The position numbers were made by a program, and so were the translations under genes. Below are positions 1-64,000 of a stretch of 64,000 nucleotides of DNA, piece after piece. This DNA comes from an uncultured beta proteobacterium (lineage in GTDB: Bacteria > Pseudomonadota > Gammaproteobacteria > Burkholderiales > Burkholderiaceae). The stretch is taken from NCBI GenBank assembly GCA_903867305.1, contig CAIPQU010000045.1, forward strand, positions 62,001 through 126,000, given 5' to 3'. Every line of letters starts with the position of its first letter. The first letter of the stretch is position 1. The notes under the pieces are model-generated. The model was not told the DNA's origin. It was given only the letters and a program-made list of their open reading frames with translations, and did no database searches.

Positions 1-117
1 CGTGAATTTTTTGCTGCCATTCGGGAAGGGCGTGAGCCCCTCACAAGCTTTGCGAATGTGCTACCTTGCTACGAAGTGTTACATCAGCTCGAAGTCCAAC
101 TCAAAAATACACCCTAA
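1..117 (+). CDS. C-terminal end of a Gfo/Idh/MocA-type oxidoreductase (partial)
   Basis: The window opens inside a reading frame that ends with TAA at 115-117 and gives 38 residues. The tail contains EFFAAIREGREP and a closing segment on conserved Leu/Tyr/Glu positions. This resembles the C-terminal helix of NAD(P)-dependent Gfo/Idh/MocA sugar oxidoreductases, where a phrase of the kind 'F..AIREGR.P.....D.L....V' is common. The next gene starts 6 bp downstream, so the two are probably cotranscribed. The family call rests on this short tail only and the substrate is unknown. Confidence 0.5.
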   Translation, partial: REFFAAIREGREPLTSFANVLPCYEVLHQLEVQLKNTP

Positions 118-123
118 TACACC

Positions 124-1134
124 ATGACACATCCTTTATCTACTCGTCAGCTTGGCCCATATACCGTTGCTTCAATCGGTTTGGGGTGTATGAATTTAAG
201 CCATGCCTATGGCGCTCCTCCTTCTGAAGAACTTGCAAATCAAATCCTTGAAGAAGCCTTTGAACTAGGCGTAACTCATTTCGATTCTGCAGCTTTATAT
301 GGTCTTGGAAGTAATGAAACCCTCCTCGGCAAACAATTTTTAAAAAGACATCGTCAGCAAATCACACTCATCAGTAAGGGTGGGGTTGGTCCAGCGGATG
401 GTAAGCGGGTGATTGATAGTCACCCAAAGTCAATTCGTCGAGATATCGAAGGTAGCTTAAAACGGCTCCAAACGGATGTGATCGATTTGTATTACCTCCA
501 TCGCTGGGATAAAAAAGTTCCCATTGAAGATGCGATTGGTACGCTTGGAGACTTTATCAAGGAGGGGAAGGTTCGCGCTATCGGCATGTCTGAAATTTCT
601 GCGCAAACCTTGAGAAAAGGTCACGCAACCCATCCCATATCAGCTCTTCAAACTGAATACTCAATGTGGTCCAGAAATCCAGAAATTGCATTATTAAAAA
701 CTTGTCGTGAACTAGGTATTTCCTTTGTTGCGTTTAGTCCGGTTGCACGAGGCTTTTTTAGTCAAACACCACTGAATATTTCCGAGTTCCAAGAAAAAGA
801 TATTCGCCTTGCAATGCCGAGGTTCCAACCTGAAAATTTCAATAAAAATATCGCTTTTTACGAAGCTCTGAAAAAAATTGCCCTCGACCAAAACTGTACT
901 CTAGCCCAATTGGCTTTAGCTTGGTTGCTTCACCAAGGGTCTGATATTACCGTCATTCCTGGCACATCAAGACTTGACCATCTGCGCGAAAATATTGCTG
1001 CCGACGGTGTTCACCTATCCCCTGAAACCCTCCAACGTATCACAAATGTGCTCGATACAGTTCCTGTTTTTGGAAACCGTTATAACGAAGTCAGTCAAGC
1101 TGAAGTCGATACAGAACAATTTCCGGCTTCATGA
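124..1134 (+). CDS. Aldo/keto reductase
   Basis: A 336-residue protein of the aldo/keto reductase superfamily, which are cytoplasmic NADPH-dependent carbonyl reductases with a TIM-barrel fold. The catalytic tetrad is visible: Asp54 and Tyr59 in FDSAALYG, Lys85 in ISKGG, and His126 in YYLHRWD. The length is usual for the YajO/Tas-like branch. The ATG at 124 follows the preceding oxidoreductase stop by 6 bp, and pobA starts 14 bp after the stop, so the three may form one transcript. The substrate cannot be read from sequence. The neighbouring oxidoreductase fragment suggests sugar or aromatic aldehyde metabolism, but that is inference. Confidence 0.88.
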   Translation: MTHPLSTRQLGPYTVASIGLGCMNLSHAYGAPPSEELANQILEEAFELGVTHFDSAALYGLGSNETLLGKQFLKRHRQQITLISKGGVGPADGKRVIDSHPKSIRRDIEGSLKRLQTDVIDLYYLHRWDKKVPIEDAIGTLGDFIKEGKVRAIGMSEISAQTLRKGHATHPISALQTEYSMWSRNPEIALLKTCRELGISFVAFSPVARGFFSQTPLNISEFQEKDIRLAMPRFQPENFNKNIAFYEALKKIALDQNCTLAQLALAWLLHQGSDITVIPGTSRLDHLRENIAADGVHLSPETLQRITNVLDTVPVFGNRYNEVSQAEVDTEQFPAS

Positions 1135-1145
1135 AAGATCAATGA

Positions 1146-5017
<3,872 letters not shown>

Positions 5018-5205
5018 TTGGCTTTAGGACCGTATAATTTAAATTAGTCATTTAATATCAATAACTTATAATTTTATATCTTTTTTATAAATTTGATACA
5101 TTTTGTCAACCTTATTTATTTCTCTGCGTTGAATACTCAGGTTAAGTAATTTATGTGAAATTTCTCACAAATTCCTTAACTGGTTGTTCAATATCGGAGA
5201 TTTTG

Positions 5206-5400
5206 ATGAAAACGAATGATTTATCTAGGCAAGCGGTGGAACTTTTAAGTTCAAATACCCCAGTGCAAGAGCTTGATGTTTTTAATCGTAAAAGGGCTTC
5301 TAGAGGTCTATTACCTGTCACTCAAGAAGAATTTAACGAGTTAATGATGAAAATCGCTGGTTTTGTCACTTTTTCGTGGAAAACTCCAACCGTTCACTAA
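5206..5400 (+). CDS. Small conserved-looking protein of unknown function (64 aa)
   Basis: A short soluble protein with no recognised domain. The frame is open from a GTG at 5155, but an ATG at 5206 is preceded by GGAGA at 5196-5200 with good spacing, so I chose it. The sequence is Leu/Glu-rich at first (QAVELLSSNTPVQELD), then has an Arg/Lys patch (NRKRASRG), and ends in an aromatic segment (FVTFSWKTP). A strong rho-independent terminator follows 25 bp after the stop, which supports a real, separately transcribed gene. I do not recognise a family. Confidence 0.6.
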   Translation: MKTNDLSRQAVELLSSNTPVQELDVFNRKRASRGLLPVTQEEFNELMMKIAGFVTFSWKTPTVH

Positions 5401-5425
5401 GCACTAAGTGACATGATTTTATTGC

Positions 5426-5450
5426 AAAAGGAGCCTTGGGCTCCTTTTTT
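5426..5450 (+). terminator. Rho-independent terminator of the small gene
   Basis: GGAGCC (5430-5435) pairs with GGCTCC (5439-5444) across a TTG loop. The hairpin is flanked by AAAA on the left and a run of six T on the right (5445-5450), as expected for an intrinsic terminator on the plus strand. Confidence 0.9.
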
Positions 5451-5568
5451 AACAAAAGCCCGAAATCAATCCCTTCTGCTATCCTAATTAAACTGTCCAA
5501 CTTTTATGGGTCAGTTCATTAGGTGGGGATGATGTCAATGTGTTAAATTATTTTCATTTAAGTAAGTT

Positions 5569-6012
5569 ATGGCTCAATCCGACTTTTCCTACTTCCACTC
5601 ACTTCGCGTTCGCTGGTCAGAAGTGGATATGCAAGCAGTCGTATTTAATGGTCATTATTTGACGTACTTTGATGTAGCACTCACAGAGTATTGGCGAACG
5701 GTAGGTCTTCCATCCCCCATTCTTCAAGCGCAATTAGGTGCAGAATTATTTGTGAAAAAAGCTAGCCTTGAATATCATGCCTCTGCAAAGTTTGATGATG
5801 TTCTCGATATTGGTGTTCGTTGTAGCAAAATCGGCAATACATCAATGACCATTACTTTAGAAATTTATTCACGAAAACAATATCTCGTGAGCGGTGAAAT
5901 GCTTTATGTCTATGTCAATACCGACAATCAAAAAAGCACCCCAATCCCACTCGAATGGATTGCGATGCTTGATCGGTTTGAGCAATCAATGCCCATTTTA
6001 AAAAAGACTTAA
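5569..6012 (+). CDS. Acyl-CoA thioesterase, 4HBT/YbgC hotdog family
   Basis: A 147-residue single-domain hotdog protein. The N-terminal segment VRWSEVDMQAVVFNGHYLTYFD matches the active-site region of YbgC/FcbC-type thioesterases, with the conserved Asp (EVD) followed by the 'VVxNxxYLxYF' helix. These enzymes hydrolyse short or aromatic acyl-CoA esters in the cytoplasm. The usual His of the YbgC motif (D..G..H) is not obvious, so the substrate class is uncertain. The stop shares TTAA at 6009-6012 with the convergent parvulin gene. Confidence 0.8.
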   Translation: MAQSDFSYFHSLRVRWSEVDMQAVVFNGHYLTYFDVALTEYWRTVGLPSPILQAQLGAELFVKKASLEYHASAKFDDVLDIGVRCSKIGNTSMTITLEIYSRKQYLVSGEMLYVYVNTDNQKSTPIPLEWIAMLDRFEQSMPILKKT

Positions 6013-6830
6013 TTAGGCTTTGTGATATTTGATTTTTTAATCAACTGGTCAATGGCTTCTTGTTTCTTTCTAGTCAACAAACCCTGGTAAATATTATTTT
6101 TAGCGTGATCATAAGTTGGCATTGTAAATTTTCGAGTTTCATCAAGCTTGACCACATGCCAACCAATATTTGTCTGAATAGGAACTGCGGAAACTTTCCC
6201 TTTAGATAAATTCATTAATGCATCTCCTAAAGTTTTTGTAACCATATCCGGCAATACCCAATTTGGCACTACCCCACCCTGAGCACCAGAAGTTTTTTCT
6301 AATGATTTCTCTTTTGCAGTGTTCTCAAACGAAGCGCCTGCATTTAACTGTTTAATAAGCTCATTAGCTTCTGCTTCAGTAGCAACTACAATTTGTGAAA
6401 ATTTATATTCAATTGAATTACGACCTTCTTTTGTCAAAGTCGCTTGACGATCGTAATCAGCTCGAATATCTGACTCATTAATTGGGTTCATTTTTAAATA
6501 ATCTTCAAACCATAATTCTTGCAGCATTTGTTGCTGGGCTAGCTTTAATCTTTCAGCATTCTCACCTTTTTTCTCAAGGCCAGTTTTTTTGATGTCCTGC
6601 ATAATCGCTTCACGAAGTACGAGGTCATTGGTAATGGCTTGACGCAGCTCAGGAGAGTCTTTGATTCCACGAGCCTGAGCATTTTTTACATACGTATCAA
6701 TATCTTTTTGAAATATTTTTGTACCGTTCACAGAAACCACAACTCCAGACTGAGTCGCTCCCGACTGACCATAGCTGTTCGAAACACAACATATCAAAAT
6801 AGTTGATAAAACAATGCCGATTCTTTTCAT
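6009..6830 (-). CDS. Periplasmic peptidyl-prolyl cis-trans isomerase, parvulin (PpiC/SurA-like) type
   Basis: A 273-residue protein with a signal peptide (positively charged start, hydrophobic residues 5-18, likely cleavage after SYG). An N-terminal SurA-like helical region (about 30-130) is followed by a rotamase domain (about 140-240) with the parvulin signatures YKFSQIVV, the GASFENTAKEKS segment, GGVVPNWV and IGWHVVKLD. It assists folding of exported proteins in the periplasm. The ATG at 6830 has an AGGA ribosome site 8 bp upstream. The gene stands alone, and expression signals other than the RBS are not obvious. Confidence 0.88.
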   Translation of the reverse strand: MKRIGIVLSTILICCVSNSYGQSGATQSGVVVSVNGTKIFQKDIDTYVKNAQARGIKDSPELRQAITNDLVLREAIMQDIKKTGLEKKGENAERLKLAQQQMLQELWFEDYLKMNPINESDIRADYDRQATLTKEGRNSIEYKFSQIVVATEAEANELIKQLNAGASFENTAKEKSLEKTSGAQGGVVPNWVLPDMVTKTLGDALMNLSKGKVSAVPIQTNIGWHVVKLDETRKFTMPTYDHAKNNIYQGLLTRKKQEAIDQLIKKSNITKPN

Positions 6831-6890
6831 TACTATTCCTATTTCATGGGTAATGGGGTCATTATAAGACGAGATTCATGATATTTTCGT

Positions 6891-8489
6891 TTACTTTAGA
6901 TAACTGCTTGCAACCGCTTGAGCTACCTTAATACCATCAACGCCTGCTGACAAAATTCCTCCAGCATAGCCGGCACCTTCACCCGCTGGGTATAAACCTT
7001 TTATATTTAAACTTTGAAAATCGATGCCACGGGTAATCCGAAGAGGAGAAGATGTTCTAGTTTCAACCCCAGTAAGAATCGCATCAGACATCGCAAATCC
7101 TTTGATTTTTTTATCAAATTCAGGAAGAGCTTCTCGTATCGCAGATATCGCATAATCGGGAAGGCTTGGTGCTAAATCTGTCAAATGCACTCCAGGCTTA
7201 TATGATGGAATCACTGACCCTAACTCCTTTGATGCAACTCCTTTCAAAAAATCCCCCACTAATTGACCTGGAGCCTCATAATTAGAGCCCCCTAAAATAT
7301 AAGCTTTAGCTTCAATCGCCCTTTGAAACTCGATACCTGCAAGTGGTCCTCCAGGATAGTCGCTAGGATTAATACCAACGACAATTCCTGCATTGGCATT
7401 TCTTTCATTGCGTGAATACTGACTCATACCATTCGTCACCACATGATTCGCCTCAGATGTTGCAGCGACGACCGTACCTCCTGGGCACATACAAAAACTA
7501 TAAACAGATCTTCCGTTACGAGCATGATGAACCAACTTATAATCTGCCGCGCCGATAATGGCATTTCCAGCATGTGGACCTAACCTGGCACGATCAATCA
7601 AGGATTGTGGATGCTCAATCCGAAACCCCACAGAAAAAGGCTTTTGCTCCATCTGCACGCCAGCATCATGAAGGGCATAAAAGGTATCCCGCGAACTATG
7701 CCCTAAAGCAAGGACGACTCGATCAGCGTTAAACTGACGGCCATCAGCAAGGCGAACTCCACAAATGGCTTGATTCTCTATTAAAAACTCCGAGACGCGA
7801 CTTGAAAAATGAATTTCACCGCCTAACTGCAGAATTTCTTCGCGCATGCGCTCCACAACTCCCACCAATCGAAACGTACCAATATGTGGTTTTGCCACAT
7901 ATTCGATTTCAGGCGGTGCTCCGGCCTTAATAAATTCAGCAATGACTTTGCGACCATAAAACTGCGGATCTTTAATTTGACTATACAACTTGCCATCAGA
8001 AAACAATCCTGCCCCACCTTCACCATACTGTACATTGGACTCAGGTTGTAAGATCTTTTTTCTCCACAAGCCCCAGGTATCTTGGGTTCGCTCTCGCACA
8101 GCTTTACCGCGCTCTAATACAATGGGTCTAAAACCCATTTGCGCAAGAATCAAGGCTGCAAAGATGCCACAAGGACCAAACCCAATCACCAAGGGCCTAC
8201 TTTTTATTTCGTTCGGCGCCTTGGCAACATAGTGGTAAGAAGTATCTGGAGCTAGACCGATATGAAGATCATCTTGAAATTTTTGCAGAACAGCTTCTTC
8301 ATTTTTGACAGATGCATGAATCGTATAGATTAAAGATAATGCTGCATTTTTTCTAGCGTCATGACTACGTTTAAAAATCTTAAATCGAATTAAATCAATC
8401 GCAGAAATCTGTAAACGCGCTAATATCTTTAATTCTAAATCCTGCGGCAAATGATCAATCGGTAAACGTAGTTCAGTAATTTGAATCAT
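6891..8489 (-). CDS. FAD-dependent oxidoreductase (COG2509-like)
   Basis: A 532-residue flavoprotein. About 100 N-terminal residues precede a Rossmann strand with GFGPCGIFAA near residue 103. It then shows VLERG, QYGEGGAGLFSDGKL and a C-terminal LYPAGEGAGYAGGILSAGVDG FAD-binding end. This arrangement matches the COG2509 uncharacterised FAD-dependent dehydrogenases, whose reaction is not established. The C-terminal TSSPLRITR segment is also typical of that group. It lies 33 bp downstream of the nitronate monooxygenase gene on the same strand and may share its transcript. Confidence 0.85.
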   Translation of the reverse strand: MIQITELRLPIDHLPQDLELKILARLQISAIDLIRFKIFKRSHDARKNAALSLIYTIHASVKNEEAVLQKFQDDLHIGLAPDTSYHYVAKAPNEIKSRPLVIGFGPCGIFAALILAQMGFRPIVLERGKAVRERTQDTWGLWRKKILQPESNVQYGEGGAGLFSDGKLYSQIKDPQFYGRKVIAEFIKAGAPPEIEYVAKPHIGTFRLVGVVERMREEILQLGGEIHFSSRVSEFLIENQAICGVRLADGRQFNADRVVLALGHSSRDTFYALHDAGVQMEQKPFSVGFRIEHPQSLIDRARLGPHAGNAIIGAADYKLVHHARNGRSVYSFCMCPGGTVVAATSEANHVVTNGMSQYSRNERNANAGIVVGINPSDYPGGPLAGIEFQRAIEAKAYILGGSNYEAPGQLVGDFLKGVASKELGSVIPSYKPGVHLTDLAPSLPDYAISAIREALPEFDKKIKGFAMSDAILTGVETRTSSPLRITRGIDFQSLNIKGLYPAGEGAGYAGGILSAGVDGIKVAQAVASSYLK

Positions 8490-8522
8490 GACATACCAAT
8501 ATCAAAAATATCAGCTATCAAT

Positions 8523-9479
8523 TTATTTAGACGCCGTTAAACGCACTTGTACCTGTGCAAACTCAATTACCATTCGATCAACAATTTCTTGAACTGAGTC
8601 AACAGATTCAATGCCTGCAACACTCTGGCCAGCTCCCCAAATATCGCGCCACGCTTTGGAAGATGTGTTCGAAAAATTCATCGAATTTTTCTCTGCTTGC
8701 GGTAAGTTATCAGGGTCAAAGCCTGCAGAGACAATACTGGACCGTAAATAGTTTCCATGCACCCCAGTAAATAAATTCGTATAGACAATGTCTGATGCCA
8801 CACTATGAACTAAGCTTTGTTTGTATGCTGGAGAGGCAATTGCCTCTTTAGAGGCAATAAAACGGGTGCCCATATAAGCCATATCAGCACCCATCGCGAG
8901 GGCAGCAAATACATGCTCACCCTTGGACATTGCCCCAGATAAAATCAAAGGCCCATCCCAAAACCGACGCACCTCCGTAATTAATGCAAACGGACTCATC
9001 AAACCAGCATGACCTCCGGCTCCAGCACAGACCAAAATCAATCCATCAACACCCATTTCAATGGCTTTTTGCGCATGCCGCACACTAATAACATCATGAA
9101 ATACTAATCCATTGTAGGAATGAACTGCCTCCACCACCTCTCCCGGTGGCCTTAAACTAGTAATCACAATCGGTACTTGATGTTTTACACAAAGATCAAC
9201 GTCTTGCTGCAGTCGATCATTCGATTGATGGACAATCTGATTCACGGCATACGGAGCAATAGGTCGATCAGGGTGATCAATCTTTGCTTGTTGAAGTTCT
9301 GACTTAATGCGAGTTAACCAATCATCTAAGACTTCAGGAGGCCTTGCATTAAGGGCTGGAAAAGCTCCAACAATACCCGCTTTACATTGTGCAATCACTA
9401 GATCAGGCTGGGCAATAATAAACAGGGGCGCACCTATTACCGGAATACTCAATTGAGATAATAAAGGAGGTAATGACAT
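8523..9479 (-). CDS. Nitronate monooxygenase (2-nitropropane dioxygenase-like)
   Basis: A 318-residue FMN-dependent TIM-barrel protein. Family marks are the N-terminal PVIGAPLF, the CAGAGGHAG phosphate-binding loop near residue 151, and the GADMAYMGTRFIAS segment near residue 213. Enzymes of this family oxidise alkyl nitronates with O2, although many relatives have other roles. The ATG at 9479 is preceded by AGGAAATT. The gene is head-to-head with the DctP-like gene at 9626, leaving 146 bp for both promoters. Confidence 0.88.
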   Translation of the reverse strand: MSLPPLLSQLSIPVIGAPLFIIAQPDLVIAQCKAGIVGAFPALNARPPEVLDDWLTRIKSELQQAKIDHPDRPIAPYAVNQIVHQSNDRLQQDVDLCVKHQVPIVITSLRPPGEVVEAVHSYNGLVFHDVISVRHAQKAIEMGVDGLILVCAGAGGHAGLMSPFALITEVRRFWDGPLILSGAMSKGEHVFAALAMGADMAYMGTRFIASKEAIASPAYKQSLVHSVASDIVYTNLFTGVHGNYLRSSIVSAGFDPDNLPQAEKNSMNFSNTSSKAWRDIWGAGQSVAGIESVDSVQEIVDRMVIEFAQVQVRLTASK

Positions 9480-9625
9480 AATTTCCTGAGCAAATAAGTT
9501 ATAACAGCAGTTTAATACTGATTGATCTGTGTTTGCTTACAATAGAGGGAAAGATAAAAAAATAAAGACGCTATTCAAAGAATCAAAATCATTAAAAACC
9601 ATATTCCCCTAATCTTGCCTATCCT

Positions 9626-10759
9626 ATGAATCATCGCCAAATCATCAGCACCGATAATACTCAACAAGTCATCGAAAAAACGCTCACTGCCAGACAATGG
9701 CTAAACGTCAAAGAAGAAGATATTCCACAAAAAACCCCTGAATATACCCTTCGAGTGAGCGCCCATATACCGGCTCAATCCCCAGCAGTTCAAGATGTTT
9801 TTGAACCAGCCTTTCGTCGACTGGCAATCATGAGCAAAGGTGCCATCAACGTACAAGCTTTTTGGGGGGGATCCCTACACCCTGAACGCGAAGGTATTAA
9901 AGCTCTCCAATCAGGCTTAACCGATCTTTGTCCCGTTTATTCTGCTTGGGATGCAGAACTATTTCCTGCTGCGCAAATTTTAAGTCTTCCGTTTATTTTT
10001 GATAGTGCAGAAGTGGCTACTGCCATTTCTGAGGATCTCTATCGTTCTTACTTTAGTCAAGATGTAGAAAAACACAACATCTATATGGGGCGAATGGTGG
10101 CCACTAGCGAATACAATTTGTTTAGCAGATCTCCTATCCGTAGCCTTGAAGATCTTCAAGGACAAAAGATTGCCTGTAGTAATGGTGTCGAATCTGATAT
10201 TTTCGCCGCACTTGGAGCTATTCCTGTGGGTTGTAGCACTCCTGAAGCAAAAAAACAATTTGAAGAAAATGAAGTTTTTGCCGTATCAATTTCAGACAGT
10301 GCAGCACAAACGGTTGGACTATATAAGAGTGCAAAATACCGAACAAGCGCTAACCTCGTCAGAGTTAATCTGGAGTACGGTCTTTCAAAACAATTCTGGG
10401 AAAAACTACCACCGCCACTAAAAAGTATCTTTAACCAATGGCTTCGATCACTTGCACAAGCGGGCGCCCAAATCTTCTATGGTCTGGCAGGAGCTCGAGC
10501 TTGTTCTATTTTTTTAGATCATGGTATCGAATTTATTGCATTAAGCCTGGAAGAACAACGTCGCTGGAAAGAACAAATTAAGCCCGTTGAAAGCCAATTA
10601 CTTCATCATTTAGAAGATCTAGGTTATCCAGCCCAACAAATGATGCAAGATCTTTTAAGTAAAGCAAAATACTATCAAACTTGGAGTGCGAATGATTTAA
10701 TGCAAGCGACGATCGTGCAACCCCTAACTAATATTATTCCAATGCCGTCTAATCCATGA
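9626..10759 (+). CDS. TRAP-type (DctP-like) solute-binding protein without a signal peptide
   Basis: A 377-residue protein with the DctP fold: LRVSAHIPAQSPAVQDVFEPAF (about residues 42-63), GGSLHPEREGIKALQSGLTDL, a central LQGQKIACSNG, and a C-terminal helical part. DctP proteins bind organic acids in the periplasm for TRAP transporters. Here the first 45 residues are polar, with no hydrophobic core or lipobox, and no dctQ or dctM gene lies nearby. It may be a cytoplasmic relative or one with an unusual role. Its stop overlaps the next start (ATGA at 10756-10759), so it opens a four-gene operon to 13819. Confidence 0.78.
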   Translation: MNHRQIISTDNTQQVIEKTLTARQWLNVKEEDIPQKTPEYTLRVSAHIPAQSPAVQDVFEPAFRRLAIMSKGAINVQAFWGGSLHPEREGIKALQSGLTDLCPVYSAWDAELFPAAQILSLPFIFDSAEVATAISEDLYRSYFSQDVEKHNIYMGRMVATSEYNLFSRSPIRSLEDLQGQKIACSNGVESDIFAALGAIPVGCSTPEAKKQFEENEVFAVSISDSAAQTVGLYKSAKYRTSANLVRVNLEYGLSKQFWEKLPPPLKSIFNQWLRSLAQAGAQIFYGLAGARACSIFLDHGIEFIALSLEEQRRWKEQIKPVESQLLHHLEDLGYPAQQMMQDLLSKAKYYQTWSANDLMQATIVQPLTNIIPMPSNP

Positions 10760-11658
10760 ATCATCCAAATAACCCAGCACAGCAAACAATCGGTATTGTC
10801 GGCCTAGGCCTCATGGGTCGGGGTTTTGTCAAACGTCTTGATGATGCCAAATTTAATGTACTTGGCTTTGATGTCAACCAAGCATCCATCGATTTATTTG
10901 GTAAAGAGCGCTATGCATCTTTACCAGAATTATCTGCCTCCTGTCAAAACATTATTCTGGCTGTCTTTAACAGCGATCAAGTAGAACATGTGCTATTCGA
11001 TGATCATGGCATCCTCCCAACAGCAAAACAAGCGTTAAATATCATTTGCACTAGTACTTGCGATCCAAATGAGATCAAACAGATTGCGGCAAGAACATAC
11101 CAAATGGGTCACCGCTTTTTAGAGTTACCAATTTCTGGAACGAGTATGCAACTCGCTCGTGGGGATTGCCTAGGATTAATTGGTGGGTCAGAGCAATTAG
11201 CGGAGGATTTGGCTGAGGTCCTCAATGTCATCACTCCTCAGCGACAATACATTGGTCCTGCTGGGGATGCTAGTAAAGCCAAATTATCTATTAATCTTGT
11301 CTTAGGTTTACATCGTGCCGCGCTTGCAGAAGGTCTTTATTTTGGCGTTCAACTGGGCCTTGATCCAGAAAAACTCTTACAAACCCTACAAAATTCTGCA
11401 GCCGCGTCTAGCGTGATGAAGATCAAAGGTCCATTAATGGTGAAACGATCCTATGACAACCCTCAAAGTAAGGTTGATCAGAGCCTAAAAGATTTTGGCT
11501 TGATCCAAGATCTCGCCAATGAAAACGATGCAACTCTACCTTTCGCTAAAATATATATTGAGTTATTAAAATCTCAATTAAATGATGGTAAAGGCAATTT
11601 AGATAATGCAATCATTTACGAAGCAATTCAACAACAAAGAGTAAAAAACTCATTTTAA
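10756..11658 (+). CDS. 3-hydroxyisobutyrate dehydrogenase-like NAD(P)-dependent oxidoreductase
   Basis: A 300-residue beta-hydroxyacid dehydrogenase. It has the N-terminal nucleotide motif GLGLMGRGF (16-24), the substrate loop PISGTS (125-130), and the catalytic Lys at about position 176 within GDASKAKLSIN. This family oxidises beta-hydroxy acids such as 3-hydroxyisobutyrate, tartronate semialdehyde and related sugar acids. Translational coupling to the DctP-like gene and close spacing to an enolase-superfamily gene (14 bp) suggest one acid-degradation pathway. The substrate is not determined. Confidence 0.85.
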   Translation: MNHPNNPAQQTIGIVGLGLMGRGFVKRLDDAKFNVLGFDVNQASIDLFGKERYASLPELSASCQNIILAVFNSDQVEHVLFDDHGILPTAKQALNIICTSTCDPNEIKQIAARTYQMGHRFLELPISGTSMQLARGDCLGLIGGSEQLAEDLAEVLNVITPQRQYIGPAGDASKAKLSINLVLGLHRAALAEGLYFGVQLGLDPEKLLQTLQNSAAASSVMKIKGPLMVKRSYDNPQSKVDQSLKDFGLIQDLANENDATLPFAKIYIELLKSQLNDGKGNLDNAIIYEAIQQQRVKNSF

Positions 11659-11672
11659 AGACGGGCTCATTT

Positions 11673-12800
11673 ATGCATAATTATCCTACTGCTGCTCCAT
11701 TGTTAATCAAAAGTGTAAAAGCTTTTGGAGTCAAATTACCACTCAATAAAATTGTCCTGATGGCTGGTGTTGAACTCAGCTCTGTCGAAACCCTCTTGAT
11801 CCGGATTGAAGCTGAGAACGGTCTCGTTGGTTGGGGTGAAGCTTCTTCTGCGCCTAGTCATGGAGGTGCGACACTCCCCGATATGCTGAAATCATTTCAT
11901 GATGAAATGCATTCTTTTTTAATTGGTAAAAATGTTCTTGAACTTTCTGGGCTTACTGATCAACTCAATCAACTAGCAAAAAATGCCAAAAGTACCGTAG
12001 CTGCTGTAGATGTTGCTTTATATGATTTGCTAGGTAAATATCTCGGTGTACCCGTCCATGTTCTATTGGGTGGTGCAAAACGTCATCAGGTTCCTCCTCT
12101 ATGGTTGATCGGTAACAGTAATATTGAAAAGGATCTGTTAGAAGCTCAAGCGAAATGGCGGGATGGTTACAGATTCTTTAAACTCAAACTTGGGGTTAAA
12201 TCTCTTGAAGATGATATTGCTTTAACTATAGCGATGCGCGAAAAATTTGGTAGTTCACTGCAGATGTGTGCAGATGCAAATATGGGCATGAACCTCGCAC
12301 AGGCTACCCAATATGTTCAAGCCGTTAAAAACACTGGCCTTGCTTATCTTGAACAACCTCTGGATAAAAAAGATATTACGGGTACTCAAGCACTTGTCAA
12401 AATAAGTCCGATTCCGATTGGCCTCGATGAATCCGTGACTGCAATTGATGATATTTTGCAAGCAGCTAGGGATGGGGTTCAAGGCGTGTCTCTCAAGACT
12501 TTAAAACTCGGGGGATTATCTGGGGTGATCGGGGCTGGTCATATTTGTAAGGCCTTTGGATTACAAATTAACCTCGCAAGTAAAATGGCAGAGACCGGCA
12601 TTGGCGCCGCAGCTTTGTTGCATTTAAGCGCAGTACTCCCTAATGTTAATTGGGGAGTCAGTCCAACCCATCTATACCTGACTCAAGATGTTGTCAGTCA
12701 TCAAGATAAACCAGAGAATGGGTTTTTTAAGATTTCATCATTGCCTGGTCTCGGTATCACAGTCCATGAAGATGTTATTCAAAAACATCTCGTCGCATAA
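11673..12800 (+). CDS. Mandelate racemase/muconate lactonizing enzyme family protein
   Basis: A 375-residue enolase-superfamily enzyme. Active-site residues can be placed: Lys170 and Lys172 (KLK), the metal ligands Asp201 (ADAN), Glu227 (LEQP) and Asp252 (LDES), and a second-face Lys275 (SLKTLKLGG). The Lys/Lys arrangement is that of the muconate lactonizing/epimerase subgroup, which also includes racemases and dehydratases, not of the Lys/His mandelate racemase subgroup. It lies inside a four-gene operon with two dehydrogenases. The reaction is probably a proton abstraction alpha to a carboxylate. The exact substrate is unknown. Confidence 0.85.
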   Translation: MHNYPTAAPLLIKSVKAFGVKLPLNKIVLMAGVELSSVETLLIRIEAENGLVGWGEASSAPSHGGATLPDMLKSFHDEMHSFLIGKNVLELSGLTDQLNQLAKNAKSTVAAVDVALYDLLGKYLGVPVHVLLGGAKRHQVPPLWLIGNSNIEKDLLEAQAKWRDGYRFFKLKLGVKSLEDDIALTIAMREKFGSSLQMCADANMGMNLAQATQYVQAVKNTGLAYLEQPLDKKDITGTQALVKISPIPIGLDESVTAIDDILQAARDGVQGVSLKTLKLGGLSGVIGAGHICKAFGLQINLASKMAETGIGAAALLHLSAVLPNVNWGVSPTHLYLTQDVVSHQDKPENGFFKISSLPGLGITVHEDVIQKHLVA

Positions 12801-12811
12801 GGAAAACTAGA

Positions 12812-13819
12812 ATGATTAATGCAGCATTAATTGGCATGGGTTGGTGGGGCAAAAATATTGCGCAAGCTATCCAGCATAAAAGTACTGAGATGCAATTTCT
12901 TTTAGGTGTGACTAAAGAAGTTTCACAAACGCAAGAATTTGCCGATAAACTTTCGATGAAACTCTCCGATAGCTTTGAAGACGCTCTCGCCCAAAAAGAA
13001 ATCCAGGCTATTGTGCTGGCAACCCCTCACTCTTTACATGCTCAACAAATTACTGCTGCCGCTAACGCTGGTAAACATGTCTTTTGTGAAAAGCCTCTTA
13101 CCCTCACCTATAGCGAAGCACAAGATGCCATTGCTGCTTGTGAAAAAAATCAAGTCGTGCTTGCTGTTGGACAAAATAAACATTTTTGGCCAGCGATGGT
13201 GAAGATGCGCGAACTGGTTGCTAGTGGCATTCTAGGGCAGATACTCCATATCGAAGGTCATTACAGCAATGAACATTCCACAAAATTTTTCTCAGACTGG
13301 CGCGAGTCACCAGCAGAATCTCCAGCAGGCGGTTTAACTGGTACCGGCATCCACATGATTGAAGCATTTATTAACTTGATCGGGCCTGCATCACATGTGA
13401 GTGCGATGGTCAGTAGTCAACGCACCGGTCCTGATCCACGCGACTCAACTTCAGTAACTGTGAAATTCAATAATGGCTTGAATGGTTACTTTGCAATGGT
13501 GCGTGCAACGCCACTATTTTGGCGCGTTCACATTTTTGGCGACCAAGCTTCCATCGAAGCAATCGGTGAAAATGAGCTCGTCGTTCGCTATAAGGGTGGT
13601 CGAGTTGAACGTCACGTTTTACCACCGGTTGATTCTGTGCGTGCCGAGTTAGATGCGTTTGCTAGAGCAATTCCAAGCAAGTTCCATGATGGAATTGCAC
13701 AAGATCGTTTAGCTATCCCCTATTCAATTTCCCCACTTCAGATGGGACAAACGATTGCGATGTTTGAAGCGATTGTGAAATCAGTTGAAACAGGCCAAAT
13801 GGTCGAAGTGGCTAATTGA
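12812..13819 (+). CDS. Gfo/Idh/MocA family oxidoreductase
   Basis: A 335-residue NAD(P)-dependent oxidoreductase. The Rossmann motif GMGWWGKNIA is near the N terminus and the CEKPLTLT motif, with the catalytic-region Lys, lies at about residue 92. A long alpha/beta C-terminal domain follows. These enzymes act on sugars, inositols or related cyclic acids. It follows the enolase-superfamily gene by 11 bp and is the last gene of the plus-strand module. The convergent livF gene ends 4 bp further on, with no hairpin terminator visible between them. Confidence 0.87.
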   Translation: MINAALIGMGWWGKNIAQAIQHKSTEMQFLLGVTKEVSQTQEFADKLSMKLSDSFEDALAQKEIQAIVLATPHSLHAQQITAAANAGKHVFCEKPLTLTYSEAQDAIAACEKNQVVLAVGQNKHFWPAMVKMRELVASGILGQILHIEGHYSNEHSTKFFSDWRESPAESPAGGLTGTGIHMIEAFINLIGPASHVSAMVSSQRTGPDPRDSTSVTVKFNNGLNGYFAMVRATPLFWRVHIFGDQASIEAIGENELVVRYKGGRVERHVLPPVDSVRAELDAFARAIPSKFHDGIAQDRLAIPYSISPLQMGQTIAMFEAIVKSVETGQMVEVAN

Positions 13820-13823
13820 CGGA

Positions 13824-14480
13824 CTAGGCCTCTACAGTTTGCTCAACGAGATCCCCGCGGTCAATCACGAAGATCTTTTGTACTAAATGTCTTGAATATT
13901 GCAAGTCTGATTCTGAGAAAATCACGGCCATCCCCTCACTCTTGAGTTGAGAAATGACTTCGGCTAGACGCTGGGCTAGAGCAGGAGCAACTCCTTCAAA
14001 GGGCTCATCTAGCAAGAGTAATTTAGTGCCGATCATTAAGGAGCGTCCAAGTGCAACAAGTTTTTGTTGTCCGCCAGAGAGTTGCAATCCACGCCTTGGG
14101 GCAAACTCAATCAGCTCTGGGATTAAATGATAGACGTAATCTAAGCGCGCTTGCGGTTCTTTTGACTTGTTAGCCCAAAGAGGTACTAAAATATTTTCTT
14201 CTACCGTTAGGTCTGGAATCAAGCGCCGATCTTCAGGCATATAGCCAATTCCTAAACTATTACGAAGATTTGTTGGCGTCTTCATCAAATCATGTCCATC
14301 AAACTCAATCGTGCCTGACTTGGGTTGAAGAAGTCCCATAATACTTTTTATGAGGGTCGTCTTGCCCGCACCATTGCGTCCTACCAAACCAGCCATACTA
14401 GCGGTTGGGAGCTCTATTGAGATATTTCTTAAAATATCTACCGATTGAATCGAAACATTAAGATCTTTGACTTTAAGCAT
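13824..14480 (-). CDS. livF: Branched-chain/amide-type ABC transporter, ATPase subunit LivF-like
   Basis: A 218-residue ABC ATPase with Walker A GRNGAGKTT, Q-loop region GYMPEDRRL, signature LSGGQQKLVALGRSL and Walker B LLLLDEPFEG. The sequence matches the LivF branch, which pairs with LivG to drive import through LivH/LivM. The frame is open further upstream (to 14525), but the ATG at 14480 gives the standard LivF start MLKVKDLNV, so I chose it; it overlaps livG by 8 bp. It is the last gene of the importer operon. Substrates of this type include branched-chain amino acids, amides, urea and aromatic acids. Confidence 0.85.
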   Translation of the reverse strand: MLKVKDLNVSIQSVDILRNISIELPTASMAGLVGRNGAGKTTLIKSIMGLLQPKSGTIEFDGHDLMKTPTNLRNSLGIGYMPEDRRLIPDLTVEENILVPLWANKSKEPQARLDYVYHLIPELIEFAPRRGLQLSGGQQKLVALGRSLMIGTKLLLLDEPFEGVAPALAQRLAEVISQLKSEGMAVIFSESDLQYSRHLVQKIFVIDRGDLVEQTVEA

Positions 14481-15282
14481 TTGATTTTTCTGCCAATACA
14501 TGTTGCGCTTGAGAATGTCCAACAATGTACTTCAACACTCGCTCATCTTTTAAGGCAAGGTCCGGATGATCATCCGCAATAATTTTTCCTTCATAAAAAG
14601 CAAGAACACGTTGTGAATACCTCATCACTACCTCCATATCGTGTTCGACAAATAAAACCGTAGTACCAGCATCACGTATCACTTTCATGACCATATCCAT
14701 GATGTCAAATTTTTCTTCTGCAGAAACACCACTGGTAGGTTCATCTAAAAATAAAATATTAGGGCGAGTAGACATAGCCATGGCTATATCGAGAACCTTT
14801 CGGACACCGCCCGGCAAAATACGAGTGACTTGATGTTGATATTGAAGCAACCCATATTTTTCTAAAGCATCAATCGCTAAATCGCGCGGCGTTTTTCCAT
14901 AAGACGGAATAATGGTATTTGAATCCGTAAAGATAGAGCCTTTATTTTCTTGTAAAGCAATAATGCCGTAACTGACCTCAAGATTTTCTAAAGCCGTCAT
15001 GGTGTTATATAACTGTGGAATTTGGAAAGATCTGGAAATACCTAATTGTGTAATTCTTCGTGGTGGTAAATCCGTAATATCCTGACCATTAAATATGATC
15101 GTCCCAGTGTCTGGCTTCAAATAACCAGTAACCATATTCACAAAAGTTGTTTTACCAGCGCCATTGGTGCCAATCAAACCGATACAGGCTCCTTCATCAA
15201 CGTCCACCATAATATCTGCCGCCGCAGTTACAGCGCCAAAACGTTTATTGAGGCCCTTCGCTTGAAGTATTGTCTTAGACAC
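14473..15282 (-). CDS. livG: Branched-chain/amide-type ABC transporter, ATPase subunit LivG-like
   Basis: A 269-residue ABC ATPase with Walker A GTNGAGKTT and Walker B NILFLDEPTSG. The LivG-specific features are RRITQLGISRSFQIPQ after Walker A and the H-loop VEHDMEVV. The signature region reads LPGGVRKVLDIAMAM, which departs from the LSGGQ consensus in its first and last positions; relatives of this branch vary here too. It overlaps livM by 8 bp and livF by 8 bp, showing tight translational coupling within the importer operon. Confidence 0.85.
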   Translation of the reverse strand: MSKTILQAKGLNKRFGAVTAAADIMVDVDEGACIGLIGTNGAGKTTFVNMVTGYLKPDTGTIIFNGQDITDLPPRRITQLGISRSFQIPQLYNTMTALENLEVSYGIIALQENKGSIFTDSNTIIPSYGKTPRDLAIDALEKYGLLQYQHQVTRILPGGVRKVLDIAMAMSTRPNILFLDEPTSGVSAEEKFDIMDMVMKVIRDAGTTVLFVEHDMEVVMRYSQRVLAFYEGKIIADDHPDLALKDERVLKYIVGHSQAQHVLAEKSNA

Positions 15283-16219
15283 GAGGCTTACTCCTCATTT
15301 TTGTCACTAAGGACCATAGGCCATCTGGTAATAAAAGAATCACTGTAATTAAACAAATACCAATCGTCATTTGCCAAGTATTGGGAGAGTACCCATAAGC
15401 TACCGTCTGAATAACGCCAAAAATGATGGCCCCAACAAATGGTGCAATGACATTCCCAATGCCACCTAAAATAGCGATGAAAACAAACTCACCAGAAGAA
15501 GTCCAAAAAGTCATATTGGGATCAATATGCCCCGCCACGATAGCCGAAATCGCCCCGCCAAAACCCGACAAAACCCCTGCAATGACATAAATTAAATGAA
15601 TCGTCTTTTGCGCTGAGGCCCCCATATACTCAGCGCGAATTTCATTATCACGAATCGCTGTTAGTAAAAGTCCACGGGGACTCTTTAATACACGATGAAC
15701 AAATAATAAAGAAATCATGACTGTCAAAATTGTTATGCCTAAGAGTACATATTTCATTTGATCTGGCTCTGGACGCCAGCCAAATAAAGTTACTCCAGTA
15801 ATACTAAAACCATCTGTGGAGCCTAATGTTTCGCTTTTTACTAAAACACCATAAAGAATCATCGAAAACGCAAGGGATAATAAACCGAAGAAAATAGCAC
15901 GATATTTCGCCAATAAGAATCCTAATAAATAAGCCAAGAATCCAGCAAAAATACCGCTAGCAATCATCAGCAAAAAGATATCTGTTACCTTGAGCAACAA
16001 ACTCAGCATGCCAGTGGTGTAGGCCCCTACACAGAAAAATAATGCCTGTCCAAAGGAAACCAGCCCGAGTCGCATAAAAAGCATCAAACCTAAAACAACT
16101 AAACCATTAGCGCCGGCTAAAGTCACGATAAATAATACCCACTGTGGCAAGAACGGTGATCCTGCCATCAATGCTATAAGAAATAGGAACATCAATCCAA
16201 GAGATTTATCGAGCCTCAT
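15275..16219 (-). CDS. livM: Branched-chain/amide-type ABC transporter permease LivM-like
   Basis: A 314-residue inner-membrane permease with about eight to ten hydrophobic segments. The conserved LivM loop is visible near residues 195-215 (RDNEIRAEYMGASAQKTI, the EAA-like region contacting the ATPases), followed by VIAGVLSGFGGAISAI. It forms the translocation pore together with LivH. Start ATG 16219 overlaps the livH stop (ATGA). A predicted N-terminal segment is followed by GANGLVVLGLMLF, typical of the family. Confidence 0.85.
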   Translation of the reverse strand: MRLDKSLGLMFLFLIALMAGSPFLPQWVLFIVTLAGANGLVVLGLMLFMRLGLVSFGQALFFCVGAYTTGMLSLLLKVTDIFLLMIASGIFAGFLAYLLGFLLAKYRAIFFGLLSLAFSMILYGVLVKSETLGSTDGFSITGVTLFGWRPEPDQMKYVLLGITILTVMISLLFVHRVLKSPRGLLLTAIRDNEIRAEYMGASAQKTIHLIYVIAGVLSGFGGAISAIVAGHIDPNMTFWTSSGEFVFIAILGGIGNVIAPFVGAIIFGVIQTVAYGYSPNTWQMTIGICLITVILLLPDGLWSLVTKMRSKPRV

Positions 16220-17112
16220 ATCTTGCGTGCCTCTGCCAAACTAAATAGACCCCGAGGTCTAAATACGAGCACTAAAGCCATCACGGTAAAAATCACAAAT
16301 AATTCGAGCTGCGGCACATAATGCACACAAAAAGATCGAACCACTCCCATGATGATTGCTGCCAAAGCGGTACCTGGCAAACTTCCTAATCCACCGGTAA
16401 CTACAACGGCAAAAGAAAGTACAATCACATCCACCCCTAACCCAGGAACCACTGAGATAGTCGGGGTGGTTATACCACCAGCAATCGCCGCCAAGGCACA
16501 ACCAAAAGCAAATGTCAGACTAAAGACACGCCCTACGTTGATCCCCATCGCGGAACTAATCTCACGATCATGAATCACGCTTACCAGTAACTTACCAAAC
16601 TTCGTCATTTTCAACATGTAAGTCAACCCACAACCCAATATCAAGGCAGCTACTACCATTAATATGTAATAGTTAGGATAGGTCATACCGCCAATTTCAA
16701 AGTTACCCAAAAGTTCATAGGGGTCAGATGCGTAGTATGGATCAACCCCCCAAATGAGTTTCAAAACATCATCCAGAATTAAAAAGACGGCATAGGTGAT
16801 TAATAGAATCACTACTTCATCTTTGGCATATTGATACCTCAATAAGAAGCGCTCAAGCACCCAACCCACGATAAAACCCGCAATTAAAGAAGCGCTAAAT
16901 AAAGCGAAAAAAGAGAGATATGGCGGATAGTTATGGGTAAACCAATAACCGGCAACGGTCACGGCAACGTAACATCCAAAAGAATAAAAGCTGGCGTGCG
17001 CTACATTTAAAACCCGCATCACACCATAAATTAGTGTCAAACCTACTGCAGAAAGAAAAAGCCATGCTGCGTAATTAATACCATCAATCAACACAACTAA
17101 TAAATTAGACAT
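16216..17112 (-). CDS. livH: Branched-chain/amide-type ABC transporter permease LivH-like
   Basis: A 298-residue inner-membrane permease. The N-terminal LIDGINYAAWLFLSAVGL and LIYGVMRVLNVAHASFYSFG segments are hallmarks of LivH, and the HDREISSAMGINVGRVF loop is the ATPase-coupling region. It pairs with LivM. It starts at ATG 17112, downstream of a hairpin that separates it from the binding-protein gene, so its expression may be lower than that of the binding protein. Codon use looks like that of the neighbours. Confidence 0.87.
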   Translation of the reverse strand: MSNLLVVLIDGINYAAWLFLSAVGLTLIYGVMRVLNVAHASFYSFGCYVAVTVAGYWFTHNYPPYLSFFALFSASLIAGFIVGWVLERFLLRYQYAKDEVVILLITYAVFLILDDVLKLIWGVDPYYASDPYELLGNFEIGGMTYPNYYILMVVAALILGCGLTYMLKMTKFGKLLVSVIHDREISSAMGINVGRVFSLTFAFGCALAAIAGGITTPTISVVPGLGVDVIVLSFAVVVTGGLGSLPGTALAAIIMGVVRSFCVHYVPQLELFVIFTVMALVLVFRPRGLFSLAEARKI

Positions 17113-17123
17113 TACGAACCTTT

Positions 17124-17159
17124 AAAAAAGCGAGGCAAAATTCGCCTCGCTTATTTTTT
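17124..17159 (-). terminator. Hairpin between the binding-protein gene and the permease gene (attenuating terminator)
   Basis: GCGAGGC (17130-17136) pairs with GCCTCGC (17144-17150) across a 7-nt loop. Read on the minus strand the stem is followed by six T (complement of 17124-17129); on the plus strand it is followed by TTATTTTTT. It sits between the binding-protein stop (17171) and the livH start (17112), as expected for a partial terminator that keeps binding-protein mRNA in excess. Confidence 0.8.
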
Positions 17160-17170
17160 ACTTTTTTATA

Positions 17171-18484
17171 TTATTTTTTTACTGCAGAAGCCATCCAATC
17201 AGCAGCCTTTACGCCATCTGGAGGCATCACTTGCTCTGCTGTGAATCGCTTTTGATCCACTAATTGAATCTGCCCGTTCACGTGCTTAACACGACCATAA
17301 ACCATCTCTGCGGTAGCTTGATGACCATTACTTAAATTAAATTTATGGATGCCGCCTGGACCTTCATAAGTCATTCCTTTCATCGCATCAGCAATTTGAT
17401 CGGAATTAGGTTTATTACCGCCGTTAGCAGCAAGTGCTTTTTCAAAAGCTAATTTAGCAGCCATAAATGTATGAGCCATCTGATAAGCAGCTAAATTTGG
17501 TGGAGCATTGTAGCGATCAATCACATTCGAACGATACCAATCGTTTAATGCTGACTTCGGTGCATACACACCATAGGGTCCACGTGCGCCAATCACAGTT
17601 CCTTCAGGAATCTTCGTGTTGAGACGGAACATCGCAACTTCACCACCAGTTAATAAAACGGTTGACTGCTTAAACAGACCACGTGGGCCAGCTTGGAGAA
17701 TAAACGCCTCCATATCACCACCCCAAATACTGGAGTGAATCAAATCAGATTTACTTTCTAACAATGCAGAAATCTCAGCACTATATTGGCCAGCAAATAA
17801 CTTAGGCATTTGTGAAATTTTTTCTTCTAAGTTCGGACTAACCATCTTCACAGCACCTTGGAAGTCAGCCCATGAATCTTGACCAAATGCATAGTTCTGA
17901 TTAAGACCTGAATATGTTTTAGCATTTGGCTTGATTGCCTTTAAATAAAGCGCTGCAGCAACACCGTCTGCTGTGGCATGATTAACCGCTCTAAACACAT
18001 ATTTTTTAGGACTCTCTTCAAAGAGACGTGGAGAACCACAGTCATACATCATGGTAAGCGTCTTTAATTCCTCAGCAACCGGAGCAACCGCTAAACAGTT
18101 TCCACTAGAAACATAACCAATGACAAGATCCACTTTTTCTCGTTGCACTAAGTTACGATATTCTGTAACAACGTTAGTTGTTGAACCTGCTTCATCAATC
18201 ACTACCAATTTAATTGGAATACCACCAAAACCTTTAACGTTATAAGGAGCCGGTGCTTTAGCGCTATTAAATGCGTCTGCTAAGAACTCAGCTGTATTGC
18301 GGGCAGGCACACCAAATGGTGCAGCACCAGGACCTGAAAGAAAGGAAACAATACCAATCTTCAACTCTGTAGGCGCTGCAGGAGCAGCTGCTGCAGGTGC
18401 TGTCGCAGGAGGTGGGGTCTGGGCCAAAGCCACCGCAGTTAGCGAGCCAAGGAAAGTGGCTAAAAGCTTTTTTTGAAAATTCAT
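17171..18484 (-). CDS. ABC transporter substrate-binding protein (LivK/amide type)
   Basis: A 437-residue periplasmic binding protein. The signal peptide is clear (MNFQKK, then a hydrophobic stretch, cleavage probably after VALA), followed by an Ala/Pro-rich linker of about 20 residues and the mature domain opening with LKIGIVSFLSGPGA. Later VDLVIGYVSSGNCLAV and LAYQMAHTFMAAKLAFEKAL segments fit type-1 binding proteins of Liv-like importers. The start has a strong GGAGATAG ribosome site. It is the first gene of the importer operon. The ligand is not readable; amides, urea or aromatic or hydroxy acids are all possible for this family. Confidence 0.85.
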   Translation of the reverse strand: MNFQKKLLATFLGSLTAVALAQTPPPATAPAAAAPAAPTELKIGIVSFLSGPGAAPFGVPARNTAEFLADAFNSAKAPAPYNVKGFGGIPIKLVVIDEAGSTTNVVTEYRNLVQREKVDLVIGYVSSGNCLAVAPVAEELKTLTMMYDCGSPRLFEESPKKYVFRAVNHATADGVAAALYLKAIKPNAKTYSGLNQNYAFGQDSWADFQGAVKMVSPNLEEKISQMPKLFAGQYSAEISALLESKSDLIHSSIWGGDMEAFILQAGPRGLFKQSTVLLTGGEVAMFRLNTKIPEGTVIGARGPYGVYAPKSALNDWYRSNVIDRYNAPPNLAAYQMAHTFMAAKLAFEKALAANGGNKPNSDQIADAMKGMTYEGPGGIHKFNLSNGHQATAEMVYGRVKHVNGQIQLVDQKRFTAEQVMPPDGVKAADWMASAVKK

Positions 18485-18824
18485 TCTATCTCCGTTATAA
18501 AAAAATGGCTAATGATCAGCTCTTCAATTAGGATCTTAATTGTAATGACTATTTTTTTCTTTTAATACTTTTCCGTCAAGAATCTTTTACTAGGTGGTTT
18601 CCCTAGTCAACCTTCGTTAAAGCTTCACCCTCATTTAAGTTCCCTCTTTGTAATATAAGATGAGCAGAGAATTTATAAAATGTCGATCCATAGAGCTTTT
18701 TCATAAAAAAGAATACAATTTCGATTCAAATAGAAATATTAATCATTTGATCATTTAAAAATTAGTGAGATCGTTTTAAGAAATTCCTCAATTTTCAGGA
18801 AAGTTAATTTAGAAAGGTATTAAT
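18485..18824. other. 340-bp divergent intergenic region
   Basis: This gap separates the minus-strand importer operon from the plus-strand SDR gene and must hold both promoters. It is very AT-rich. The only clear structure is an inverted repeat at 18589-18607. An AGAAAGG ribosome site lies just before the SDR start, and the binding-protein RBS lies at the left end. No small ORF with a convincing ribosome site was found. Confidence 0.6.
18589..18607. promoter_or_regulatory. Inverted repeat, possible operator
   Basis: ACTAGG (18589-18594) and CCTAGT (18602-18607) form a perfect inverted repeat with a 7-nt spacer, between the two divergent genes. Its location suggests a transcription factor site. 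There is no T-run, so it is not a terminator. The binding factor is unknown. Confidence 0.4.
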
Positions 18825-19601
18825 ATGGATTTGCAGTTAAAAGGTAAAAAAGTTCTAATTACTGGTGGTTCAAAAGGTATTGGCCTTGCCGTAGCAATGG
18901 CTTATGCAGCCGAAGGAGCAACGCCAGTGATCACTTCGCGTGATGCCGCTAATTTAGCGAGTGCAAAAGCCGCGATAGAGTCAAAGTACGGTGTGAAATG
19001 CGAAACTGTTGAATGCGATCTTGGCGCACCAAAATCAGCTGAAGCTCTCTTTGAAAAAGTGGGTGAAGTAGATATTCTCATTAATAATGCTGGCGCAATC
19101 CCTGGTGGAATATTGGCTGATATTAATGAAGAGCGTTGGAGACAAGCTTGGGAATTAAAGCTCTTTGGTTATATTAATTTAACGAGAGTTTACTTAGCTA
19201 GCATGGAGAAAAAAGGCTCAGGCATTATCGGTAATATTATTGGTATGGCCGGTGCAGCTCCTCGTGCTGAATATGTTTGTGGTGTTACAGCAAATGCCGC
19301 TTTAATGGCGTTTACACAAGCAGTTGGCGCTACTAGTCACAAAAATGGTATTCGTGTCTTCGGTATCAATCCTTCTCCAACTAGAAGCGATCGTATGGAA
19401 AGCATGATGAAAGCAAATGCCAAAAACAAATTAGGCGATGAAAGTCGTTGGACAGAACTGACGCAAAAGTTACCTTTTGGTCGCATGACTGAACCTGATG
19501 AAATCGCTCATCTCACCGTATTCTGCTCATCCACACTTTGTGGTTATTTGAGTGGCTCAGTGATCAATGTCGATGGCGGACAAATGTTTGCTCCTGTATA
19601 A
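18825..19601 (+). CDS. SDR-family protein with a degenerate active site
   Basis: A 258-residue short-chain dehydrogenase/reductase. The cofactor motif GGSKGIG (14-20), NNAG (87-90) and C-terminal SGSVINVDGGQ are intact, so NAD(P) binding is likely. The catalytic Ser and YxxxK are not found: where Y and K are expected the sequence reads GVTANAAL (153-160), placing Gly and Asn there. Loss of the Tyr-Lys pair suggests a non-classical reaction or a binding role. The gene has its own terminator and stands alone between the importer and the CoA-enzyme trio, so its pathway is uncertain. Confidence 0.8.
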   Translation: MDLQLKGKKVLITGGSKGIGLAVAMAYAAEGATPVITSRDAANLASAKAAIESKYGVKCETVECDLGAPKSAEALFEKVGEVDILINNAGAIPGGILADINEERWRQAWELKLFGYINLTRVYLASMEKKGSGIIGNIIGMAGAAPRAEYVCGVTANAALMAFTQAVGATSHKNGIRVFGINPSPTRSDRMESMMKANAKNKLGDESRWTELTQKLPFGRMTEPDEIAHLTVFCSSTLCGYLSGSVINVDGGQMFAPV

Positions 19602-19618
19602 ATCGTTACTAGCTTGAG

Positions 19619-19654
19619 AAAAAGCCCTCAGTTCATAGAACTGAGGGCTTTTTT
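19619..19654 (+). terminator. Strong rho-independent terminator after the SDR gene
   Basis: A perfect stem GCCCTCAGTTC (19624-19634) / GAACTGAGGGC (19638-19648) with an ATA loop is flanked by five A and six T. It can act in both directions and so may also end the minus-strand CaiB/BaiF transcript (stop at 19679). Confidence 0.93.
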
Positions 19655-19678
19655 ATAAGCTCATGATTAACGAATAGC

Positions 19679-20887
19679 TTAACCAATAATTTTTTGGGAA
19701 AATAACCGATCAATACTCGCTTGATCCAAATACTCACTCAACACCTCTTGCGTATGCTCACCTAAACGAGGTGGTGGATATCTTACCGAAGTCGGTGTAT
19801 CTTTCATCTTAAGTGGCGTACCTAAGCCTTTTAACTCGCCGATCGATGGATGCAGATTTTTAACAATCATATTACGTGCCCTTGTATGTTCATTACCAAG
19901 CGCTTCCGCAACGGTATTTACAGGCCCAACCGGAATACCATTTTTGCGAAGTAAAGGAATTAAATCCGTTGATGGCATTTTTTTCAATTCTGCGGCAACC
20001 ATTCCATCCACTTCAACACGATTCGCAATTCTGGCTGTATTTGTTCGATATTTTTCATCCTGCGCCCATTCAGGATGCCCTAAGATCTCTGCTAATTTAG
20101 CAAACTGACCATCATTACCAACCGCCAATGCGATCAATTTGTCCTTCGCATGAAAAGTTGTGTATGGAACAATCGTAGGGTGTCCATTACCAAATCGTCT
20201 CGCTTCTTTTCCGGTGGCTAAATGACTTGCTCCAACGTTGGCAAGTAAAGCAATCGAACTATCGTATAAAGCCACTTCAACATGCTGCCCTCGACCAGTT
20301 CGATATCTCGCCAGAAGAGCTCCTTGAATGGCATTGGTGGCCATCATACCAGTAGCAAGATCAACAATCGCAACACCATATTTACTTGGAACACCTTCTT
20401 CTTCACCACAAATACTCATGAGACCAGATTCTGCTTGCAAAATAAAATCATAACCCGGCAAATGAGAGAGTGGTCCATCTAAGCCGTATCCAGTGATCGA
20501 GCAGCGTACAACTAAAGGAGCATTTTTTTCAAACCAAAGGTCGTCAAAACCCCATTTTTCTAAAGTGCCATTCTTGAAGTTTTCCAGCACCACATCAAAT
20601 TTTGGAATCAGTGTGGCAAGCAACTGCTTACCCTCAGGCTTAGAGAAGTCAATCGCAATCCCTCTCTTATTTCGGTTACAACCCAAGAAATAAGAAGACT
20701 CCCCTTCTAAAAATGGAGGTCCCCATCCACGAGTATCATCACCCGCCTTAGGAGACTCTACCTTAACAACCTCGGCGCCCATATCTCCCAACAACATGCC
20801 ACACCAAGGCCCCGCAAGAATACGGCTCAAATCAAGGACCTTAAATCCAGTTAAGGCCCCTTGCAATGCTTGATTCACTTCAAACAT
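19679..20887 (-). CDS. CaiB/BaiF family (class III) CoA transferase
   Basis: A 402-residue class III CoA transferase. The N-terminal GFKVLDLSRILAGPWCGMLLGDMGAEVVKVE region is diagnostic, and the catalytic Asp sits in VAIVDLATGMMA near residue 165. These enzymes move CoA from one acid to another via aspartyl thioester intermediates. The open frame extends to 20953, but ATG 20887 lies one base after the stop of the upstream enoyl-CoA hydratase and gives a standard start, so I chose it. With the hydratase and the 3-hydroxyacyl-CoA dehydrogenase it probably activates and degrades an organic acid as its CoA ester. Confidence 0.88.
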   Translation of the reverse strand: MFEVNQALQGALTGFKVLDLSRILAGPWCGMLLGDMGAEVVKVESPKAGDDTRGWGPPFLEGESSYFLGCNRNKRGIAIDFSKPEGKQLLATLIPKFDVVLENFKNGTLEKWGFDDLWFEKNAPLVVRCSITGYGLDGPLSHLPGYDFILQAESGLMSICGEEEGVPSKYGVAIVDLATGMMATNAIQGALLARYRTGRGQHVEVALYDSSIALLANVGASHLATGKEARRFGNGHPTIVPYTTFHAKDKLIALAVGNDGQFAKLAEILGHPEWAQDEKYRTNTARIANRVEVDGMVAAELKKMPSTDLIPLLRKNGIPVGPVNTVAEALGNEHTRARNMIVKNLHPSIGELKGLGTPLKMKDTPTSVRYPPPRLGEHTQEVLSEYLDQASIDRLFSQKIIG

Positions 20888-20888
20888 C

Positions 20889-21761
20889 TTAGATATCGCG
20901 CATGTCTGGAGCAGCATTGAGGTTCTTATGGAAACCATCCATATAATCCGCAAGTGCTTCTTTGTTTCTTAAGCGGAATTTCTGGAAGTCTGGTTTACGT
21001 CCCTCGAGGAATGCATTCATACCCTCTAAACTTTCTTCAGATCCCCAAACGTAAGCCAACAACTCCATACCATGCTGCCAAGATGCATACAGTTGATCAG
21101 ATTCAAAGTTCAAGCTCTTCTTCGTCATACGAATCGTTTGTGAGCTATTGCTCTTAATGTTTTCACACCAAGCAAGAGTTTCTTCCATGAGCTTTTCTTC
21201 AGGTACACACTTATTAATTAAACCAATTTTCTCAGCCTCTTTAGCATCAAATCGCTTTGCTAAGAAAATCATTTCGCGAGCAATACGCTCACCAACAATT
21301 CTCGGCAAATACTGAGTAGCGCCAACCGTTGGACAAGCGCCTACTTTTGCACCAGTTTGACCCAACATGGATTTCTCTGAAGCAATAACTAGGTCACACC
21401 ACAAAGCTAATTCGTGACCGCCACCCATACACCAACCATTCACCATGGCAATTGCAGGAATCGGAACACCGCGGATCGCCATTGCTAACCCTAACATACG
21501 ATCATTCCACATCGAAGCGTTAGTAAACGTTAAACGCTTCATTGCATAAAAATCTCCACCAGCAGAGAATGCTTTGTCGCCCGCGCCTTTAAATACGATA
21601 CAAGCAATGGATGGGTCTTCGCGAGTAGATTTCACCGCATCAATCATCTCATCTAAGGTTTGCTCTCTAAAAGCATTCATTACCCGTGGACGATTAATCG
21701 TAATCCAAGCTACTTGCTCTTTAACTTCAAAAATAATGTCTTTATATTTTTTTTGTTCCAT
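20889..21761 (-). CDS. Enoyl-CoA hydratase/isomerase family protein, MenB/BadI-like
   Basis: A 290-residue crotonase-fold protein. Family marks are NRPRVMNAFREQTLDEM, the oxyanion-hole segments FSAGGDF and GWCMGGGHELALWCD, and LGQTGAKVGACPTVGATQYLPR. The last phrase resembles the equivalent segment of dihydroxynaphthoyl-CoA synthase (MenB) and 2-ketocyclohexanecarboxyl-CoA hydrolase (BadI) more than simple enoyl hydratases. A ring-opening or Claisen-type reaction on a cyclic acyl-CoA is therefore a possible role (inference). It is coupled to the downstream CoA transferase and lies 87 bp below the 3-hydroxyacyl-CoA dehydrogenase gene. Confidence 0.82.
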   Translation of the reverse strand: MEQKKYKDIIFEVKEQVAWITINRPRVMNAFREQTLDEMIDAVKSTREDPSIACIVFKGAGDKAFSAGGDFYAMKRLTFTNASMWNDRMLGLAMAIRGVPIPAIAMVNGWCMGGGHELALWCDLVIASEKSMLGQTGAKVGACPTVGATQYLPRIVGERIAREMIFLAKRFDAKEAEKIGLINKCVPEEKLMEETLAWCENIKSNSSQTIRMTKKSLNFESDQLYASWQHGMELLAYVWGSEESLEGMNAFLEGRKPDFQKFRLRNKEALADYMDGFHKNLNAAPDMRDI

Positions 21762-21848
21762 GACTGCTCCATTTAAATTAATTAAAAACTACTACAAATC
21801 CTGAAATATATTAACTGAGAAATGATTATTTGTATTAACAATTCAAAT

Positions 21849-22769
21849 TTAATCTGGTTCTACCTGTAAAACATCGAATGCCGCCTTTAATCTAGCATTG
21901 TATTTACGGCGCATTTCTTTCATCTCTTCATCACTCCAAGTCCGAAAGCCCTCTTTGGATTTCATACCATATTTACCCTGGTCAATTAAGTTGGCAATTA
22001 CTGGCTGTAAACCATCGACGTTATACAAAGAAGGCCAAATTTCTACCGAGGCACCGGCCATTCCCTCCCAACCACTAATTTCTTTTTGGGTCATCGGCCC
22101 AACCGCAGCATAGCGAAATCCAAAACTATATCGCACTGCAGTATCCACATCGTCAGGGGATGCAATACCCGCATCAACCAATGACAAGGCTTCTCTCATT
22201 AAGGCATGCTGAATCCGGTTAGCTAAAAATCCAGGTATATCTTTTTTTACTAAAACCGGTTTTTTACCGGCATCTCGGTACATCTGACAAACCGCCTCGC
22301 CCATGACGGGGTCTGATTTTTCACCTAAAACGACTTCTACCAAAGGAACTATATGGGCTGGCATAAAGTAGTGGGCATTAAACATGCGATAGGCAGTATC
22401 TAGATTCACTGCAATTTTTGAAATCGGGAAGCCAGAGCTGTTACTGCCGATCGGAATATGTTTAGGCACTCGCAGATCTAACTGAGCAAATAAAATTTGC
22501 TTAAGGCCCATGTCCTCTTTAATCGTCTCAAGGACCCAAATGACATCTGACCAATCGTCCCAATCATTAATAGCGCCAAACACTAATGGGTTTTGCTCCT
22601 GAGTCCACCGAGGGTTCAAACCTAAGGTGAGTTGTTCAATTTCTGTTTGCTGATCCTGCGCACGCTCTTTGCTTCTTCCCAAAAGAATCACTGTGTGTGC
22701 GGTGGCTAAAAATCCTGCTGCAATACCTACTGCCATGATTCCTGTGCCAAGAATGACTATTTTTTTCAT
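21849..22769 (-). CDS. 3-hydroxyacyl-CoA dehydrogenase family protein
   Basis: A 306-residue NAD-dependent dehydrogenase. The Rossmann motif VILGTGIMAVGIAAGF is at the N terminus. The substrate-side motif FNAHYFMPAHIVPLVEVV and the C-terminal domain GFLANRIQHALMREALSLVDAG follow. The open frame continues to 22880, but ATG 22769 starts right at the Rossmann strand and has a GGAGAG ribosome site, so I chose it. It is the first gene of a minus-strand transcript with the enoyl-CoA hydratase and CoA transferase, and is divergent from the SMP-30 gene over a promoter with two palindromes. Confidence 0.85.
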   Translation of the reverse strand: MKKIVILGTGIMAVGIAAGFLATAHTVILLGRSKERAQDQQTEIEQLTLGLNPRWTQEQNPLVFGAINDWDDWSDVIWVLETIKEDMGLKQILFAQLDLRVPKHIPIGSNSSGFPISKIAVNLDTAYRMFNAHYFMPAHIVPLVEVVLGEKSDPVMGEAVCQMYRDAGKKPVLVKKDIPGFLANRIQHALMREALSLVDAGIASPDDVDTAVRYSFGFRYAAVGPMTQKEISGWEGMAGASVEIWPSLYNVDGLQPVIANLIDQGKYGMKSKEGFRTWSDEEMKEMRRKYNARLKAAFDVLQVEPD

Positions 22770-22787
22770 GCGCTCTCCACTGATTAC

Positions 22788-22803
22788 ACTTGTTGTGACA
22801 AGT
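22788..22803. promoter_or_regulatory. Palindrome 1 in the divergent promoter (GntR-like operator candidate)
   Basis: ACTTGT and ACAAGT form a perfect inverted repeat with a TGTG spacer. The core GTTGTGAC is nearly identical to that of palindrome 2, 40 bp away centre to centre. The TNGT...ACNA shape resembles GntR-family operators, but no regulator gene is adjacent. Confidence 0.6.
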
Positions 22804-22827
22804 ATTTTGGGTATACTTCTTCTAGTA

Positions 22828-22843
22828 AATGGTTCTGACCATT
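22828..22843. promoter_or_regulatory. Palindrome 2 in the divergent promoter (GntR-like operator candidate)
   Basis: AATGGT and ACCATT form a perfect inverted repeat with a TCTG spacer. It shares GTTSTGAC with palindrome 1. Both lie between the 3-hydroxyacyl-CoA dehydrogenase start (22769) and the SMP-30 start (22933), so one factor could control both transcripts. Confidence 0.6.
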
Positions 22844-22932
22844 GTAAACAATAAAAATTAGAGACAATCTTTATCAGCACTGAATCACTATCATTTTTTA
22901 TAACCTATCTGTAACAGTAAGGAGCTTTCTTC

Positions 22933-23856
22933 GTGTTTAATCCATTTCAACAAGTTGAACTTATCAAAGCTGAGCCGTTTATGTCGATGCCAGCAAAATT
23001 TCGTCAAAAAAAACGCTCCGCCTGGGCTGATCCTAATCGCCAAGGAGCAGAAATTGAATGCTTCCTTGAAGGCCCTTCATTTGATCGGGAAGGAAATTTA
23101 TGGTTTGTAGATATTCCATATGGTCGAATTTTTAGAATCTCAACAAAAGGCGAGTGGGAACTGATTACGCAATACGATGGGTGGCCAAATGGTTTGAAGT
23201 TCCATAAAGATGGTCGAGCATTTATTTGTGACTACAAAATGGGCCTATTGAGTTTAGATACTAAAACTGGAAAAATAGAAACCATCCTTGGATCGATGTA
23301 TAGCGAATCCTTCAAGGGTCTCAATGACCTTCACTTTGCAGCGAATGGTGATTTATATTTTACGGACCAAGGCCAAACAGGTATTGCAGATCCTACCGGA
23401 AGAGTCTTCCGTCTGCGTGCGAATGGTCAACTTGATCGCTTAGCACTAAATGTTCCAAGTCCAAACGGAATTACTCTTTCAACCACCGATAAACACTGCT
23501 ATGTCGCCGTTACAAGATCTCAGCAAATTTGGCGCTTGCCCATCATGGCCGATGGTTCTGTATCTAAGACTGGTGTTGCGATCCAATTGTCTGGTGGCGC
23601 CGCAGGACCTGATGGCATAGAAATGGATAGTGAAAATGGTCTGCTCGTATGTCATTTAGGAGTTGGCGTCTGGCGTTTTGATAGCAATATGCTTCCAACC
23701 CATTTAATTTACTCAGAAAATAAACATCACCATCACCTTGCGAATATCTGTACTGGGGGAGACGGACGGGATTTGTATATTACTGAATCGATGTCAGGTG
23801 ATATTCTCAAAGCACGCTTGCCCGTTGCTGGTAAAAAAATGTTTGGCCTGAGCTAA
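22933..23856 (+). CDS. SMP-30/gluconolactonase-like protein
   Basis: A 307-residue six-bladed beta-propeller lactonase-like protein. Visible family features are FLEGPSFDREGNLWFVD (metal-ligand Glu near residue 43), LNDLHFAANGDLYFTDQGQ, and SPNGITLS with the conserved Asn, followed by GPDGIEMD. Enzymes of this group hydrolyse sugar-acid or other lactones using a divalent metal. Translation starts at GTG 22933, supported by AAGGAG at 22919-22924. It opens the seven-gene plus-strand operon, so a lactone is probably the first intermediate of that pathway. Confidence 0.85.
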   Translation: MFNPFQQVELIKAEPFMSMPAKFRQKKRSAWADPNRQGAEIECFLEGPSFDREGNLWFVDIPYGRIFRISTKGEWELITQYDGWPNGLKFHKDGRAFICDYKMGLLSLDTKTGKIETILGSMYSESFKGLNDLHFAANGDLYFTDQGQTGIADPTGRVFRLRANGQLDRLALNVPSPNGITLSTTDKHCYVAVTRSQQIWRLPIMADGSVSKTGVAIQLSGGAAGPDGIEMDSENGLLVCHLGVGVWRFDSNMLPTHLIYSENKHHHHLANICTGGDGRDLYITESMSGDILKARLPVAGKKMFGLS

Positions 23857-23905
23857 AACCACCAAAATAATATTTAACAAATTCATTCTTCGTAGGATAA
23901 AAATT

Positions 23906-25042
23906 ATGTCCATTATCAAGTCAGTACATGTTGCAAATGTTAGTGTTCCACTCGACGTCGTTACTTCTTTCTCTACCAGAACCGTTTCTGAACGTCACTA
24001 TTGTTTAGTCAAAGTGACGAATACCGATGGTGTTCAGGGTATTGGTTTTTGTTATGTGGGTAGTAAAGCTGGTGAAATTGCAAAAGTAGCGGTAGAGCAA
24101 TTATTAGCGCCGAAACTCATTGGTCAAGAAAGTCATCGTAGTGAAGGTCTTTGGCAAGATATGTATTCCGAATCCATTTTGCAGGGCCGCTCAGGCTCAG
24201 TAATGCGTGGTATTTCTATTTTAGATACGGCAATTTGGGATTTGAATGCTCGTTCCGTGAATTTACCTCTGCATAAATATCTTGGCGCCGTCGTCTTGGA
24301 CCGAGTTCCAGCCTATGCGAGTGGTGGTTACTATGTTGAAGGTAAAACCCCTGCTCTACTCGCAAAAGAAATGGAATCCTATGTGGCAATGGGTTTCAAA
24401 GCGATCAAAATGAAGACGGGGCGTCTTTCTCCACGCGAGGAAGAAGAACGTTTAGCTGCTGTTCGTGATGCGGTTGGGGATGATATTTTGGTGACGATGG
24501 ATGCGAATAATGCTTGGCGTGATTTACCAACAGCAATGGAATACATCCAACGCTTTGAGCAATACAACCCATATTGGATTGAAGAGCCTTTTTCACCGGA
24601 TGCAATCGACTTACATGCACGCTTAGCCAGCCGAACGTCCATCACGGTTGCGACGGGTGAAATTGAAGTCGGCCGTTGGCGTCATCGTGAACTCGTCGAA
24701 GCTGGTGGTTGTGAGATTTTGCAATCCGATGCTGCGGTTTGTGGAGGTATTAGTGAATGGCGACGGATTGCTGCTTTTGCTGATTCAAAAGGAGTAACGG
24801 TTAGCCCACACTGGTTCCATGATTTGCATGCACCGCTCGTTGCCGCAACACCAAACGCACGTTTTGTGGAATTCTTTACCGATGATCAAGTACTTAACTT
24901 CCGGCGCTTAATTGATAAACAACTTAGCTTTGATAAAGGTGATTTGATTCTGCACCAAGAACCTGGTCTTGGATTTAATTTCGATGAAGCTGCTGTTCAG
25001 AAATATGGCACTGGATCCCAGACATGGTCACAAATTATATAA
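23906..25042 (+). CDS. Enolase-superfamily acid dehydratase (mandelate racemase type)
   Basis: A 378-residue enolase-superfamily enzyme. The active site follows the mandelate racemase pattern: Lys168/Lys170 (KMK), Asp199 (MDAN), Glu226 (IEEP), Glu252 (GEIE) and His302 (SPHWFHDLH). A Lys plus His pair with three acidic metal ligands is typical of acid-sugar dehydratases and mandelate racemases. The upstream lactonase and downstream dehydrogenase suggest dehydration of a hydroxy acid released from a lactone. It overlaps the next gene by 19 bp. Confidence 0.87.
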   Translation: MSIIKSVHVANVSVPLDVVTSFSTRTVSERHYCLVKVTNTDGVQGIGFCYVGSKAGEIAKVAVEQLLAPKLIGQESHRSEGLWQDMYSESILQGRSGSVMRGISILDTAIWDLNARSVNLPLHKYLGAVVLDRVPAYASGGYYVEGKTPALLAKEMESYVAMGFKAIKMKTGRLSPREEEERLAAVRDAVGDDILVTMDANNAWRDLPTAMEYIQRFEQYNPYWIEEPFSPDAIDLHARLASRTSITVATGEIEVGRWRHRELVEAGGCEILQSDAAVCGGISEWRRIAAFADSKGVTVSPHWFHDLHAPLVAATPNARFVEFFTDDQVLNFRRLIDKQLSFDKGDLILHQEPGLGFNFDEAAVQKYGTGSQTWSQII

Positions 25043-26079
25043 GTGCAGAAAGAGTTCGTACTTTCATTACTGATGTATTCAGTGGTCTAGGTATGCCAAA
25101 AGAAGACGCTATACTTTGCGCCGATTTAATGGTGAGAACCGACCTCTCGGGAGGCGATGGGCATGGTGTCTTTCGACTCTTGCAATATGCTCGCAGAATC
25201 CAAGTGGGAGGAATTAATCTTCACCCTCAAATGAAGTTGCTACAAGACGCTCCGTCCATAGGCCTATTACATGGCGATAATGCGATGGGACATTTGGTGA
25301 TGCAGCGCTGTGCAGAGCTTGCTATTGAAAAAGCAAAAGCTACAGGGATTGGTTGGATGGGCTGTTGCTATGGCAATCATGCTGGTGCAGGTTCGACCTA
25401 TGCAGGATTAGTCGCTGAAGCTGGCTTGGTAGGTATCTATTTGGCAGTCGGTAGCGCTAACCATATGGCACCATGGGGTGGGATTGATCCTTTACTGTCG
25501 ACTAATCCAATCGCTATTTCAGTACCGATGGGAGGAAATCAACCACCTGTACTGCTCGATATGGCGACAACCGTTGCGGCTTACGGTAAAGTCAAAATGA
25601 AAGCTCAAGCAGGTGAATCGATGCCTGAAGGATGGATGATTGATCAGAAAGGTCAAGCTTTAACAGACCCCAAAAGATCTGCAGAGGGAACTTTATTGCC
25701 AATTGGTGACTATAAGGGTTACGGACTCTCTTTGATGATTGCTCTGCTTGCAGGAAGTATGAATGGCGCTGCTGTAGGCTCTGAATTAATTGATTTTAAT
25801 GCTGATGAAAAAGCAGTGACCAATACTGGGCAAACCATCGTTGCCATCAATCCTGCTTTTTTAGGAGGTACGGAAAACTTATTAAGATCATCAGGTAAGT
25901 TAGTGGAAGAAATTAGAAACTCCCAAAAACTACCTGGCGTTTCTGAAATTCGAGTTCCCGGAGATGGCGCGGCGAAAGCAAAAGAAAAGAGAAATCGTGA
26001 CGGGATTCCGATTTCGCCAGGATTACTCAATAATCTCAATCTGTGTGCGAAAATGGCTGGGATTGCTCCTATTCAATAA
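25024..26079 (+). CDS. Ldh family malate/L-lactate-type oxidoreductase
   Basis: A 351-residue protein of the type-2 malate/lactate dehydrogenase (Ldh/YlbC) family. The N-terminal DLSGGDGHGVFRL matches the family's DxxGxxSHGVxRL with the catalytic His. GNHAGAGSTYA, STNPIAISVPMG and GDYKGYGLSLMI are further family motifs. These NAD(P)-dependent enzymes oxidise or reduce 2-oxo/2-hydroxy acids. It starts inside the dehydratase gene, so the two are translationally coupled. Its product is likely a 2-oxo or 2-hydroxy acid passed to the aconitase-type steps. Confidence 0.85.
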   Translation: MVTNYISAERVRTFITDVFSGLGMPKEDAILCADLMVRTDLSGGDGHGVFRLLQYARRIQVGGINLHPQMKLLQDAPSIGLLHGDNAMGHLVMQRCAELAIEKAKATGIGWMGCCYGNHAGAGSTYAGLVAEAGLVGIYLAVGSANHMAPWGGIDPLLSTNPIAISVPMGGNQPPVLLDMATTVAAYGKVKMKAQAGESMPEGWMIDQKGQALTDPKRSAEGTLLPIGDYKGYGLSLMIALLAGSMNGAAVGSELIDFNADEKAVTNTGQTIVAINPAFLGGTENLLRSSGKLVEEIRNSQKLPGVSEIRVPGDGAAKAKEKRNRDGIPISPGLLNNLNLCAKMAGIAPIQ

Positions 26080-26089
26080 ACTATTCGCT

Positions 26090-27070
26090 ATGACAACTAT
26101 GCTTCGTTTGATCCGTGTAAGTCTTTGTGGCTTACTCTTCATCTTCGGGGCTAGTTTTGCACAATCAAATAATGATTTTCCGAATAAACCCATACGCGTC
26201 ATCATTGGATTTTCTGCTGGAGGTGGGTCGGATACTTCAGCACGTCTTATCGCTCCCAAATTTGGGGAGTATATAGGGCAAACTATCATTATTGAAAATA
26301 AGCCTGGCGCAGGTGGTAACTTAGCTAGTGAGTATTTGACGAAAGTACCCGCTGATGGTTACACTATTTCGTTAGCAACGATAGGCTCATTGGCAATTAA
26401 TCCGAATATGCCTGAAGGGACTAGTTTTGACCCACTCAAAGACTTCACGATGATTACTCAAGGAGTGACTTTTTCAAATGTTTTAGTCGTGCGTGCCGAC
26501 TCCCCCATTAAAAATCTAAAAGATTTTGTAAACTCTGGTAAAGATAGCAAAACTTTTGTGACGTTTGGATCTTCAGGTAATGGAAGTACTGGACACCTTG
26601 CTGGTGAGTTACTCAAAATAAGATCAGGTATGAATGCGCAACATATTAATTACAAAGGTGGTGGGCCTGCCATGAATGACCTTTTGGGTGGAAATATTAC
26701 CGCTATTTTTGCTAGTACACCTACTGCTATTCCTTTTATTGAGGCTGGTAAATTAAGGGCGATTGGGGTGACTGGAGTAAAGCGGGCCGCTGCTTTACCC
26801 AATGTTCAAACAATTGCTGAACAAGGTTACCCAGGTTATCAAGCTGAAAATTGGTATGCCTTTATCGGGCCTGCAAAAATACCTCCTGATATTGTGAACA
26901 AATTGAATACTGCACTATCGAAAGCAATGCGTGATCCAGAAACGTTGAATCGTCTGCATCAAGTTGGCGTTGAGGGTTCACCATCGAGTCCAAGCGAGTT
27001 ATATAGCCATGTAAAGTCAGAACTCGACTCTTGGGGAAAAGTCATCAAAAAAATACAGTGGGATAAATAA
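26090..27070 (+). CDS. Bug-family tripartite tricarboxylate transporter binding protein
   Basis: A 326-residue secreted binding protein of the Bug/TctC type, common in Burkholderiales. The signal peptide has a hydrophobic core (LCGLLFIFGASFA), followed by a mature start with FPNKPIRVIIGFSAGGGSDTSAR. GNLASEYLTKVPADGYT and INYKGGGPAMNDLLGG are family motifs. The open frame extends to 25964, but the ATG at 26090 gives a proper signal peptide. No tctA/tctB membrane genes are adjacent, which is usual for Bug proteins. It probably captures the organic acid that the operon degrades. The next gene starts on the last base of its stop. Confidence 0.87.
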   Translation: MTTMLRLIRVSLCGLLFIFGASFAQSNNDFPNKPIRVIIGFSAGGGSDTSARLIAPKFGEYIGQTIIIENKPGAGGNLASEYLTKVPADGYTISLATIGSLAINPNMPEGTSFDPLKDFTMITQGVTFSNVLVVRADSPIKNLKDFVNSGKDSKTFVTFGSSGNGSTGHLAGELLKIRSGMNAQHINYKGGGPAMNDLLGGNITAIFASTPTAIPFIEAGKLRAIGVTGVKRAAALPNVQTIAEQGYPGYQAENWYAFIGPAKIPPDIVNKLNTALSKAMRDPETLNRLHQVGVEGSPSSPSELYSHVKSELDSWGKVIKKIQWDK

Positions 27071-28350
27071 TGGGTCAAACAATCAGCGAAAAAATTCTCG
27101 CTAAGCATGCACATCAATCCGAAGTAAAAGCTGGCGAAGTTGTTGTCTGTGATGTTGACTTTGCGATGGTCACCGATACAAGAGCAGCAAATACCATCAA
27201 GATGATGAGTAAATTAGATCGTGATCGTCTGAAGTTTACAAAAAATACGGCGCTCGTTTTAGATCACTACTCCCCCCCTCCTCATCCAGAAGCTGCTGAA
27301 ATCCATCAACAGATGCGCCGCTTTTCGAATGAAGCTAATACGCATTTATACGATATTGGCGATGGTATCTGCCATCAAGTATTACCAGAAGGTGGTCACC
27401 TCACGAGTGGTGATTTAGTCGTTGGAACGGATACCCACTCTGTGACATATGGTGCTTTCAATGCCTTTGGAACAGGAATTGAAGGTAGTGATGTTGCCGC
27501 AGTGATGGCAACCGGTAAGTTATGGTTTCGGGTACCAGAATCGATTCAAATTCATTTAAATGGACAGCTTCAGCCAGGTGTTTGGGCGAAAGATATTACT
27601 TTATATATGCTGGGTAAATTTAAAGCCGAGGGGCTTAACTACAAGGCTATTGAGTATGTAGGCTCAGCAGTTAGCAAAATGGAGATCGATGATCGTATGA
27701 CGCTGTGCAATCACGCGGCAGAACTTGGTGCTAAAGCAGCTCTTCTAGAAGCTGATCAAAAAACATTTACTTGGCTTGCCGCCCACGGCGCTAAAACTCC
27801 AGAAGCCATCTACGCTGATAGTGATGCGATATATTCCTTCAAAGATCAAATCGATGTATCCTTACTTGTGCCTCAAGTCGCCAGAAAACATGAGGTAGAC
27901 GATGTTGTCGGAACCGATCAAATCGACCGACAAGCAATTCAATTTGCTTTAATCGGAACCTGTACGAATGGTCGTCTCGATGATATTCGACAAGCAGCAC
28001 ATATTCTGCAAGGTAAGAAAATCGCTAAAGGTGTAAGGATGATTGTGACTCCTGCATCTCGTCAAATTTACCTGGCCGCCTTGCGGGAAGGATTAATCGA
28101 AATATTGACTTCTGCAGGCGCTTCTTTCGAAGCAGCCGGCTGCGGTACTTGTGTTGGAATAACAAACCATCTCGTTCCCGGCAACCAAGAAACTGTCATC
28201 TCAAGTGCGAACCGCAACTTTAAGGGACGATTATCCAATGATGAAGCTGATATTTGGCTAGGCTCTGCAGCCACGGTTGCTGCGTCAGCTCTTACTGGAT
28301 TTATTACAGATCCTCGAACCGTGGATGGTGGTCTATGGAGAAACGTATGA
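27070..28350 (+). CDS. Aconitase/isopropylmalate isomerase family, large subunit
   Basis: A 426-residue [4Fe-4S] hydro-lyase large subunit of the compact LeuC/HacA type. Cluster cysteines lie in IGTCTNGRL and in AAGCGTCVG. GDLVVGTDTHSVTYGAFNAFGTGIEGSD and the VTPASRQIY segment are also family-typical. The small subunit follows immediately. The context (no leuB or leuA nearby, but an isocitrate-lyase-type gene directly downstream) argues against leucine synthesis and for hydration or isomerisation of an alkylmaleate or similar acid. Dimethylmaleate hydratase is a known two-subunit member of this family. The assignment to that reaction is inference. Confidence 0.85.
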   Translation: MGQTISEKILAKHAHQSEVKAGEVVVCDVDFAMVTDTRAANTIKMMSKLDRDRLKFTKNTALVLDHYSPPPHPEAAEIHQQMRRFSNEANTHLYDIGDGICHQVLPEGGHLTSGDLVVGTDTHSVTYGAFNAFGTGIEGSDVAAVMATGKLWFRVPESIQIHLNGQLQPGVWAKDITLYMLGKFKAEGLNYKAIEYVGSAVSKMEIDDRMTLCNHAAELGAKAALLEADQKTFTWLAAHGAKTPEAIYADSDAIYSFKDQIDVSLLVPQVARKHEVDDVVGTDQIDRQAIQFALIGTCTNGRLDDIRQAAHILQGKKIAKGVRMIVTPASRQIYLAALREGLIEILTSAGASFEAAGCGTCVGITNHLVPGNQETVISSANRNFKGRLSNDEADIWLGSAATVAASALTGFITDPRTVDGGLWRNV

Positions 28351-28859
28351 ACTCAAACTTGATTACTGGAAAAGTTTTTAAATTAGGGTCTGACGTCAAT
28401 ACCGATATTCATTGTTCGAGTAAGTATCTCCCTGGAAAAGATAGTGCCTTTGTAAGTACGGTTGCCTTTGAGAAATTACAAGCTGGTTTTGCTAAAAATA
28501 TCATCGATCAACAAGGTGGAATTATTGTTGCAGGTGAAGATTTTGGTATTAATTCCTCAAGAGAGCAAGCCGTTCATATTTTGCATTTAATGCAAGTGAA
28601 ATGTATTGTCGCTCCATCCTTTGGACGTCAGTTTTTTCGAAATGCGATTAATAATGGCTTACCAATTATTGAGTGCGATACCTCAAACATACTTGCCAAT
28701 GAAGAACTTAGTATTGATCTCCATTTAGGTACAGTCAGTTCAAGTTCAGGGTTAAAACTCTCCGTAACGCCGTTGCCACAAGAGATTTTAAAAATCATCG
28801 AAGTCGGTGGATTGTTAAACTTCATTACCCAACATCCAGACTGGAACTTTGCAACATGA
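28347..28859 (+). CDS. Aconitase/isopropylmalate isomerase family, small subunit
   Basis: A 170-residue swivel-domain subunit that completes the hydro-lyase with the preceding gene. Typical motifs are GKVFKLGSDVNTDIH near the N terminus, AGEDFGINSSREQAVHIL and SFGRQFFRNAINNGLP. The frame is open from 28254, but ATG 28347 overlaps the large-subunit stop as ATGA and has GGAG at 28337-28340, so I chose it. The length matches the archaeal-type LeuD. Its stop overlaps the next start, so large subunit, small subunit and lyase are translationally linked. Confidence 0.88.
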   Translation: MNSNLITGKVFKLGSDVNTDIHCSSKYLPGKDSAFVSTVAFEKLQAGFAKNIIDQQGGIIVAGEDFGINSSREQAVHILHLMQVKCIVAPSFGRQFFRNAINNGLPIIECDTSNILANEELSIDLHLGTVSSSSGLKLSVTPLPQEILKIIEVGGLLNFITQHPDWNFAT

Positions 28860-29746
28860 AGCTCTCTCCCGGCGATAAAAGAAAGCAATTAAAGAAACTT
28901 ATCCTCGCAAAAGATACGGTCATTGCTCCAGGTATTTATGATGCTTATGGCGCCAAGCTCGTTGAGAATGCAGGTTTTCTGGCAGTTTATTTAACGGGTA
29001 ATGGGGTTTCCGCTTCATTATTAGGTCATCCTGATATTGGACAAGTGGACTTAACGCTCATCACTGATCATGCGCGTCGAATCGCTGCTAGTATTTCTCT
29101 TCCCCTGATTTGTGATGCTGATACTGGTTATGGAGGAGTTTTTAATATTCAACGAGCGGTTCAAGAATTTGAAGCTGCTGGTGTAAGTGCAATTCATTTG
29201 GAAGACCAACAATTTCCAAAACGTTGCGCCCAGTTTGAAGGGGCAAGAAGCGTCTTAGACTTTAGTGAAGCTGTAAACCATATTAAAGCTGCAGTCATGA
29301 GTCGCACGGATCAGGACTTCATGATCATCGCACGTACAGACTGTGCTGCTAGTCTTGGTATTGATGAAGCTATTCGTCGCGCAAAAGCATTTGTAGCAGA
29401 AGGGGCTGACGCTGTTTTTGTTGAATTAAAATCAAGTCCCGAGGCTTTAGATCATATCAAGAAAGTGAAAGACCTTGTAGGTTCGACTTGTTTATTCAAT
29501 GTTGATGTTGGGGGGCCTGTTTCCAATCTGAAAGCCCATCAGATGAAATCCCATGGCATTGATATTGCGATTCACCCAAGCTTAGGGCGTGCTATTTTTG
29601 GTTATGCGATGCAAGAAGCCCTCACTCAACTGAAGTCATCCGGCAATTTAGAGCCGCTTCGAGCAAAGATGTTCTCGAGTCAGGCTTATAACCAAGCCCT
29701 GGGACTCGATGCTTTTGAGGCTTGGGAAAAACAATTTAACAGCTAG
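28856..29746 (+). CDS. Isocitrate lyase/PEP mutase superfamily lyase (2,3-dimethylmalate or methylisocitrate lyase-like)
   Basis: A 296-residue TIM-barrel lyase. The metal-binding region LICDADTGYGG and the HLEDQQFPKRC segment are diagnostic; Cys of the KRC motif is present, but the usual following GH of isocitrate/methylisocitrate lyase reads AQ. IARTDCAASLGIDEAIRRAKAF and the VGGPVSNLK end are also family-like. Members cleave isocitrate, 2-methylisocitrate or 2,3-dimethylmalate, or act as PEP mutases. Coupling to an aconitase-type pair suggests a hydration/cleavage sequence. It ends only 3 bp from the convergent dxs gene. Confidence 0.82.
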   Translation: MKLSPGDKRKQLKKLILAKDTVIAPGIYDAYGAKLVENAGFLAVYLTGNGVSASLLGHPDIGQVDLTLITDHARRIAASISLPLICDADTGYGGVFNIQRAVQEFEAAGVSAIHLEDQQFPKRCAQFEGARSVLDFSEAVNHIKAAVMSRTDQDFMIIARTDCAASLGIDEAIRRAKAFVAEGADAVFVELKSSPEALDHIKKVKDLVGSTCLFNVDVGGPVSNLKAHQMKSHGIDIAIHPSLGRAIFGYAMQEALTQLKSSGNLEPLRAKMFSSQAYNQALGLDAFEAWEKQFNS

Positions 29747-29749
29747 AGT

Positions 29750-31636
29750 TCAAGCAAAAAAACGTTTCGTAATCGACTGTTCAATTCCCGCCTGATCAAG
29801 ACCACACTGCGCCAAGAGTAAGACTGAATCACCATGATCAATGAACTGATCAGGCAAGCCCAACTGCAGAAACTGCATAGATGTTCCGATGCTCGCTAAA
29901 TATTCCATACAGGCACTCCCAGCTCCACCCTGTATCACGCCCTCTTCAAGTGTCACTATTCCGGAATGGTTTTGTGCTATTTGTGCAAGTAGCTCTTCGT
30001 CTAAGGGTTTAACAAAACGCATATCAACAATCGTCAAATCGAGATTTTCAGCAACCGCTAATGCTGGTTGTAATAGAGTTCCGAAGGCAAGAATAGCAAC
30101 TCGATTTTCTAAAGGTCTAGAAGAAAGCCTTCTGACTAGCGCTTTACCCATTGGCAAGGGCTCCAAGCTCTTGGTTGTTTCCACTCCAGTTCCACTGCCT
30201 CTTGGATATCTCACCGCACTTGGGTGACCAGAGAAGTGCGCCGTTGAGAGTAATTGACGACATTCATTTTCGTCACTTGGCGTCATGATGAGCATATTGG
30301 GTATGCAGCGTAAATAAGGTATATCGAATATACCAGCATGCGTTGCGCCATCAGCACCAACAAGTCCAGCTCGATCTAGTGCCAAAGTCATCGGCAAGTC
30401 TTGTAATGCAACATCATGGATTAACTGGTCATAGCCACGTTGTAAAAATGTGGAATAAATCGCGAGGACCGGTCTTAGTCCTTCACAAGCAAGTCCTGCA
30501 GCAAATGTCACCGCGTGTTGTTCAGCAATACCAACATCATAGTAACGTTTTGGGAATCTTTTCTCAAATTCAACGAGGCCAGATCCTTCACGCATGGCAG
30601 GAGTAATACCTACCAACTTTTCATCATGCTCAGCCATGTCACACAACCACTCACCGAATACTTGTGTAAAGGTTTTTTTAGCAGGTATTTTACTGGGCAA
30701 AATACCAACTTTGGGGTCAAATTTACCTGGACCATGGTATTTGATAGGATCTTCTTCAGCGAGAGCGTATCCCTTACCTTTTTTCGTGACCACATGAATA
30801 AACTGAGGGCCATCTCCCTCAAGGGAGAGACGTTTGATATTCTGAAAAGTTGGTATTAATGAGTCGAGATCATGACCATCAATCGGGCCAATATAATTAA
30901 ATCCAAACTCTTCAAAAATTGTCGCTGGAACAATCATCCCTTTTGCTTGAGCTTCTAGACGTTTAGCAAACTCTCTAAGAGGGGGAACAATTGATAAAAC
31001 ATTACCCACACTATTTTTAGTTGCCTCATACAAAGGACTACTAATCAGGCGAGCCAAATAACGATTGAGCGCTCCAACGGCTGGAGAAATCGACATATCG
31101 TTATCATTCAAAATCACAATCAGTGGCAAATTGCGCGTGACACCAGCATGATTCATCGCTTCAAAAGCCATGCCACCAGTCATCGCACTATCACCAATGA
31201 CCGCTACGGCAACCCGTTTTTCATCCTTCAATAAAGCGGCATGCGCCATACCTGTTGCCGCAGAAATACTAGTAGATGAATGCGCTGTTCCAAACGCATC
31301 GTATTCGCTTTCTGAGCGTTTAGGAAATCCAGATATTCCACCAGATTGTCGAAGTCCCGACATTTGCTCACGACGACCAGTTAATATTTTATGTGGATAG
31401 CTTTGGTGACCAACATCCCAAACAACCTTATCGTCAGGTGTATTAAATACATAATGAATGGCAATGGCCAATTCCACAGTACCTAAATTAGAGGATAAAT
31501 GTCCTCCTGTTTTAGAAACAGAGTCAACCACATATTGTCTTAATTCAACAGCCAGTTGGTTCAGTTGAAACTTCGATAAATCCCTGAGTTCATTCGGCGA
31601 CTCGATGGTTTGTAATAAGTTGGTCATTTTTAACAT
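29750..31636 (-). CDS. dxs: 1-deoxy-D-xylulose-5-phosphate synthase
   Basis: A 628-residue thiamine-diphosphate enzyme making 1-deoxy-D-xylulose 5-phosphate from pyruvate and glyceraldehyde 3-phosphate, the first step of the MEP isoprenoid pathway. Marks are [35 protein letters not shown], the TPP motif [15 protein letters not shown]...LNDNDMS, and the transketolase-type [15 protein letters not shown]. The frame is open to 31690, but ATG 31636, two bases after the hemA stop and with AAAGG upstream, gives the normal DXS start. It ends the bchG-to-dxs operon and feeds carotenoid and bacteriochlorophyll side-chain synthesis. Confidence 0.94.
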
Positions 31637-31638
31637 AA

Positions 31639-32952
31639 TCAGCCTTTGCGTCCAGTGGTCATAAACATTTTTGATACGATTTTCTGACACTCATCAATAC
31701 TAAATTCTTCAACATGATTTAAAGTATGCAAAGAACCATGTAAGAATTTGTTCGAAAGTGCCCTTGCAAGCTCCGCCATTACATCTAAAGGATCATCTCC
31801 TCGCTGAATTTTCCTCTTAGCTTTTTCTAATTCAATTTGCTGGAAATCTTCACTACGTTGCTTCAAACTAGTAATTAAGGGTACTGATGCACGTTGATGT
31901 AACCATTGCATAAAGTTTTTTACTTGTGTATCAATAATCTCTTCAGCACTCTTGACTGCACTCGTTCTATACTCCATACCCTCTTTAACAACATCTCCTA
32001 AATCATCTACAGTATATAAATAGACATCACCCAACTTGGCAATTTCAGGTTCAATATCTCTAGGTACTGCAAGGTCAATCATCACCATCGGTGATGAACG
32101 TCTTTTTTTCAATGCTGTGTTAACCATGCCCAAGCCAATAATCGGTAATGAGCTAGCTGTGCATGAAACCACAATATCAAACTGCGATAACATAGCAGGC
32201 ACTTCAGACAATGGAATTGAATCACAGTGATAACCTTGATCGCTGATATATTTTGCTAAACCCTCACCACGCTCAATGGTCCGATTTGCAATCGTAATAG
32301 AACGAGGTTTTTTACCTAAAAAATAAACAGCGCAAAGATGAATCATTTCACCAGCACCAATAAATAAAACTCTCTGCTGACTTATATCACCTAAGACTCT
32401 GGTTGATAAACGAACAGCAGCACTAGCCATTGATACAGCATGAGTGCTAATTTCGGTGTTTGTTCTAACCTCTTTTGCCACCGCAAATGTTTTATTAAAT
32501 AAATGATTTAAATAGGTTCCCATAGAACCAGCTTGCTGAGCAGTTTGAACCGCTTGTTTCATTTGCCCTAAAATTTGTGTCTCACCTAGGACCATCGAAT
32601 CAAGGCCACAACCAACTCGGAAGACATGCCGAACTGCGTCAGATGCTATCGTAGTTTGAACAAAATCTGAAATTTCATTTTTTGATATTTTTTGTTGGAC
32701 AGATAACCAATCAATCGTTTTCTCTTGTAAATTAGTCGCAGACAGTATGTGATCGTTCGCAGCACAATAAATTTCAGTTCGATTACATGTGGATAAGATG
32801 GCGACCTCAGATTCACTTTGGGTATCAACTCGATTTAAATATTGCCTTAAATCCAGTAGTGCGTCGGATAAGTTATCCGGACCAAAAGCAACTTTTTCCC
32901 TGACATCCACAGGGGCGCTTTGATGATTAATACCGATACTTAAAAGATTCAC
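31639..32952 (-). CDS. hemA: Glutamyl-tRNA reductase
   Basis: A 437-residue NADPH-dependent enzyme that reduces glutamyl-tRNA to glutamate-1-semialdehyde, the first step of C5 tetrapyrrole synthesis. The catalytic Cys56 is in [10 protein letters not shown], the substrate region has [27 protein letters not shown] is present, and the nucleotide motif GAGEMIHL lies near residue 197. A C-terminal dimerisation region follows. Its presence in the pigment operon ties precursor supply to bacteriochlorophyll demand. It is directly downstream of tspO (12 bp) and upstream of dxs. Confidence 0.95.
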
Positions 32953-32964
32953 ACGATTTCCAAT

Positions 32965-33453
32965 CTATTTAAACGGACCATTCAGACGAATAGTTTCATA
33001 ATTCAATGCAATGGCACAAGTGACCCAAATTAAATATGGCGACATCAATAAACATGCTTGCTTGCTCCACTTAAAACAAGAAATCATAATGGCTAAAACC
33101 GATATCCATAAAAAGAGGGCTTCAATCAATGACCAATCTGGGCGATGCCATCTGAAATACAACACACTCCAAAACAAATTTAATAATCCATTGAGTAAAA
33201 ACAAAATAGCCAGTGTGGTCTTTTGTTGCTTCGAATTGCAGGCTCGCCAAGTAAGGCTCCAACAAAATCCTGCGCAAACAAAGATCGTAGTCCAGATAAT
33301 GCCAAAAGCCCAATCAGGTGGCTTCCAATCAGGTTGCTTTAGGGTTAAATACCATGGCCCAATATCCGTCAACAATCCACCAAAAAAGGAGACCGTAAAA
33401 ATCCAAACGCCTGCGGCTAAGATATAAGGTTGTCGATATAGAGGAAAACTCAT
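32965..33453 (-). CDS. tspO: TspO/MBR family tryptophan-rich sensory protein
   Basis: A 162-residue membrane protein with five predicted transmembrane segments and many Trp residues. Family motifs include WYLTLKQPDWKPPDWAFGIIWT near residue 33, LLNLFWSVLYFRWHRPDWSLIEAL, and the C-terminal SPYLIWVTCAIALNYETIRLN. TspO proteins bind porphyrins and, in Rhodobacter, affect oxygen control of pigment genes. Here the start overlaps the bchP stop (ATGA). Placement between bchP and hemA supports a pigment-related role. A role in sensing is inference. Confidence 0.9.
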   Translation of the reverse strand: MSFPLYRQPYILAAGVWIFTVSFFGGLLTDIGPWYLTLKQPDWKPPDWAFGIIWTTIFVCAGFCWSLTWRACNSKQQKTTLAILFLLNGLLNLFWSVLYFRWHRPDWSLIEALFLWISVLAIMISCFKWSKQACLLMSPYLIWVTCAIALNYETIRLNGPFK

Positions 33454-34655
33454 GAGGTTTTAGCGATCCCTAATAAATGTCCCATATCTTTAATAAAAAT
33501 CTTGATATGTGCCAATGGCTTCTTACGGACAAGTTTTTTATTCATGTAGGATTCAAAGGTTAAACGCTGCACATCCTTATCTTCACACATTTTAACGAAG
33601 CTCTCACGACGCTTTTCTGTGGTGTACCAAAAGTACTGCATGACCCCTAATACAATAAATGGTAAACGATGTTCTTTCATAAATCTTTTTCGCGCTAGTT
33701 GTAACTTACTCGCTTGATTGGTTGCCAAGTACTCTCCAACTGCTTCAGCTGCGAGTTGACCGCCTAACATAGCGTAATATATTCCTTCGCCTGAAGCGGG
33801 GGCAACAACACCAGCAGCATCTCCAGCTAAAACAACGTTCTTACCGTTATCCCAACGCTTCAAAGGTTTCATTGGCAAAGGCGCACCCTCATGACGAATT
33901 AATTCAGCATCTGCAAGTCCAATATCTGCACGTAACTTGCCAACAGCATTACGTAATGAAAATCCCTTATCAGCACTGCCAGTTCCAATACTTAAAGTAT
34001 CTCCATGTGGAAATACCCAACCATAGAAATCCGGGGAAATATCTTTTTGATATAAGACATCACACCGTGAACCATCGTAGTCATTACCAGTACTCTGAGG
34101 TTTACGAATAATTTCGTGATAAGCAAATACGTAATTCGCTTCAGAGCAACCAGGCACACCAGCAGCTCTTCCAACACCAGACTTTGCGCCATCGGCTCCG
34201 ACGACGGCTTTTGCATAGACATCCGACTGAACACCATCTCCAATGTCGCCTTTACCACGAACTCGATAAGTGATTTTAATGAGATCGCCTTCTTCTTTAA
34301 GAGTCGTAAAATTACCAACCCTTCTAATCGCACCATGTTTTTTTGCACGTTCACGGAGCCATTCATCAAATTCGCCACGATCGACCATTCCAACAAAACC
34401 GTTTTCAATTGGAATATCTACTTTTTTATTTTTTGGTGAGACCATTCTTGCGGAAGTTGCTTTAGCCACTAAAAGATTATCGGGAATTTGATAGTCTTTA
34501 ATCAGTCGAGGTGGAATTGCGCCACCACATGGCTTGATTCGACCATCACGATCTAACAATAAAACATGTTTTCCTTGTTTTGCCAAGGTCTCTGCTGCTG
34601 TTGCACCAGCAGGCCCACCACCTACTACGACCACATCAAAAATTTCTCGCTCCAT
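33450..34655 (-). CDS. bchP: Geranylgeranyl reductase of bacteriochlorophyll synthesis
   Basis: A 401-residue flavoprotein reducing the geranylgeranyl tail to phytyl. The N-terminal dinucleotide motif VVGGGPAGATAAETL, RDGRIKPCGGAIPPRL, and the second FAD motif VVLAGDAAGVVAPASGEGIYYAMLGG are characteristic of ChlP/BchP. The frame is open to 34697, within the upstream gene, but the twin ATG at 34658/34655 follows AAGGAG, the second at the better spacing. It overlaps the PucC-like gene's end as an open frame only. It acts at the inner membrane on bacteriochlorophyll made by BchG, encoded two genes upstream. Confidence 0.95.
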   Translation of the reverse strand: MEREIFDVVVVGGGPAGATAAETLAKQGKHVLLLDRDGRIKPCGGAIPPRLIKDYQIPDNLLVAKATSARMVSPKNKKVDIPIENGFVGMVDRGEFDEWLRERAKKHGAIRRVGNFTTLKEEGDLIKITYRVRGKGDIGDGVQSDVYAKAVVGADGAKSGVGRAAGVPGCSEANYVFAYHEIIRKPQSTGNDYDGSRCDVLYQKDISPDFYGWVFPHGDTLSIGTGSADKGFSLRNAVGKLRADIGLADAELIRHEGAPLPMKPLKRWDNGKNVVLAGDAAGVVAPASGEGIYYAMLGGQLAAEAVGEYLATNQASKLQLARKRFMKEHRLPFIVLGVMQYFWYTTEKRRESFVKMCEDKDVQRLTFESYMNKKLVRKKPLAHIKIFIKDMGHLLGIAKTS

Positions 34656-34674
34656 CATGATCTCCTTAAGTCTT

Positions 34675-36003
34675 TTATCGTTGAATGCGTGTTGCAAATC
34701 TTGCAGATACTACAAATAACAAAGCCTCTATGGCAAATACCGAAGAATACGCAATTGCTGTATCAGTGATGAACCATCTTGCTGCATCACTCGCAACTGC
34801 GCCCAATAATCCACCTAAACCAAATGCAATAGCTTGTGCACCACCCCATAAACCAATGCGCACACCTTCCTTACCTAATCCATCAGCAACTGCTAGTCGC
34901 ATCATTGAACCAATTGCTGCAATCGAAAATGCTCCATTAGAAACTCCCAATAAAAATACATTTAAGTTGAGTGGCCATCCAGGTCCGACTAGACCACCTA
35001 CACTTAATCCAGCCATAGTAATAGCGGACGCAAGGCATCCATAAACAATCCAAGAATTTAATGACCCAAAGTATTTTCTTAAAAAACTACTACCACACAG
35101 TGCGACTAACAACATACCAATCAAAACACCTGAATGTTGCAGGCCAGATAAGCTCGTAGTTTGACCAACCGAATATTGAAAGACAATGCCAGCAAATGGC
35201 TCAAGAATTAAATCTTGTGAGCTAAAGGCCAGCATAGAAATAAAGATAAATTTTGTAAAATGCCGAATGTCATTATCTTTCCACATATCCAATAAAACTT
35301 GCTTGAAAGGAATGTTTTGTTTTGGAGCTTCTACGATATTTTTAGCGTATTGACTTGCCTGTTCTTCTATGCGGTATAAAGCAGTAATTGTGATCAATAT
35401 CGCTACCATCGATACAACACAAGCAATAGTGATGACCTTCAATGGTGTATACGGGTCAATGAATTTACCTATCATGACACTGGTCATAGCAAATCCAAAT
35501 ATCATCATCAACCAGACAATGGTTGCTGCAGCGGCACGTCTTTGATCATTCACACTTTTTGCGAGTAAGGCTAAAAGTGAAGTACCACTTGTACTCACTC
35601 CAACCCCAATCATGAGAAATGCCAGAAATGAAACAATCAGCCCCAATGTGAGATGAGACCCCATCAGAGCAGTACCAAGCGATGCAGTAGCTCCGCCAAT
35701 ACCTAAAATAGTCATACCACCGATAATCCAAGGTGTTTTAGTTTTTCCTTGGTCAGAGATCAATCCCATTTTTGGTCGTATCACTTGAACCAAATAATGA
35801 ATCGCTACTAATAATCCAGGGATCAAGGCTGGCAAACTTAACTCAACCACCATAATTCGATTCAGCGTTGATGTTGTCATCACAACCACTGAGCCTATAC
35901 AAGTTTGTACTAAACCCAAGCGCACAATCCCTAACCATCCTAAAGATTGATCATTTAACTGATCTTGTTCTATAGGCGTAGTTGAGGTATTTGTTGTTAA
36001 CAT
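34675..36003 (-). CDS. PucC/BCH2-family major facilitator protein
   Basis: A 442-residue membrane protein with about 12 hydrophobic segments, of the PucC/LhaA/BCH2 family. Its N-terminal LGWLGIVRLGLVQTCIGSVVVMTTSTLNRIMVVEL and RPKMGLISDQGKTKTPWI segments match the family. Its location between bchG and bchP is that of the BCH2-type gene (ORF428 in Rhodobacter). Members are thought to handle bacteriochlorophyll during assembly of light-harvesting complexes. It starts 3 bp after the bchG stop. It is a paralogue of lhaA at 42085. Function is by family only. Confidence 0.85.
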   Translation of the reverse strand: MLTTNTSTTPIEQDQLNDQSLGWLGIVRLGLVQTCIGSVVVMTTSTLNRIMVVELSLPALIPGLLVAIHYLVQVIRPKMGLISDQGKTKTPWIIGGMTILGIGGATASLGTALMGSHLTLGLIVSFLAFLMIGVGVSTSGTSLLALLAKSVNDQRRAAAATIVWLMMIFGFAMTSVMIGKFIDPYTPLKVITIACVVSMVAILITITALYRIEEQASQYAKNIVEAPKQNIPFKQVLLDMWKDNDIRHFTKFIFISMLAFSSQDLILEPFAGIVFQYSVGQTTSLSGLQHSGVLIGMLLVALCGSSFLRKYFGSLNSWIVYGCLASAITMAGLSVGGLVGPGWPLNLNVFLLGVSNGAFSIAAIGSMMRLAVADGLGKEGVRIGLWGGAQAIAFGLGGLLGAVASDAARWFITDTAIAYSSVFAIEALLFVVSARFATRIQR

Positions 36004-36005
36004 TT

Positions 36006-36875
36006 TTATACTCCCAAATGACGTATGCCAAATGCGGAGACCATCATGCCACTAACAAATACAGGCACACCAAAACCACTGTAAAAAAGGGCGCGATCAA
36101 TGGGCTTGGCTAGAAAATATTTCATTAACCCCATTTGTAAAAGAATCAACATGACAACTGAGATGGCATGCCATTGTTTGTCTACAGAAAATAAATACCA
36201 ACAGACCACCACCTGTGGCGCTAGCATAATGATGCACGCAGTTTTGGCTGCAAGACCCGCACCTAGTTGAACTGGGAGTGAACGCACACCCATTTTCTTA
36301 TCGCCTTCAATGGCCTTAAAATCATTGAGAGTCATGATGCCATGGGCACCAACGCTATAAAGTCCCGCAAACAACAAGGATGATTTACTCGGCGTTAATG
36401 TGGCAGATAATAATGCTGCTCCTGTAATCCAAGCTAAGCCCTCATAACTAATAGAGCAAGCTAAATTACCAAACCAACCATTTTGTTTTAAACGAATCGG
36501 CGGCATACTATAAGCCCAAGAAAATACGAGTGCTAATAAGGTTGCACAAAATCCCCAAATGCCTAAAAATGAACTCACGAATAAGGAAAGCAAGGACCAA
36601 ATAATTCCTAAATACAGCCCCCAACGTCCAGGAATTCGTCCTGATGGTATCGGTCGATGTGGTTCATTGAGCGCATCAACATGCCGATCAAACCAATCAT
36701 TAACCGCCTGACTCGATGCACAAACAAGTGGTCCAGTTAACAAAATACCCAACAAAACAATCTGCCAATTGTCGCTAAATGATTGACCTGAACTGATGGC
36801 GCCACAAGCGAAAGCCCACATGGGTGGGAACCATGTAATAGGCTTCAAGAGCTCGATAAATGCAGGTAATTTCAT
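36006..36875 (-). CDS. bchG: Bacteriochlorophyll synthase (bacteriochlorophyllide prenyltransferase)
   Basis: A 289-residue UbiA-superfamily membrane enzyme attaching geranylgeranyl or phytyl pyrophosphate to bacteriochlorophyllide. About eight transmembrane segments are seen. The prenyl diphosphate motif is DWFDRHVDALNEPHRPIPSGR, and the second Asp-rich region is LNDFKAIEGDKKMGVRSLPV. The frame is open to 36923, but it then runs through a regulatory palindrome, so ATG 36875 (MKLPAFIELLKPITWFPP) is chosen. It is the first gene of the bchG-to-dxs operon, with its own PpsR-like site 30 bp upstream. Confidence 0.93.
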   Translation of the reverse strand: MKLPAFIELLKPITWFPPMWAFACGAISSGQSFSDNWQIVLLGILLTGPLVCASSQAVNDWFDRHVDALNEPHRPIPSGRIPGRWGLYLGIIWSLLSLFVSSFLGIWGFCATLLALVFSWAYSMPPIRLKQNGWFGNLACSISYEGLAWITGAALLSATLTPSKSSLLFAGLYSVGAHGIMTLNDFKAIEGDKKMGVRSLPVQLGAGLAAKTACIIMLAPQVVVCWYLFSVDKQWHAISVVMLILLQMGLMKYFLAKPIDRALFYSGFGVPVFVSGMMVSAFGIRHLGV

Positions 36876-36904
36876 AAGTGTATTTTTACATTGACTGTAT
36901 ATAG

Positions 36905-36922
36905 TGTCAATTAAATTTGACA
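36905..36922. promoter_or_regulatory. PpsR/CrtJ-type operator before bchG
   Basis: TGT (36905-36907) and ACA (36920-36922) are separated by 12 bp, exactly the TGT-N12-ACA motif recognised by PpsR/CrtJ. It lies inside a perfect 8-bp inverted repeat (AGTGTCAA / TTGACACT). It is 30 bp upstream of the bchG ATG, over the likely promoter. Confidence 0.82.
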
Positions 36923-36995
36923 CTTATTGATGGAATAAATCATTGAAATATCTAGGTATTTCCCCTAATCATTTCATCTTTTGAAAAAATCGAGC

Positions 36996-37946
36996 TTACA
37001 AAGGCTTATTTTTCTGCAAACCTTTAGGCATCGAAAAAACCGTATTTTCAACAATTCCAGGTAGGGTTTTTACTACTCTCAACCCATAGGTCTGAATCAT
37101 TGCCACGATCTCTTGTGTTAATACTTCTGGTGCAGACGCTCCAGCAGAAATTCCAACTCTTTTTTTGCCATCAAACCAGCGAGGATCGACTTGGTTAGGA
37201 TGATCAACTAAATAGGCATCAACACCTAAACGGGTAGCTAATTCACGTAGACGATTCGAATTCGAGCTATTCGCACTCCCTACCACCACCATGATATCGA
37301 CATAGGGAACTAACTCCTTCACCGCATCCTGACGATTTTGTGTGGCATAACAAATATCTTGTTTCTTTGGCTCAACAATCTGTTTGAATTTAGCCTTCAA
37401 CGCAAGGATGATGTCTTTTGTTTCGTCAATAGAAAGCGTGGTTTGCGTTACGTACGCAATTTGTTGTTCAGCAGCAAAACTTAATGTTTCAATATCTTCA
37501 ACGCGCTCAACTAAAAAAATGTTTTCCTTGACCTGACCCATCGTACCCTCAACTTCTGGATGTCCCTCATGACCAATCATGATGATCGGGATTCCTGCAG
37601 CATGTAATTTCTGAACCTCTACATGGACTTTATTGACTAAAGGACAAGTCGCATCAAAAATACGTAAATCCCTTTGTCCTGCTTGATACTTAACCTGAGC
37701 AGATACTCCATGGGCACTAAAAATTAATGTCGCACCATCCGGGACCTCTTCTAACTCATCAATAAATATAGCCCCTTTGGTGGTCAATTCAGCAATGACA
37801 CGCGCATTATGGATAATTTGATGCCTGACATAGATAGGAGCACCAAATTGACTTAAAGCCTCTTCAACAATCTGTATGGCACGATCAACGCCAGCACAAA
37901 AACCTCTCGGTTGAGCCAATAGAATATCTGCGTCAAGATGTCCCAT
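36996..37946 (-). CDS. ispH: 4-hydroxy-3-methylbut-2-enyl diphosphate reductase
   Basis: A 316-residue iron-sulfur enzyme performing the last MEP-pathway step, giving IPP and DMAPP. The three cluster cysteines are visible: Cys17 (RGFCAGV), Cys101 (DATCPLV) and Cys199 (ICYATQN). HEGHPEVEGTMGQ and SANSSNSNRLRELA are also diagnostic. It starts 3 bp after the puhE stop, so it is the last gene of the bchF-to-ispH operon. Together with dxs in the next operon it secures isoprenoid supply for pigments. Whether a second housekeeping ispH exists elsewhere cannot be told. Confidence 0.95.
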   Translation of the reverse strand: MGHLDADILLAQPRGFCAGVDRAIQIVEEALSQFGAPIYVRHQIIHNARVIAELTTKGAIFIDELEEVPDGATLIFSAHGVSAQVKYQAGQRDLRIFDATCPLVNKVHVEVQKLHAAGIPIIMIGHEGHPEVEGTMGQVKENIFLVERVEDIETLSFAAEQQIAYVTQTTLSIDETKDIILALKAKFKQIVEPKKQDICYATQNRQDAVKELVPYVDIMVVVGSANSSNSNRLRELATRLGVDAYLVDHPNQVDPRWFDGKKRVGISAGASAPEVLTQEIVAMIQTYGLRVVKTLPGIVENTVFSMPKGLQKNKPL

Positions 37947-37949
37947 AAA

Positions 37950-38711
37950 TTATCCTTCCTGACGGAAGCCCCATTTCCATAAAAATTCAATTTGAAAAGG
38001 TAAAACAAGAAAAAGATGTTCAATGATCGCTAAAGATAACAAGGTCGCTAAAATTGATTTAGAGGCCACATCAAAAGACTCAGCCCCGTCAACAAAAGCG
38101 CCACTCCATAAGGGTACGACAATCAAACAAGATCCAATAATAGATATGGGCATCAAGTAATTCATAGAGCGACGTCGAAAATAAGTTTGTAAATACTTTA
38201 AGTGTTTCGGTAAAAAATTCTCATTCAGGTTTAGTACCCCAAAGAAAATATTGAGTTTTGCACTTTGACGCATCAACCATAAAATCATAAATGTCCAGAC
38301 CCCTGTGAGATTTTGCGAATTAAAACTAAACGCAAGCACTCCAATAAAGAGGATTAACAAAGCAAGTTCATGATGATTCAAAGCTTGAAACGCATACCGT
38401 GCCCTTTTCCACCCCTTTGCCCCTTCAGGACAAGGGCTTCTGCGAGAACCAGTAACGTAACCTAATAAAAATGCAATTTCCTGCCAAGCCCAAATCAATA
38501 AAGCACATGAAAAAGCACAATAAGCACTAGCCACATCAGAAGACTGTCCACTCACATAGAGTCCAAAGAAAGCCGCCATTAAGACTAAGGTACTACAGAC
38601 CATAATCTTTTTAAAATGCTTTGGTGAAAGCCGATCAAGCCACAAAATAAAGCCTGTACTAAACCACCAAACAAAGATGGTAAATAAAAATGGTATTAAA
38701 GCAGCTTTCAT
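37950..38711 (-). CDS. puhE: Photosynthetic complex assembly protein PuhE (DUF3623)
   Basis: A 253-residue membrane protein with about seven hydrophobic segments. The charged stretch FKKIMVCSTLVL, GYVTGSRRSPCPEGAKGW and LFLVLPFQIEFLWKWGFR match PuhE, the last gene of the puh operon in purple bacteria. It is thought to modulate bacteriochlorophyll or RC-LH1 assembly. It follows acsF by about 10 bp and is directly followed by ispH. Its biochemical role is not known. Confidence 0.88.
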   Translation of the reverse strand: MKAALIPFLFTIFVWWFSTGFILWLDRLSPKHFKKIMVCSTLVLMAAFFGLYVSGQSSDVASAYCAFSCALLIWAWQEIAFLLGYVTGSRRSPCPEGAKGWKRARYAFQALNHHELALLILFIGVLAFSFNSQNLTGVWTFMILWLMRQSAKLNIFFGVLNLNENFLPKHLKYLQTYFRRRSMNYLMPISIIGSCLIVVPLWSGAFVDGAESFDVASKSILATLLSLAIIEHLFLVLPFQIEFLWKWGFRQEG

Positions 38712-38721
38712 ATACTTTTCT

Positions 38722-39798
38722 CTACCATACCGGCTTTAAACGCAAGTTGACTGGAAGCTCATTCGGGATAACCGGCATCATATATAAGCTGACAAATGTT
38801 ATACCTGCAAGTAAGCCATTTCCAAGCTGCTGCAACTTTGATAAGATGCCCGATTGTTCTTTGAGCTCTTCAATCCGGTCAGACAACTGTCTCAAGCGCT
38901 CAAATTTTTCCCAGACTTTGGAATTGTCTAAATCAATCGTAAATGGGAATACTTGTTTACTAATTTCAGAAGTCAGTTTTAATACTTCACGATCGTATTC
39001 AGTCGGAGATACTCCTAGCGCCTGATGAAACTCTACCCTTGAATGATCGCGGACATACATCGTTGCAAAAACGGCTAATAAAAAGAAGCGGATCCAATAA
39101 CGATTAATACCAGTAAGTAATTTCGGGTTAGAACGCATGATCACTGCAAAAGCTTCACCATGTCGAAACTCGTCATTACACCATTTTTCAAACCATAAAA
39201 AAATGGGGTGGAAACGAATCTCTGGATTCTTCTCAACGACTCTAAAAATCTTAATATATCTAGCGTACCCAATTTTTTCGGATAAGTAGGTAGCGTAAAA
39301 AATAAATTTAGGTTTAAAAAAAGTATATTTTTTAGTTCTTGCTAAAAAACCAAGATCAACACCAATACCAAAATCCTTTAACCATTGGTTAATGAATCCA
39401 GCATGTCGGCTCTCATCTCTGGCCATATAACCAAACAACTCTTTAAATTCGGGATTATTGACTTTCTTTTTTATCTCGGCATACAACACACAACCAGAGA
39501 ACTCAGACGTAATAGAGCTAATCAAGAAGTCTAAAAATTCTTGATAAAGACCTTCTGGTAACTTTGAATAATCTTTCAACATATCATCAGGACGCTGAAA
39601 GTGCGATTGGTTAGGATCGGCCGCGAATTCGGCCATTAATTTATCCCACTCTGAACGCAATCCATCAATTTTCATATTATCTAATTCGTCAAAATCAGTG
39701 GTATAAAAACGTGGGCTTAATACGGTATTCTGTAAAGCCATGTCGGTTGCAATATTAATGGGGTTAGTATCTTTAAACTCTGGTGCTAATGTATTCAT
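38722..39798 (-). CDS. acsF: Aerobic Mg-protoporphyrin IX monomethyl ester cyclase
   Basis: A 358-residue di-iron oxidase forming the isocyclic ring E of bacteriochlorophyll with O2. The diiron motifs are seen as EFSGCVLYAEIKKK (Glu region), ARDESRHAGFINQWL (ExxH), and NDEFRHGEAFAVIMRS (second ExxH). The length equals that of other AcsF proteins. An O2-dependent cyclase fits an aerobic phototroph, and no anaerobic bchE is present here. It starts within the stop of the small unknown gene upstream (overlap of 4 bp) and is followed by puhE. Confidence 0.95.
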   Translation of the reverse strand: MNTLAPEFKDTNPINIATDMALQNTVLSPRFYTTDFDELDNMKIDGLRSEWDKLMAEFAADPNQSHFQRPDDMLKDYSKLPEGLYQEFLDFLISSITSEFSGCVLYAEIKKKVNNPEFKELFGYMARDESRHAGFINQWLKDFGIGVDLGFLARTKKYTFFKPKFIFYATYLSEKIGYARYIKIFRVVEKNPEIRFHPIFLWFEKWCNDEFRHGEAFAVIMRSNPKLLTGINRYWIRFFLLAVFATMYVRDHSRVEFHQALGVSPTEYDREVLKLTSEISKQVFPFTIDLDNSKVWEKFERLRQLSDRIEELKEQSGILSKLQQLGNGLLAGITFVSLYMMPVIPNELPVNLRLKPVW

Positions 39799-40130
39799 GG
39801 CACTCTCCTTTTGGTTTGAGCTTCATTTATAGATTGAAGTTCTCTTGCGCGCTGTTTTGAAAATCTTGTTGATGAAAAACTTACTTCATAAAGCATCGTG
39901 ATTTCAAATCTTGAAAATGTGCATATTAACCATTTCTTGAATGAACTTGCCTTGAAATACGATGCTTTTCCTTCTACATGCCTCTTTTGACCATAGGGTA
40001 AATCAAACGGTACTTGATGCAGTTGCACAGCATCTCCAGGGCCAATATCAACCCCATCTAGTTCAACATGGGCATATAAATCCTCCCATGTATTCGCCAT
40101 CTCTAATGAATAATTTACTTGTTTAGTCAT
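39795..40130 (-). CDS. Small soluble protein of unknown function in the puhC-acsF gap
   Basis: A 111-residue protein without signal peptide or membrane segment. The N-terminal half is acidic (EMANTWEDLYAHVELDGVDIGPGDAVQLHQVPF), the middle carries GKASYFKASSFKKW, and the C-terminal end is basic (STRFSKQRAREL). FEITMLYEVSFS is a recognisable strand-like stretch. Its fixed place between puhC and acsF, and coupling to acsF by a 4-bp overlap, suggest a partner in ring cyclisation or RC assembly. I recall small unnamed ORFs at this place in other betaproteobacterial clusters, but cannot name a family. Confidence 0.75.
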   Translation of the reverse strand: MTKQVNYSLEMANTWEDLYAHVELDGVDIGPGDAVQLHQVPFDLPYGQKRHVEGKASYFKASSFKKWLICTFSRFEITMLYEVSFSSTRFSKQRARELQSINEAQTKRRVP

Positions 40131-40138
40131 ATCAATTC

Positions 40139-40585
40139 CTAGGAACGATCTTTCTTTAGAAAGGCCCTAAAATCTTTAACATTCGTCGATCCAAAAGACT
40201 CTAACTCAATTTTAGTATTTGTCGTCGGATCCTTCAAAATTAAGCGACCATCATCGTATGCCATCAAAAAAAGCGGCTCATCTTGACCAATGCCATGAAT
40301 TCTTCTTTCTCTTGCGATGGTTCTTAAGATACCTCGGATAAAACCAGCCTCACCATGAATGACATCGATGACCTTATTCGAGGAAGAATCAATGACTACA
40401 ACAGCACCATCTTTTTGATCCTCAAATTTGAGTATCTTTGTCGCTACAGGTTGTCTTTCAGGTTCATAAATTTTGACCTCTAAAAACAACTTATTAGCAA
40501 TAAAACCTAAACCACTAATCAAAGCACAGATGATTGCTGCTTTAGTGGAGTTTGATAACTTTGAGTTGGGGAATACGTAGCTCAT
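40139..40585 (-). CDS. puhC: Photosynthetic complex assembly protein PuhC
   Basis: A 148-residue protein with one N-terminal membrane anchor (about residues 14-34) and a periplasmic domain. EPERQPVATKILKFEDQKDGAVVVID, the GEAGFIRGILRTIARERR segment and FLMAYDDGRLILKDP match PuhC, required for efficient RC-LH1 assembly in Rhodobacter. It starts 7 bp after puhB and is followed after 8 bp by the small unknown gene. The gene order puhA-B-C is the usual one. Confidence 0.9.
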   Translation of the reverse strand: MSYVFPNSKLSNSTKAAIICALISGLGFIANKLFLEVKIYEPERQPVATKILKFEDQKDGAVVVIDSSSNKVIDVIHGEAGFIRGILRTIARERRIHGIGQDEPLFLMAYDDGRLILKDPTTNTKIELESFGSTNVKDFRAFLKKDRS

Positions 40586-40592
40586 GGTGTCC

Positions 40593-41294
40593 TTATGTAA
40601 GCCCTAAATCATTCGTTAAGTTATTGGATAACACTTGTGCCGAACGATCAGTATTTTTTGCTAAGTTTTTTACATTCACTTGATTCGAGGAAACTTGGTT
40701 TTCTTCACACCAAGCAGTAGTTAAGATTTTTGCAACTTCTTTAACATTCGGTATATTTCTAAGCATCGGCTCAGGATGTGTGAAGCGAGCAGGCCTTGCA
40801 TGTGGCCATAAGTGAAAATAAGCTATTTTCGTATTCTCATTGATCTTCAATGGAATATGACCAAAACTATCTTTAGATTCTGTAAAGTCAGCACTGACAA
40901 TTTGTTTGAATGGCACATTAAATGTTTTCGTCAATGCAATGCCGATACGCATGACTACCCGATGATTCGTAATCGTATAAACCGTGGTAGATGAGGTGAG
41001 ATACGCCAAGCTTACGACCAAACCAATACAAACCACACTTAGGGCGATCATCCAAAGAGCTGAAATAAGGATCAATTTGAGGGTGTTATCAATTAAAAAT
41101 CCATCGATAATTTGGTATAGCACGACAAATACAAAGTATCCAATGATGGGGCGAATATAGAAAATATCTTTAGCAGTTCTCCAAAAGTCTGGCGAACCCT
41201 GCCACAAAATCTGCTCTCCAGCTGGAAGTTTTTCTGGCAATCCATATTGAGCTTCCAGCTCATATTCGCGACCATTATTGAGTCTTGTTCTCAT
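40593..41294 (-). CDS. puhB: Photosynthetic complex assembly protein PuhB
   Basis: A 233-residue membrane protein with two or three transmembrane segments near residues 45-95 and a PH-like (bPH) domain (STTVYTITNHRVVMRIGIALTKTFNVPF). LPAGEQILWQGSPDFWRTAKDIFYIRP at the start and YFHLWPHARPARFTHPEPMLRN are characteristic of PuhB, a dimeric RC assembly factor. It overlaps the puhA stop by 4 bp (ATGA). Confidence 0.92.
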   Translation of the reverse strand: MRTRLNNGREYELEAQYGLPEKLPAGEQILWQGSPDFWRTAKDIFYIRPIIGYFVFVVLYQIIDGFLIDNTLKLILISALWMIALSVVCIGLVVSLAYLTSSTTVYTITNHRVVMRIGIALTKTFNVPFKQIVSADFTESKDSFGHIPLKINENTKIAYFHLWPHARPARFTHPEPMLRNIPNVKEVAKILTTAWCEENQVSSNQVNVKNLAKNTDRSAQVLSNNLTNDLGLT

Positions 41295-42064
41295 ATGAGT
41301 GGCTCCTGACGCTCAGGGGTTGCATATAATAAGCCCGCACCATAATAGGCCATCACTTTTTCTTCTTCTAACAACGTGATTTGCTCATTACTCTTGGTTT
41401 TCGGCACTCCTTGAAATTGAGCTCCTAAAATCGCATGAACTTTGATACCATCAGGTTTAATTAATGCAAAATTTTGTGGCAATAAAACACGATCACCTTG
41501 TGGTAACTGCACCTCAAGATAACGAATCATCGATTCCATATGATCAACCCACAGATCAGTAACCGTCCCACCAGCTTGTTGATCAGCACCATAGACAGTC
41601 ATTCCAATGGGGTTGATATCTTTTGCATGAACTGAAAAAGTCGGCAACTTCGCCAGTGGCACAATTCTAGGTTCACCATGTAATCCAACGTCTGGAACGT
41701 CCGCACGATTGGCATACGATCCAGGTCCCACACCAGCTAGTAACGGATTACCCGTTGGCACTAATGGAGCACCATTCATGTGGTGCGCCGGAACAGCATT
41801 CAGAACTTCAGGCGTAGGTGCATTCGCTAAAGGTGCAACATAGTCGACACCCGCTTCAGTATGAAAAACCTTCGCCTTCGGCATCATAATTAGACCAATT
41901 TCTTTATTGGTGATTTGACCAAATCTCTGCGTCTCAAGAGGAAATCCTTCACGTTTACTTTCTAAGGTCAAATAAAAGAGTAGACCTATAAAAAACAAGA
42001 TGAATAAGGTAAAGATAATTGATGCAACATCCCAATTAGCGGTTACGGCTCCAACTCCATTCAT
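41291..42064 (-). CDS. puhA: Photosynthetic reaction centre H subunit
   Basis: A 257-residue reaction-centre H subunit with a single membrane helix (about residues 12-33) and a large cytoplasmic PRC-barrel domain. YLTLESKREGFPLE after the helix, GPGSYANRADVPDVGLHGEPRIVPL, and VTDLWVDHMESMIRYLEVQL are family motifs. It caps the L/M core and assists quinone protonation. A strong AAAGGAGG ribosome site precedes ATG 42064. It lies 20 bp downstream of lhaA, and in purple bacteria puhA often also uses a promoter within the upstream lhaA gene. Confidence 0.95.
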   Translation of the reverse strand: MNGVGAVTANWDVASIIFTLFILFFIGLLFYLTLESKREGFPLETQRFGQITNKEIGLIMMPKAKVFHTEAGVDYVAPLANAPTPEVLNAVPAHHMNGAPLVPTGNPLLAGVGPGSYANRADVPDVGLHGEPRIVPLAKLPTFSVHAKDINPIGMTVYGADQQAGGTVTDLWVDHMESMIRYLEVQLPQGDRVLLPQNFALIKPDGIKVHAILGAQFQGVPKTKSNEQITLLEEEKVMAYYGAGLLYATPERQEPLI

Positions 42065-42084
42065 AACTTCCTCCTTTTAAATAA

Positions 42085-43511
42085 TTAGCCGGGTAAATCA
42101 GCTAATCCAAACTTCATGACTGATCCATTTGGTTTTGATCGATACAACACCAATGGTCCTAAAGCAATTAATGTTGCAAATATTAAATAAATTTCAATGT
42201 GATAAACAAATTGGTATCCAATGGCCGGATGGTGCAATGCCTCACCTAAATAACCTTGCTGAGCAATCTCTGAAATAAGGTCACGTATTAATCCACCAAG
42301 AGAAATCGCTAATCCTGAAGACATCGTATTGACTGCGCCCCAAGCACCAATGGCCATCCCAGTCATACCGAGGTTATCCAATTGCATCGCAATGATCAAG
42401 GTACTCACCGAAAATAAGCCCGCACCGAATCCAATCAGTGTTGCGCCAATCCTAAACAAGGTTGGTGAAGACATCGGTTCAGCAAAAATGACAGCCGCAA
42501 ATGCCACCAAACCCACTAATAATGCAAGACCAGCAATCCGGTAAGGGTCGTGCCCCTTAGATAACCAACGGGCAGCTAAGGCAAATGCAAATAAAGCACC
42601 ACCTGACATGAGCGCTGTTAATAAACTGGTTTGAGAAACGCTCAAATGAAGAATCTCTCCACCATACGGCTCAAGAATAATATCTTGCATGCTAAAAGCT
42701 GCAGTTCCTAAACCTAAAGTGATTAAAAATCTTTTAATTTGGGCGTGACCTGCAAAACTCTTCCAACTTTCTTTAAAGTCAGGGATAGCACGATCAGGAT
42801 TGGTGATATGAGGTTGTCTTGCCTCTTGCTTCCAAAGAGCAATGATATTCAGGAAGATGGTGACGCTTGCTGCACCCTGCACAACTTGAATGAGTTGAAA
42901 CTGCGAAAATGGGTTTAAAAAGAAACTAAAGACAATGCCACTAATAACCATACCAACAAGGAGCATGACATACATTAAGGCAACGACCCTAGGTCTCGAT
43001 TCTTCTGAGGCAATATCGGTCGCAAGCGCTAAACCAGCGGTTTGGGTAGTTTGCATTCCAGCCCCAACCAGTAAAAAGGCCAAAGTACTCGCACCCAAAC
43101 TAAACCAAGCTGGCCAATGGGTATCTCCTGATAATAGAATTAAGGCAAAGGGCATAATCGACAAGCCCCCAAATTGTAATAACGTACCAATCCAGATATA
43201 AGGTACCCTTCTCCAACCCAATACCGATCGATGTTGATCAGACTTAAATCCAACGAGCGCCCGAAATGGTGCAAATACTAGGGGAACTGCAACCATCAGG
43301 GCCACTAGCCATGCACTAACGCCCATCTCTAATATCAATACCCGATTTAAGGTTCCAATCAATAAGGTTGCTGCCATACCAACCGTAACCTGGAATAAAG
43401 ATAAACGCAAAAGTCGCGATAAAGGTAAATCTTCAGACACCACATCTGCAAATGGGAGCAACTTGGGGCTAACAGCCGTCCAAGTTGTTTTATTCACCCA
43501 AAATGGCAGCT

Positions 43512-43515
<4 letters not shown>
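42085..43515 (-). CDS. lhaA: Light-harvesting 1 assembly protein LhaA (PucC family)
   Basis: A 476-residue MFS-type membrane protein with about 12 transmembrane segments. LRLSLFQVTVGMAATLLIGTLNRVLILEMGVSAWLVALMV, RALVGFKSDQHRSVLGWRRVPYIW and IILEPYGGEILHLSVSQTS match LhaA, encoded between bchM and puhA. It is needed for LH1 assembly. It overlaps bchM by 4 bp. A second family member lies at 34675, and no pucBA genes were seen. Confidence 0.9.
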
Positions 43516-52376
<8,861 letters not shown>

Positions 52377-52406
52377 TCGTAAGCCTGTTGGTGTTTTAAC
52401 TCGCAC

Positions 52407-52424
52407 TGTCAACTAAAGTTTACG
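52407..52424. promoter_or_regulatory. PpsR-like site A before bchF
   Basis: TGT (52407-52409), 12 bp, ACG (52422-52424). The full 18-mer is TGTCAACTAAAGTTTACG, which has one change from TGT-N12-ACA, with outer positions TGTCAA and TTTACG near-palindromic. It is 31 bp upstream of the bchF ATG. Confidence 0.6.
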
Positions 52425-52464
52425 CCCAAAATAATTTACGCAACATAGGGCTTTCCCTTAATAA

Positions 52465-52482
52465 CGTAAATATAATTAGACA
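52465..52482. promoter_or_regulatory. PpsR-like site B in the bchF-aerR gap
   Basis: CGT (52465-52467), 12 bp, ACA (52480-52482). It departs from TGT-N12-ACA in one base of the first half-site. It lies midway between bchF and the aerR-like gene, 33 bp (centre to centre, about three helix turns) from site C. Confidence 0.55.
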
Positions 52483-52497
52483 CTAGTAAAAAATAGG

Positions 52498-52515
52498 TGT
52501 AAATTAAACTTTACG
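52498..52515. promoter_or_regulatory. PpsR-like site C in the bchF-aerR gap
   Basis: TGT (52498-52500), 12 bp, ACG (52513-52515), with the same YGTMAA...TTKACR outline as sites A, D and E. It lies about 37 bp upstream of the chosen aerR-like ATG (52553), so it could control both divergent transcripts. Confidence 0.6.
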
Positions 52516-52552
52516 GTAATATCCCTACTTATTAATTTACTTGATCTCATAT

Positions 52553-53467
52553 ATGGTTAAACCTCTAGAAACTATAAAAAATACTTTAATATCTAAGGTA
52601 ATGAGGCAAATGACAAATTCAACAGCTGGGAATGCATCACTTTGCGAAGATGATCAGGGTAAAGATGCCAAGGAAGCGTCAGGACCGGTCGAAATTTTAA
52701 TTCAAATGCTCGATAAAGAAATTATTCCGCGCCTTCTCATTAGCCACCAAGCTAATTCACCTCTTGAAGAATTAGCCTCGACAGGACAACGAAAAATTCA
52801 TGTTGCAGAAGTAGATCTTCTTTGTGGATTATGCGTCAACGGTAGTCAAGATTCTTGTGTAGATTTTGTCAAAAAACTAGTTGCTAAAAATGTTGCAATT
52901 GATTCTATTTACCTTGACTTAATCCCTACCACCGCCAGAAAACTAGGCGAGCTTTGGGAGCAAGATATTTGTAGCTTTACGGATGTTACTATTGGGCTGT
53001 GGCGCTTACAGCATATACTCTACGGTCTTAGCAAAGATTTTCAATTAAAAAATAGTTTACCCATTGAAAACCTCAATGCCCTTCTTCTTCCCGCCCCAAA
53101 ATCACAACATACTTTAGGCCTATTTATTGTTGTGGAATTTTTTAGAAAAGCTGGTTGGCGAGTATGGGGTGAACCTAATTTATCGATCGAAGAAATTAAT
53201 AACTTGATATTTTCACAATGGTTTGATGTGATTGGAATATCCGTTGGGTATAGCGATCAGTTGGTTGGAATCAACCATTTAATCGCTACTCTTCGTGAAC
53301 GTTCCATGAACCCCAATGTAACTTTCATGGTGGGTGGACCACTTTATAGTTCTCACCCTGAACTCTTCAAGGATATTCAGGCTGAAATCAAGTCTGCTGA
53401 TGCAAACGATGCCATTCGGCAAGCTGAAACTCTAGTGTCACAGAAAAAGAATATGGGGTTAAATTAA
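52553..53467 (+). CDS. ppaA: AerR/PpaA-type B12-binding (SCHIC domain) regulator
   Basis: A 304-residue protein with an N-terminal part of about 75 residues, a helical-bundle region (WEQDICSFTDVTIGLWRLQ near residues 135-155) and a C-terminal B12-binding-like Rossmann domain with KSQHTLG, where His186 fills the DxHxxG position. AerR/PpaA are light- and redox-responsive antagonists or co-regulators of CrtJ/PpsR. ATG 52553 is chosen over TTG 52541, though neither has a strong ribosome site. It is directly followed by ppsR. Confidence 0.88.
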   Translation: MVKPLETIKNTLISKVMRQMTNSTAGNASLCEDDQGKDAKEASGPVEILIQMLDKEIIPRLLISHQANSPLEELASTGQRKIHVAEVDLLCGLCVNGSQDSCVDFVKKLVAKNVAIDSIYLDLIPTTARKLGELWEQDICSFTDVTIGLWRLQHILYGLSKDFQLKNSLPIENLNALLLPAPKSQHTLGLFIVVEFFRKAGWRVWGEPNLSIEEINNLIFSQWFDVIGISVGYSDQLVGINHLIATLRERSMNPNVTFMVGGPLYSSHPELFKDIQAEIKSADANDAIRQAETLVSQKKNMGLN

Positions 53468-53500
53468 TTGTTTTACACAAATAAAACACGATACAATTCA

Positions 53501-53518
53501 TGTCAATGCTTTTTTACA
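53501..53518. promoter_or_regulatory. PpsR-type site before ppsR itself
   Basis: TGT (53501-53503) and ACA (53516-53518) are separated by exactly 12 bp. The site ends 13 bp before the chosen ppsR ATG (53532), in the 64-bp gap after the aerR-like gene. Position suggests autoregulation of ppsR. Confidence 0.72.
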
Positions 53519-53531
53519 CTTGGCCGTCAAC

Positions 53532-54953
53532 ATGAATATCCTACCCAATAAAAGCTCGAACAGAATCAATGATATTGATTCCTCGTCCGCTGCTAACCTG
53601 ATTAGTCATGTGGCTGATACAGTTTTGGTGATGGATGAGAACGGTATTATTGAAAATGTTCTCAATACACAAACACCAGGCTTTGCCCATCTGAAGTCAC
53701 TTATTGGAAAATCATGGGTCGAAAGCTCAACTGTTGAAAGCCGAAAAAAAATAGAGATGCTTTTAGCTGCCAAAGATGATGAGAATCATCAAAAATGGCG
53801 TCAAATCAATATTTCTTCCCCAGATAGCCCTGATTTACCTTTAATGGTCATGGTTCTTCACTGCACCCAAGATAATAAGATATTGGGTATAGGTCGAGAT
53901 CTACGCAGCCTTGCTAATCTTCAGCAACGACTCATTGAAGCCCAACAAGCTATTGAGACAGACTATTTACGCCTTCGTTTTGCTGAGGCTCGTTATCGTC
54001 AACTTTTCGATCTAAGCACTACCTCTCATGTCATTATTGATGGTAGTACCTATAAGATTTTAGAAGCAAATTCTGTCGCCCAAGATTTAATGGCTGATAA
54101 AGGACGTCGTATGATTGGACGTTCATTAGCCGAATTTATTGATATGAATGACTTTAATGAACTGCAAGAAGTCTTAAACTCTTCCAGAAATATTAATGTC
54201 TCTAAAAAAATATCGGTAAAGTTAGTAAAAAATTCTGTGCCTGCTGAGATTTCTGTTAATTTCCTCCGAGAAGAAAATCAAACTATTTTTCTGATCAATA
54301 TTATTCTGAACTCACAAATTACTGATCATTCAAGCGTCGATGATAATAGTCTACGATTAATGAATGCTGTGCAACACTCATCAGATGCCTTTGTGATAAC
54401 GGATACACGTGGGAAAATCCTCACTAGTAACCAAACCTTTTTAGAGATGACCAAGGTAGAAAAGATGAGTGAGATTGCGAATGAGCCAATTGATAATTGG
54501 CTGGGTCGCTCTAGCATTGACTTGCAAGTTATATTGAATAACTTAAAAGATAAAAGTTCCATTAAGCACTACATAACGAGCATCATTCCCAATGGAAACT
54601 CCAGTGGTGTTGAAGTTGAACTATCGGCAGTTAAGGTGATTAATGAAAAAGAATCCTATATTGGGTTTAGCATTCGCAGTATTGGTCAGCGTATTTCGCA
54701 AAGAAATCAAACGAACCACGATCTCAAACAAACTGCGACGAAACTGACTGAACTAGTCGGTCGTGTTCCTTTGCGTGATATCGTGAGCGAAACAACCGAT
54801 ATGATCGAAAAGATGTGCATTATGTCGGCCCTTGAGTTGACAATGAATAATCGTGTCTCAGCCTCTGAAATGCTCGGCTTATCACGACAAAGTCTCTACA
54901 TTAAAATGCGCCGTTTTGGCATCACTGAACCTAACGGTACTGAAGATAATTAA
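53532..54953 (+). CDS. ppsR: Transcriptional regulator PpsR/CrtJ
   Basis: A 473-residue regulator with PAS domains (PAS core motifs near residues 30-130, 155-260 and 280-390) and a C-terminal Fis-type helix-turn-helix, SASEMLGLSRQSLYIKMRRFG (about 443-463). It represses pigment and light-harvesting genes under oxygen. Only two cysteines occur: Cys111 and Cys429, the latter in EKMCIMSALEL, corresponding to the HTH-near redox Cys of CrtJ. The other redox Cys (about 249/251 in Rhodobacter) appears absent, since the region near 240-260 has none. ATG 53532 is chosen over TTG 53520. Confidence 0.92.
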   Translation: MNILPNKSSNRINDIDSSSAANLISHVADTVLVMDENGIIENVLNTQTPGFAHLKSLIGKSWVESSTVESRKKIEMLLAAKDDENHQKWRQINISSPDSPDLPLMVMVLHCTQDNKILGIGRDLRSLANLQQRLIEAQQAIETDYLRLRFAEARYRQLFDLSTTSHVIIDGSTYKILEANSVAQDLMADKGRRMIGRSLAEFIDMNDFNELQEVLNSSRNINVSKKISVKLVKNSVPAEISVNFLREENQTIFLINIILNSQITDHSSVDDNSLRLMNAVQHSSDAFVITDTRGKILTSNQTFLEMTKVEKMSEIANEPIDNWLGRSSIDLQVILNNLKDKSSIKHYITSIIPNGNSSGVEVELSAVKVINEKESYIGFSIRSIGQRISQRNQTNHDLKQTATKLTELVGRVPLRDIVSETTDMIEKMCIMSALELTMNNRVSASEMLGLSRQSLYIKMRRFGITEPNGTEDN

Positions 54954-54962
54954 TTCGGCTTT

Positions 54963-55649
54963 ATGGAGCAACAAACTGCGGTACTGAGTCTGGTGGATTA
55001 CAAATCAAGCGCAGTACCTTGGGGTGTTTCTCGTCTAGTCATGGGTAAATACCCTTTCTCGAACATCCCAGGTCTTCAATTTGTCAAAGTTCTTGGTTGT
55101 GGCAAACATGGCGGCTTTGATCTATATCCCAGTTTTAAAAAACAAGGATTATTTTGTGTCTTCAAGTCCCAACAACTCGCTGAAGAATTTTTAAAAAATT
55201 CGTTAATTATCAAAAATTACCAAGTGCATGCTTCTGAATATTTTTCAGTCATGCTCCAGGCCTACTCCTCCAAAGGAAGCTGGTCAAAAAACGAAATGCA
55301 AATTACTCAAGCTACCCCTCTTGAGGGGGCAATTGCTGGAATTACGCGTGCATCGATTAAGTTTTCTAAAGCACCTTCTTTTTGGAGTAAAGCACCACCG
55401 GCTCAAGACTCTCTTGAACAGGCCAAAGGTTGTTTATTAGCAGCAGGTCTAGGTGAGGCACCTTATTTACGACAAGCCACATTTACGATGTGGGAATCAC
55501 CCTCAGCGATGGATCAATATGCTCGCAGTGGAGCACATCTTGAGGCAATTCAAACAGCCTATCAGGGTCAATTTTTTTCAGAGTCCATGTTTACTCGGTT
55601 TATTCCCATTCAACCACAAGGAATTTGGCGAGGTAAGCACTATGGCTAA
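54963..55649 (+). CDS. crtA: Spheroidene monooxygenase
   Basis: A 228-residue monooxygenase adding the C-2 keto group to spheroidene (to spheroidenone) in the presence of O2. LVDYKSSAVPWGVSRLVMGKYPFSNIPGLQFVKVLGCGKHGGFDLYPS, ITRASIKFSKAPSFWSKAPPAQDSL and the C-terminal SGAHLEAIQTAYQGQFFSESMFTRF region match CrtA. It lies 9 bp after ppsR and overlaps crtD by 8 bp. Its presence indicates aerobic production of keto-carotenoids. Confidence 0.9.
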   Translation: MEQQTAVLSLVDYKSSAVPWGVSRLVMGKYPFSNIPGLQFVKVLGCGKHGGFDLYPSFKKQGLFCVFKSQQLAEEFLKNSLIIKNYQVHASEYFSVMLQAYSSKGSWSKNEMQITQATPLEGAIAGITRASIKFSKAPSFWSKAPPAQDSLEQAKGCLLAAGLGEAPYLRQATFTMWESPSAMDQYARSGAHLEAIQTAYQGQFFSESMFTRFIPIQPQGIWRGKHYG

Positions 55650-57129
55650 TCAACAGGTGGTCATTATTGGGGGCGGTATTGCTGGTCTTTGTGCGAGCTT
55701 AAAGCTATCTCATCAAGGCTACCAAGTCACGCTCCTCGAAAAAGCTGATCAAGTTGGTGGAAAAATTAGAACCGTGAGCGTCAACTCTCTTGATATTGAT
55801 TCCGGTCCAACAGTCTTTACCATGCGTTGGGTCTTTGATGAACTATTTAAAGAGTGTCATGAAGACTTTGATAGCCTGATTTCGACGACAGCATTACCAG
55901 TACTTGCAAGGCACTTTTGGGGTAAAGAGCGTCTCGACTTATTTGCTGATCAACATCTAAGTGCCCAAGCTATTCAAGAGTTTTCAGGGAAAAAACAAGC
56001 TGATTTGTTTTTGGAGTTTTGCCGTGCAAGCAAAAAAGTCTACGAAGCCTTAGAAGTCCCTTATATTCGTGCCAGTCGCCCATCCTTATCGAGCATGATG
56101 AGTCAATTAGGACTCTCCGGCACAAAAACTTTAATCGGCATAGGTCCATTTAAGAATCTATGGCAATCTCTCGAACACTTTTTCCCCGATAAGAGACTGC
56201 AACAACTCTTTGGTAGATACGCAACCTATTGCGGTTCCTCACCATTTTTAGCGCCAGCAACCTTGATGCTGATCGCACATGTAGAAATGGCTGGAGTCTG
56301 GTCGATTGATCAAGGTATGACGCAATTACCCAAAATCATCGCTCAGCTTGCAAGTGCAAGAGGGGCGAAGATTCGATGTGGCCAATCAGTCAAACGTATC
56401 GTCGTAACTAATCATCAAGTGAATCATGTTGAATTAGATTCTGGAGAAATCATTCATGCCGATAGCTTTATCTTCAATGGCGATATTGCCGCACTGTCTC
56501 AAGGCTTATTGGGTAGTGATGTCAAAGAAGCTACCCCTCCAATGCCTACCGTCCCATCATTATCTGCCGTTACTTGGTCTGCAAGTGCGAAGAGTAATCA
56601 ATTTGACTTAAGTCGACATAATGTTTTTTTTGATGAGAATTATGCAGCTGAATTTACTGATATTTTCCAGAAAAAGAAATTACCCCTTCGGCCTACTGTC
56701 TATCTTTGTGCACAAAGTCGTATTCACCAAGAACGCAGCACCGACGCATCTGAAAAAATGTTGCTACTAGTCAATGCACCTGCAAATGGTGACCAAACAC
56801 TTCGTCCTGAGGAGATCGAGTCATGTCAACAACAAGTCATTCAACTACTGGGCAGAAGTGGCCTAGAGATACATCCAACATCTTGGCAAATGGTCAGAAC
56901 GAGTCCACAAGATTTTCATCAACTATTTCCAGGAACCAAGGGGGCCCTTTATGGAATGGCAACCCATGGATGGATGAGCTCATTCCAAAGACCCAACTCC
57001 ATGTCCAACATCAAGAATCTTTATCTGGCGGGAGGGAGCGTTCATCCGGGCCCAGGGGTGCCGATGGCAGCTCTTTCAGGACGTCTGGTGGCCGCAAGCC
57101 TGATGGCTCGCCAGCCTTTGATCAAATAG
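55642..57129 (+). CDS. crtD: Hydroxyneurosporene/methoxyneurosporene desaturase
   Basis: A 495-residue CrtI-type FAD desaturase working at C-3,4 of 1-hydroxy (or 1-methoxy) neurosporene. The dinucleotide motif IGGGIAGLCASLKLS and the DSGPTVFTMRWVFDELF region are at the start. The C-terminal FAD end reads LYLAGGSVHPGPGVPMAALSGRLVA. The frame is open from 55453, but ATG 55642 overlaps the crtA stop by 8 bp. The 3' end overlaps the crtC open frame by up to 160 bp. Confidence 0.92.
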   Translation: MANQQVVIIGGGIAGLCASLKLSHQGYQVTLLEKADQVGGKIRTVSVNSLDIDSGPTVFTMRWVFDELFKECHEDFDSLISTTALPVLARHFWGKERLDLFADQHLSAQAIQEFSGKKQADLFLEFCRASKKVYEALEVPYIRASRPSLSSMMSQLGLSGTKTLIGIGPFKNLWQSLEHFFPDKRLQQLFGRYATYCGSSPFLAPATLMLIAHVEMAGVWSIDQGMTQLPKIIAQLASARGAKIRCGQSVKRIVVTNHQVNHVELDSGEIIHADSFIFNGDIAALSQGLLGSDVKEATPPMPTVPSLSAVTWSASAKSNQFDLSRHNVFFDENYAAEFTDIFQKKKLPLRPTVYLCAQSRIHQERSTDASEKMLLLVNAPANGDQTLRPEEIESCQQQVIQLLGRSGLEIHPTSWQMVRTSPQDFHQLFPGTKGALYGMATHGWMSSFQRPNSMSNIKNLYLAGGSVHPGPGVPMAALSGRLVAASLMARQPLIK

Positions 57130-58034
57130 TTCCTCATGGGGGCTATCTGTGGTGGTACGTCGATGGTATCAGCGATGATGGCCAACATGGCATCACCATC
57201 ATTGCGTTTATTGGTAGTGTTTTTTCGCCATATTATTTGTTTGCTAATCGCAAAGAGTTTGCAGATCCCAACCATTATTGCTGTCTTAATGTTGCTATCT
57301 ATAGCCCAGGTAAAAAACGCTGGACGATGACGGAGCGTGGCCCAAGACATGTGCAGCGCGATGCAACACATTTTCAAATAGGTCCTAGTGATTTACATTG
57401 GAATGGACAGTCTTTAGAAATTCGTATTAAAGAAAGATCTCTTCCCTTCGGTCAAAAAGTAACTGGTCATGTCAAAGTATTTCCGGAACAGTTATTTCAT
57501 TATTCGGTGGGGCTCGATCAGCATAAGAAACATCGCTGGGGACCAATTGCCCCAACCTCACGTATCGAAGTTGCTCTTGAAGAACCCAATATTAGCTGGC
57601 AAGGCCATGCTTATCTTGATTCTAACGAAGGAGATGAACCCATTAACCGTCCATTTAAAGATTGGGACTGGGCGCGAGCTTTATTAAAAGACCAAAGTAC
57701 CGCAGTGGTCTATGATGTGCGTGAAAAAAATGGTCATGAAAATTTATTAGCGCTTAAATTTAAATCTGATGGCCAAGTTGAAGATTTTGAGATTGGAGCT
57801 AGGCAAGCCCTGCCTCTTACCTTATGGAAAATACAACGCCATCTTCGTTCAGACAAAAACAATCTTAGCGTGATTCAAGATCTAGAAGATACGCCCTTTT
57901 ATAGTCGCTCTATCTTAAAAGGCCATTGGTTAGGGGAAGATCTCGTCTGCATGCACGAAACCTTAAACGTACCGCGCTTCTCTTCCAAGGCGGTACAAAT
58001 GATGCTTCCTTGGCGGATGCCAAGGATTACTTAG
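56970..58034 (+). CDS. crtC: Carotenoid 1,2-hydratase (hydroxyneurosporene synthase)
   Basis: A membrane-associated hydratase adding water to neurosporene or lycopene ends. The conserved core starts at FDQIVPHGGYLWWYVDGISDDGQHG and continues with IIAFIGSVFSPYYLFANRKEFADP and WTMTERGPRHVQRDATHFQIGPS. No ATG, GTG or TTG lies near this core in the frame. The nearest is ATG 56970, which gives 354 residues but overlaps crtD by 160 bp. The next upstream ATG is 56823. The call is firm, the start is not. It overlaps the convergent crtB by 8 bp. Confidence 0.85.
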   Translation: MDELIPKTQLHVQHQESLSGGRERSSGPRGADGSSFRTSGGRKPDGSPAFDQIVPHGGYLWWYVDGISDDGQHGITIIAFIGSVFSPYYLFANRKEFADPNHYCCLNVAIYSPGKKRWTMTERGPRHVQRDATHFQIGPSDLHWNGQSLEIRIKERSLPFGQKVTGHVKVFPEQLFHYSVGLDQHKKHRWGPIAPTSRIEVALEEPNISWQGHAYLDSNEGDEPINRPFKDWDWARALLKDQSTAVVYDVREKNGHENLLALKFKSDGQVEDFEIGARQALPLTLWKIQRHLRSDKNNLSVIQDLEDTPFYSRSILKGHWLGEDLVCMHETLNVPRFSSKAVQMMLPWRMPRIT

Positions 58035-59130
58035 TGGGATACAAAGGCTGCATGCGCGACAAACGATGCCGCTCAGCCTTTTCTAGAGTATTGATCACCC
58101 AAACAATGCGCTGCTCAAGACTGCCGCCATAATGAGCATAGGGGTCTTCAAAGGGTACCGCCTCTACTAAATACTGAATCGCTCTGATAGGCTCTACATC
58201 AGCTTTAGGCTTCACAACATGAACCATCGCTGATAAGGCTTTTAACATTAAAAGCTTTTTCTGACTGCTAGAAACGATCGCTCTTTGAGTAACAGAATCT
58301 AAAGCTTGTTTTTCAATTTGGCGACCAATTTGAGCATAGACTAATCGAGCGCCATAAATGGCTGCTCGACAATCACGTGGTAATTTAGCAATACCACTTT
58401 GAGATCGTTGATATAGGATATCTGCGGCCTTTAATAAACGATCAACCACGCGTGCAATTTTTGAATTAAAGATTGGCGCTTTTAACCACTCCTCTGGATC
58501 AATTCCCTCTTCCTCTAACCATTGCGTGGGCAAATATAAGCGGCCATTACGAGCATCTTCACCTACATCACGAGCAATATTCGTGAGCTGCATAGCAAGG
58601 CCTAGTTCACAAGCACGCTCTACAGCGATATGATCTCTAGTCCCCATAATCAATGACATCATAGCGCCCACAGTCCCAGCAACACGAGCTGCATAATCAT
58701 ACAACTCATCAAGGGTGTGATAACGACGCCCCTCTTTATCCCAGGTAAATCCCTCAAGAAGTGCCTCTAAAAGAACTTTAGGGATTTTAAATTCTGTGAC
58801 AACAATGGCTAATGCACGGTCCGCAGGAACATCTATGGGTTTACCAGCATAGATGAGATCAAGCCGCTCAACGAGTTGTTGAATTATGCTGACATCTTCA
58901 CCACCTTCATCAACAATATCATCCATCAAACGACAAAATGCATAGAGTGCAATGGCTGGATTACGCACACGCTTAGGAAGAACGCGTGATGCCGCAAAGA
59001 ACGATTTAGATCCACCACGCATGAGCTCTTCGCATTGAATCGTATCAGAGACACTTGAACTTGGTCCATCAGCTAAAAGTGACTGATTTTTAAAAATCAT
59101 TAACGGATTTAAAAATAATTTAGAAGTCAT
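58027..59130 (-). CDS. crtB: Phytoene synthase
   Basis: A 367-residue squalene/phytoene synthase condensing two geranylgeranyl-PP. The two Asp-rich motifs are DDIVDEGGED (about residue 73) and NIARDVGEDARNGRLYLP, with RGGSKSFFAASRVLPKRVRNPAIALYAFCR at the front. A stretch of about 35 residues precedes this core. Its start overlaps crtI by 11 bp (59120-59130), so it is coupled to crtI. It converges with crtC. Confidence 0.93.
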   Translation of the reverse strand: MTSKLFLNPLMIFKNQSLLADGPSSSVSDTIQCEELMRGGSKSFFAASRVLPKRVRNPAIALYAFCRLMDDIVDEGGEDVSIIQQLVERLDLIYAGKPIDVPADRALAIVVTEFKIPKVLLEALLEGFTWDKEGRRYHTLDELYDYAARVAGTVGAMMSLIMGTRDHIAVERACELGLAMQLTNIARDVGEDARNGRLYLPTQWLEEEGIDPEEWLKAPIFNSKIARVVDRLLKAADILYQRSQSGIAKLPRDCRAAIYGARLVYAQIGRQIEKQALDSVTQRAIVSSSQKKLLMLKALSAMVHVVKPKADVEPIRAIQYLVEAVPFEDPYAHYGGSLEQRIVWVINTLEKAERHRLSRMQPLYPTK

Positions 59131-60643
59131 AACTTTTCCTAGATTGAAGAGTTGGTATCACACTTTCTAAAGCCTTTGCTGAAGAAAGCACGCCAGGGAT
59201 TCCAGCTCCAGGGTGAGTACTCGCTCCAACCATATACAAACCTTTGATGTCTTCACTTATGTTGTGCGGTCTAAACCATGCGCTTTGTAAAAGCAGTGGC
59301 TCAAGACCAAATGCAGCGCCTTTAAAAGATAATAATCGATCTTTAAAGTCCTGTGGAGTCATACAAAACGATTCTGTTACGTATTCACCTAAACCAGGTA
59401 ATACTGTTTTTTCAAGATATTCTTGGATCGATTGGCGATAAGACTCCATATGTTCTTCCCAGTTGACACCACTATCTAGATGAGGCACTGGTGACAACAC
59501 ATAAAACGTATCATGTCCTGCTGGGGCTAATGAAGGATCGGTCGCTGTAGGGCGATGCAGATACAAACTAAAGTCTTTAGCTAAATGGTGTTTCTTAAAA
59601 ATATCTGTGAGTAAAGATTCATAGCGGTCACCCAACAACATCATATGATGTGGAATCTCTGGATACTGACGTTTAACACCAAAATACCAAACAAATAAGC
59701 TCATGGAGTAACTGCCACGTTCAATTTTTTGATTGGTCCAATGTTGACGATATTTCTCATCAACTAAGTAACGATACGTCCATGCTGAATCTGCATTAGA
59801 AACCACTTTATCCGCATATAAGACGTGTCCATCAGCTAACGTGACTCCGGTGACTTGACCTTCTTGAATATTGATTTTTTTAACTTCGCTATGATAGCGA
59901 ATCTTTACGCCCAAACCATCTAATAACTTGGCCATGCCGCGAATTAATTGACCCGTTCCACCCATCACTGAATGCACGCCCCATTTACGCTCTAGGGAAT
60001 TAATTAAGGCATAAACTGCGGTGACTGAAAATGGATTTCCGCCAATTAGTAAAGGATGAAAACTCATGACTTGGCGTAATTGCGGATCTTTAAAATATCG
60101 TGCAACTAATTGATAAATACTTTCCCAAGCTTTCATACGAATCATACTAGGTAACGCTTTGAGCAAATCAATGAAGCGTGTAAAAGCAACATCACTTAAA
60201 TCTTCAAATCCCAACTTGTAACATTTTTCCGCTTCTTTTAAAAACTTTTCATAACCAGGAAGATCTTTAGGTGAAAACTTCGCAACCTCAGCTCTCATTT
60301 TTACTGGATCACCGGTATAGTTAAAGACTTTTCCATCATTAAAACGTACTTGATAAAAAGGGTCCATTAAGCGTAAGTCAATATCATCGCTCATCTTCTT
60401 CCCACATAAGGTCCATAGCTCCTCAAGAAGAAAAGGTGCAGTAATAATCGTAGGACCCGCATCGAAGGTATAACCATTTCGGTGATGAACATAAGCTCTA
60501 CCACCTGGAGAATCCAATTTCTCTAATACCGTAACTTCATATCCCTTAATGGCTAAACGAATTGCTGCAGCTAAACCACCAAAGCCAGTACCAATAACGA
60601 TGACTCGTGATTTTTCTGGATATGCACTATCGATATCTGTCAT
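59120..60643 (-). CDS. crtI: Phytoene desaturase
   Basis: A 507-residue FAD desaturase converting phytoene to neurosporene and/or lycopene. The dinucleotide motif is VIGTGFGGLAAAIRLAIKGYEV and the C-terminal FAD end is LYMVGASTHPGAGIPGVLSSAKALE. The frame begins at TTG 60679, but ATG 60643 gives MTDIDSAYPEKSRVIVIG and the usual length. A terminator separates it from pufC, so it may need its own promoter, which I could not pinpoint. Confidence 0.93.
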   Translation of the reverse strand: MTDIDSAYPEKSRVIVIGTGFGGLAAAIRLAIKGYEVTVLEKLDSPGGRAYVHHRNGYTFDAGPTIITAPFLLEELWTLCGKKMSDDIDLRLMDPFYQVRFNDGKVFNYTGDPVKMRAEVAKFSPKDLPGYEKFLKEAEKCYKLGFEDLSDVAFTRFIDLLKALPSMIRMKAWESIYQLVARYFKDPQLRQVMSFHPLLIGGNPFSVTAVYALINSLERKWGVHSVMGGTGQLIRGMAKLLDGLGVKIRYHSEVKKINIQEGQVTGVTLADGHVLYADKVVSNADSAWTYRYLVDEKYRQHWTNQKIERGSYSMSLFVWYFGVKRQYPEIPHHMMLLGDRYESLLTDIFKKHHLAKDFSLYLHRPTATDPSLAPAGHDTFYVLSPVPHLDSGVNWEEHMESYRQSIQEYLEKTVLPGLGEYVTESFCMTPQDFKDRLLSFKGAAFGLEPLLLQSAWFRPHNISEDIKGLYMVGASTHPGAGIPGVLSSAKALESVIPTLQSRKSYDF

Positions 60644-60691
60644 AAATGGAATCCGAAAACGATCTACTTGTGTATCCAAAACTTTAACCTT

Positions 60692-60718
60692 TAAAAAAAT
60701 GGCGCCCTAAGGCGCCAT
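60692..60718 (-). terminator. Rho-independent terminator of the puf operon
   Basis: ATGGCGCC (60699-60706) and GGCGCCAT (60711-60718) form an 8-bp stem with a CTAA loop. Read on the minus strand the stem is followed by a run of T (complement of 60693-60699). It lies 26 bp after the pufC stop and 49 bp before the crtI ATG. Confidence 0.9.
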
Positions 60719-60743
60719 AAACAGCGCTACAACACCAATACAC

Positions 60744-61784
60744 CTATTTAGCGGCAACTGTTTTTTCAGTTGCTGCCTTTGTCGGATAACCTGCTGCCAA
60801 AAACGGATAATCTCCAATCATGCTTTTACCATACAAAGGCTTGTTAGCACCTTGGTGGCAAGTTAAACAGTTGGCTTTAGCCACATCACCAGTGCCACCT
60901 AAACGATGTGCTGGAAAGGTCTTCGTGAGTGGGGTCATAAAGGTATTGTTAGTGTCTTTTACCATCTGTATACCGTACCATGCCAGAGCACGTTGCGGAG
61001 TACTTTGAGACCAGTCACTAAAGGCACGGGAATTATGGCAATACGTACAGTTGACACCTAAAGCTGATGAAAAATGCATCATAATTCCATAGACGTCTTC
61101 AGTTTCTTGAAGGGCATGCACATTACCATTGGGCAAACCTTTATCACCCTGTATGCGGGCTGGGTTATTCGCTAATAAATATTTTGAAAACGGTTCATTG
61201 GTTAAGGATGAATAACCAACCGATGCTGCCGGTGCATTCTGACCATTTCGTTGCCCTAAAGCAGGCCCATTAATATTTTGTGGAACTTCTTTAAACCAAA
61301 CGTTTTGCGGAATATTATTTCCACGGTGACAGGTATAACAAGTCACACCAGTTTCCTTAACGTGATCCTTCCAATTGACATTAATATTTTGTGTCATTTG
61401 AATCATGCGTCTTGCAACGATTTTTGTGTACTTTGAGTCCTCTGCAAAATTTGCTGGATTGTGGCAGTATGCACAGCCTTCGTTCGGAGCAACCCAATTC
61501 ACCATGGTTACCATAAACGTCGTAAATTGCGCTTGACTCAAGTTACCCAATACTTGCACATTCTTATAGATCTTAGAGGCCTTATCCCCATCAGCAGGCA
61601 TTAACCCCATAGAAGGTGGCAGTTCATTCAGTTTAGCTTTCTCCGCATTAATTCTTGGGTTTTGTACGTTCACCATCGCTGTTCCACGAAAGCCGCTTTG
61701 ATCTAATTGTGACGAGGGACGTTCACATCCCGCAAGCAGCATTGCGCCAATAGATAGTAGGATTGGAAGTAATATTTTTTTCAT
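60744..61784 (-). CDS. pufC: Tetraheme cytochrome c subunit of the reaction centre
   Basis: A 346-residue lipoprotein with lipobox LAGC (Cys20). Four CxxCH motifs are present: Cys104-His108, Cys149-His153, Cys246-His250 and Cys306-His310. Axial-ligand Met residues fall in the preceding helices. It re-reduces the photo-oxidised special pair at the periplasmic face of the RC. Its start overlaps the pufM stop by one base (TAATG). It is the last puf gene, before a strong terminator. Confidence 0.96.
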   Translation of the reverse strand: MKKILLPILLSIGAMLLAGCERPSSQLDQSGFRGTAMVNVQNPRINAEKAKLNELPPSMGLMPADGDKASKIYKNVQVLGNLSQAQFTTFMVTMVNWVAPNEGCAYCHNPANFAEDSKYTKIVARRMIQMTQNINVNWKDHVKETGVTCYTCHRGNNIPQNVWFKEVPQNINGPALGQRNGQNAPAASVGYSSLTNEPFSKYLLANNPARIQGDKGLPNGNVHALQETEDVYGIMMHFSSALGVNCTYCHNSRAFSDWSQSTPQRALAWYGIQMVKDTNNTFMTPLTKTFPAHRLGGTGDVAKANCLTCHQGANKPLYGKSMIGDYPFLAAGYPTKAATEKTVAAK

Positions 61785-62776
61785 TATTTAACTCCCTGAA
61801 CACTTGGAATAAAAGGTGGTGTAGCAATCGATGGGTCGATCACATTCGTCAATGGATAAGATGGGACCATGCCATGATGCATCGCCCATAAATACCAGTT
61901 ATCCACATAGGTTCCCGTTAATAAAATACCAATGCCACCACTCACTGGACATAACACAGCAAACCACCAAGCCCAACGGTGAATTGATTCCATCGTGGCA
62001 TTAAAGCCCATTGTCCAGCGCCAGAATAAGGCCGCGCGCTCAGAAGCGGTTCCACGATCAACAATTTGTTCGATCTCGCGCTCACCACCATACCTGCCTA
62101 CTGCAAGAATGGTTGCCCCGTGCATACCAAATAAGAGTACCGATCCATACAAGAAGAAAATCGAAAGCATATGGAAAGGGTTATAAAACAAATTACCATA
62201 ACGAATCGATAATGCGGCTGTCCAGTCAAGATGAGAGAAGATACCAAATGGTACTGCTTCACTCCAACTACCCATCAAAATTGGACGGAAAAGTCCTAAA
62301 ACGAGATATAGCCAAATCGCTGCGGCAAAAGCCCAAGCAACGTGTGTACCCATACCAAGAGCTTTAGCACGTCTATAGGTTCTCATCCACCACAATAAAA
62401 TAGCAATAGTCAAAAATAACCCGCAGATATTCCACCAACCACCATCACTTAATGGCGCTAAACGTAGTCCATACTTTGGCGATGGAGCGTCCAAGGATAA
62501 CCAAAATAATTGTCGAGCAAATTGGATCGGGCTCCAATTAACCTGAGCTAGCATATTGAAACCAATAATCCAAAATGCCAACAATCCAAACGTTAATGAT
62601 GCAACACCTAATCTTCCTAAATAAATAGGACCTAACTGTGCATTACCCAACTTACCCATGAGGTAGCTAAAACCAATGCCTTGTGTGCGTTCACGCTGGT
62701 CGTATGCATTGATTGGTGCACCATGATTCTCTGGTCCGATGACTTGAGTTTGAGTGAATAGATTTTGATAGTCCAT
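61784..62776 (-). CDS. pufM: Reaction centre M subunit
   Basis: A 330-residue RC M subunit with five transmembrane helices. It shows [73 protein letters not shown], with the special-pair and iron His residues and the conserved Glu ligand loop. The N-terminal [18 protein letters not shown] is the Rubrivivax/Rhodobacter type. It follows pufL by 20 bp. Confidence 0.97.
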
Positions 62777-62796
62777 GTATATTTTCCTCTATCCAA

Positions 62797-63621
62797 TTAG
62801 TGCCAAATTGGCATGTTTAACCACCATGTCCACCACTCTGGCCAACCTCTAGTCCAAAATGGTCCACTCAAAATAATACATACCGCACTCCAAAATACTG
62901 CTGCTAGCGCTAAGAAAAGCCCTACCCGATGAATCCCCAATGTACCTACTGAATAACCAATAAAGTCACGGAAAAAAGTGTCTTCGTGTTCAGGTGTTTT
63001 GACATTGTGGCCACTAGCTGGGTTCGTAGAAGAAAGTACTAATGCGCCGTGTAAAGATAAAGCTAAGGTTGTAGTAAAGAATAAGGTAACCGCAATCATA
63101 TGCGCTGGGTTGTAATGGAAATGTAAATACTGATAACCCGTATTGGAGACCCAGTCGAGGTGACTCATAATTCCATATGGAAATGCATGACCCCATGCCC
63201 CCATCATTACTGGTCGTATAACCTCTAATGAGAAATAGGCAAAAACCGCCATGAGATAAGTAAAGGGAACATGTAAGCCCATCCCTAACTTACGGGCGAT
63301 TTCAATTTCACGTAGAGCCCATGAACCAAAAGCACCAAGCGCACAGATGGTAATGATCTGCCATAACCCACCCTCCATCATCGGCGCTGTACCTAGCCCA
63401 TACTTTAAGTCAGGCGGAGCAATATTGATTTGCCAAATATTAAAGACGCCTTGATGAGCAGCGCCCCATAAAATCATGGCAGTACCAATAAAACTAAAAA
63501 AGACTGTAGTGACGCCAAAAAAACCAACGTAAAAAGGACCAACCCAGAAGTCGAATAAGTCTCCGCCAACTAGAGTCCCACCACGTACCCGATACTTTCT
63601 TTCAAAATTGAGCATCGCCAT
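62797..63621 (-). CDS. pufL: Reaction centre L subunit
   Basis: A 274-residue RC L subunit with five transmembrane helices. It has [30 protein letters not shown] at the N terminus, [32 protein letters not shown] with special-pair and iron ligands, and [38 protein letters not shown]. The start at 63621 follows GGGAGAGC. It lies 95 bp after pufA, in which a hairpin is found. Confidence 0.97.
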
Positions 63622-63668
63622 GATTTGCTCTCCCTATTTCTAATTTATAACTTCTTATTGAATTCGTG

Positions 63669-63702
63669 CTTGGAAGCTCATTGTTGCCAAAAAACTTCCA
63701 AG
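63669..63702 (-). other. Intercistronic hairpin between pufA and pufL
   Basis: CTTGGAAG (63669-63676) and CTTCCAAG (63695-63702) form an 8-bp stem with an 18-nt loop in the 95-bp pufA-pufL gap. In Rhodobacter a hairpin here protects the pufBA part of the mRNA and makes LH1 subunits outnumber RC subunits. The role here is inference. Confidence 0.6.
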
Positions 63703-63716
63703 GCTTGAACAGCAAA

Positions 63717-63887
63717 TTACTTTGCAGCGCGTGACTGCGAATACTGCGCTTGTGACATGCCATCTAACCATTTGTATTGATTGGTGCTCAATAAAACCAA
63801 ATGAATCATAGCTGCCAAAGCGAAGAGAAAAACGCCTTGTGCTACCATCGCCCTTAACGGATCGTATAGTTTCCAAATTCTCCACAT
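63717..63887 (-). CDS. pufA: Light-harvesting 1 alpha subunit
   Basis: A 56-residue protein. It begins [18 protein letters not shown] and has one transmembrane segment with the bacteriochlorophyll ligand His29 ([10 protein letters not shown]). The C-terminal tail NQYKWLDG resembles the alpha-subunit Trp region. It forms the LH1 ring with PufB. A TAGGAGAAG ribosome site precedes the ATG. It is 10 bp after the pufB stop. Confidence 0.95.
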
Positions 63888-63897
63888 AATGCTTCTC

Positions 63898-64000
63898 CTA
63901 TGTTAAATAAGACATAAAGCTATAAACTCCTACCTTTACAGATTCAAAAATAGATTTCTCTCCTTCTGAGCCTGGCAACCAAAGTCGCCATTGCAATGGT
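63898..64000 (-). CDS. pufB: Light-harvesting 1 beta subunit (partial, C-terminal end)
   Basis: The window ends inside this gene, and 33 residues plus TAG are visible. The segment LQWRLWLPG matches the conserved C-terminal WRPWLPG end of LH1 beta, and the other two frames give no such motif. A further 23 residues follow WLPG, more than usual for this subunit. Its location, 10 bp before pufA, is as expected. The His ligand and N terminus lie outside the window. Confidence 0.75.

Follow-up and report, generated by a model that had tools for sequence, protein, structure and literature searches.

A LeuCD-type hydro-lyase encoded with a lyase of a separate subfamily: a probable organic acid catabolic unit in an uncultured Burkholderiaceae bacterium

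The 64-kb stretch of DNA analyzed here (the window) contains three consecutive plus-strand genes, encoding a LeuC-type hydro-lyase large subunit of 426 amino acids (27070..28350; Pfam Aconitase and NCBIfam subfamily profiles), a LeuD-type small subunit (28347..28859; Pfam Aconitase_C and TIGR02087), and a 296-amino-acid lyase of the isocitrate lyase/PEP mutase (ICL/PEPM) superfamily with a KRCAQ loop (28856..29746; Pfam PEP_mutase/ICL). As the preliminary description had stated, the genes are linked by 4-bp overlaps, which can be read in the DNA as ATGA junctions between the LeuC stop and the LeuD ATG at 28347 and between the LeuD stop and the lyase ATG at 28856. LeuD could also start from an in-frame ATG at 28335, in which case its overlap with LeuC would be 16 bp. 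The gene directly upstream, also on the plus strand, encodes a TctC/Bug solute-binding protein (26090..27070, with the start at 26090 or 26099; Pfam TctC, 247 bits), and its end overlaps the LeuC ATG by 1 bp at 27070. This position, too, had been described and is confirmed; in 10 of 12 same-genus loci, LeuC is immediately preceded by an orthologue with 62 to 80% identity.

The same-strand run begins with a gene for an SMP-30/gluconolactonase-like protein (SGL; 22933..23856, plus strand; Pfam SGL, 111 bits), which is 98% identical in the related loci L036 and L037. It is followed by genes for an enolase-superfamily (mandelate racemase [MR] type) acid-sugar dehydratase-like enzyme (23906..25042, plus strand; Pfam MR_MLE N and C) and an Ldh2-type dehydrogenase of the malate/L-lactate dehydrogenase family (25024..26079, plus strand; Pfam Ldh_2, 351 bits). 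The best solved matches of the enolase-superfamily enzyme are galactonate and talarate/galactarate dehydratases, and it carries KMK at 168, a D/E/E region, and SPHW at 300, which we take to be the catalytic positions. The Ldh2 gene occurs with MR1 and SGL in L036, L037, L039, and L040 and likely belongs to the same operon as the LeuCD-lyase unit. Divergent genes on the minus strand (19679..22880) encode a CaiB-type CoA-transferase and an enoyl-CoA hydratase, both assigned by eye from the open reading frames, and a 3-hydroxyacyl-CoA-dehydrogenase-like protein assigned by Pfam. This trio, which possibly provides downstream steps, also lies beside SGL in L036, L037, and L039; the L040 sequence ends within the dehydrogenase gene.

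Genes of the core region look to be under purifying selection, since in the five genes compared with L036 codon position 3 is only 42 to 52% identical, versus 82 to 96% at positions 1 and 2. Promoter-like sites between 22700 and 30200 show no excess (14 found, versus a mean of 14.5 in shuffles), and terminator-like sites number 10, versus 7.2.

Subfamily profiles and Fe-S cysteines place the hydro-lyase in the LeuCD/HacAB branch of the aconitase superfamily. The window LeuC is above the NCBIfam subfamily cut-offs of NF001614 (490 versus 385), TIGR01343 (454 versus 386), and TIGR02086 (440 versus 410), and the LeuD-type protein is above that of the TIGR02087 “LeuD/DmdB family” (124 versus 109). 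In the same NCBIfam profile search, LeuC met no LeuC, HacA, or aconitase equivalog; the leucine cut-offs were missed by the pair (LEU2, 378 versus 611; leuC, 210 versus 560; leuD, 41 versus 116 and 108 versus 246). The LeuD-type protein carries the signature TDIHCSSKYLPGK, and the motif FGINSSREQA is found in all 32 clade rows but in none of 13 other rows. Its loop reads KYLPGK (YLPG) and lacks the Arg of the methanogen homoaconitase YLRT loop (2pkp: YLRTT), the residue taken here as the mark of homoaconitase; identity as homoaconitase (HacAB) was rejected on this ground. The nearest solved large subunits are archaeal isopropylmalate/citramalate isomerases. Cys298, Cys358, and Cys361 of LeuC, which we take to be Fe-S cluster ligands, occupy the ligand places and are kept in all 30 clade rows. 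This role is supported in part by a published account (PMC8184944).

The fold of the third protein, together with D60, D87, D89, E116, C124, and R160, identifies it as a member of the ICL/PEPM lyase superfamily, and it falls under the NCBIfam cut-offs for PrpB (222 versus 354), carboxyphosphoenolpyruvate (CPEP) mutase (194 versus 420), PEP mutase (110 versus 320), and ICL (49 versus 276). Residues matching the Mg/oxo-acid site of PrpB are kept (Y45, T47, G48, D60, D87, D89, E116, R160, and C124), with T47 being Ser in PrpB; roles for the PrpB residues are given in PMC11982470. The structural model (pLDDT 88) has methylisocitrate lyase 3eoo as its best solved match (35 to 36% identity; TM about 0.86), and a Foldseek search with the model confirmed the superfamily and nothing finer. 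In the tree, the lyase sits in a separate clade (25 rows; 100/99) from which PrpB, the fungal dimethylmalate lyase, oxaloacetate hydrolase, CPEP mutase, and the petal death protein are absent. All 25 have a 3-residue insertion after E190 and no (T/S)P after GG, versus none of 24 other rows. Petal death protein, oxaloacetate hydrolase, and CPEP mutase have the superfamily and the Mg site in common with the window lyase, but they are only 33 to 35% identical to it, lie on separate branches, and all keep CGH and (T/S)P.

The loop reads K122-R123-C124-A125-Q126, bearing out the earlier remark that KRC is kept and the GH after it is lost. CAQ is present in 15 of the 25 clade lyases (the source genus and family f18), whereas CGH is present in the other 10 (f46 and f13), and LeuCD partners accompany all of them alike. 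Thus, loss of GH does not define the system, and it was rejected as a hallmark.

A lyase search of 200 related genomes gave 19 matches outside the source genome. Homologues of both LeuC and LeuD are on the same sequence piece for all 16 close lyases (49 to 77% identity) and for none of the three at 40 to 42%; of the pieces with these three, one begins just 0.5 kb from the lyase, and a second is a contig of 8.8 kb. The reverse search from LeuC found the lyase at 12 of 13 loci with enough flanking DNA; the LeuCD locus L082 (family f6) has no lyase in 13 kb downstream. Other genes separate LeuCD from the lyase by 2 to 7 kb in f46 and f13, and the source genus and f13 are each recovered as a group in both trees. 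For relatives rich in G+C, gene calling was mechanical. A phylum-wide LeuC search (E 1e-120) returned only the source genome among 398, a drawn sample, so the close LeuC clade was seen only within the order.

Genes for front-end steps vary among loci and may be independent neighbors of the core: they encode MmgE/PrpD, PdxA-like, or isopropylmalate-dehydrogenase-like proteins or, in the window, the lactonase, enolase-superfamily enzyme, and Ldh2. MmgE/PrpD, in two types, is found on 11 of 31 pieces and in five families. The best matches in the source genome (31% for MmgE/PrpD type A, 54% for type B, and 37% for PdxA) are all on contigs other than that of the window. Hydroxy-acid dehydrogenases recur by the unit (Ldh2 in the window, 2HADH in f13, and FMN-dh in f46), and a class I fumarase-like gene lies beside it in L041, with an open reading frame of the same size at that position in L042.

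By annotation, the three core genes would carry leucine and propionate names that do not belong to them, and giving them proper names would alter the metabolic models of these bacteria. The preliminary description had set aside leucine synthesis and the methylcitrate cycle, having seen no leuA/leuB or prpC near the unit, and our results agree: E. coli LeuA, LeuB, and PrpC have no tblastn match in the 64-kb window at E 1e-5. Furthermore, the source genome has separate leuC, leuD, and leuB genes (63, 58, and 55% to E. coli) on contig C79, away from the window, and a separate PrpB on contig C12 (75% to E. coli) that groups with E. coli PrpB (100/100). The window pair resembles LeuCD isopropylmalate isomerase in subunit architecture and Fe-S cysteines, but leucine synthesis was rejected on the basis of these paralogues on another contig, the missed equivalog cut-offs, and the trees. 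Similarly, the unit has PrpB-type catalytic residues and, where MmgE/PrpD is the partner, the dehydrate-hydrate-cleave logic of the methylcitrate cycle (PrpD/AcnB/PrpB). However, E. coli PrpB is only 30% identical to the window lyase, and the genome's own PrpB and the lyase tree led to rejection of the cycle. Identity as PrpB was rejected by score (222 versus 354 bits), by KRCAQ in place of KRCGH, and by placement outside the PrpB group.

Gene order, protein families, kept catalytic residues, and co-occurrence, all taken from sequence, point to an operon for the catabolism of a small carboxylic acid that the cell imports, a reading to which we assign a probability of about 0.62. The unit probably adds or moves a hydroxyl on the acid and then cuts its carbon chain. 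Front-end enzymes, which differ among lineages, would supply it with the alkene or with a hydroxy diacid. The LeuC-LeuD pair would act first, as a [4Fe-4S] hydro-lyase, either hydrating a substituted maleate or moving the hydroxyl of a substituted malate via that alkene. In a Mg-dependent retro-Claisen reaction, the lyase would then separate the hydroxyl carbon from the carbon adjoining it. The products would be a 2-oxo acid of the pyruvate or glyoxylate type and a second, small carboxylate that is not succinate. We infer a C4 diacid substrate whose substituent is small and uncharged; the pocket argument fits clade members unequally because the f46 and f13 lyases keep GH. The absence from the window of the MmgE/PrpD and PdxA partners of other loci counts against the operon reading.

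More tentatively, the fixed core of LeuCD and its own lyase subfamily could represent an undescribed route in several Burkholderiales families that finishes branched or hydroxylated diacids with a substrate new for DmdAB-Dml, Prp, and Leu enzymes. The front ends (the lactonase with the enolase-superfamily dehydratase and Ldh2; MmgE/PrpD, PdxA, and a hydrolase; or Mo-hydroxylase-linked enzymes) would be interchangeable and would produce these diacids from different starting acids. Our literature search found no description of a LeuCD-lyase unit. The two enzymes and the Bug protein offer a concrete target for assays.

An unlikely but still credible alternative is a route in which citramalate, citraconate, and 3-methylmalate are interconverted by LeuCD, after which the lyase releases glyoxylate with propionate, or else pyruvate with acetate. 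The archaeal isomerases nearest to LeuC favor it, as do the recurrent dehydrogenases able to handle glyoxylate-like products, although these Ldh2, 2HADH, and FMN-dh types accept many possible substrates. The fumarase-like gene in L041 is also consistent with it, as class I fumarases can hydrate mesaconate according to PMC4682846. This route leaves the lactonase and the MR enzyme without explanation.

Rather improbable is a route that resembles the methylcitrate cycle but acts on a different alkylcitrate or tricarboxylate, in which MmgE/PrpD would be the dehydratase, LeuCD would be the hydratase, and the window lyase would replace PrpB. MmgE/PrpD on 11 of 31 pieces and the modeled lyase fold, nearest to methylisocitrate lyase, are in accord with it. 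Against it are the genome's own PrpB, the missing homoaconitase-type Arg in LeuD, the loss from the lyase of TP and, in the window, of GH, and the lack of a synthase gene nearby (no PrpC match in the window).

In the nicotinate pathway of Eubacterium barkeri, dimethylmaleate hydratase (DmdAB) is followed by 2,3-dimethylmalate lyase (Dml). The preliminary description had proposed a similar route outside nicotinate degradation, and its two-enzyme logic of hydration or isomerization and then cleavage is supported by the matching families, a two-subunit aconitase-family hydro-lyase and then an ICL/PEPM lyase. This likeness is one of families and order; the dimethylmalate lyase in the lyase tree is the fungal one. 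Dimethylmalate as the substrate is not supported. The solved fungal enzyme 3fa3 falls into one group (100/100) with oxaloacetate hydrolase 3lye and keeps KRCGH and a later TP, whereas the window lyase has CAQ, no TP, and the extra insertion; the comparison called for earlier thus clusters it with neither PrpB nor fungal Dml. A true DmdAB-Dml pair, converting dimethylmaleate via 2,3-dimethylmalate to pyruvate and propionate, is in our view quite improbable, even with the LeuD/DmdB family score, the uncharged LeuD loop, and an oxo-acid site close to that of the pyruvate-making PrpB. Nicotinate-pathway genes do not adjoin the unit, nor does a mutase or methylitaconate isomerase, and the genome's two PrpF homologues are on another contig.

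Chance proximity, in which LeuCD is a duplicate, the lyase is promiscuous, and their roles are unrelated, would fit gene shuffling in Bug-rich regions, the separated genes of f46 and f13, and L082, but it is made very improbable by the co-occurrence in both searches (16/16 and 12/13), the translational overlaps, and the groups recovered in both trees. The PEP mutase loop has the motif EDKxxxxxNS. Phosphonate biosynthesis, with the lyase as PEP mutase and LeuCD as phosphonomethylmalate dehydratase, is almost certainly wrong and was rejected, since the window loop LEDQQFPKRCAQ (EDQxFPKRCAQ) lacks this motif and the PEP mutase profile gives 110 bits versus a cut-off of 320; the solute-binding protein and sugar-acid enzymes also suggest uptake and breakdown, although a PEP mutase and LeuCD homologues do occur together in the pantaphos (hvr) cluster, as PMC7858074 describes.

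LeuCD is also found with other lyases on plasmids, in three Roseomonas-type records (Roseomonas/Pseudoroseomonas), Ancylobacter, Burkholderia plantarii, and Paraburkholderia. Like the window, these units have a LeuC-LeuD-type pair with an ICL/PEPM lyase adjacent or a few genes off and sometimes a Bug gene, but their lyases keep CGH and belong to three further groups. The recurrence of the association with four separate lyase groups, the window clade included, suggests that this means of breaking substituted diacids is widespread. LeuC matches in phage records and the plasmid matches at about 40% fall outside the close clade. Accessory genes of the plasmid units encode a hydantoinase, an iron-containing alcohol dehydrogenase, and an FAD oxidoreductase.

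The LeuC-type and LeuD-type hydro-lyase subunits and the isocitrate lyase/PEP mutase (ICL/PEPM)-family lyase form a real, conserved enzyme unit that is misnamed. They belong to a plus-strand run of genes for an SMP-30/gluconolactonase-like protein (SGL; from 22933), an enolase-superfamily protein of the mandelate racemase type (MR1; from 23906), an Ldh2-type dehydrogenase (from 25024), a TctC/Bug solute-binding protein (from 26090), LeuC (from 27070), LeuD (from 28347 or 28335), and the lyase (28856-29746), in which neighboring genes overlap or stand no more than 49 bp apart. The 4-bp overlaps joining LeuC, LeuD, and lyase in the preliminary description are present in the DNA, and the Bug gene is indeed a neighbor of the unit. 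The absence of leuA, leuB, and prpC nearby also held, with no match in the window to E. coli LeuA, LeuB, or PrpC at an E value of 1e-5.

Leucine synthesis and the methylcitrate cycle are ruled out as roles for the core unit by paralogues in the same genome, trees, and NCBIfam profiles. The genome encodes LeuC, LeuD, and LeuB on contig C79 (63, 58, and 55% to the E. coli counterparts) and the methylisocitrate lyase PrpB on contig C12 (75% to E. coli PrpB); the two PrpB proteins form one group (support, 100/100), and the window lyase is in a different clade. LeuC falls within the broad LeuCD/HacA subfamily and LeuD within the LeuD/DmdB subfamily, neither matching any NCBIfam equivalog, and the lyase is below the cutoffs for PrpB, CPEP, PEP mutase, and ICL.

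A lyase search over 200 relatives gave 19 genomes, including its own, and 19 places outside the latter. LeuC and LeuD homologues were on the same examined piece in all 16 places with lyase identities of 49 to 77%, 12 of which (in 11 genomes) are from the same genus; they were absent from three pieces with 40 to 42% lyases, two of them short on at least one side. A LeuC search over 399 genomes of the order gave 20, including its own, the others comprising 4 already known and 15 new. Six new loci whose contigs end too early were set aside (L060, L075, L080, L081, L083, and L085); the lyase is present in eight of the remaining nine and was not found in the 13 kb downstream of LeuCD in L082. It thus accompanies LeuC in 12 of the 13 judgeable loci of that search. 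At an E value of 1e-120 for LeuC, the genome itself was the sole match among 398 in a phylum sample.

The lyase clade (25 rows) is marked by a 3-residue insertion after E190. (T/S)P after GG occurs in none of these rows and is present in the 24 other rows and the four PDB references. CGH is replaced by CAQ in 15 clade lyases (the window's genus and family f18), including the expected KRCAQ loop of the window lyase, which was confirmed by reading the sequence, and is kept in 10 (f46 and f13). The lyase keeps Y45, T47 (for Ser), G48, D60, D87, D89, E116, R160, and C124; according to PMC11982470, the equivalent PrpB residues bind Mg and the oxo acid. Because that paper treats the residues that set PrpB/ICL selectivity as an open question, we infer only that the changed motifs may represent a changed substrate half. 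In LeuD, FGINSSREQA is found in 32 of 32 clade rows and in 0 of 13 others. The clade loop is YLPG (YNMG or similar in f13) and would be better suited to small uncharged substituents than to a third carboxylate. Methanogen homoaconitase has YLRT at this position, and the isopropylmalate enzyme has YLVY.

Most likely, LeuCD would add water to, or move a hydroxyl on, a small substituted maleate or malate, and the lyase would then cleave the product. As judged from sequence, the oxo-acid half of the lyase most likely resembles that of PrpB, while the other half differs. The released acid may pass to the products of the divergent CaiB-ECH-dehydrogenase genes (19679..22880, minus strand), a guess from conserved gene position. 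The logic of LeuCD followed by the lyase resembles that of dimethylmaleate hydratase and 2,3-dimethylmalate lyase (DmdAB-Dml) in the Eubacterium barkeri nicotinate pathway. Searches of an open-access library turned up no description of the LeuC-LeuD-lyase unit.

The genes accompanying the unit vary among 31 pieces around homologous loci. The SGL-GntR-MR1-Ldh2 set is found on four (L036, L037, L039, and L040), a PdxA-like gene (at least 53% alike) on nine, and an alpha/beta hydrolase gene on five. An isopropylmalate-dehydrogenase-like gene (at least 80% to that of L048) is found in four f46 loci, and xanthine-dehydrogenase-type subunits are among the partners in f13. MmgE/PrpD is found on 11 pieces, as type A (61 to 100% alike) on seven (f1, f18, and f46) and type B (at least 63% alike) on four (f6 and f13). 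In the window's genome, a close PdxA is missing (best, 37%), as is a type-A MmgE (≤31%), and the nearest type-B MmgE/PrpD gene (54%) is on a contig other than the window's. The front end seen in the window is thus unlike the MmgE/PdxA one, and the two appear to be alternatives. L047, from the same genus, has a two-subunit molybdenum hydroxylase (2Fe-2S and MoCo subunits; 13134-15823) and an isopropylmalate-dehydrogenase-like gene near its LeuCD-lyase unit.

In L036, L037, L039, and L040, a GntR/UTRA regulator lies between SGL and MR1. It is absent at window 23856-23906, where a 49-bp gap is left, and no homologue was found anywhere in the window. The SGL proteins of the window (22933-23856) and L036 share 98% identity even though third codon positions match at only 51%, which points to unusually strong purifying selection.

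Roseomonas marmotae, R. haemaphysalidis, Pseudoroseomonas cervicalis, and Ancylobacter also carry neighboring LeuC, LeuD, and lyase genes on plasmids; LeuD and lyase are separated by one gene on a Burkholderia plantarii plasmid (L102) and by three on a Paraburkholderia plasmid (L092). The lyases of these units group apart from the window clade, with the placement of Ancylobacter unsure (long branch). Hydantoinase A/B and a RutB-like gene accompany LeuCD and lyase in L092, as does an FAD oxidoreductase in L102, with an isochorismatase-family gene further off; both neighborhoods possibly encode imide-to-maleate routes. In Haloferax and Peribacillus, LeuCD occurs without such a lyase and is accompanied by CoA-transferase and hydroxymethylglutaryl-CoA-lyase-like genes. 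Other pairs lacking the lyase stand beside TcuA- and PrpF-like genes in Hydrogenophaga, inside a lysine cluster in Deinococcus, and in Skermanella. Taken this broadly, LeuCD is thus used in several pathways. At locus L055 (contig C117, 8000-22103), the window's genome encodes a second ICL/PEPM lyase, 35% to the window's, among several Bug genes and an MmgE/PrpD gene; it groups with Roseomonas lyases that have LeuCD among their neighbors.

Directly after the lyase, on the opposite strand (29750-36003), are open reading frames named by eye as Dxs-, HemA-, TspO-, BchP-, and PucC-like, and the unit thus looks to border a photosynthesis gene cluster. A Dxs homologue (70%) shares a 20-kb piece with the unit in L040. 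A second same-strand run in the window (9626-13819), with DctP-like, 3-hydroxyisobutyrate-dehydrogenase-like, enolase-superfamily, and Gfo/Idh/MocA-like open reading frames (also named by eye), is possibly another sugar-acid unit.
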